Under the pieces are notes generated by a model. The model saw nothing but the letters and a program-made list of their open reading frames with translations, was not told the DNA's origin and ran no database searches. Shown one piece after another: positions 1-27,503 of a stretch of 27,503 nucleotides of DNA (within the stretch, counting starts at the first letter, position 1; each line of letters begins with the position of its first letter). The position numbers and the translations under genes were made by a program. The stretch covers positions 1 through 27,503 of IMG/VR virus record IMGVR_UViG_3300009154_004075, one strand, 5' to 3'. The stretch comes from a virus.

Positions 1-383
1 AATGCAATCCAGCGAGCAATCACATCATCTGCTTCAGCCTCTGGGTGACGTATCACGCTACAGTTTGTGTTGTCACTCAAGTATTTAGTCAGGCTATCAA
101 ACGTCTCCCAGAACAACTGATCTTCTTCTTTTTCAGTTTCTGTCAGGGCCGCACGGGCCACAGCACGATTCTTCTTGTAGGGCTCGTAGTAGTCCTTGCG
201 CCATGATCGTCCTTCCAGTGCGAATACCACATGATCTGCAGAAAATTTGCGATGCACCTTGTTGATACTGCTCATCACAATGTGCAGAGCATAGCCTACC
301 TTTTCCCAGGGATCTGCGGCTCGGAAAGCCGAATGACGAGCACGAAAAAATGTGTTAGCAGTATCAATCAGCAAGTATCGCAT
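1..383 (-). CDS. 5'-3' exonuclease (flap/T4 RNase H-type), C-terminal part cut by window edge
   Basis: The first 127 codons are present; the rest lies beyond base 1. The protein begins MRYLLIDTANTFFRARHSAF, the N-terminal strand with the first metal-binding Asp (D7) of the PIN-like flap nuclease/Pol I 5'-exonuclease superfamily. Further on it reads VVFALEGRSWRKDYYEPYKK followed by NR, the helical-arch region that holds the scissile strand, and later EAEADDVIARW, the acidic metal cluster. Family members remove RNA primers and 5' flaps during lagging-strand synthesis, which fits a phage that also carries its own polymerase and clamp. The ATG at 383 lies two bases after the stop of the upstream SGNH gene, so the two are probably cotranscribed. 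It could be called rnh by T4 analogy, but the symbol is withheld because only the N-terminal part is visible. Confidence 0.85.
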   Translation of the reverse strand, partial: MRYLLIDTANTFFRARHSAFRAADPWEKVGYALHIVMSSINKVHRKFSADHVVFALEGRSWRKDYYEPYKKNRAVARAALTETEKEEDQLFWETFDSLTKYLSDNTNCSVIRHPEAEADDVIARWIA

Positions 384-385
384 GT

Positions 386-1087
386 TTAAACCAAGTTGTT
401 GTGTTTGATGTAGTTTAACACATGTTCGGCCCAAAAGCAATGGGCCGCTTCACCGAAATGCCAGGAATCTGGGCGTACCGTAGCAAAACCACCGTTTCTT
501 AACACACTATTGTAGGTATTGGCTGGATCATAAGGTGCCATATAGTTCACACCCCAGTCGTGAGGATTTGCCACACCTGAGAAATCTGAATTGCCGTTAA
601 AGAACACATGCCGAACACCGTTGAGTTTGAGTTCGCGATGGAACTGCCAGATTTCGCTGTGTGCGTGTTGTCTTGCTTCGGCCCAATTGACCCCGATTAC
701 AAAATTTCTGTATCTTTCGGCAGCCTCTGATGGCACTTGATCAATACCACTAGCGTTGACTTGATAGTAGGTGCCATTGTACAACCACTCTTGTCGTTCC
801 CAAGTTGACCATTGTATGATTACTAGAGTGTCTTTGACGCTGTCTTGTTGTTGTAGCCAGGCACGTGTAGTACGCATGATTCGAGCATTGCTGGAGGCAC
901 TTTCTGCATCACAATGTAGTATGGCTCGGAGATGGTTGGCCAGTTCGCAACCCCAACTCACACGTTCATTGTCTGGATGTGGGCGTCGCCCTAGTCCATA
1001 GTACAAACCATCATCTTCTGCAAATGCATAAGAGTTCACTGCTTCGGCAGCGGCAGTGTGACTGTCTCCGTTAACGTATAAGATCAT
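386..1087 (-). CDS. SGNH/GDSL-type hydrolase-like protein (copy 1)
   Basis: A 233-residue protein starting MILYVNGDSHT. The GDS near the N-terminus matches SGNH block I with the nucleophile Ser9. SSNARIMRTT is a likely block II/III region. RPDSWHFGEAAH near the C-terminus supplies the D-x-x-H of block V. The family hydrolyses esters, often acetyl groups on sugars, but no substrate can be read here. The start at 1087 is chosen because it places the catalytic strand at the N-terminus, as in the neighbouring paralogue, and overlaps the upstream gene by only 17 bases. An in-frame ATG at 1132 would overlap by 62. There is no signal peptide, so it acts in the cytoplasm or on the particle. Base composition is about 50% GC, unlike the AT-rich paralogue just upstream. 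Confidence 0.75.
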   Translation of the reverse strand: MILYVNGDSHTAAAEAVNSYAFAEDDGLYYGLGRRPHPDNERVSWGCELANHLRAILHCDAESASSNARIMRTTRAWLQQQDSVKDTLVIIQWSTWERQEWLYNGTYYQVNASGIDQVPSEAAERYRNFVIGVNWAEARQHAHSEIWQFHRELKLNGVRHVFFNGNSDFSGVANPHDWGVNYMAPYDPANTYNSVLRNGGFATVRPDSWHFGEAAHCFWAEHVLNYIKHNNLV

Positions 1088-1754
1088 AAACCTTACTGTA
1101 TAAAAAGTTGGCAAACTTTTCATGTCCATCACTGTATAAATGATATGTTGGCGTGGTTTGCATTTTATTTTCTTTGGCCCAAGTACCTATACTAAAATTA
1201 TGTATATCAAACACACAAGGATCTTGTTGTATGTGTTGATACATTGTTAAATTTTTGAGGCTGTTCCAATCTAAGTTTCTAAAATCTTTATTGTCGGCTG
1301 CCGAAAATAAAAAATATGGAAGATTTAAAAATTTCAATGTCTGAGTCAACATGAATAATTTTGTATAAAAATTTATCATTTGTTTGTTGATATTTTGATC
1401 AATTATTAGATGCATGGTAGATTCATCTAAATCTTTATCTTGCAACCATTGAGAAGTAATAAATTTTGAACCTGGATAATCATTGATTCTATCAACATAC
1501 TTTGATACATCCTCTATCCAGGTTTCTTCACGTGTGACAAAACTAAATCCGATAATTATTAATGGTTGTTGATCTTTTGAAAGTTTGGCACAATATTCTA
1601 ATGTGGTTCTAAATATTCTATCATTTGAACTGCCACCTTTGGCAAAGTTAATTACAGGAACATCAATCAACTCACCAAGATATTTACTGTAAGTATCGGG
1701 TCCTTGAGTTTCAGCAGAATAACTGTCACCATTTACAAAAATCTCTGTAATCAA
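1071..1754 (-). CDS. SGNH/GDSL-type hydrolase-like protein (copy 2, AT-rich)
   Basis: A 227-residue protein beginning ITEIFVNGDSYS after the start codon. It shares VNGDS and the block SSNDRIFRTT with its downstream neighbour (SSNARIMRTT there), so the pair are distant paralogues. The C-terminal YSDGHEKFANFLY carries the Asp and His expected of block V. I choose TTG at 1754 because it overlaps the upstream stop as TTGA and puts the catalytic strand at the N-terminus; longer readings run into the preceding gene. The gene is much more AT-rich than its surroundings (11 G/C in the 60 bases 1321-1380), which suggests recent acquisition from a different gene pool. The substrate is unknown; sugar esters are a family-based guess. 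Confidence 0.72.
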   Translation of the reverse strand: MITEIFVNGDSYSAETQGPDTYSKYLGELIDVPVINFAKGGSSNDRIFRTTLEYCAKLSKDQQPLIIIGFSFVTREETWIEDVSKYVDRINDYPGSKFITSQWLQDKDLDESTMHLIIDQNINKQMINFYTKLFMLTQTLKFLNLPYFLFSAADNKDFRNLDWNSLKNLTMYQHIQQDPCVFDIHNFSIGTWAKENKMQTTPTYHLYSDGHEKFANFLYSKVYDLIR

Positions 1755-2145
1755 GAGACCTCTGTGCGTCCGCCACCGATATCTGTAGCGCGAACATAAA
1801 TGCCTGACTTTTTCATGGCTTCTTCTTGCTCCCACGTTTCCATCACAACATGGCGGCAGACATTTTGGAACCAGCGATCCACAATCTCTGCGTCCGTGTC
1901 TTCTTTTTTGAGTTGATAACCTGCACGAATGAGATTGAATATAAACTTGTCATTCCAGTCTAGTTCAAACGCACCTTGATGCAGATTTTCAGGATAATGT
2001 CCATGTGCAAAATTGCCACCCAAGGCTCGCCACGGTCAGTGGCCAGTTGCTTTTCGGTCTTGACCGGCTCCTTGGGTTTGGGTTCAGCCCGGACTCGGGG
2101 CTCAGGAGGAGGAGGCTTCTTTTTGAATATATCAAGTATTCCCAT
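1751..2145 (-). pseudogene. Conserved phage protein of unknown function, split by an apparent frameshift
   Basis: Two overlapping minus-strand frames read as halves of one protein. The first starts at ATG 2145, one base inside the queE stop (TGATG), and gives MGILDIFKKK, a Pro/Lys/Glu-rich linker, then ATDRGEPWVAILHMDI. The second supplies PENLHQGAFELDWNDKF, then EIVDRWFQNVCRHVV and a C-terminus GGGRTEVS, ending at 1751. A missing base near 1993-1997 would join them as HMDIDPENLHQ, matching the general layout I know for this T4-like phage family (lysine-rich start, GEPWVA, ELDWND, IVDRWF, GRxEV). There is no X-XXY-YYZ slippery heptamer at the junction, so a mutation or a sequencing/assembly error is likelier than programmed frameshifting. 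If intact it would be about 131 residues. The function is unknown. Confidence 0.65.
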
Positions 2146-3002
2146 CAGGTACCCCATTCGTTTTTAAAGAGTGGCACTTGGAGTCGGTCTGAGTATCTCC
2201 AGCCTTTTCGCATGGCCATTTCTGCCACTGATCGATTATTAAGATTGTACACCCGCTCAACCCCACCCACAGGCATGACATACACAGGACCCGTAAAGCC
2301 TGCTGTGCGATATTCCAAAACTGCACGTTCTGCATCTGCTAAATCCTCCTCTGTTGCGATTACCAGTTTCAAATATGTATAGCCATATTCTTCATATTCA
2401 CACACCACATCAGGACAGATAGCATCTGACCATGACTCGCCTGAGCCGGGTAACTTAGCACTCACACTGAATGTGATTTCTCTGTGGAAGTCTTGACCAT
2501 GATGATAGGTCCACGTGTGCAAGTGTTGTTTGAATTGATCATCTAACTTTTGTGTGCCATTGGTCTCAAATGTAATTTCTTTCAATCTTGACATGCTGGC
2601 ATGATTCAACAGATCAGGATAAGCACGTTGCCATCCCAACAAGGGCTCACCACCTGTGATCACAAGATGCTCATCTTCCCAACGACGATGTGGCAGGATT
2701 TGCATAATACGATCCACAATAGCATTGGTTTCCAACATGGGACTCAAGTCTTTGAATCTTGGATCCCATGACGCATAACTGTCACATCCTGTGGATACCA
2801 GGGGCAGTTCGTTGTATGTTTTATAGTAGTGTACTCGGCTAGCAATGTCATTTACTTCGGTGCTGAGTTCGCCTCGGGGCATGCCAAACCCAGCACACTT
2901 GAAGTTGCATCCAAACACACGCAAGAACACACTAGGTACACCCATGTACCTGCCCTCGCCTTGTACACTATAAAATAATTCTGCTACTTTTAGTTTACTC
3001 AT
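2145..3002 (-). CDS. queE: 7-carboxy-7-deazaguanine synthase (QueE), radical SAM
   Basis: A 285-residue protein. It begins LKVAELFYSVQGEGRYMGVPS, the QueE signature start, followed by GCNFKC (C32, C36). GCDSYASW (C73) replaces the usual CDTxYAW, VITGGEPLL at 114-122 binds SAM, and FETNGT follows. QueE converts 6-carboxy-5,6,7,8-tetrahydropterin to 7-carboxy-7-deazaguanine using SAM, Mg2+ and a 4Fe-4S cluster. Unusually, about 36 residues separate the second and third cluster cysteines; the spacer contains GFGMPRGE. As far as I recall this form is seen in T4-like phages. The start at 3002 overlaps the methyltransferase stop as ATGA, and the extension to 3032 would only lengthen that overlap. 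FolE and QueD, the two earlier pathway steps, are in the window, as is a DpdA-type transglycosylase. Confidence 0.92.
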   Translation of the reverse strand: MSKLKVAELFYSVQGEGRYMGVPSVFLRVFGCNFKCAGFGMPRGELSTEVNDIASRVHYYKTYNELPLVSTGCDSYASWDPRFKDLSPMLETNAIVDRIMQILPHRRWEDEHLVITGGEPLLGWQRAYPDLLNHASMSRLKEITFETNGTQKLDDQFKQHLHTWTYHHGQDFHREITFSVSAKLPGSGESWSDAICPDVVCEYEEYGYTYLKLVIATEEDLADAERAVLEYRTAGFTGPVYVMPVGGVERVYNLNNRSVAEMAMRKGWRYSDRLQVPLFKNEWGT

Positions 3003-3781
3003 ATTTTCTTTGCTTTGACTAATAAATGCCAACCTAGATATTCTTTCACTGCTTCACGCATTTCTTCTGGCATGGCCTCAAACCAAGGCTCTAGTTCATA
3101 GACGCCTTCTCGGTACTTGGGTACATTATACATGAAACAATGCGATTGTCTAATCCTTAGCACCTCAAATTTGCCATTTAGCAAATCGTAAATTTCATCA
3201 TTTGAATAAGCCTGTGCGTATGGGCATCCGGCTTGTGCTTCGAACTGATCCAGTCCTTTTCGGATCATGGCATACTTCCAGGAATTCTTTGCGTATACCA
3301 ACATGCGGAACTCACCATCTGGATCTAATGCGTTGTGAATGTTATCAAGACAAGTGGTCATGTCTGGGTAATGATGTAGCACACCACAAGAGTACACTAG
3401 ATCAAACCGGCCTAAAGCAGACATGCTGGCAGTGTCTGCGGCATCCATCACATGAAACTCACCATCAAGACCAAACAAGTCGAATCGCTGTCGACTCATG
3501 GCCACAGATTCTGCCGAAAGATCAATGCCCACATATTCAGCACCGTGACGCACAAATTCCACAGCATCCGACCCAATGCCTGAACCCACTTCTAACACAC
3601 GTTTGCCACGCCACAAATGAAAACTGGCTAGGTCACGCAGGTGTGGTTCCACAAAGTATCTACGCTCGCTTATTTCATTCCAGTATTGTTCTGTGCCAGG
3701 TTCACTCAGGCTGTGTTTGACATTACAGGGTTGAGTGTTCCAGTAGTTCTTTATACGGTCGATCAGTTGATTATTATTCAC
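2999..3781 (-). CDS. Class I SAM-dependent methyltransferase
   Basis: A 260-residue protein with a classical Rossmann methyltransferase core. Motif I is VLEVGSGIGSD at about 62-72. The acidic end of strand 2 is YVGIDLSAESV (D87). An acidic motif DAADT is near 113. Motif IV is FDLVYSCGVLHHYPD at about 126-140. This layout is of the UbiE/Methyltransf_11 type, which methylates small molecules or lipids rather than DNA. No target-recognition domain is visible. It starts at GTG 3781, one base after the stop of the glycosyltransferase at 3783, and no in-frame ATG competes. The stop overlaps the queE start as ATGA. The position next to queE could mean a role in base modification, but it also closes a glycosyltransferase/radical SAM run, so glycan or cofactor methylation is equally possible. 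Confidence 0.85.
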   Translation of the reverse strand: MNNNQLIDRIKNYWNTQPCNVKHSLSEPGTEQYWNEISERRYFVEPHLRDLASFHLWRGKRVLEVGSGIGSDAVEFVRHGAEYVGIDLSAESVAMSRQRFDLFGLDGEFHVMDAADTASMSALGRFDLVYSCGVLHHYPDMTTCLDNIHNALDPDGEFRMLVYAKNSWKYAMIRKGLDQFEAQAGCPYAQAYSNDEIYDLLNGKFEVLRIRQSHCFMYNVPKYREGVYELEPWFEAMPEEMREAVKEYLGWHLLVKAKKI

Positions 3782-3782
3782 G

Positions 3783-4622
3783 TTAGGATTTCCATTGTTT
3801 TAAGCGTTTGTGGGGATCTGCGAGATTCATTTTACACCAGATGTCATAATCGTTGCCAGCATCGTCGGTGCCCTGTATGCCCCAGCGGAAATGGGTCATG
3901 TCATGCCCTATTACTGCCAGGTGTTGTGCCAGTTTCATGCACTCGTCAATTCTGGTTCTACGCCAGGATTCATGATTGAAGTCACGTGGGTTTTTGGGAT
4001 TGCCTTCCAGCATGGGTCGATTTTTGTACACATCATCACCATTCAGGCCTGTAAGGTCATAGCGTTCATGGTGAATCAAGACAGGGATAGTAATGACCAT
4101 GTCCAGCATCCAGGCCACTTGACTTACCCAGGCATCATTGATTTGATGTGGTGAGAGATGGCCGGTAATTTCCACCCACTTGCGTGGCACAATGGGAAAG
4201 ATTGCATAAGGGTGCTCATGATTGGTTTCTGCTCGTAACAAAGCAAACTTATCGTCGTGATCCATGATCACCTGATCCCAATCCTGGGTGGTCATCACAG
4301 CATCATCATTGCCAAAGAATATCCAGGCACCATGGCTGTGTCGGGCCAGTTCATTTAGATATTCGTTGAGCCTGATGTAGCCCAGTCGCTTGAATTGCAT
4401 GGCACTATAGCGCACATTCTTGCCATCCAAGTAAGGTGCAATGTTTTCCACAAAATAGTCAATTGTGTCTACATCGTCATCATCAAAGGCAATCAAGATT
4501 TCCAGTCGTTCAGGATTTTTGGCCAGTTCCACAAGGCTAGCAAAAGACTTTTGCATGGGCTCGGGTCTACCGCGAACCGGCATCAAAATGCTGATATCTA
4601 TAGAGAGATCACGTTCGGGCAA
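3783..4622 (-). CDS. GT2-like (GT-A) glycosyltransferase, copy 1
   Basis: About 279 residues. DISILMPVRGRPEPMQKSF is the N-terminal nucleotide-sugar-binding strand of the GT-A fold. LIAFDDDDVDT and WIFFGNDDAVMT supply the acidic (DxD-like) motifs. The C-terminal half keeps HEHPYAIFPIVPRKWVE and INDAWVSQ, shared with the protein at 6555-7382 (HNEHPYSIFPIIPREWHE, LNDAWVS), so the two are clear paralogues. The start is uncertain. The frame stays open upstream to an ATG at 4700, but that would overlap the radical SAM gene by 92 bases. I chose TTG at 4622, which gives a 14-base overlap and places the first strand as in the paralogue. The sugar donor and acceptor are unknown. The close linkage with a B12-type radical SAM protein suggests one joint pathway. 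Confidence 0.75.
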   Translation of the reverse strand: MPERDLSIDISILMPVRGRPEPMQKSFASLVELAKNPERLEILIAFDDDDVDTIDYFVENIAPYLDGKNVRYSAMQFKRLGYIRLNEYLNELARHSHGAWIFFGNDDAVMTTQDWDQVIMDHDDKFALLRAETNHEHPYAIFPIVPRKWVEITGHLSPHQINDAWVSQVAWMLDMVITIPVLIHHERYDLTGLNGDDVYKNRPMLEGNPKNPRDFNHESWRRTRIDECMKLAQHLAVIGHDMTHFRWGIQGTDDAGNDYDIWCKMNLADPHKRLKQWKS

Positions 4623-6558
4623 GTGCGATGTCTTGGACTCGATCTCGGGTGATAATTGTTTTTCCAAAGTTTCTCTTTCTAGCAAAATACATGTTTTCAA
4701 GAAAACGGTCCATGCTCATGTCTTGATCTTCTACGGTGTCAAATGTGTATGTGCATGATTGTTTGATCGGTTCGTCATCCAGGATATAACCAAGGAAATC
4801 ATAATCAAACTGTTGTTTTATAGGCAATGACTTAAGGTCACGATAGTCAATCACATAGTTCCGTTGGAATTGCATGAGTTGATCCAGTGTGTCCTTGTCA
4901 ATATTGTAATGACTTTTTACGAATCTGTCAACACTATCGAACACATAGGCCACTCGATCTTGCTTTTGCATGTACAAGGTTGTGCGATGTACTAGGTTCC
5001 AGCCAAACACTTGAATGTTGCCAATGGGCGGATGATCAATGGATCCTTGACGAGTCCAGTTCTCAAAGTAATTGCGTGTTTCTGCAAATTGCTTACGGAA
5101 CCAGTCATCCTGTTGAACCCACTGATACAGATCATCATAAAACTTGCTGTATTCAATGCCATGTGCCTTGTCAAGATATCTAGCAATATAAGTGGTTAGG
5201 CCATTGATATGGAATGTTTGGATAAAACTGTTCCAGACCAGGGTGTCTAGCATTTGTTCTTGCGGAATATCTTTGGTGCTGATAACCACATCCACACACT
5301 CGTTGAGGTCAGCATCACCGTGGCTGCCACTCATGTAGTCATACACAGGAACTGATTCGATCTTCCACATGCGTTTTTGTAGCAGATTCATTTCGGCATT
5401 TTCCAACAACTGTGCCTGCAGAATGTTTATGCCTGTGTGATTGCCTGCACGGAAAATTTTCCAGAATGCATCTTTCCAACTGGCCACTGTTTCGCCAGGC
5501 AAGCCCAGGATTAACTCTGTATATACCGGAATGTTGTTGCGATCACACAAGGCAAAGATTTCGTCGATCTTGTGTTGGTCTAGATTTCTACGCTTGATGT
5601 TTTCCAACACATCATGGTCCATGCTCTGTACACTCACAGTAAGGCCTTGACCAAAGTTGGGACTTTCTCGAATCAACTTCTTCACAATGTCCACAACTTC
5701 ATTCTTTTGATTCTTGGCCCAGGTCATGGAGAACGATGCTAGTCGGCCCCAACGCTTTTGGACTTCGATCAACTTGTCCACGATCATGTTGTCGCGTTCC
5801 ACAAACATGCCAAAGTTGGCATCAGTGATTGTGACAAAACCACAGTTGGCCCCGATCCAATCCATCTCATGGAACACCCGAGTGAGTTCAAACTTCTTGA
5901 CCTTGTTGTAGGTCAGACTGCCCCAGTCACAAAATGTACACTGATAAGGACATCCACGATTGGTCTCCAGGGTGGCGTTCCATATCACATCAGGATTTTC
6001 TTCAATGATCTGATCAAAGATTCCGGTAAGGTAAGGGCTGGGTATTTGATCCAAGTCATCTATTCTGGCACAGTCACCGGTATTGACCAAGCCACCGGGC
6101 GTGTTTATTAGTAGCCCAGGTATGTGCGTGAAATCAGTATCAAAGTCTTCAAGTATGCGTTTGAAGGTGATCTCACCTTCCATCTTGCTGACCAAGTCCA
6201 TAAACGGTTCTTTGATAAACAATTCGGGATCTTCAATAGCCGGTTCAGGGCCACCAAAGATGATTTTTACTTCAGGATTGATTTCTTTGATGCGTCGGGC
6301 CAGTTTGTAGTTGTATCTGTGATTCCACACGTATGTACTAAATGCCACTACATTGTTTTGAGCCAATCTGGGTGCCAGTTCCTCTATGGGCTCTCTACGC
6401 CAGACCAACTGATCTATAGCCCAGGCCTCGCGAATGTGTTCAAAGCCCATGGCGTAACTTAATATAACGCCTGCTGAATAGGGCAAATAGTAAGCATTAA
6501 ACTCTTTAGGGCCTTGTTGAAAGTTAGGCTGTACAAAACTTATAGTTCTTTTGGTCAT
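4609..6558 (-). CDS. B12-binding-type radical SAM protein
   Basis: A 649-residue protein. Residues 1 to about 160 form an alpha/beta domain like the cobalamin-binding domain of class B/BchE-type radical SAM enzymes (VVAFSTYVWNH, then VKIIFGGPEPAIED). The typical D-x-H-x-x-G cobalamin ligand motif is not visible, so B12 binding is uncertain. The radical SAM core begins at TNRGCPYQCTFCDWG, with cluster cysteines C203, C207 and C210, followed by ITDANFGMF and ELILGLPGET. About 200 residues after the core are of unknown type. Related enzymes methylate or rearrange unactivated carbons; the reaction here is not predictable. It starts at ATG 6558, overlapping the upstream glycosyltransferase stop as ATGA, and is followed by a second, paralogous glycosyltransferase. 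The three genes read as one module. Confidence 0.85.
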   Translation of the reverse strand: MTKRTISFVQPNFQQGPKEFNAYYLPYSAGVILSYAMGFEHIREAWAIDQLVWRREPIEELAPRLAQNNVVAFSTYVWNHRYNYKLARRIKEINPEVKIIFGGPEPAIEDPELFIKEPFMDLVSKMEGEITFKRILEDFDTDFTHIPGLLINTPGGLVNTGDCARIDDLDQIPSPYLTGIFDQIIEENPDVIWNATLETNRGCPYQCTFCDWGSLTYNKVKKFELTRVFHEMDWIGANCGFVTITDANFGMFVERDNMIVDKLIEVQKRWGRLASFSMTWAKNQKNEVVDIVKKLIRESPNFGQGLTVSVQSMDHDVLENIKRRNLDQHKIDEIFALCDRNNIPVYTELILGLPGETVASWKDAFWKIFRAGNHTGINILQAQLLENAEMNLLQKRMWKIESVPVYDYMSGSHGDADLNECVDVVISTKDIPQEQMLDTLVWNSFIQTFHINGLTTYIARYLDKAHGIEYSKFYDDLYQWVQQDDWFRKQFAETRNYFENWTRQGSIDHPPIGNIQVFGWNLVHRTTLYMQKQDRVAYVFDSVDRFVKSHYNIDKDTLDQLMQFQRNYVIDYRDLKSLPIKQQFDYDFLGYILDDEPIKQSCTYTFDTVEDQDMSMDRFLENMYFARKRNFGKTIITRDRVQDIALART

Positions 6559-7382
6559 TCTTTATTTAATCGATCCACTGTCATACTGATAACTTGTCGA
6601 TTGGGGTCGTTGGCTCGCATTTTGACCCAAGGGTCACGTGTGCCGTCACAACATTCTGCAAAGAATGTCATGTCTTGCCCCTTTACATCCTGCAACCACT
6701 GTGCAAGAGCAGCCGCATCCTGCATTCTTAGTTGCACCACATCTGGATAGTTAAAATCCAACGGGTTGCCTCGATCACCTTCTAGCACTGTTCTGCGTTG
6801 ATAAGTTTCATCATTGTTTACACCTGTAAGATCTGCACGTTGGTGGTCACAATACACAGGTATGCGTTCAAAGATGTCCAGTGCATAGGCAATACAACTG
6901 ACCCAGGCATCATTGAGACTGTGTTGGCTGATGTGACCCAGTTTTTCATGCCATTCACGTGGAATGATGGGAAAGATCGAATATGGATGTTCGTTGTGAG
7001 TGATCACGCTTAACAATTTGAACTCACCGGTACGGGCACGTATGTAGGTGTCCCAGCCCGAGGTCTTCATTACAGCATCGTCGTTCCAAAAGAACATCCA
7101 GGTGCCGTGACTGTGCTCGGCCAGACCATTTAGGTAGCGATGCAGATTGTGATAGCCCATGGGTTCAAATACCACAATCTTGTGAGATATGTTATATTTT
7201 TCAATCCAGGGTTGCACATGATGCAGGAAATATTCCAGTCCTACCACATCATCTCGATCCATGCCCAGCACCAGTTCTATGGTAGAAAAGTCTGTGGCCA
7301 AATCATGTAGGCTGGCCAAACTACGCATCAGTGCATCTGACCTACCACGTGTGGGTAACAAGATGGATATGTCAACTGTCAT
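6555..7382 (-). CDS. GT2-like (GT-A) glycosyltransferase, copy 2
   Basis: A 275-residue protein starting MTVDISILLPTRGRSDALMR. It has the GT-A acidic stretch LGMDRDDVVGLEYF, then WMFFWNDDAVMKTSGWD, HNEHPYSIFPIIPREWHE and LTGVNNDETY. These blocks align with the glycosyltransferase at 3783-4622, so the pair arose by duplication around the radical SAM gene between them. The start at 7382 lies one base after the queD stop (TAA at 7386-7384). The open frame continues to 7529, but that part is out of frame within queD. It probably adds a sugar to a phage or host glycan, or to a modified protein. No membrane anchor is visible, so it is cytoplasmic. Confidence 0.82.
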   Translation of the reverse strand: MTVDISILLPTRGRSDALMRSLASLHDLATDFSTIELVLGMDRDDVVGLEYFLHHVQPWIEKYNISHKIVVFEPMGYHNLHRYLNGLAEHSHGTWMFFWNDDAVMKTSGWDTYIRARTGEFKLLSVITHNEHPYSIFPIIPREWHEKLGHISQHSLNDAWVSCIAYALDIFERIPVYCDHQRADLTGVNNDETYQRRTVLEGDRGNPLDFNYPDVVQLRMQDAAALAQWLQDVKGQDMTFFAECCDGTRDPWVKMRANDPNRQVISMTVDRLNKE

Positions 7383-7383
7383 G

Positions 7384-7833
7384 TTAGCCTTCGTAAATGG
7401 CCGAGTTGGCACCATGTTCTGCACATTCAACACGCACACAATAACAGCGACCGTGGCTGGATTCTCGTACCAATTTATCAGCAAACTTGAAAGCATGTTC
7501 GGCAAACTTCTCTGCACCCACTCCATCAAAGATACGGATCTCTACTAGATCCAAGGTTTCAAGTTCTTGAAATTTGGCCAGATATGGATCGGCTTGATCC
7601 AAGGCCAACTTATGGTCAAAGTGATCTTCCAACCAGGCCTTGAGCAGTTTGAGTCCGCCAAAGTCCACAGCCCAGTTTTTGTCATCTAAGGTATCGCAAC
7701 CAAATGTAAATGTAAAGGCCAGACTGTAGCCGTGAAGCAAATGACAGTGTGAATGGTCGGCATTGGGCTGTCTAAACACAGCACTGAGTCCAATGTTGTG
7801 TCCGTAGTGTTTTGTAGAATAATATTTTGCCAT
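7384..7833 (-). CDS. queD: 6-carboxy-5,6,7,8-tetrahydropterin synthase (QueD)
   Basis: A 149-residue T-fold protein. CHLLHGYSLAFTF gives the catalytic Cys30 and the LHG block. WAVDFGGLK at 54-62 is the VxDFxxLK motif. FDHKLALD at 72-79 is the Asp-His catalytic pair, and AEHGANSAIYEG ends the protein with the pterin-binding Glu. QueD converts 7,8-dihydroneopterin triphosphate, the product of FolE, to 6-carboxytetrahydropterin for QueE. The usual HGH zinc motif reads HGY here; other histidines at 9, 12, 27, 29 and 31 may complete the site. A clear ribosome binding site AGGAG lies 7 bases before the ATG. A sigma70-like promoter and a T4-late-type element lie within 90 bases upstream, so queD begins a transcript that continues into the glycosyltransferase/radical SAM run and queE. 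Confidence 0.92.
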   Translation of the reverse strand: MAKYYSTKHYGHNIGLSAVFRQPNADHSHCHLLHGYSLAFTFTFGCDTLDDKNWAVDFGGLKLLKAWLEDHFDHKLALDQADPYLAKFQELETLDLVEIRIFDGVGAEKFAEHAFKFADKLVRESSHGRCYCVRVECAEHGANSAIYEG

Positions 7834-7852
7834 TGTAATTCTCCTATGTTAA

Positions 7853-7881
7853 ATTATAGCATAGGCGGCAGAGTTTGTAAA
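7853..7881 (-). promoter_or_regulatory. Sigma70-like promoter upstream of queD
   Basis: Reading the minus strand, TTTACA (7881-7876) is followed by exactly 17 bases and a perfect TATAAT (7858-7853). The queD ribosome binding site and ATG follow about 20 bases later, in the longest gap of this part of the window. It is one of four minus-strand promoters here that share a 17-base spacer. Host RNA polymerase would be expected to use it early in infection, so queD and the genes after it would be made before replication. This is read by eye, with no experimental support. Confidence 0.75.
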
Positions 7882-7913
7882 GCGGGAGTGACGCCCAAGA
7901 CCGCTTGAACAAA

Positions 7914-7921
7914 TATTTATA
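7914..7921 (-). promoter_or_regulatory. Candidate T4-type late promoter TATAAATA
   Basis: The minus strand reads TATAAATA, the exact T4 late (gp55-dependent) consensus, across the last Val codon and TAA stop of the HIT gene. It lies about 80 bases before the queD start and in the same gap as a sigma70-like promoter, so queD could be transcribed both early and late. An 8-base match can arise by chance in an AT-rich gap, and I found no second perfect copy on this strand in a visual scan. Confidence 0.4.
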
Positions 7922-8318
7922 CAGGCTGTTGATAGCCACCAGTTTTATAGTTCTGTTGTGCGGGGATTACACCACGCACACCGCCTATGGGGTTTGCACA
8001 GTCCCCGGCTCTGCGAGGAATCAAATGAATGTGTGGATACATGACAGTTTGTCCTGCGGCCGCGCCTTGATTGATACCAATGTTGTAGGCATCACACTCA
8101 CCAAGAACAACCATGGAGTCGCCCACAGTCTGAGCACTGTAAAATGCATCTGAGATGACCTCGGGGGTGTTGTAGTTGGGCACAAACAACAAATGACCAT
8201 TGGTAACCGGAAAACGATCGCGGAACACAGTGACATGAAAGTCCGACAGTTCTTCTACTCGTAGATCCCAAGGTGCCGCACCTGCGGCGTGTGCTGATTC
8301 TAATGTTTCGTATTTCAT
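7917..8318 (-). CDS. HIT family protein
   Basis: A 133-residue protein with the histidine-triad fold. HVTVFRDRFPVTNGHLLFVP is the N-terminal half, and GAAAGQTVMYPHIHLIPRR carries the triad. The usual H-x-H-x-H reads Y94-P-H96-I-H98, so the first His is Tyr while the catalytic middle His (H96) and the third remain. HIT enzymes hydrolyse nucleotide phosphoramidates or dinucleoside polyphosphates, or transfer nucleotides. The cellular role here is unknown, but the position between folE and queD suggests a link to nucleotide metabolism. I start it at ATG 8318, where it overlaps a small upstream ORF as ATGA. The frame is open to 8423, but that reading covers a differently framed ORF. Confidence 0.85.
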   Translation of the reverse strand: MKYETLESAHAAGAAPWDLRVEELSDFHVTVFRDRFPVTNGHLLFVPNYNTPEVISDAFYSAQTVGDSMVVLGECDAYNIGINQGAAAGQTVMYPHIHLIPRRAGDCANPIGGVRGVIPAQQNYKTGGYQQPV

Positions 8319-8428
8319 ATAGTGATCAAGTGATATTGTGAATGTGGATAATGTTCTTGTAACCATTCCAACAGGCCTGGTTCCGCAGGCAGTTGGATAG
8401 AACCATCGCGGTTGGATATGCAACTCAT
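8315..8428 (-). CDS. Hidden 37-residue ORF between the membrane protein and the HIT gene
   Basis: Minus strand ATG at 8428 to TGA at 8315, 37 residues, starting MSCISNRDGSIQLPAEP and containing LLEWLQEHYPHSQ. Its ATG overlaps the stop of the upstream 63-residue gene as ATGA, and its own stop overlaps the HIT ATG as ATGA. That is the coupling seen at many real gene junctions in this window, and without it there would be a 106-base gap. It has no ribosome binding site of its own beyond the coupling, and I recognise no family. The alternative is a longer HIT reading frame covering the same DNA, but the extra 35 residues do not resemble the HIT N-terminus. Confidence 0.55.
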   Translation of the reverse strand: MSCISNRDGSIQLPAEPGLLEWLQEHYPHSQYHLITI

Positions 8429-8616
8429 TTTTTACTTTTGAGTGTGTGTAGATCTTGCTTCAAACTCTCACTGAGATTTTTGTAATAGTCGAATTCTTGA
8501 CTGACCTCGTCCTTGACTTCATCACGAGTTCGACGATATCGCTGCCAGTCTCGCTCTTGAGCATAGGTAATACCTGCCAAGAATCCTGCTACTATACACG
8601 CAATTTCTAATAACAT
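8425..8616 (-). CDS. Small membrane-anchored coiled-coil protein
   Basis: 63 residues. An N-terminal hydrophobic helix (MLLEIACIVAGFLAGITYA) is followed by a strongly charged helix (RDEVKDEVSQEFDYYKNLSE) likely to form a coiled coil, ending in KSKK. This is the shape of a single-pass inner-membrane anchor with a cytoplasmic helix; no family is recognised. The ATG at 8616 comes three bases after the folE stop and has AAGG about 8 bases upstream. It ends in an ATGA overlap with a 37-residue ORF. Co-transcription with folE is likely. Confidence 0.7.
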   Translation of the reverse strand: MLLEIACIVAGFLAGITYAQERDWQRYRRTRDEVKDEVSQEFDYYKNLSESLKQDLHTLKSKK

Positions 8617-8619
8617 AGT

Positions 8620-9357
8620 TTACCTTGGTGCAAATTCTTGTTGCAGTTTGATGTTGTCAAAGAACTCTTTCTTCACGCCCGGATCGGTCTTGAATACTCC
8701 ATGCAGAACTGTGGTCTGGGTGAGACTACTGTGTGCCATAATACCGCGATTCTCACAACATCCGTGGGTAGCCTGTATATAAACCGCCACATCTCGTGAC
8801 CCAGTGGCAGTTCCAATCTCTCGAGCAATATCCATGCATAGTTCTTCCTGTAAGGTTCCTCTCCGAGCACACCATTGAGCAATACGTGTGTACTTGGAGA
8901 GGCCAATGAGTTTGGCGCCAGCAATAATTCCAATGTAAGCCACACCCGACACAGGTTGGTGATGGTGCGAGCACATGCTCTTGAGTTCTGAACGAACGAC
9001 CAACATGCCTTCGTATGCACCGTCTGTATCATTTGGGAAAGCCGTAGCGTTTGGTGACTGTTCATATCTACCTGCCATTATTTCATTGAAGTACATCTTG
9101 GCCAAGCGTCGGGCTGTGCCCTTAGAGTTGGGATCCGTTTCTCTGTCAATCAATAGCCTGTCTAGTACTGTTTCAAATGCTTCTGTTGCTTCGTTGATCA
9201 GTTGTTCTTTTGTTTGTTCATCTACATAGTCACTGATGTTGTCACCTGCCCAAAAGCGTTTGTTATCACGTCGCATCCGGAAGCGAATGGCATCTGCTAG
9301 ATATGCTTCTTCATAGCCCTTGTCGTCAATGTTGTCAACTGATACTGATTCTGTCAA
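8620..9357 (-). CDS. folE: GTP cyclohydrolase I (FolE)
   Basis: A 245-residue protein. The zinc motif MCSHHHQPVSGVAYIGI gives C129 and H132, and ATHGCCENRGIMAHSS gives C200 with the conserved RGI. GLSKYTRIAQWCARRGTLQE is the usual central block. The enzyme turns GTP into 7,8-dihydroneopterin triphosphate, the first step of 7-deazaguanine synthesis when paired with QueD and QueE, as here. It starts at TTG 9357, with a strong CGGAGA ribosome binding site at the right distance and no in-frame ATG before the conserved region. A consensus-like sigma70 promoter lies about 40 bases upstream, so folE opens a transcription unit with the small membrane protein and the HIT gene. A folate or biopterin role is possible in principle, but the neighbours argue for deazaguanine. 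Confidence 0.95.
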   Translation of the reverse strand: MTESVSVDNIDDKGYEEAYLADAIRFRMRRDNKRFWAGDNISDYVDEQTKEQLINEATEAFETVLDRLLIDRETDPNSKGTARRLAKMYFNEIMAGRYEQSPNATAFPNDTDGAYEGMLVVRSELKSMCSHHHQPVSGVAYIGIIAGAKLIGLSKYTRIAQWCARRGTLQEELCMDIAREIGTATGSRDVAVYIQATHGCCENRGIMAHSSLTQTTVLHGVFKTDPGVKKEFFDNIKLQQEFAPR

Positions 9358-9396
9358 TTTATTCTCCGAGTTATAAGACGTGGATGTCTTTGTTGT

Positions 9397-9425
9397 ATTG
9401 TACTGTATTTAGATTGTGATGTCAA
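9397..9425 (-). promoter_or_regulatory. Sigma70-like promoter upstream of folE
   Basis: On the minus strand a perfect TTGACA (9425-9420) is followed by a 17-base spacer and TACAAT (9402-9397), one base from the -10 consensus. The folE ribosome binding site CGGAGA and TTG start follow about 30-40 bases downstream. The hexamers and spacing are identical to those of the promoter before the sliding clamp gene (19220-19248), while the spacer sequences differ. Confidence 0.8.
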
Positions 9426-9426
9426 G

Positions 9427-10029
9427 TTATTGTGGAGTATAAGGATCATCGATTTGTAACAATCTACAATCATTATAGTCAAAATATTTAGGTTCTTGAT
9501 CAACTGTGGGCAAAAGTTTTGTTCCTAGTTCGCACAATTCCAATGTTGGACAATAGTGATAGCCTGCTTGAAATTTTTGTTGTGCGGTCCAGGGTCGGAT
9601 TCTAAGATCTCTTCCATCACTGCGCATCATGCTCATTTGATCATATGCTGGTTTGTCGTCTAACAGTATAGCACCAACTCGCCCCAGTTGTAAAGGTTTA
9701 GTATTGCCAAAACTCAAACATTGCATTTGACCAGGGCGATACATGTCTTGTTTGAGTAGTCTTGCACTGTCCCAAACTGGTGTGCCCAAAAAAGGATATT
9801 CCCCAACCCATCTTTGCCAGGCATGGTCAAGGTAAGAATATTTGACACCAAGTCTGTGCATCAACATTGGTATACTTAGATAGGTGTAAGGAGTGAATTT
9901 ACATTCGTTGACTCCTAGATATCTAAAACACAATTCGATGGCGCTGGTACATCCGTCTGTTACCACCACATAGGGAGCACCAGTGAATGTGGCTAGTGCT
10001 TGTTCAAATTCAAAAAGTTTTTCATACAT
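9427..10029 (-). CDS. Miniature DegT/DnrJ-like (PLP fold I) protein
   Basis: 200 residues. GAPYVVVTDGCTSAIELCFRYLGV matches the phosphate-binding start of DegT/DnrJ/EryC1 sugar aminotransferases. VWDSARLLKQ (D87) corresponds to the Asp that touches the PLP nitrogen, and SFGNTKPLQLGRVGAILLDD carries the PLP-lysine position (K111). Typical family members have about 370 residues; the C-terminal domain is almost entirely missing here, while frame and ends are clean. It therefore looks like a reduced form rather than a broken one. It may still bind PLP, or act only as a partner or sugar binder. The start ATG at 10029 overlaps the end of the upstream oxygenase by eight bases. Its neighbours include an oxygenase, a radical SAM protein and an epimerase, which fits amino- or deoxysugar work. 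Confidence 0.7.
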   Translation of the reverse strand: MYEKLFEFEQALATFTGAPYVVVTDGCTSAIELCFRYLGVNECKFTPYTYLSIPMLMHRLGVKYSYLDHAWQRWVGEYPFLGTPVWDSARLLKQDMYRPGQMQCLSFGNTKPLQLGRVGAILLDDKPAYDQMSMMRSDGRDLRIRPWTAQQKFQAGYHYCPTLELCELGTKLLPTVDQEPKYFDYNDCRLLQIDDPYTPQ

Positions 10030-10522
10030 TTTTTATTCCGGTGATCTGCATGGTATATCTTGGTTCAAGTCCTAGGTTTCCTACCATATGCGGTACATCA
10101 TAGTTCCATACAACATAATCTCCGGCCGACCAACCGACCAATGGATCATTGTCAATTTCAAAGTAGTGTCCAGATTTCCAATCTTCCATGAACACAATGG
10201 CTCGCCGGATTGTGCCGGTGTCGGTGATATCAAACACTCGCTTGTATGTTATATAATGATCTCGATGCACTGGCAAAAAGTCTCCAGTGTTCATTTGATA
10301 CAGTGCGGCACCGGCGTTGGACCAATTAAACAGTTCGAAAAATCTTTCAGCAAATGGATGCTCGCGCACATCACATACTGCACCGTTGAGAGTTCCTGCG
10401 GTGTAACCTTGCCTAACCCATTCAGCAACCATGTGTTGGTCTTTGTGCGGCAAGTACTGATAGGTGAAACTTTTGTAGTGATCATCCCACCAAGGATCCA
10501 CATGACCTAGTGTGTAGTTCAT
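10022..10522 (-). CDS. 2-oxoglutarate/Fe(II)-type oxygenase-like protein
   Basis: 166 residues on a double-stranded beta-helix pattern. FLPVHRDHYITYKR supplies H86 and D88, VVWNYDVPHMVGNLG supplies the distal H145, and RRAIVFMEDWKSGHYFEID is a core strand pair. A later Arg (EPRYTMQITGI) may bind 2-oxoglutarate. The arrangement resembles aspartyl/asparaginyl hydroxylase-like enzymes. The substrate is unknown; a peptide, nucleotide or sugar is possible. The start at 10522 overlaps the upstream stop as ATGA. An in-frame upstream extension to 10561 would only lengthen the overlap. Confidence 0.72.
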   Translation of the reverse strand: MNYTLGHVDPWWDDHYKSFTYQYLPHKDQHMVAEWVRQGYTAGTLNGAVCDVREHPFAERFFELFNWSNAGAALYQMNTGDFLPVHRDHYITYKRVFDITDTGTIRRAIVFMEDWKSGHYFEIDNDPLVGWSAGDYVVWNYDVPHMVGNLGLEPRYTMQITGIKNV

Positions 10523-10878
10523 TCTGACAGATGATCTTTCTTGATTTCTCGCACCGGGCAAGACAGTTTTTCGGCCATGGCATTCTTGATGCTAACTCGC
10601 TTGTTGTTCCAGTCTCTTATCTTTATGGCACGCCGACCAATTTCTTCAAGTGGAAGTTCGCTTTCTCGACCGGCCTTGAGTTCTTTTTCCAACTCCCAAA
10701 TTTCGTTGTGTATTTGTTCTAGGGTCGACAAGTCTGTCTGAACTAGAGCAAGATCCAAGTGCTGGGCTTGTGTTTGATAGAAATCAAGTTCAGTCTGATT
10801 GTTTCCAATGCGCTGGTGTTTGATTCGTGCTATGGCCAAACGATCCAGCAGTTCAATGATGGGGAATTGTGGATTCAT
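10519..10878 (-). CDS. DUF6165-like helical protein of unknown function
   Basis: 119 residues, nearly all helical and charged. It begins MNPQFPIIELLDRLAIARIK, has LEQIHNEIWELEKELKAGRE in the middle, then EEIGRRAIKIRDWNNKRVSI and EIKKDHLSE at the end. The pattern D-x-L-x-I-A-x-I-K, a short helix around IHNEIWELE, and RAI-x-I-x-x-x-N-x-x-R followed by IK resembles what I know of DUF6165 proteins, which often sit near glycan genes. This assignment is from memory of the pattern. Both ends are ATGA junctions, with the radical SAM gene upstream and the oxygenase downstream, so all are translated in one chain. No catalytic residues can be pointed out. Confidence 0.65.
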   Translation of the reverse strand: MNPQFPIIELLDRLAIARIKHQRIGNNQTELDFYQTQAQHLDLALVQTDLSTLEQIHNEIWELEKELKAGRESELPLEEIGRRAIKIRDWNNKRVSIKNAMAEKLSCPVREIKKDHLSE

Positions 10879-11903
10879 AGATAAAGTTGCTCGATAGTTT
10901 TTGGATTGCTCAAGATTGATTGTATGTCATTGTTGGTTGCATTGGGTCTACAAGGTCGGCACAATGACACATTGGTCTTTTGATAGATATCATTGTGCCG
11001 TGGACTCAACCATAGATCTCGAAAGTCTCCTTGATCCCAGCGTCCGATACTGAAAGCAGGATTGCCTTTGTTGTCGCAACAAACATAGATATAGCCCTCG
11101 GCACAGAATACAGGAAAATGATACATCTGATGGCAGCGTGTGTACTGTCGAGGTTGAGTTTTGTTTTCGTTGATCCAGTAAGGAACGCCAGTGCGTTGAC
11201 TGGCTTGTGAGATCCAGGATTTTATCTCAGGGGTTATGGGATGAGCCTGATTGTTGTAGATTACTGGACGGAAATACAACATACGACCATGTATGTCTTT
11301 CACATAGTCAAACAAGTTGTCAACGGCCTCTTGATTGTCATTGTAGGGATTTATCAAGCATTTGAAATCGACATTTACTCCGGCATTGATGAGTTCCCGA
11401 GCATTTTCTCTCACACGATTGAACAAACTTTTAGATGTCAAACTTCTTCGTATTTTTTCATACAGGTCTTCAGTGCCCGCATCAATGTCTATACCAATCC
11501 AGGCCAACTTTTGAAGTTTGCTCACAGGCACACTGTCTAGCAAGCGATCCAGTTTTGACCCATTGGTTGTGATGGCAGTAAGGAATCCTAGATCAATGGT
11601 GTGTTCTATCACGTGTTCATACCCGGACAGCACAGTAGGTTCGCCGCCTCCGGGATAGGTTATGGTGTGTGTGGTGCCGTAACTGTTGGGTGTGTGTGCC
11701 CTCCAAGAGGCCAACCGGTCCAGGAGATCGATGTATTCAGTGTATTTTTTCTGTACCGGTGCTGCCAATCTATGATCAGCACTGTTGCAGTAATAACAAT
11801 CTTGATTGCAGATGTTGGTTAGATCAATATCTACCTGGGCCGGAAGTATGGCCTTGGTATCTCGATTTTGCATCCAATGTACAAGTTCTGCTGTGTGGTA
11901 CAT
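10875..11903 (-). CDS. Radical SAM/SPASM-domain protein
   Basis: A 342-residue protein. DLTNICNQDCYYCNSADH carries the radical SAM cluster cysteines (C32, C36, C39), YPGGGEPTVLSGY the SAM-binding GGGEP, and TAITTNGSKLDRLLD the next strand. The C-terminal part (CAEGYIYVCCDNKG, SIGRWDQGDFRDLW, SLCRPCRP) is a cysteine-rich SPASM/twitch-type domain binding extra clusters. Family members modify peptides, proteins or carbohydrates. ATG at 11903 is preferred over the adjoining TTG at 11906; it starts three bases after the epimerase stop. Neighbours on both sides are glycan-type genes, so an unusual sugar or protein modification is plausible, but no substrate peptide is visible nearby. Confidence 0.87.
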   Translation of the reverse strand: MYHTAELVHWMQNRDTKAILPAQVDIDLTNICNQDCYYCNSADHRLAAPVQKKYTEYIDLLDRLASWRAHTPNSYGTTHTITYPGGGEPTVLSGYEHVIEHTIDLGFLTAITTNGSKLDRLLDSVPVSKLQKLAWIGIDIDAGTEDLYEKIRRSLTSKSLFNRVRENARELINAGVNVDFKCLINPYNDNQEAVDNLFDYVKDIHGRMLYFRPVIYNNQAHPITPEIKSWISQASQRTGVPYWINENKTQPRQYTRCHQMYHFPVFCAEGYIYVCCDNKGNPAFSIGRWDQGDFRDLWLSPRHNDIYQKTNVSLCRPCRPNATNNDIQSILSNPKTIEQLYL

Positions 11904-11906
11904 CAA

Positions 11907-12854
11907 CTACTTATTGTACCATGCCCACGAATGTCGAATTATATCATCTAGAGTATAGTGTCGCCACTGGCCCACAACGGCAGCAAACTTTTCATCGCTG
12001 GCGGTGAGTACCGCAGGATCTCCTGCACGACGAGCACCCGCTATCACATTCAATGGCTGTTGTGTTTCATCCAGTGCGCATTCAATAATGCCATGATTAC
12101 TTGTGCCCATGTTGCTACCAAGATTGTAAACACCCGGCTCTACTTTTCGATCCAGTGCTAGAATATGGGCACCGGCAATGTCTTCCACATGCACATAGTC
12201 ACGCACACAAGTACCGTCCACGGTGGGGAAATCATTTCCATTTAACACAAAGTCTTTTTGATCTCTAATGCTTTCTAGCACACGAGCAATAATGTGTGTG
12301 GCTTCTGGTGCTTGGCCGTGTCTACCTTGACTGTCAGCCCCACAAGCATTGAAGTAACGAAATGCCACATAGTCCAGACCATATGCTCGATTGTAACTGG
12401 CCAGAATCTGTTCTATCATGAGTTTGCTTTGGCCGTAAGGTGAAACTGGTTCACAAGGGTCCACCTCGTGACACGGCGTCATGATAGGTTCGCCATAGGT
12501 GGCAGCACTTGAACTAAAGATAAATCTTGTTCCGGGCAGACTGTTTTTGACCATATCCAACAACTTCAGTGTCTTGACCACATTGTTGTTGTAGTATTCG
12601 CTAGGGTTATGCATTGAAGGACCCACGAGACTGGTACCAGCACAATGAATGATAGCATCTGGCTGTTTACTAATAATCCAACTCAAGGCTACATCACTAG
12701 CAAAGTCTTGCAACAAGAACCTATCACATGCTCCCAACAGATGCCGGGGAGGTTGTTGTCGATCAATACCATATACTGTATGGCCTGCGTCTTTCAACTG
12801 CAACATGATTTGACCACCAATGTAGCCTGCTGATCCGGTTACTATGATGTTCAT
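11907..12854 (-). CDS. galE: GalE-like UDP-hexose 4-epimerase (extended SDR)
   Basis: A 315-residue protein. IVTGSAGYIGGQI is the NAD-binding G-x-x-G-x-x-G, FIFSSSAATYGEP holds the catalytic Ser region, and SPYGQSKLMIEQ gives Tyr140 and Lys144 of Y-x-x-x-K. RYFNACGADSQGRHG, then GTCVRDYVHVEDIAGAH, and PGVYNLGSNMGTSNHG are classical GalE blocks. GalE interconverts UDP-glucose and UDP-galactose (or the N-acetyl forms). At 315 residues it is slightly shorter than the usual 330-340. The ATG lies one base after the stop of the GT-B glycosyltransferase, which makes it a likely source of that enzyme's donor sugar. The family level is firm; the exact substrate is not. Confidence 0.88.
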   Translation of the reverse strand: MNIIVTGSAGYIGGQIMLQLKDAGHTVYGIDRQQPPRHLLGACDRFLLQDFASDVALSWIISKQPDAIIHCAGTSLVGPSMHNPSEYYNNNVVKTLKLLDMVKNSLPGTRFIFSSSAATYGEPIMTPCHEVDPCEPVSPYGQSKLMIEQILASYNRAYGLDYVAFRYFNACGADSQGRHGQAPEATHIIARVLESIRDQKDFVLNGNDFPTVDGTCVRDYVHVEDIAGAHILALDRKVEPGVYNLGSNMGTSNHGIIECALDETQQPLNVIAGARRAGDPAVLTASDEKFAAVVGQWRHYTLDDIIRHSWAWYNK

Positions 12855-12855
12855 A

Positions 12856-14034
12856 TTAGTACTTGGCTCCTGCTATGTAATCACGATATCTGTTGCCCGA
12901 ACGATTCCATTTCTCTCCAGAACCTTGAATAATATCTACAATGCGATCAACTGTGCCATCATTCCAGTCACTGATACGACCCATACGGGCGTGTGGTGTG
13001 ACTAGTAATGGATCCAACTTGTTCATGGCATCCTCCATGCTCCAGGGAATGTACATTCGTTCAGGATCGTTGGCAAAGGTCTCTGGGAAACTGCGATATG
13101 CTGGATACAATACATTACATCCAAGAGTATCGGCCTCTGATACAGTGTTTGAAACCCAATCTTGTAAAGCACAATTAAACAGCACACGAGTATCGTTAAG
13201 TAAAGCGTAGTAGTCATTTTTGTTTAGATTCTCGTGTATTTCCAACAAGCCAGCGGCTGCCAAGGCTCTAGCACGATACACATAGTCAGGATTGTTTGAT
13301 CTCAGTGGACCACCCGAGAAGATGGCAAATCTTACACTGGGATCAGTAGCCTGATACTGTTCGGCTAGATCCATAAAGAAGCCGGGTTGTTTCTCTTGAT
13401 CAAATCGAGCGGCAAAGCCCACTCTCAGTTGGCGATCATGGAATGGTCTGATGTTGTTGGCACCGTCAATGCGTTCCAGTACTTCTGCCTTGCCAAATGC
13501 TAGGCCACTAATATTGTATATAGGAGCAGTCCATCCAGCAATGCGCATATGAGCAACCATCTCTTCGTTTGTGGCGAGAACTCCTGTCGCAAACTCATTG
13601 ACCATTTGTTCGTAGAGTCCCATCCATTTTGCCATACCCCATACATGTACGAAATCATCAGGATCAATGGACTGAGCAAGACAGCGCACAAATACCTCGG
13701 GACGTTGATTAGCAGGAACTTGATCAAGAATATAGGGCAGGCTCTCGATTCCAGGTTGAAACATGTCTTCAAAGTAGATAACATCTTCACGGGTAACTTC
13801 TCCATTCTTCATGAGTTGAACCAGGTTCATCATCTGGCTCATGCCAAAGTAACTGCGACCGTGTGCGTCCAACACCTGACCAACTGATATGGCCTGTGTG
13901 TTGTCAATAGTAGTGCCAGGAACATACACAACGTCAAGACCTCTGCGGTCAAACACTCGCCGGTTCCACTCTGTTAGTTGTAGTGTATAACGGCCTTGAT
14001 AACTTTCAAGACCCATGTAGTATAGTTTTCTCAT
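12856..14034 (-). CDS. GT-B-type glycosyltransferase
   Basis: A 392-residue protein beginning MRKLYYMGLESYQGRYTLQL. The C-terminal half shows the GT-B nucleotide-sugar domain: LRVGFAARFDQEKQPGFFMD (the GT4-type start of the second Rossmann domain), FAIFSGGP, LEIHENLNKNDYYALLNDTR, then VSEADTLGCNVLYPAYRSFP, where an E-x-x-x-x-G block sits. This resembles GT4-like enzymes, although the usual E-x(7)-E is not clean. The start at 14034 is preferred because AGG lies at suitable spacing; the upstream ATG at 14067 overlaps the oxygenase gene. GalE follows directly, so UDP-galactose or a related sugar is a reasonable donor. The acceptor is unknown; a T4-style DNA glucosyltransferase role is possible but unsupported. 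Confidence 0.8.
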   Translation of the reverse strand: MRKLYYMGLESYQGRYTLQLTEWNRRVFDRRGLDVVYVPGTTIDNTQAISVGQVLDAHGRSYFGMSQMMNLVQLMKNGEVTREDVIYFEDMFQPGIESLPYILDQVPANQRPEVFVRCLAQSIDPDDFVHVWGMAKWMGLYEQMVNEFATGVLATNEEMVAHMRIAGWTAPIYNISGLAFGKAEVLERIDGANNIRPFHDRQLRVGFAARFDQEKQPGFFMDLAEQYQATDPSVRFAIFSGGPLRSNNPDYVYRARALAAAGLLEIHENLNKNDYYALLNDTRVLFNCALQDWVSNTVSEADTLGCNVLYPAYRSFPETFANDPERMYIPWSMEDAMNKLDPLLVTPHARMGRISDWNDGTVDRIVDIIQGSGEKWNRSGNRYRDYIAGAKY

Positions 14035-14047
14035 TGTTTTCCTATGT

Positions 14048-14635
14048 TTACTTAAAATTTGGACCATTGACCCAGCCTACCAAACTGCGTCGTGTGCCTT
14101 GCGTTACTGGAGTAACATCATGAACCATCCAACTGGGAAAAAAGATTACTTTACCTTTTTCTCTTGGTGCCACTTCGGGTTGATTTTTTATGTAGTGAAA
14201 TCTTAAATCTCCTCCTGTGTAGTCAGCATCGTCGGACAGTTGCACACTGAAACTCAATTTTCTATTGGGAAACTGTCGCCCTAGATCCATGTGTTTTTGA
14301 TAGTTGCCATGATTGCCTGCGTTATATACTGTGTATTGTAACGCAGGCAAGTGGGTCAAGTCAAATCTAAAATACTCATTATTGACTCGATTGACGACAT
14401 CTGACAGCGTGGCATACACCCAATCAAAATCTGATTCTATATCATCAGACTCTAACCAGGCAATGTCGCACACACGATAATCCGAAACGGTTCCACTGCC
14501 CACAGTGCTGGATACTTTTTTAACTTGATCGGCTTGACCAACTATTTCGTCAAGTTCAAGATCAGTAAAGACGTTATCCATAACAAGCCAACTGGTGTTG
14601 TCTTTACTAACATTTACCAGTGGCCACTTGGTCAT
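14048..14635 (-). CDS. PKHD-type 2-oxoglutarate/Fe(II) oxygenase
   Basis: A 195-residue protein with the prolyl-4-hydroxylase-like pattern. YQKHMDLGRQFPNRKLSFSV gives H115 and D117. FFPSWMVHDVTPVTQGTRRS gives H172 and the 2-oxoglutarate-binding Arg about ten residues later, and GGDLRFHYI is the intervening strand. It would hydroxylate a protein side chain or small molecule using O2, Fe(II) and 2-oxoglutarate. Such PKHD enzymes are common in aquatic T4-like phages, with substrate unknown. The ATG at 14635 follows the stop of the 73-residue gene at 14639 by three bases. No signal peptide, so cytoplasmic. Confidence 0.85.
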   Translation of the reverse strand: MTKWPLVNVSKDNTSWLVMDNVFTDLELDEIVGQADQVKKVSSTVGSGTVSDYRVCDIAWLESDDIESDFDWVYATLSDVVNRVNNEYFRFDLTHLPALQYTVYNAGNHGNYQKHMDLGRQFPNRKLSFSVQLSDDADYTGGDLRFHYIKNQPEVAPREKGKVIFFPSWMVHDVTPVTQGTRRSLVGWVNGPNFK

Positions 14636-14638
14636 AGA

Positions 14639-14860
14639 TTAGAACCTCGATGCAAAACGACGAGTGTCTTCATCCCACATGTTCTTGGCAGTCTTGCCCT
14701 GAGCAAACTTGTTGAACTGTTGAAATGCATAACTGCGGAAGTTATACAAGTCTGCTTCATTGAAGCGATAACCATAGTCCTGCACGAACTCGCGATAGCG
14801 ATCCAGATCCTCCCACACCTGCTGAGTACGAGGATTGTGCTTGATTTGTGGCTTGGCCAT
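14639..14860 (-). CDS. Small conserved T4-like phage protein of unknown function
   Basis: 73 residues, basic and aromatic-rich: VWEDLDRYREFVQDYGYRF, then NEADLYNFRSYAFQQFNKF and KNMWDEDTRRFASRF. The pattern DLDxYRxFxxxYGYxFNEADLYNxRSYAxxQ is one I associate with small proteins of T4-like phages of cyanobacteria; no function is known to me. AAGGAAAAAC before the ATG is a fair ribosome binding site. It lies between the T-fold candidate and the PKHD oxygenase. It could be a small nucleic-acid-binding protein judging by charge, but that is only a guess. Confidence 0.7.
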   Translation of the reverse strand: MAKPQIKHNPRTQQVWEDLDRYREFVQDYGYRFNEADLYNFRSYAFQQFNKFAQGKTAKNMWDEDTRRFASRF

Positions 14861-14871
14861 TTTGTTTTTCC

Positions 14872-15324
14872 TTAGATTTTGATTGAAAGATTCGGGCGAG
14901 CGATTTCATACTTGATCAAGGCACCGTTCTCACCGTCTTCGGCAACCTCAATCCACACAGCACGGTCAGGATAACGACCAGCAATTTCTGCGTACAAGTC
15001 ATCGGCCATCATTTCACAACTCTTGTAGTCCAGTTGTAAGATGCCCACCTTGTACAAGTTTTCTAGCCAGCGTTTGAACTGGATAAACTCAATGTCACGA
15101 TCGTTGTGTAGTACATCAATCCAGACTCTAAAGTGGAATATGTGTCTGTGTGGGGTACCCAAGAAACTTACATCATACTCATCACCTGTGGCCAGACTAG
15201 GATCGGTGGCTGCCGCAGGATAGCAATGTATGCCTTCTTTGCGGAATGTGACCCAGATCTTGCGTTCTGCGTGACTCATGATTCTAGCCCGCTGTTCTGT
15301 TAGTGCTTGGTCTCGTTGGTTCAT
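14872..15324 (-). CDS. Conserved phage protein with a T-fold (QueD/PTPS-like) pattern, active site not conserved
   Basis: 150 residues. The middle and C-terminal parts run like a 6-pyruvoyltetrahydropterin/QueD fold: PHRHIFHFRVWIDVLHNDRD (compare LHGHxxxxxV), IEFIQFKRWLENLY (compare VxDFxxLK), KSCEMMADDLYAEIAGRYPD (compare PTxENLA), then VWIEVAEDGENGALIKYE (compare VxVxET...AxY). The catalytic Cys of QueD and the Asp-His pair are not found in their usual places, so this is a paralogue with a changed or lost activity. It sits three genes downstream of the DpdA-type transglycosylase in the same overlapping chain, which makes a role in 7-deazaguanine chemistry attractive. The start at 15324 is an ATGA overlap; an internal ATG at 15279 is an alternative. 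The fold assignment is by eye. Confidence 0.6.
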   Translation of the reverse strand: MNQRDQALTEQRARIMSHAERKIWVTFRKEGIHCYPAAATDPSLATGDEYDVSFLGTPHRHIFHFRVWIDVLHNDRDIEFIQFKRWLENLYKVGILQLDYKSCEMMADDLYAEIAGRYPDRAVWIEVAEDGENGALIKYEIARPNLSIKI

Positions 15325-15713
15325 GCTTTTAGTGCTTCCAAGGTTATGATTTTGCCAATCTCTGCGCCAACGTCTTGTTCCCCAGATATCACATGCAGTT
15401 CATATATTGAATCACCCGAGCGGCGGTCTTGTCGACGAGTCTCAACCACTGTGCCACCATTGGCACGATACACTTCAAATCTAATGCCAGTGGCACTGAT
15501 TCGACTGGTTTCCTCTGGCATGGGAATATCTTCGCGATCATGGCGATCGCTCATGCTCCATGTGACCAAGCCTTTGATCATTCTTTTAAACATATTGGGT
15601 CCTTTGGTTGGATACTTTCTTGTTGATGCAACTTGTGGTGTTCCGTAGATCTTGTTAAGTCTATGTTGTTTGGGCTGAAGTGCGGCGCCCAGGATCGGGG
15701 GGTACGTTGACAT
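15321..15713 (-). CDS. Conserved small phage protein of unknown function, two possible starts
   Basis: 130 residues if started at 15713, where its ATG overlaps the upstream stop as TAATG. A second start at 15593 (MFKRMIKGLV) has the better ribosome binding site, AAAGGA six to seven bases ahead, and would give a 90-residue protein. I keep the longer form because the intervening 40 codons are open, begin at a coupled start and would otherwise leave an unusual 120-base gap. The core TGIRFEVYRANGGTVVETRR and SIYELHVISGEQDVGAEIGK looks like a small beta-rich domain that I have seen in T4-like phages. No function is known to me. It is translated between the dpdA-coupled protein and the T-fold candidate. 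Confidence 0.68.
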   Translation of the reverse strand: MSTYPPILGAALQPKQHRLNKIYGTPQVASTRKYPTKGPNMFKRMIKGLVTWSMSDRHDREDIPMPEETSRISATGIRFEVYRANGGTVVETRRQDRRSGDSIYELHVISGEQDVGAEIGKIITLEALKA

Positions 15714-16240
15714 TAGACTACTGTGTCCTCACGATAGTCATCCCATGATGTGAATGTGTCACGGCTCATTAGACTCTGTAAACTGTGACACCAAACGCCG
15801 GGGTTAGTAGCATCAAAGTCTTTGTCATCTATTTTTAACATTGTATTATAATTCCACAACTTTGTATATGGTAGACTTACCCGAATCTGTGGGATGAAGT
15901 TTCTGTAGTCACAAAGTGGACCATCATGGAACTCATCCACGTGAGTGATGGGAATGTCCAGACTACACAAGTGCCCATCCTGCAGGAACGGTTCAATCAT
16001 GCTTTCCCAACGTTGCCATTCCAGTCTGTTGGCAGGATGGAAACTGTGATTGGCACCAAAGAATATGTGCCGGATGTGTTTGGATGTGTCCGTATACGAA
16101 TTGTTTTCGGCTAGCAGTTTGACAATTTCAACTACAGGTTGCCAACCCACAACAAATAGTGTACGTCGACCAAATGCAGGAGTGCGTTCAACTTCTGTTC
16201 CTACAAAAAAGTTGACATTGTCGTGTCCTTCTCGATTCAT
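15713..16240 (-). CDS. Uncharacterised protein translationally coupled to the DpdA-type gene
   Basis: A 175-residue protein of no family I can name. It contains NFFVGTEVERTPAFGRRTLF, a hydrophobic strand VVGWQPVVEIVKLLAE, HIFFGANHSF, then HLCSLDIPITHVDEFHDGPL and LWNYNTMLKIDDKDFDATNP with GVWCHSLQSL. The mixture of beta strands with conserved-looking His, Asp and Cys suggests an enzyme or nucleotide-binding domain, without a recognisable motif. Its ATG at 16240 overlaps the stop of the transglycosylase gene as ATGA, and its own stop overlaps the next gene as TAATG. That coupling argues for a role with the transglycosylase, for example as a partner or a base-tailoring step, but this is inference only. 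Confidence 0.72.
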   Translation of the reverse strand: MNREGHDNVNFFVGTEVERTPAFGRRTLFVVGWQPVVEIVKLLAENNSYTDTSKHIRHIFFGANHSFHPANRLEWQRWESMIEPFLQDGHLCSLDIPITHVDEFHDGPLCDYRNFIPQIRVSLPYTKLWNYNTMLKIDDKDFDATNPGVWCHSLQSLMSRDTFTSWDDYREDTVV

Positions 16241-17814
16241 TTCTTTTGATCCTGTTCCAGTTGATCCAATGCTGATGTGTCTAATAGTACACTATCATCC
16301 GAGGTTTCCGCAACCTCAACTTCTTCGAAAAACATACTGAACTGTGGTCTGGCACTGACGGTCTTGTCGCCTTTAAATCCTCTAGTGCCCACAATGTCCA
16401 TCCAATATCTCGAATAGTGTTGGATAATGGCTTCGCTTTCCTCTCGGACAGGTGTGGCAAATATGGCATCCACAATGTCACGGAAGTGAGCATGATCTCC
16501 GGTACGACCTTTGGTACCTTGATTCCACATCATGGCTGGCCATGAACCCGAATCGTATGTGCGATTGGCACGTTGTACTGCTTCCAGGTGTGTCCAAACA
16601 TTATGACCCATAAGCAAAGCATACGAGAACGAGTCCCATGATGTTTTGCCTTCCTTGCCGATCTTGTTGAGATCACCGGGTTTGTAGATACAGATGTCTT
16701 TCATTTGTAGTTGGCGGCTGATTGGCGACTCATCAAAGTGATCAATTAGGCCATCTGCTACCACAGCCTGTCCATAGGGTCGGGTGTCTGCGGCATACTT
16801 CTTGTCATCCACAATGGGACTCATACGATAGCACCACTTGTCGTTGTGTGGCAAGTCAATGTGATGGTATACCTGTCCGTTGGCAGTGGCGAGGAATGGG
16901 CTGGCACAATCAAAGGAGATAGTAAATGCCGGATTAACGTACTTACGCACTGCCCTTTGAATCACGGTGAGTAGCACAGCCCATTCCAACTTTGATGTGC
17001 CCAAAAAGTGCATCCAATCGTGCAGGCCTTCTTGTAGTAGACCGTCATGACGTAGTGCTACCAATCGACGTAGCACCAAATGCACATCACACATGTTTTG
17101 TCCACCCATGCCCCAACCATCAAAGTGACGACCAGGATACTTGACCGGATCACAATACTCTTTCATGAGTTCATACCAGGCATCTGCGTTGGGGTGATTG
17201 TCACCTTGTAGCACATTCAAGAACCGGGCACCACCGTTATCTTTTCCTTTGCGGTGTCTGATAAAGTATTCGTTGTTGTATTTGGTGGCTGCTACTGCTT
17301 GATCCAAGGTCTTGATCTGACAAGCATCCGACGCTTTTTTGTCATGAATTACCCAGGTGGGAATATCAAGACCCATGCCATATGTGCTGATTGAATCCAA
17401 CCAAGTGAGCACTGCTTCACGTTTCTTTTGTGCCTTGGCACACCCGCTATTGGCCTTCCAGTCACCCTCCCACAAGCCCTTGGCAATCTGGAATCCGCCA
17501 GAGTCGCCCAGCATGATGGTGTTGGGATCTCTGTTGCGAACCATGTCTTCGGACCAGTCCTGCTTGGTCAAATCCAAGTTGGCATGACCACCTGAATACA
17601 ATGACCATTTGTAAGGAAACATCCCCTTTTGATCATTGAGCCAGTTCATCATTTCCATGTCCTGGATGCCAGCAGGCATACGTGCAGGATCCACATAAGG
17701 ACCATTCACAGGATCACGTTGCTTGCCCACAAAAGTAGCGTAAAAGCCACTAATGGCTGGCAAGAACACAGCATAGTCCAGTTGTTTGGCAGTTAGGTTG
17801 TCTTGTTCGGTCAT
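16237..17814 (-). CDS. dpdA: DpdA-type 7-deazaguanine DNA transglycosylase (TGT superfamily)
   Basis: A 525-residue protein. TIMLGDSGGFQIAKG at about 99-113 matches the TGT substrate-pocket motif DSGGFQ (D104). GWGMGGQN at 233-240 corresponds to the GG-rich loop, and TISFDCASPFLATANG at 298-313 matches the nucleophile region FDC-x-x-P (D302). The zinc site C-x-C-x-x-C of bacterial tRNA enzymes is absent, and the protein is longer than Tgt (about 375). Both points fit the DNA-acting phage branch DpdA rather than a tRNA enzyme. It would exchange guanine in DNA for a 7-deazaguanine made by FolE, QueD and QueE, protecting phage DNA from restriction. Both ends are ATGA overlaps, with a sulfotransferase-like gene upstream and an unknown protein downstream. 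A tRNA role is the main alternative. Confidence 0.85.
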   Translation of the reverse strand: MTEQDNLTAKQLDYAVFLPAISGFYATFVGKQRDPVNGPYVDPARMPAGIQDMEMMNWLNDQKGMFPYKWSLYSGGHANLDLTKQDWSEDMVRNRDPNTIMLGDSGGFQIAKGLWEGDWKANSGCAKAQKKREAVLTWLDSISTYGMGLDIPTWVIHDKKASDACQIKTLDQAVAATKYNNEYFIRHRKGKDNGGARFLNVLQGDNHPNADAWYELMKEYCDPVKYPGRHFDGWGMGGQNMCDVHLVLRRLVALRHDGLLQEGLHDWMHFLGTSKLEWAVLLTVIQRAVRKYVNPAFTISFDCASPFLATANGQVYHHIDLPHNDKWCYRMSPIVDDKKYAADTRPYGQAVVADGLIDHFDESPISRQLQMKDICIYKPGDLNKIGKEGKTSWDSFSYALLMGHNVWTHLEAVQRANRTYDSGSWPAMMWNQGTKGRTGDHAHFRDIVDAIFATPVREESEAIIQHYSRYWMDIVGTRGFKGDKTVSARPQFSMFFEEVEVAETSDDSVLLDTSALDQLEQDQKK

Positions 17815-18473
17815 TGGTTGAATACTTGTTTGATTAGTTCATAGTCACGAGCATAGGCCTTGCGTACTCTTTGCTCTAGTTCAGGTCTAGTATTTAGACG
17901 GTGTCGAATAAATGTTTGAATTTTGTATGTGTCAGGATTGGTATCTGCACGATTTCTATCTAGATTGGATATAGGAGAGAACCCAAGATACTTGCCAATA
18001 CGTTGATCAAAATCTTGATCTATGTAAAAGAATTTTCTAGGCACCGAGGGCATTAGATTTTCAAAAAATTCTATCTGGGGCCAAACATGATCATCTAATC
18101 TAGATAAATTATCAAACAACAATCGCTCTGCCACCGAATTGTAATTGTCCACAAATTCGTCCGCAGACATTTGTTGATCATCGGGACCTGGGCCAGTTTC
18201 CCAACTGTAAGCGCCAGTTACATTCAGCACATAACTGGTCAGATATTGTCCCACTCCGGATACCCATCGTTGAACAGGGTCTCTAATACACACAATCATT
18301 TCTTTGATGGTGTTGTGCTGATCAACCACCGAACTGGTCCAACCATGGCGATTGGCCCAGTCCAACACATAACTACTGGCATTTTTAGGTATGTTCAACA
18401 GGAAGTGATCATGATCCGGACTGAGTATGCCTGAACCATAACCATATCCTCTTGCGGCCAGTTGTGCTATCAC
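17811..18473 (-). CDS. Sulfotransferase-like protein, copy 1
   Basis: A 220-residue protein. FLLNIPKNASSYVLDWANRH at about 24-43 has the form of the 5'-phosphosulfate loop of sulfotransferases (IPKxASS). MIVCIRDPVQRWVSGVGQYL follows as the 3'-phosphate motif (RDPxxRxxSG). Later parts (FFYIDQDFDQRIGKYLGF) also fit the family. Members transfer sulfate from PAPS to sugars, proteins or small molecules; phage examples have unknown acceptors. It starts at GTG 18473, overlapping the sliding clamp stop as GTGA, with no useful ATG nearby. It ends in an ATGA overlap with the transglycosylase gene. A similar short protein is found at 23132-23719. Confidence 0.75.
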   Translation of the reverse strand: MIAQLAARGYGYGSGILSPDHDHFLLNIPKNASSYVLDWANRHGWTSSVVDQHNTIKEMIVCIRDPVQRWVSGVGQYLTSYVLNVTGAYSWETGPGPDDQQMSADEFVDNYNSVAERLLFDNLSRLDDHVWPQIEFFENLMPSVPRKFFYIDQDFDQRIGKYLGFSPISNLDRNRADTNPDTYKIQTFIRHRLNTRPELEQRVRKAYARDYELIKQVFNQ

Positions 18474-19192
18474 TTGCTTTGTGCTGGAAGAATGTAGTTG
18501 TACACAGCCAAGCCAGAATCCACTGTGATCTGCATGGCACCATCATCACTGATACGCATGGTCTTGTCCCCAACCAAACCCATGATACTCAACACCTGTG
18601 CCACTGGCCATGCCCAAGCACGTTTGAGTTGTCCTGTCACACCAGACTGAAACACAAAGTTGCCTGCGTGTGTTGAGTGGTCACCAAAGAAAAACTTCAA
18701 GTCGCCATTTTCGGTCCGGGCAGTGAATGTGGTTTCTTCGGCATTGGCCTGTGCCTGCATGCGCAATCGCTGAATGGCTGCCACAGTGGGTTCTAGTTCA
18801 ATGTGCCATGTGGGTGCCTTGAACTTGAGTGTTTTGAGTTTCTCATTCACAATCTCAGCGGCCATGAATCTGTAGTTGTTCTTGAAGTCACCATCGGCGT
18901 TTTCAAAGTTCAAGCCATCAGGTGCACCTGTGGATTTTTTGGTCAATGCAATCTTGGCATTCTCTCGATACTCTTGCAAGTTCAACAAGATCTTGAGTTT
19001 GGCCAAGTTGGGCATGCCAAATGTGCCTGCAAAGTCTGCCACTGGCGTGTGGAACCGGGCTTCTACTACCACACTCTTGTCTTCGGCCAGGCCGTTGATG
19101 GCGGTGCTGGCATCATCGCCGGTGATCTTGATCAAGTCAATACAGCCAAGATCGTGTGTGTGTTGTACTAGATCTAATAAATGGTCTCTCAT
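18470..19192 (-). CDS. Sliding clamp (gp45 type)
   Basis: A 240-residue protein, close to the 228 of T4 gp45. VADFAGTFGMPNLAKLKILL resembles the gp45 stretch around the first domain, and the later YRFMAAEIVNEKLKTLKFK and RAWAWPVAQVLSIMGLVGDK fit the second clamp domain. The C-terminus ITVDSGLAVYNYILPAQSK ends in a beta strand. It would form a ring that tethers the polymerase at 20405-23065, whose last residues form a clamp-binding peptide, and in T4-like phages it also activates late transcription. AAAGGA lies seven to eight bases before the ATG. A TTGACA/TACAAT promoter within 60 bases upstream can supply extra clamp transcript. It is followed by a GTGA overlap into a sulfotransferase-like gene. 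Confidence 0.85.
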   Translation of the reverse strand: MRDHLLDLVQHTHDLGCIDLIKITGDDASTAINGLAEDKSVVVEARFHTPVADFAGTFGMPNLAKLKILLNLQEYRENAKIALTKKSTGAPDGLNFENADGDFKNNYRFMAAEIVNEKLKTLKFKAPTWHIELEPTVAAIQRLRMQAQANAEETTFTARTENGDLKFFFGDHSTHAGNFVFQSGVTGQLKRAWAWPVAQVLSIMGLVGDKTMRISDDGAMQITVDSGLAVYNYILPAQSK

Positions 19193-19207
19193 GGGTTGGT
19201 CCTTTGG

Positions 19208-19306
19208 TTAATGTTGTTTATTGTACACAGACTTGATCCGTGTGTCAATGGCTTTGGTGAGATAGTAATCATGATCTTTGCAATATGGCAGCCAAGGTCT
19301 GAGCAC
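19208..19306 (-). other. Coding-like stretch overlapping the methyltransferase-like gene end and the clamp promoter
   Basis: In a frame different from the gene ending at 19269, the minus strand reads open from just after a TAA at about 19310 through to TAA at 19208. It begins (GTG) VLRPWLPYCKDHDYYL and continues TKAIDTRIKSVYNKQH. The composition is protein-like and contrasts with the other short frame here. It could be a 32-residue gene with a GTG start, a frameshifted C-terminal extension of the upstream protein, or chance; the sigma70-like promoter lies inside it. There is no convincing ribosome binding site. Confidence 0.3.
19220..19248 (-). promoter_or_regulatory. Sigma70-like promoter upstream of the sliding clamp gene
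   Basis: The minus strand reads TTGACA (19248-19243), a 17-base spacer, then TACAAT (19225-19220). The hexamers and spacing are the same as at the folE promoter. The clamp ATG follows 28 bases after the -10 element, so the leader is about 20 bases and contains the AAAGGA ribosome binding site. The promoter would let the clamp be made apart from the long polymerase transcript. Confidence 0.75.
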
Positions 19307-20408
19307 CTCTTATGCTAGAGTAGGTACCGGGGCGGCGCAGTTCCATCCAACTGGTGTTGGCATCATCATCTAGATCAAACACTTTTTGGTATCCCAGTTC
19401 TGATGTGTACTCACGAACCAAACGTCCAGGAGTATAACTGCCAAAGCAGTGTTCGACTTTGCCCACTCGATTAGCGATGTCACAGTTGTTGTAGGTAAAA
19501 GCCACGACACCCCCAGGGCGGAGTAAATCAAAACATTGCTTGAGATACTGCTGGAATATAGGCCAAGGTTGATGATCAAAAAAATTAAATGCATAAATCA
19601 ACCCAAATTGATCAGCAGGCAAGTTTTGAAACGCAGGTTGTTTTTTGTGATCTTCAATGACATATTGACGCAGTCTGCGCTGGTACTCAGGAGTAAACCA
19701 CGATTCGGTAAGATTCAACAAAAGACGGTCTGTATCTACAAAATACATAGGATCACATGCCACAAGATCTTGCACATGTAGAGCATGAGCAGGACGAATG
19801 ACCATACACGGATGTCGCCAATCGGTATACAGTCGCAATCTCTGTTGGATCGTTTTCGCGGTAATCGGATCTACATCCATATGTCGATCTAAGACATGGC
19901 TAAGATCAGGAGGTGCAGTACCGATTCTTCTGACTCTAAAACGATTGGTATCTGGAAAAGTAAAACCGTGATCGCCGTGATTTTGATAGTCATGCATTCT
20001 TGCGTTGGCTTCTGCTCGATTATAAGCCCGGAACTGCGAGTCAGGAACAGCACAATTTGTTTCTAAGTCATACAATTCCCATACATCAGGTACGTGTCTA
20101 GTGGTTTCATTGCCACGAACGGATTTATAAAGGTCCATGCTGATTTTAAAATATTCTGGCTCGTATTGTTCAATTAAATTTTGAACTGATAATTTCAATT
20201 GTTCAAATTGTTGTTGGTATTGTTCAACTGCTTGTGTGATCTGTTCATGTGCTTGACACAATTGATCCAGGGCGCCTGGGATTTTTACATCGCTGGCTTG
20301 AACTATATGCATCTGACTCAGGAGTTCATTGAGTAATTCTTCGGCCTTGGGCCCACTGCTGAGAGAATCTAGCAAGTTTTTATAACTAACTATGTCACTG
20401 AGTTTCAT
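19269..20408 (-). CDS. Coiled-coil protein with a methyltransferase-like C-terminal domain
   Basis: A 379-residue protein in two parts. Residues 1 to about 95 are helical and Gln-rich (ITQAVEQYQQQFEQLKLSVQ), likely a coiled coil. The C-terminal half has the order of a class I methyltransferase: DPMYFVDTDRLLLNL, then FGLIYAFNFFDHQPWPIFQQ, and CFDLLRPGGVVAFTYNNCD, the late motif with LRPGG. Motif I (GxGxG) is not seen, so SAM binding is uncertain. It lies between polymerase and clamp, joined to the polymerase by ATGA. That location could imply a replisome link or simple insertion of an accessory gene. The C-terminus may be longer if a frameshift exists near 19300 (see the overlapping stretch at 19208-19306). 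Confidence 0.7.
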   Translation of the reverse strand: MKLSDIVSYKNLLDSLSSGPKAEELLNELLSQMHIVQASDVKIPGALDQLCQAHEQITQAVEQYQQQFEQLKLSVQNLIEQYEPEYFKISMDLYKSVRGNETTRHVPDVWELYDLETNCAVPDSQFRAYNRAEANARMHDYQNHGDHGFTFPDTNRFRVRRIGTAPPDLSHVLDRHMDVDPITAKTIQQRLRLYTDWRHPCMVIRPAHALHVQDLVACDPMYFVDTDRLLLNLTESWFTPEYQRRLRQYVIEDHKKQPAFQNLPADQFGLIYAFNFFDHQPWPIFQQYLKQCFDLLRPGGVVAFTYNNCDIANRVGKVEHCFGSYTPGRLVREYTSELGYQKVFDLDDDANTSWMELRRPGTYSSIRGAQTLAAILQRS

Positions 20409-23065
20409 TCAAAGTCAAACAAGTTGGTAAATGTGTTTTCTGTGTTGGTTGCTGATGCCAGATCCCATTCCAACACACCCAGCAGGTTGTCGACCTTTTG
20501 ATCCACAACTGTGGCTTCCATGAGGCCGTCATCAAATGGCAGTTCAGTAAACCAAGTGGGCAGACGTTGTTCATCTGTGGGATAACCGATACTGGTCCAG
20601 CCCAAGGCATTGGACTTGAGTTTACACACAATAGTTTTCATACCATCCACAATCTGCATTGAATAGTTGTCTCCATTCATTCTGCGCATCTGGTTCCAGT
20701 TCATTGCGGCTCGCACATGTCCTGGCATGTTGGCTTTGCCCAGTCGAGCCTCTTCAGCCGCATACTTGGTCAAATTGTTCACACGCTTGGGACTGCCTTT
20801 CTCCCAACCTGGTCGTTCCATGAACTCATACTTGAACTCACGTATACGTTCCACAATCTCATCCTTGCCAGCACCAGACAGTAGTTTATTTAGGATTTCT
20901 AACAGGAACTCTTGAATAACTCGGGGAGTATCTGAACGCTTTAGGTCAAGTCCTGTGGCCTTGGTTTTGCCAATTGAGCCATTAACATCCAATCGCTTGC
21001 CTTCAATGTCAATGGCATTCACAGCATAACGCTTCTTGGTAATGAACAGGCCACGGTCCGCTACTGTTTCTCGACCACACTTGATCAGTTCACCCATGTC
21101 TCGGGGACAATGGAAAGCCTGTTCCATGAAGCCAGGGAAACTTGAGTTGACCTGCTCAGCAAGGCTGTCATACAGTTGAATACAAGTTTCTTTCGACCAT
21201 GCCATCCTGCCTTCTTCAACTTCCTTCTTGAGTGCCGGCCATGCAGAGAAATAACACGAGTCTGTGTCGCCGTATATGACCGACTTGCCAACGTGATCAT
21301 ATTCGCCTGTGATGCACTCATTGAGATATGCGTCCATGTGTTTTGCAATACTACGACCAGTGAGCGTTGTGGACTGCCCAATACGCTTGTCAAAGAACCT
21401 ACAGCCCGGGTTAAGAATAGCCCCGTAGAGACTGTTGAGGTTAATCTTTTTAACCAACTGCCGTTTGTCCCAGAAAGCAATCTCTTTGGCATCCTTTGCG
21501 TCCTTCTTGCGAGCCTGTAGTTCCTTGCGTTCACTGTACCAACGTTCCAGCAAGCCGGGGATGATACCTTTCTTTTCGTAAGTAAAGATTGTGCCATTGG
21601 CACTGAGTATCCAGGGTTGGTTGGAATCAAACATCATGTGCCATATTTCAGCACCTGAATGCACAGTCTCTTCTCCTGACTGCCAATCAATGGTGATCTC
21701 TGTGCCACGTTGTTGTTCCATCACTGCTGTATATTCCAGGGTGGCAAACAAGCCTTCCCAGGCAGCCGCAAAACTCTGTCCCTTGGCCATGTTGCTTTTG
21801 ATCAAGTGATCAGTCATCACCGGACGCAGTTGTCCTACAATGGTTTCTGGCCCCATGTTGAGCGCACGAATAGCCGAGGGATAGAGACTGTTGATGTCGA
21901 CTGAACCGATCCATTCGTGGACACCTTTCTTGGGATAAGCAACATAGGCACCTGCCGCCTGTGTGTCTTCGTCTGTGAGTCGTTGTCGGCGGTTGGGCAC
22001 AACCATTCCACGTTCATGTGCTTCATTGATAATTGCCTGTTCAGTTACAGCCACCGCTCCCATTGTGGTTTGCAGTAGCACAGTATTGGCGTGAGCCAAT
22101 TCATTGGCCAATTCCAAGAAGCGTAACTTCTTGTCCATCTTGGCGATAAGCATAGTATCTTGACGATTGTATTCGATAAACGTCTTGAAGTGTTGATTGT
22201 ATAAACTATCCAGTGTGCCTTCAAACTGTGTTTTGCGTTCACCCAGTTCGTATTCCGATATGGCATCTAGACTATAAGAATGGCGTTCTTCATAGGTATA
22301 CTTGCGATACAGTTGCATATAGTCCATATGCACCCGACCAATCAAGTCATAGGTTTCATTCTCAGCACCAAAGCGTTCAAACATGCGCTTCTTGGGCAGT
22401 TGATTCCACAAACAAAAACGTCTTGTGTCATCTTTTGACAGCACTCGTGTGGCTCTGTTGATGGTGTAGGGAATATCATAGCCTTCTGAGTTCCAACCTG
22501 TCAGGATGTCTGCGTCTTCAATCAAGTCCAAAAAAGTCTTGATCATTTCAGATTCTTGTTCAAATAGGATTGTGTTTTCAAAGTCAGCCACAAGATCCTG
22601 TGCTGTGGCCCAGGTCATGCTTCTTGGAGGTACTGCCAGGGTTACCAGTTGATCTAGCCAATCTAGATAGACTGAAATTGCAGTAATGGGATTAAAAGGG
22701 TCTGATACAGGTGAGAAGCCGCGATTTTTATCAAACGCCACCTCAATATCAAAAAACGCTGTGTGAAGTTCAGGTGCGTCTTGGTCCTTGTAGTTTTCTT
22801 CAAGGCATCTGAATATGGGATTGATGTCGCTTTCATACAGCGGCCGATGGCTGTGAACGCGGACTTCCTTGCGGAACTCTTTGTTGTTGCGTGTGGAGAA
22901 TCTTGCGACGGGTGTGCCATAGATACTTTGAAACTTGCCTCGGGGATCATCATAGTAGAAGATATAGTTGGCAGGATACTCTCTATACTCTCGTTCGCCA
23001 TTGCGGCGTTCTACCACGTGAATGCGATCGTGCTCACGATCAAATAGTGCGTCAATATAACTCAT
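20405..23065 (-). CDS. Family B DNA polymerase (gp43 type)
   Basis: An 886-residue protein, near the 898 of T4 gp43, with all motifs intact. The 3'-5' exonuclease has FFDIE (D106, E108), TGWNSEGYDIPY around 189-200 and EYNRQDT around 298-304. The polymerase has motif A SVDINSLYPSAIR (390-397 core), motif B KKINLNSLYG (539-548) and motif C IYGDTDSCYFS (598-603 core) with its two catalytic Asp. The C-terminus NTFTNLFDFE is a clamp-binding peptide of the T4 gp43 kind. A ribosome binding site GGAG lies five bases before the ATG. This is the phage replicative polymerase, working with the clamp encoded two genes later. If the DNA carries 7-deazaguanine, it would have to copy a modified template, but nothing unusual in the active site is visible. 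Confidence 0.98.
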   Translation of the reverse strand: MSYIDALFDREHDRIHVVERRNGEREYREYPANYIFYYDDPRGKFQSIYGTPVARFSTRNNKEFRKEVRVHSHRPLYESDINPIFRCLEENYKDQDAPELHTAFFDIEVAFDKNRGFSPVSDPFNPITAISVYLDWLDQLVTLAVPPRSMTWATAQDLVADFENTILFEQESEMIKTFLDLIEDADILTGWNSEGYDIPYTINRATRVLSKDDTRRFCLWNQLPKKRMFERFGAENETYDLIGRVHMDYMQLYRKYTYEERHSYSLDAISEYELGERKTQFEGTLDSLYNQHFKTFIEYNRQDTMLIAKMDKKLRFLELANELAHANTVLLQTTMGAVAVTEQAIINEAHERGMVVPNRRQRLTDEDTQAAGAYVAYPKKGVHEWIGSVDINSLYPSAIRALNMGPETIVGQLRPVMTDHLIKSNMAKGQSFAAAWEGLFATLEYTAVMEQQRGTEITIDWQSGEETVHSGAEIWHMMFDSNQPWILSANGTIFTYEKKGIIPGLLERWYSERKELQARKKDAKDAKEIAFWDKRQLVKKINLNSLYGAILNPGCRFFDKRIGQSTTLTGRSIAKHMDAYLNECITGEYDHVGKSVIYGDTDSCYFSAWPALKKEVEEGRMAWSKETCIQLYDSLAEQVNSSFPGFMEQAFHCPRDMGELIKCGRETVADRGLFITKKRYAVNAIDIEGKRLDVNGSIGKTKATGLDLKRSDTPRVIQEFLLEILNKLLSGAGKDEIVERIREFKYEFMERPGWEKGSPKRVNNLTKYAAEEARLGKANMPGHVRAAMNWNQMRRMNGDNYSMQIVDGMKTIVCKLKSNALGWTSIGYPTDEQRLPTWFTELPFDDGLMEATVVDQKVDNLLGVLEWDLASATNTENTFTNLFDFE

Positions 23066-23131
23066 TTGTCTCCATTTGTGGCTGGTTGGCCATGATTCAT
23101 GCTCGTACCGTGAGCGACTCGTGTGTATATA

Positions 23132-23719
23132 TCAGTTTACAAAATGTCGGATATTATCTTCATCTAGATATGGTACAGTTTTGTTCCAAAGAATAATATC
23201 ACTGTCATAAAAAAATGCCAAATGATTTGTATTCAGTTGACCATGTAATTTTTGCAGTTCTAAGTATACCTGTTGTTTTTCAATTGAAGGAACTTCATAC
23301 CATAGGACACTTAGTAGATTTATATCTATTTGGTGACTCTTAAGATACCTTTGAGTAAGATAATTTGTAGAGATTTTTTTACTAATAGGTATCCATTTGA
23401 TTTTGTCTGCTCTTGAACCTAGACTCCATGTGATAGGATACGAATGTATGTCCATCACAGCATGAGTATAGATTTTTTGCCATTCGGGGTCTTGAAGCAT
23501 GCGTGATAAATTATTTTTAACTAGAAATTCTGCGGTGCCCTTGAAATGGCGTTCAATTGGATCTCTCAAATGTCCAAATATATGATAATCATCACCCAGT
23601 TGATCAAGTTGTTGTAATTGCCAACCTTGTGTCTTGAATGCCATGGTAAATGTGGTGCTGGCATTTTTGGTAATAGGCAAGTAGGCCACCGGTTTATAAG
23701 GATATACGTATACGTCCAT
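23132..23719 (-). CDS. Sulfotransferase-like protein, copy 2 (AT-rich)
   Basis: A 195-residue protein. VAYLPITKNASTTFTMAFK near residues 12-30 resembles the sulfotransferase 5'-phosphosulfate loop, and FGHLRDPIERHFKGTAEFLV the 3'-phosphate motif (RDPxxRxxKG). It is short and divergent, with the sulfotransferase/glycan-kinase-like P-loop fold as the best reading. The same two blocks occur in the protein at 17811-18473, so the two are distant relatives. The gene is AT-rich (15 G/C in the 60 bases 23341-23400), unlike the polymerase downstream, suggesting separate origin. The ATG at 23719 follows the membrane protein stop by one base. The acceptor is unknown. Confidence 0.65.
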   Translation of the reverse strand: MDVYVYPYKPVAYLPITKNASTTFTMAFKTQGWQLQQLDQLGDDYHIFGHLRDPIERHFKGTAEFLVKNNLSRMLQDPEWQKIYTHAVMDIHSYPITWSLGSRADKIKWIPISKKISTNYLTQRYLKSHQIDINLLSVLWYEVPSIEKQQVYLELQKLHGQLNTNHLAFFYDSDIILWNKTVPYLDEDNIRHFVN

Positions 23720-23720
23720 T

Positions 23721-24026
23721 TTAACTTAGCAAAATTAGTTTGATTAAACCAGTTGAGTCAATAACACTCAGTATCAAATAGTTGCCCAGAATACCAAAAC
23801 TGCCTCTTGTGTAAGCACACCAAGCCATGATTAAACATCCTGTGATAAATGCCACATACAGCGGAATGAATGGCAAGTTGGGCACCATGATGGCATAGGT
23901 TAGACTACAGCCAAAGGATATTGCCCAGCCCAACATCTCCAGACAAAAACGCAGGGGATAATTTTGAAAGTCTTTGCGCACATAGTCTGCGATAGAACTT
24001 TGCCATTCTCTGAATGACTGTGTCAT
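23721..24026 (-). CDS. Small multi-pass membrane protein
   Basis: 101 residues. After a polar start (MTQSFREWQSSIADYVRKDF) come three likely membrane helices around LGWAISFGCSLTYAIMV, IPLYVAFITGCLIMAWCAY and GILGNYLILSVIDSTGLIKL. The charge pattern and loops NLPFIP and TRGSFG resemble small inner-membrane proteins of T4-like phages, function unknown to me. The start at 24026 has AGGAGG about ten bases upstream; the frame is open to 24083, but that reading overlaps the radical SAM gene. It could alter host membrane transport or superinfection, without evidence. Confidence 0.72.
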   Translation of the reverse strand: MTQSFREWQSSIADYVRKDFQNYPLRFCLEMLGWAISFGCSLTYAIMVPNLPFIPLYVAFITGCLIMAWCAYTRGSFGILGNYLILSVIDSTGLIKLILLS

Positions 24027-24028
24027 AT

Positions 24029-25099
24029 CTACAGCCCTCCTGCAAACCAAGTCTGTGGTAGGGGACGCACCTGTTGCAGACATTCTAAGGCTGTTTGGTA
24101 TTCGGGGTGGGCAGGGTTGAATACATCATGAAATAAAAATTCATCTGTACTGTAAGTACCTACATTAATTATTTTGCAATAATCGACCTGGTCAGCATCA
24201 TAGTTCATGCTCATGTCATAGAAAGATTTCATTTGTTGATAATTTTGTTGCTGTACAACCATACGAGTGTGTAAGGTCATGCCAATTTCTTTTTTCTTTT
24301 GTTGGAGCCAGGACAGGTTATCTAGTATGTCATTCCAGTGGCCCCCTCGTCTGAGACGCTGATATGTGTCTGGCTCGGCAGCATCTACTGTGACAGTTAT
24401 ATTTTCTATCTTTGATTCAATACCTATTATTTTGTGCCAAAACTTCTTGCATAGCAATCCATTGGTTTGAATCCATATTTTCAAATTGGGAAAATTTTCC
24501 GTTTTGATATTTTGTAAAAAATTCAACAGCATGGGGCTAGCAAACAACTCTCCACTGGTACTTAAATGCAAAGTTATAGTTTCGTTAGTCGGATTTAAAA
24601 ATAGATTGTCTGTTAAAATTTTGCCCAACCGCTCATTTCTTTCAACTTCTTCTGGTTTAAGTTTATAAATTGATGTTCTACAACTGGGGCAACTCAAGTT
24701 GCAAGTTTTATCACCGGCTAAAAAAATTTCTTTGGGCCACTTAAATTGATCAGGATGATCAATTGAATCAAGATCCACTGACCCCAGTTGTGACCTTCCG
24801 ACCAATTGATCATTGACAATTACTCCACATCTTTTTTCATTGCAATAATCATAAGTGCCGCGAGTGATTGATCGTCTGATATCTACTGCCAGTGGAGAAC
24901 TTAGCATTGATGTCAAGGAATCCTGTAAAATATTGCCAACTACGGCGCCCATCCACGCAGAACATCCACACATAATCACGTCTCCGTCAGGATCAATGGT
25001 GATGGTACTATATGGCTGTAGACAAAACTTGCCTGCAAAATTTTTGGCGGCAAATTTGGTATAATATTTTTGGTTGGCAGATACGATAGGAATAATCAA
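24029..25099 (-). CDS. Radical SAM protein with an N-terminal SPASM-like domain
   Basis: A 356-residue protein. Its first 100 residues carry a cysteine set typical of a SPASM/twitch region: FCLQPYSTITIDPDGDVIMC, CSAWM and CNEKRCG, with C26, C44, C46, C86 and C91. The radical SAM core comes after it, starting AGDKTCNLSCPSCRTSI (C133, C137, C140), then LHLSTSGELFASP and IWIQTNGLLCKKFW. In most SPASM proteins the order is core first. The reaction and substrate are unknown; peptide or protein modification is a family-based guess. The start is TTG 25099, overlapping the dsbA stop as TTGA. The gene is moderately AT-rich (21 G/C in bases 24481-24540). Confidence 0.82.
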   Translation of the reverse strand: MIIPIVSANQKYYTKFAAKNFAGKFCLQPYSTITIDPDGDVIMCGCSAWMGAVVGNILQDSLTSMLSSPLAVDIRRSITRGTYDYCNEKRCGVIVNDQLVGRSQLGSVDLDSIDHPDQFKWPKEIFLAGDKTCNLSCPSCRTSIYKLKPEEVERNERLGKILTDNLFLNPTNETITLHLSTSGELFASPMLLNFLQNIKTENFPNLKIWIQTNGLLCKKFWHKIIGIESKIENITVTVDAAEPDTYQRLRRGGHWNDILDNLSWLQQKKKEIGMTLHTRMVVQQQNYQQMKSFYDMSMNYDADQVDYCKIINVGTYSTDEFLFHDVFNPAHPEYQTALECLQQVRPLPQTWFAGGL

Positions 25100-25362
25100 A
25101 GTGTCTTGCCCACAGTTTCCAAGATGGTGTTTAACTCGTCATGATCTCGATTGGTCTCGCCCAGTTTGGCCTTGTGAGCAATCTTGATTGCTTTCTTTAA
25201 GGTAGCAGGTTTGATTTCCAATTCTTCTGCAATGGCCTTGATGGTGTCATTTAGGCCTTCGTTCAGTGTGTCAACTTCGTGAAGCACTTGCATGCCTTCG
25301 TTGATCAGTTGGGTGAGTTTGGCTTTGGCTTCGCCGTTGAAAGTGCGGTTATAATCGCTCAT
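25096..25362 (-). CDS. dsbA: DsbA-type double-stranded DNA-binding protein
   Basis: An 88-residue, fully helical protein, the same size as T4 DsbA (89). It begins MSDYNRTFNGEAKAKLTQLI, continues with a second helix around LHEVDTLNEGLNDTIKAIAE, then LEIKPATLKKAIKIAHKAKL (a helix-turn-helix-like piece) and ends LNTILETVGKTL. T4 DsbA binds late promoter regions and modulates late transcription; homologues in cyanophages look just like this. AAGGAG is seven bases before the ATG, and a sigma70-like promoter 20-50 bases upstream drives the gene. Its stop overlaps the next gene's TTG start. Confidence 0.82.
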   Translation of the reverse strand: MSDYNRTFNGEAKAKLTQLINEGMQVLHEVDTLNEGLNDTIKAIAEELEIKPATLKKAIKIAHKAKLGETNRDHDELNTILETVGKTL

Positions 25363-25381
25363 GTGTTCTCCTTGATCATGT

Positions 25382-25410
25382 AGTATACATTGATATATTT
25401 AGAAAAGCAA
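25382..25410 (-). promoter_or_regulatory. Sigma70-like promoter upstream of dsbA
   Basis: Minus strand TTGCTT (25410-25405), a 17-base spacer and TATACT (25387-25382). The -10 is one base from consensus and the -35 keeps TTG. The dsbA ribosome binding site and ATG follow within 20 bases. A run of seven T (25431-25425, minus strand) precedes it. Confidence 0.65.
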
Positions 25411-25424
25411 TGGGTTTGGCTAAG

Positions 25425-25515
25425 AAAAAAATGGTCACTTTGCGGATCACGGTAGCGAATCGCTTTCCACGCCCAGCACCCGGGCACCCTCGCAACTAGT
25501 GCGGTCCTAAGGGTG
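25425..25515 (-). ncRNA. Structured, GC-rich non-coding stretch with three hairpins (possible terminator or small RNA)
   Basis: The gap 25363-25518 (156 bases) has no convincing ORF. On either strand it can form three hairpins: CACCCTCGCA/TGCG...AGGGTG (25485-25515, ten pairs with a six-base bulge), GCCC/GGGC (25471-25485, seven-base loop) and AGCG/CGCT (25454-25464). In the direction of transcription these follow the stop of the 656-residue gene and are followed, after about 20 bases, by seven T. The distance from the last hairpin to the T run is too long for a textbook terminator, so a processed 3' end or a small RNA is also possible. I could not fold it as a tRNA. Confidence 0.4.
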
Positions 25516-25518
25516 TTC

Positions 25519-27489
25519 TTATGATTGGATGATTTGTCGCAATAACTCTCTGCGACTTTCACGCACAGGAGTTTTTGGCTGTTGTTGCTTGGCTTTTTCT
25601 TGAGCCCGGGCCTTTTGACCCACACGCCGGACCATGGCTTGATATTCTGGACCATAGTCGGCTTCTTTAGGTGGCACATAGTCGTCCTTGGCCTCCGACA
25701 CACCTTGCTCTTTTAAACTTTGCAAATGCTGTGCTAATGATCTGTCACCAATACCACTGGCATTATTATGTGTCCACTCACGTTCAACTGCGGTATCTCC
25801 GCTCCTACTAGTCACTGGAGAACTAAGAGAAATACGACCATGTTTTGGATGCGTCATTGATGCTCCGTACTCACCTTGGTTGTATGCCCAGCCATATTGT
25901 TTTGCTAACTCGGCAGACTCGGTCCGAACACCTTCCGCCATGCCTTTTTTGTCTTTTTTTGCTTTTCTTTCAGCGGCTCTGCGGGCAGTTTCTTGCGGTG
26001 TTACTGTTGCACCGTCGGAGTAATACTTGGCACCGGCACCGTCTTTGGCTTTGTCGATAGCACTTCGTGCTTTTAAGCCTGCTATGGCGTTTCTGAACTG
26101 TCTGGTTGTTTCTATATCATCATCAGTGTAGCCTTCCGCCACACCTTGCTCGATAACATCAACACCGGTTTTGACCTGTGGGCTCAACATGCGTGTGATC
26201 TCACTGGCTTTGTTTTGAATGATTTGCTTGCCGACTTCGACATTCTGTGGAGTAAGTCCACCGGCTATCTTGGCAATTTTATCAACTACAGGAAGCACTG
26301 GACTTGGCCGGGAACCAAATATGCCTTCCGCTACACCTTTTTTAGTATCAAACTGTGCCACAGGCTTACCATTGACCATGGCCATGATAGGTGCGCCCAG
26401 CATCTTGGCCTGTACAAATTTAACATCAGGATATTGTTGTTGGATACTGGCCATCCAGGATTTACGATCCTGGCCTGTGCTTTCTGCCATCTCTTCCTTG
26501 TCTACTGCAGGTGTTGGAGTAGCATTGGGTTTTGGCTTTAATGAGGCCAGCATGTCGGCCTCTGTTCCGAACAATATTGATTCCATTTGTCCAGGAGTTT
26601 TACCAAGCGAGGCACACCAGATAACTCTTAGTGGGTATGGAATAGCATTCCAAAATGCCATGTCTTTTTGTCTCTCTTCAGCCGCTGATTCAATTCCTGC
26701 TTCGCGCTCTAATTCAAGAGTGACAAGATCATAGATGGCAGCCACTTCTTTTGTCATATTCTGTTCTGCACTATGAAAATCATCAGGTCCGTAATATGAT
26801 CCGGTAATTTTTCCACCTAGATGCTGAACTTGGTACCCACTCAGTGCAATAGCATGTTTTTTCCTTGCCGCATTATTGTCAATACCATATAAATCAGTGG
26901 ACACACGCTCAAGGAATTTTTTACCTTGCGGGGTCAACCATAGTGCCGCTTGTGTTGCACTGATTTCGGCCTGGCCCTGTCTGCTTTCAATGTAGGCCAT
27001 TATCTGTGCAATTGCTCTGGTATATGGTCTATTATCGATTACACTAACTGCTCCAACAGGAGCCTGTTGAGAGGCAGGGTCGTTTAGGAAAGGCGAGCCA
27101 AATATCTTATTATCTTGTTGACTCAAGGCCGCAGCCATTTCAATATTACCATTACTGGCCATTAGTTTTTGTTTGGCATACTGTAAGAAACGCTCACGCT
27201 TTTCTGTATCTTCTTCCCACTCATCGGCTTCCGCCAAACGATATGCTGGCAGCATACTTCTAAAATAATGTAATAATTTTTCAGCAACCCGTTCCGGATA
27301 GTCTTCGTATTCTTTACCTAAATTGTATTGTAGTCCATGAAATGCCTGTTGTATATAACGACCAGCAGGGTGCGAAATATTATCGCCTGCATCTACAATT
27401 TGCAAAATAGTATCTTCGGTGAATCCGGGACTGTTTACTATTTTGGCAACTTTCTGTCGCAATGCATTTGCATCCATACTCGGAGTCAT
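25519..27489 (-). CDS. Large modular phage protein with repeated prohead-protease-like motifs
   Basis: A 656-residue protein starting MTPSMDANALRQKVAKIVNS; no family recognised. Residues 1 to about 310 are a helical, folded-looking region (YAKQKLMASNGNIEMAAALS, QGQAEISATQAALWLTPQGK). The rest is modular. KKGVAEG (383-389), EQGVAEG (447-453), KKGMAEG (514-520) and EQGVSEA (594-600) separate pieces of 64, 67 and 80 residues and a 57-residue tail, with a possible degenerate first copy EEMAES at 332-337. The repeated G-[VM]-[AS]-E-[GA] resembles the T4 gp21 prohead-protease site ([IL]-x-E before A or G). This suggests a capsid-internal protein cut into small domains during head maturation. The C-terminal tail is basic (VGQKARAQEKAKQQQPKTPV). 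The start lacks a strong ribosome binding site; the upstream context is cut by the window. Confidence 0.75.
   Translation of the reverse strand: MTPSMDANALRQKVAKIVNSPGFTEDTILQIVDAGDNISHPAGRYIQQAFHGLQYNLGKEYEDYPERVAEKLLHYFRSMLPAYRLAEADEWEEDTEKRERFLQYAKQKLMASNGNIEMAAALSQQDNKIFGSPFLNDPASQQAPVGAVSVIDNRPYTRAIAQIMAYIESRQGQAEISATQAALWLTPQGKKFLERVSTDLYGIDNNAARKKHAIALSGYQVQHLGGKITGSYYGPDDFHSAEQNMTKEVAAIYDLVTLELEREAGIESAAEERQKDMAFWNAIPYPLRVIWCASLGKTPGQMESILFGTEADMLASLKPKPNATPTPAVDKEEMAESTGQDRKSWMASIQQQYPDVKFVQAKMLGAPIMAMVNGKPVAQFDTKKGVAEGIFGSRPSPVLPVVDKIAKIAGGLTPQNVEVGKQIIQNKASEITRMLSPQVKTGVDVIEQGVAEGYTDDDIETTRQFRNAIAGLKARSAIDKAKDGAGAKYYSDGATVTPQETARRAAERKAKKDKKGMAEGVRTESAELAKQYGWAYNQGEYGASMTHPKHGRISLSSPVTSRSGDTAVEREWTHNNASGIGDRSLAQHLQSLKEQGVSEAKDDYVPPKEADYGPEYQAMVRRVGQKARAQEKAKQQQPKTPVRESRRELLRQIIQS
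25690..26343 (-). repeat. Four dispersed copies of a G-[VM]-[AS]-E-[GA] coding repeat
   Basis: Codons at 26343-26323, 26151-26131, 25950-25930 and 25710-25690 encode KKGVAEG, EQGVAEG, KKGMAEG and EQGVSEA. On the minus strand the DNA reads GGTGTAGCGGAAGGC, GGTGTGGCGGAAGGC, GGCATGGCGGAAGGT and GGTGTGTCGGAGGCC, so the nucleotide sequence is also largely kept. The segments between them do not resemble each other, which points to a repeated junction rather than a repeated domain. Confidence 0.8.
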
Positions 27490-27503
27490 TCTTGATATAA
27501 ATT

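What the first reader, a model, noticed from the sequence alone, without database searches (positions are those of the whole stretch)
25519..27489. Protein built of small modules separated by repeated prohead-protease-like sites
Four copies of G-[VM]-[AS]-E-[GA] divide the C-terminal half into pieces of 64, 67, 80 and 57 residues that do not resemble one another. T4 prohead protease (gp21) cuts after Glu in [IL]-x-E before Ala or Gly, and VAE|G, MAE|G and VSE|A fit a relaxed form of that rule. A testable idea is that this protein is a polyprotein packed in the prohead and cut into small, separately folded proteins, perhaps injected with the DNA. The motif may also mark where modules are swapped, since it is conserved at DNA level.
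Basis: partly seen in the sequence, partly recalled or inferred. Interest (0 to 1): 0.8.

Follow-up and report, generated by a model that had tools for sequence, protein, structure and literature searches.

The report
Shuffled phage polyprotein with protease-site linkers
Many large T4-like phages of uncultured bacteria carry proteins built like a shuffled deck of small cassettes joined by one short, DNA-conserved linker that looks like the cut site of the phage's own head protease, suggesting a swappable pack of small proteins stored in the virus head and probably injected into the host.

Summary
In detail: four G[VM][AS]E[GA] copies (64, 67, 80, 57 residues apart; shuffles give 0.01). The window cuts off the N-terminus; an identical contig gives 692 aa. 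The linker is far bigger than one gene. A 16-mer of its DNA hits at least 120 IMG/VR stretches, 170 of 176 copies in the GVAEG frame; across 302 such proteins, 74 of 77 recurring internal modules (median 78 aa) have different neighbours on both sides. Relatives of the window protein gain or lose whole modules exactly at the site, with a crossover inside TGGCGGAAGG. So cassette shuffling at the motif is shown. Cutting by the prohead protease is inferred, from several independent lines: gp21 with catalytic His/Ser in the phages; [ILV]xE-rich scaffolds, one with LVAEG at a conserved site; T4-CTS-like N-termini in these gene clusters; Tat-like signals lying just behind such sites, often deep inside proteins; and an AF2 model with the motif in disordered linkers around a folded module. 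Best reading: T4-type internal head proteins strung into a polyprotein, cut in the prohead, packaged, probably injected. New variant of a known kind. No virion proteomics was available to prove cleavage.

The parts
25519..27489 (-). Modular polyprotein-like ORF (656 aa in the window; 692 aa in identical contig L003, N-terminal 36 aa lie beyond the window edge)
26326..27489 (-). N-terminal segment (residues 1-388): large module(s) absent as a block in L298/L005, L292 and L295/L009; ends with site 1
26479..26493 (-). Degenerate site EMAES (GAGATGGCAGAAAGC), residue 333
26323..26337 (-). Site 1 GVAE|G (GGTGTAGCGGAAGGC)
26134..26325 (-). Module B, GIFGSRPSPVLP...VDVIEQGVAE (64 aa); kept in all family members that start with MILNEFF, with different neighbours
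   Evidence: dN/dS about 0.1-0.3
26131..26145 (-). Site 2 GVAE|G (GGTGTGGCGGAAGGC)
25933..26133 (-). Module C, GYTDDDIETTRQF...KKGMAE (67 aa); precisely absent from L005/L298, replaced by another module in L292
25930..25944 (-). Site 3 GMAE|G (GGCATGGCGGAAGGT)
25693..25932 (-). Module D, GVRTESAELAKQYGWAYNQG...KEQGVSE (80 aa); 97.6% DNA-identical to L298 while flanking modules are 83-87%
25690..25704 (-). Site 4 GVSE|A (GGTGTGTCGGAGGCC)
25522..25692 (-). C-terminal module E, AKDDYVPPKEADYG...LLRQIIQS (57 aa), shared by the whole family
25096..25362 (-). Landmark: DsbA-like 88-aa protein (phrog_639/12534), conserved next to the modular gene in L007's 200-kb genome
20405..23065 (-). Landmark: family-B DNA polymerase (886 aa; phrog_262), consistent with a T4-like phage

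Best explanation
The ORF encodes a cassette polyprotein of a large T4-like phage. It is the T4 internal-head-protein strategy (N-terminal capsid-targeting peptide, then a small folded protein freed by the gp21 prohead protease) extended to a string of small proteins in one chain. Each roughly 60-80 residue module is followed by the linker QGVAE|G, a P3-hydrophobic, P1-Glu site of the kind the phage's own protease uses on scaffold and capsid. Proposed steps: (1) the chain enters the prohead core through its N-terminal peptide (inferred); (2) the protease cuts after each Glu during head maturation and frees the modules (inferred); (3) the modules stay with the DNA and at least some are ejected into the host as early effectors, as T4 IPI* and Alt are (inferred); (4) because every module is flanked by the same roughly 20-bp DNA (rAGCAAGGTGTGGCGGAAGGC) in the same frame, short-homology recombination adds, deletes and swaps modules without breaking the frame (outcome shown; recombination enzyme unknown).
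For: Shuffling: 170/176 linker 16-mers in the GVAEG frame of the longest ORF; 77 internal module families, 74 with different neighbours on both sides; homology ends pile up at the site, 26.7/24.7% vs 10.5/12.7% at random; window family with at least 7 module architectures and precise module loss with a crossover inside TGGCGGAAGG; adjacent modules with different divergence, window vs L298: 87%, 97.6%, 83%; module conserved but sequence beyond the site unrelated in 17 loci. DNA linker: 211/312 unascertained GVAE sites exactly GGTGTGGCGGAA, about 1% expected from codon use; a synonymous 16-mer marks only one modular family; reversed pattern 34 hits in scattered frames. Cutting: gp21 homologue with conserved His and Ser motifs, gp22 and gp23 in the relative's genome; gp22 has 11-17 [ILVMF]xE[AGSN] sites vs about 3 in shuffles, one being LVAEG at a conserved position; capsid site YLKE|N or HLAE|S near T4 FLTE|A. 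Packaging: CTS-like N-termini like T4 MKTYQEFIAE in 17.6% of site-bearing and 8.4% of neighbouring ORFs vs 1.2% in controls; a core-position ORF between gp20 and gp21 also carries QGMAED; a C-terminal module matches PHROGs called virion structural protein. Tat-like signals behind [ILVM]xE in 12/14 vs 14% control. Linkers disordered, module folded.
Against: No cleavage product has been observed. T4's published rule is L/I-x-E (PMC9026906); GVAE and GMAE need a relaxed P3. The extra conserved Q-G at P5-P4 is not explained by protease specificity. When homologous junctions diverge, P1 Glu is kept in 31/44 and a hydrophobic P3 in 38/44, so conservation is good but not absolute. The window protein itself lacks the common MRAxEFIxE N-terminus and begins MILNEFFNLPQVFEKDMEEG. 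The window contig does not contain gp21; it is inferred from a relative. gp21 is detected in 14 of 23 large motif-bearing records and in 3 of 7 control records, so its presence is not discriminating. Few modules have a recognisable function.
Confidence: 0.66

Rival explanations
1. The motif is only a recombination linker: a short in-frame DNA sequence, spread by cassette exchange, that lets modules of a multidomain protein be swapped. The protein stays one chain and the resemblance to a gp21 site is incidental.
For: DNA is conserved far beyond the amino acids, crossovers fall inside it, and Q-G before V is conserved although no protease rule needs it.
Against: It does not predict CTS-like N-termini, Tat-like signals directly behind [ILVM]xE sites inside proteins, the choice of a P3-hydrophobic/P1-Glu sequence in phages whose scaffold is full of such sites, or retention of hydrophobic P3 and Glu P1 with free P2 in diverged junctions.
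Confidence: 0.22
2. The proteins are packaged core/scaffold-like proteins that gp21 chops up for removal (as gp22, gp67 and gp68 in T4); the modules are spacer material, not effectors.
For: gp22 of these phages has many similar sites; a core-position ORF between gp20 and gp21 also carries QGMAED.
Against: Modules are conserved with dN/dS about 0.1-0.3, at least one is predicted as a compact fold, and some weakly resemble GNAT or Tat-signal domains. Spacer peptides would not need this diversity.
Confidence: 0.08
3. The repeated linker is a site-specific recombinase or homing-type target, or a diversity-generating system that reshuffles modules within one phage population.
For: Short conserved DNA block of about 20 bp with sharp edges at the exchange points.
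Against: Nearly all copies are in one reading frame. Copies vary by mutation at synonymous and non-synonymous positions. The block is not palindromic by eye. No recombinase gene next to the gene was noticed in the window annotation, but none was searched for.
Confidence: 0.04

Closest known systems
T4 internal head proteins IPI, IPII, IPIII and Alt with capsid targeting sequence (Mullaney and Black; reviewed in PMC9026906, PMC3012670)
   Same: Short N-terminal peptide ending in a gp21-type Glu site (MKTYQEFIAE|A in IPII/IPIII; M[RK]xxEF[IL]xE| in the phages here); small compact products (IPI* is 76 residues, PMC3012670; modules here median 78); variable bodies with a conserved targeting/cutting element; T4-type head gene set.
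   Different: T4 IPs are one module per gene; here up to 10 linker sites per chain, all joined by one DNA-conserved linker. T4's rule is L/I-x-E, here mostly V/M-x-E.
Prohead-processed ejection proteins of giant phages phiKZ, 201phi2-1, SPN3US (PMC5694885)
   Same: Many virion proteins cut after Glu at a short motif (A-x-E, S/A/G-x-E) by a gp21 relative; several sites per protein are possible.
   Different: There the cuts described mostly remove propeptides; the passages read here do not describe serial release of many small modules or a shared linker DNA.
Polyvalent proteins (Iyer et al. 2017, PMC5512222)
   Same: Multidomain phage proteins predicted to enter the host with DNA, with GNAT and other effector domains; an explicit analogy with viral polyproteins.
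   Different: Those carry large catalytic domains and embedded peptidases; here about 60-80 residue modules and a separate virion protease, with the same linker at the joints.
Domain mosaicism in phage proteins (Smug et al. 2023, PMC10684548)
   Same: Ongoing swapping of protein fragments between phages.
   Different: A fixed, DNA-conserved joint with cleavage-site character is not described there in the passages searched.

Membership tests
T4-type internal head protein (CTS + gp21 processing) | N-terminal capsid-targeting peptide ending in [IL]xE | tested here: inconclusive
   Strongly enriched in the gene group (17.6% and 8.4% vs 1.2%). The window family starts MILNEFFNLPQVFEKDMEE|G, a different-looking peptide with LNE, VFE and MEE sites.
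T4-type internal head protein (CTS + gp21 processing) | Phage encodes a gp21 (S77) protease and T4-type gp20-22-23 head genes | tested here: met
   In the nearest large genome G001 and 13 other motif-bearing records; His (GEVDHP) and Ser (VSSRG) motifs conserved with T4 gp21. Not present in the 27.5-kb window itself.
T4-type internal head protein (CTS + gp21 processing) | Sites fit the protease's specificity in the same phages | tested here: met
   By sequence pattern only: scaffolds with 11-17 [ILVMF]xE[AGSN] sites, V at P3 in conserved positions, one LVAEG.
T4-type internal head protein (CTS + gp21 processing) | Protein is in the virion and is cut at the site | not testable with these tools
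   No proteomics; only matches of a C-terminal module to PHROGs called virion structural protein.
Polyprotein | One chain of several separately folding units with a cleavage site at each joint | tested here: inconclusive
   Units and joints shown; one module modelled as a compact bbbb-alpha domain with both joints disordered; cleavage not shown; full-length window model too poor (pLDDT 46).
Polyvalent proteins (Iyer 2017) | Embedded peptidase and large catalytic effector domains | tested here: not met
   No Pfam or PHROG match for the window protein; weak GNAT, Tat and ASCH matches only among 90 modules.

The most novel reading that the evidence does not exclude
A widespread lineage of large T4-like phages uses one 20-bp sequence both as a protease site at protein level and as a recombination joint at DNA level, so that internal head proteins are kept as an exchangeable polyprotein library of small effectors, cut out inside the prohead and injected at infection. 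Some are released with a new N-terminus that is a Tat export signal for the host.
Probability: 0.5. Interest if true: 0.92.

Novelty: new variant of a known kind. Interest (0 to 1): 0.84.

Why it matters
T4-like phages carry hundreds of copies of poorly known internal proteins that enter the host first; the best-studied, IPI*, disables a restriction enzyme. If the reading is right, the linker is a sequence tag that reads out, from metagenomes alone, hundreds of candidate injected mini-proteins with exact start and end points, each a testable anti-defence or takeover factor. It also gives a concrete case in which a protease site and a recombination joint are the same short sequence, which would explain how phages build and exchange effector sets without breaking reading frames.

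Tried and rejected
tblastn of the window protein against 50,697 phage genomes: no match. Paper search for GVAEG: one unrelated paper. AF2 of the full-length protein: pLDDT 46, unusable. Foldseek of the modelled module against PDB: nothing significant; against viral models one homologue, an uncharacterised protein of an uncultured phage, otherwise weak. I considered and dropped a host gene or prophage origin (the 23-mer linker has no exact match in 84,980 bacterial and archaeal genomes) and chance (reversed and synonymous patterns). An ADP-ribosyltransferase-like reading of the YLWHGSR module and a peptidase-like reading of the SENNN module found no support and are not claimed.

Full report
What is there. 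The ORF at 25519-27489 (-) encodes 656 aa in the window with GVAEG, GVAEG, GMAEG and GVSEA at residues 385, 449, 516 and 596. Shuffled versions of the protein give 0.011 such sites on average. The frame is open at the window edge; an identical contig (L003) shows the real start 36 codons upstream, MILNEFFNLPQVFEKDMEEG. The window is a 27.5-kb virus fragment with a phage family-B polymerase, a DsbA-like protein and many sugar and radical-SAM enzymes.

The motif is a general linker. Of 176 copies, 170 lie in the GVAEG frame of the longest ORF. The 23-mer AAAGAGCAAGGTGTGGCGGAAGG hits 91 viral stretches and none in 84,980 bacterial and archaeal genomes. The reversed 16-mer hits 34 stretches in all, in scattered frames. 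Among 22 large motif-bearing records, 21 hold exact 13-mer copies, often clustered, with no reversed-pattern hit; three control records hold none, and one of these has a single reversed-pattern hit.

DNA-level conservation. After removing one ascertained site per ORF, 211 of 312 GVAE sites are exactly GGTGTGGCGGAA; codon use in these ORFs predicts about 1%. Conservation covers about 20 bp, from -6 to +14, and drops to background on both sides. The synonymous 16-mer AAGGTGTTGCAGAAGG, with commoner codons, finds only one modular protein family, in three contigs. The linker is therefore copied as DNA, not merely selected as protein. Caveat: the loci were collected with the DNA pattern, so loci rich in exact sites are over-represented.

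Modules are shuffled exactly at the linker. In 302 dereplicated ORFs with 657 sites, the internal modules have a median of 78 aa, and 74 of 77 recurring internal module families have different neighbours on both sides. Alignment ends fall at the site 25-27% of the time against 10-13% for random positions. In A5, seventeen loci share one module and are unrelated beyond the linker. The window's own family shows the events: its complete members start MILNEFFNLPQVFEK and end in the same 57 residues, but between them L298 has two modules, L295 two (one different), L292 three, the window a large segment plus three, and L299 a further set. L005 lacks module C precisely; its junction GAGCAAGGTGTGGCGGAAGGTATTCGGACC joins the left side of one linker to the right side of the next. 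Neighbouring modules have different histories: window against L298 is 87% identical in module B, 97.6% in D and 83% in E. Modules B and E are under purifying selection, dN/dS about 0.1-0.3.

Is it a protease site? T4 gp21 cuts after L/I-x-E (PMC9026906). The 200-kb genome of relative L007 and 13 other motif-bearing records have gp21 and gp23, and the six gp21 homologues aligned to T4 gp21 keep the motifs GEVDHP/GELDHP and VSSRG. Control records also often have gp21, so this shows availability, not association. Six scaffold proteins have 11-17 [ILVMF]xE[AGSN] sites against about 3 in shuffles (shuffles do not preserve helical periodicity), including V at P3 at conserved positions and, in G011, LVAEG where relatives have LVREA. 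The capsid precursors have YLKE|N, NLLE|N, LLSE|S or HLAE|S just before the mature shell domain, near T4's FLTE|A (alignment there is loose). In homologous junctions that have diverged, P3 stays hydrophobic in 38/44, P1 stays Glu in 31/44, and P2 is free.

Are they head proteins? N-termini of the type M[RK]xx[ED]F[IL]xE occur in 17.6% of site-bearing ORFs and 8.4% of other ORFs in the same loci, against 1.2% in control phage loci. T4 IPII and IPIII begin MKTYQEFIAE, the experimentally defined capsid targeting sequence (PMC9026906). In G001 the QG[VM]xE motif is confined to one cluster of genes, several with such N-termini, at 137-144 kb and to an ORF between portal and protease, the position of T4 gp67/gp68. 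A C-terminal module matches two PHROGs called virion structural protein. Fourteen Tat-like signals (RRGFLKGxGAAA) were found in the loci; 12 have [ILVM]xE within 12 residues upstream, against 14% for random positions (p = 4e-9), and several lie 100-900 residues inside an ORF. Such signals are normally N-terminal (established knowledge), so they make sense if the chain is cut there; that the module was once a separate gene is an alternative that this test does not exclude.

Structure. AF2 of the full protein failed (pLDDT 46). A module with 17 homologues gives a bbbb-alpha domain at residues 20-76 with pLDDT near 80, and both flanking linkers below 50 and without secondary structure.

Judgement. 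Shuffling at a DNA-conserved linker: shown (about 0.97). Packaging through a CTS-like route: likely (about 0.75). Cutting at the linkers by the gp21 homologue: likely (about 0.7). Injection and effector function of modules: inferred from T4 IPI* and Alt (about 0.5).

Noticed in passing
L297:66-707, L315:1897-2415(-), L075:10039-10473(-), L396:6710-7156(-), L029, L053, L060: Tat-like signal peptides at module starts right behind [ILVM]xE sites, and behind CTS-like N-termini (MRATEFVTE|MDRRGFLRGLAGA).
   Followed up: partly
Loci L010-L129, L301-L478: Many separate genes, with or without the linker, begin MRAxEFIxE, an almost invariant T4-CTS-like peptide; a probable tag for internal head proteins in these phages.
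   Followed up: partly
L007:5693-6133: A ferritin/Dps-like protein (PF00210, 2.4e-18) lies inside the cluster of CTS-bearing genes next to the modular gene.
   Followed up: no
L168:3311-4666 (Synechococcus phage ACG-2014b, AIX17320.1): A C-terminal module of some linker proteins (CYYKVKSRYKVWPSAYASGALVQCRKKGAKNWG) is shared with over 300 phage records, mostly cyanophages; in this one the gene lies between gp16 and gp17.
   Followed up: no
window 386-14067: Long run of radical SAM, methyltransferase, glycosyltransferase, epimerase, PTPS-like and aminotransferase genes in a phage contig, suggesting nucleotide or surface-sugar modification.
   Followed up: no
G027 (524,565-base record, locus L310): A very large T4-like phage record with gp21 and gp23 carries six exact linker copies in several places.
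   Followed up: no
L366:7372-7830(-), L035:11296-11751(-), L110:2756-3217(-): A roughly 150-aa module starting YLWHGSR recurs in six proteins; the motif recalls ADP-ribosyltransferases but no family or PDB match supports it.
   Followed up: partly
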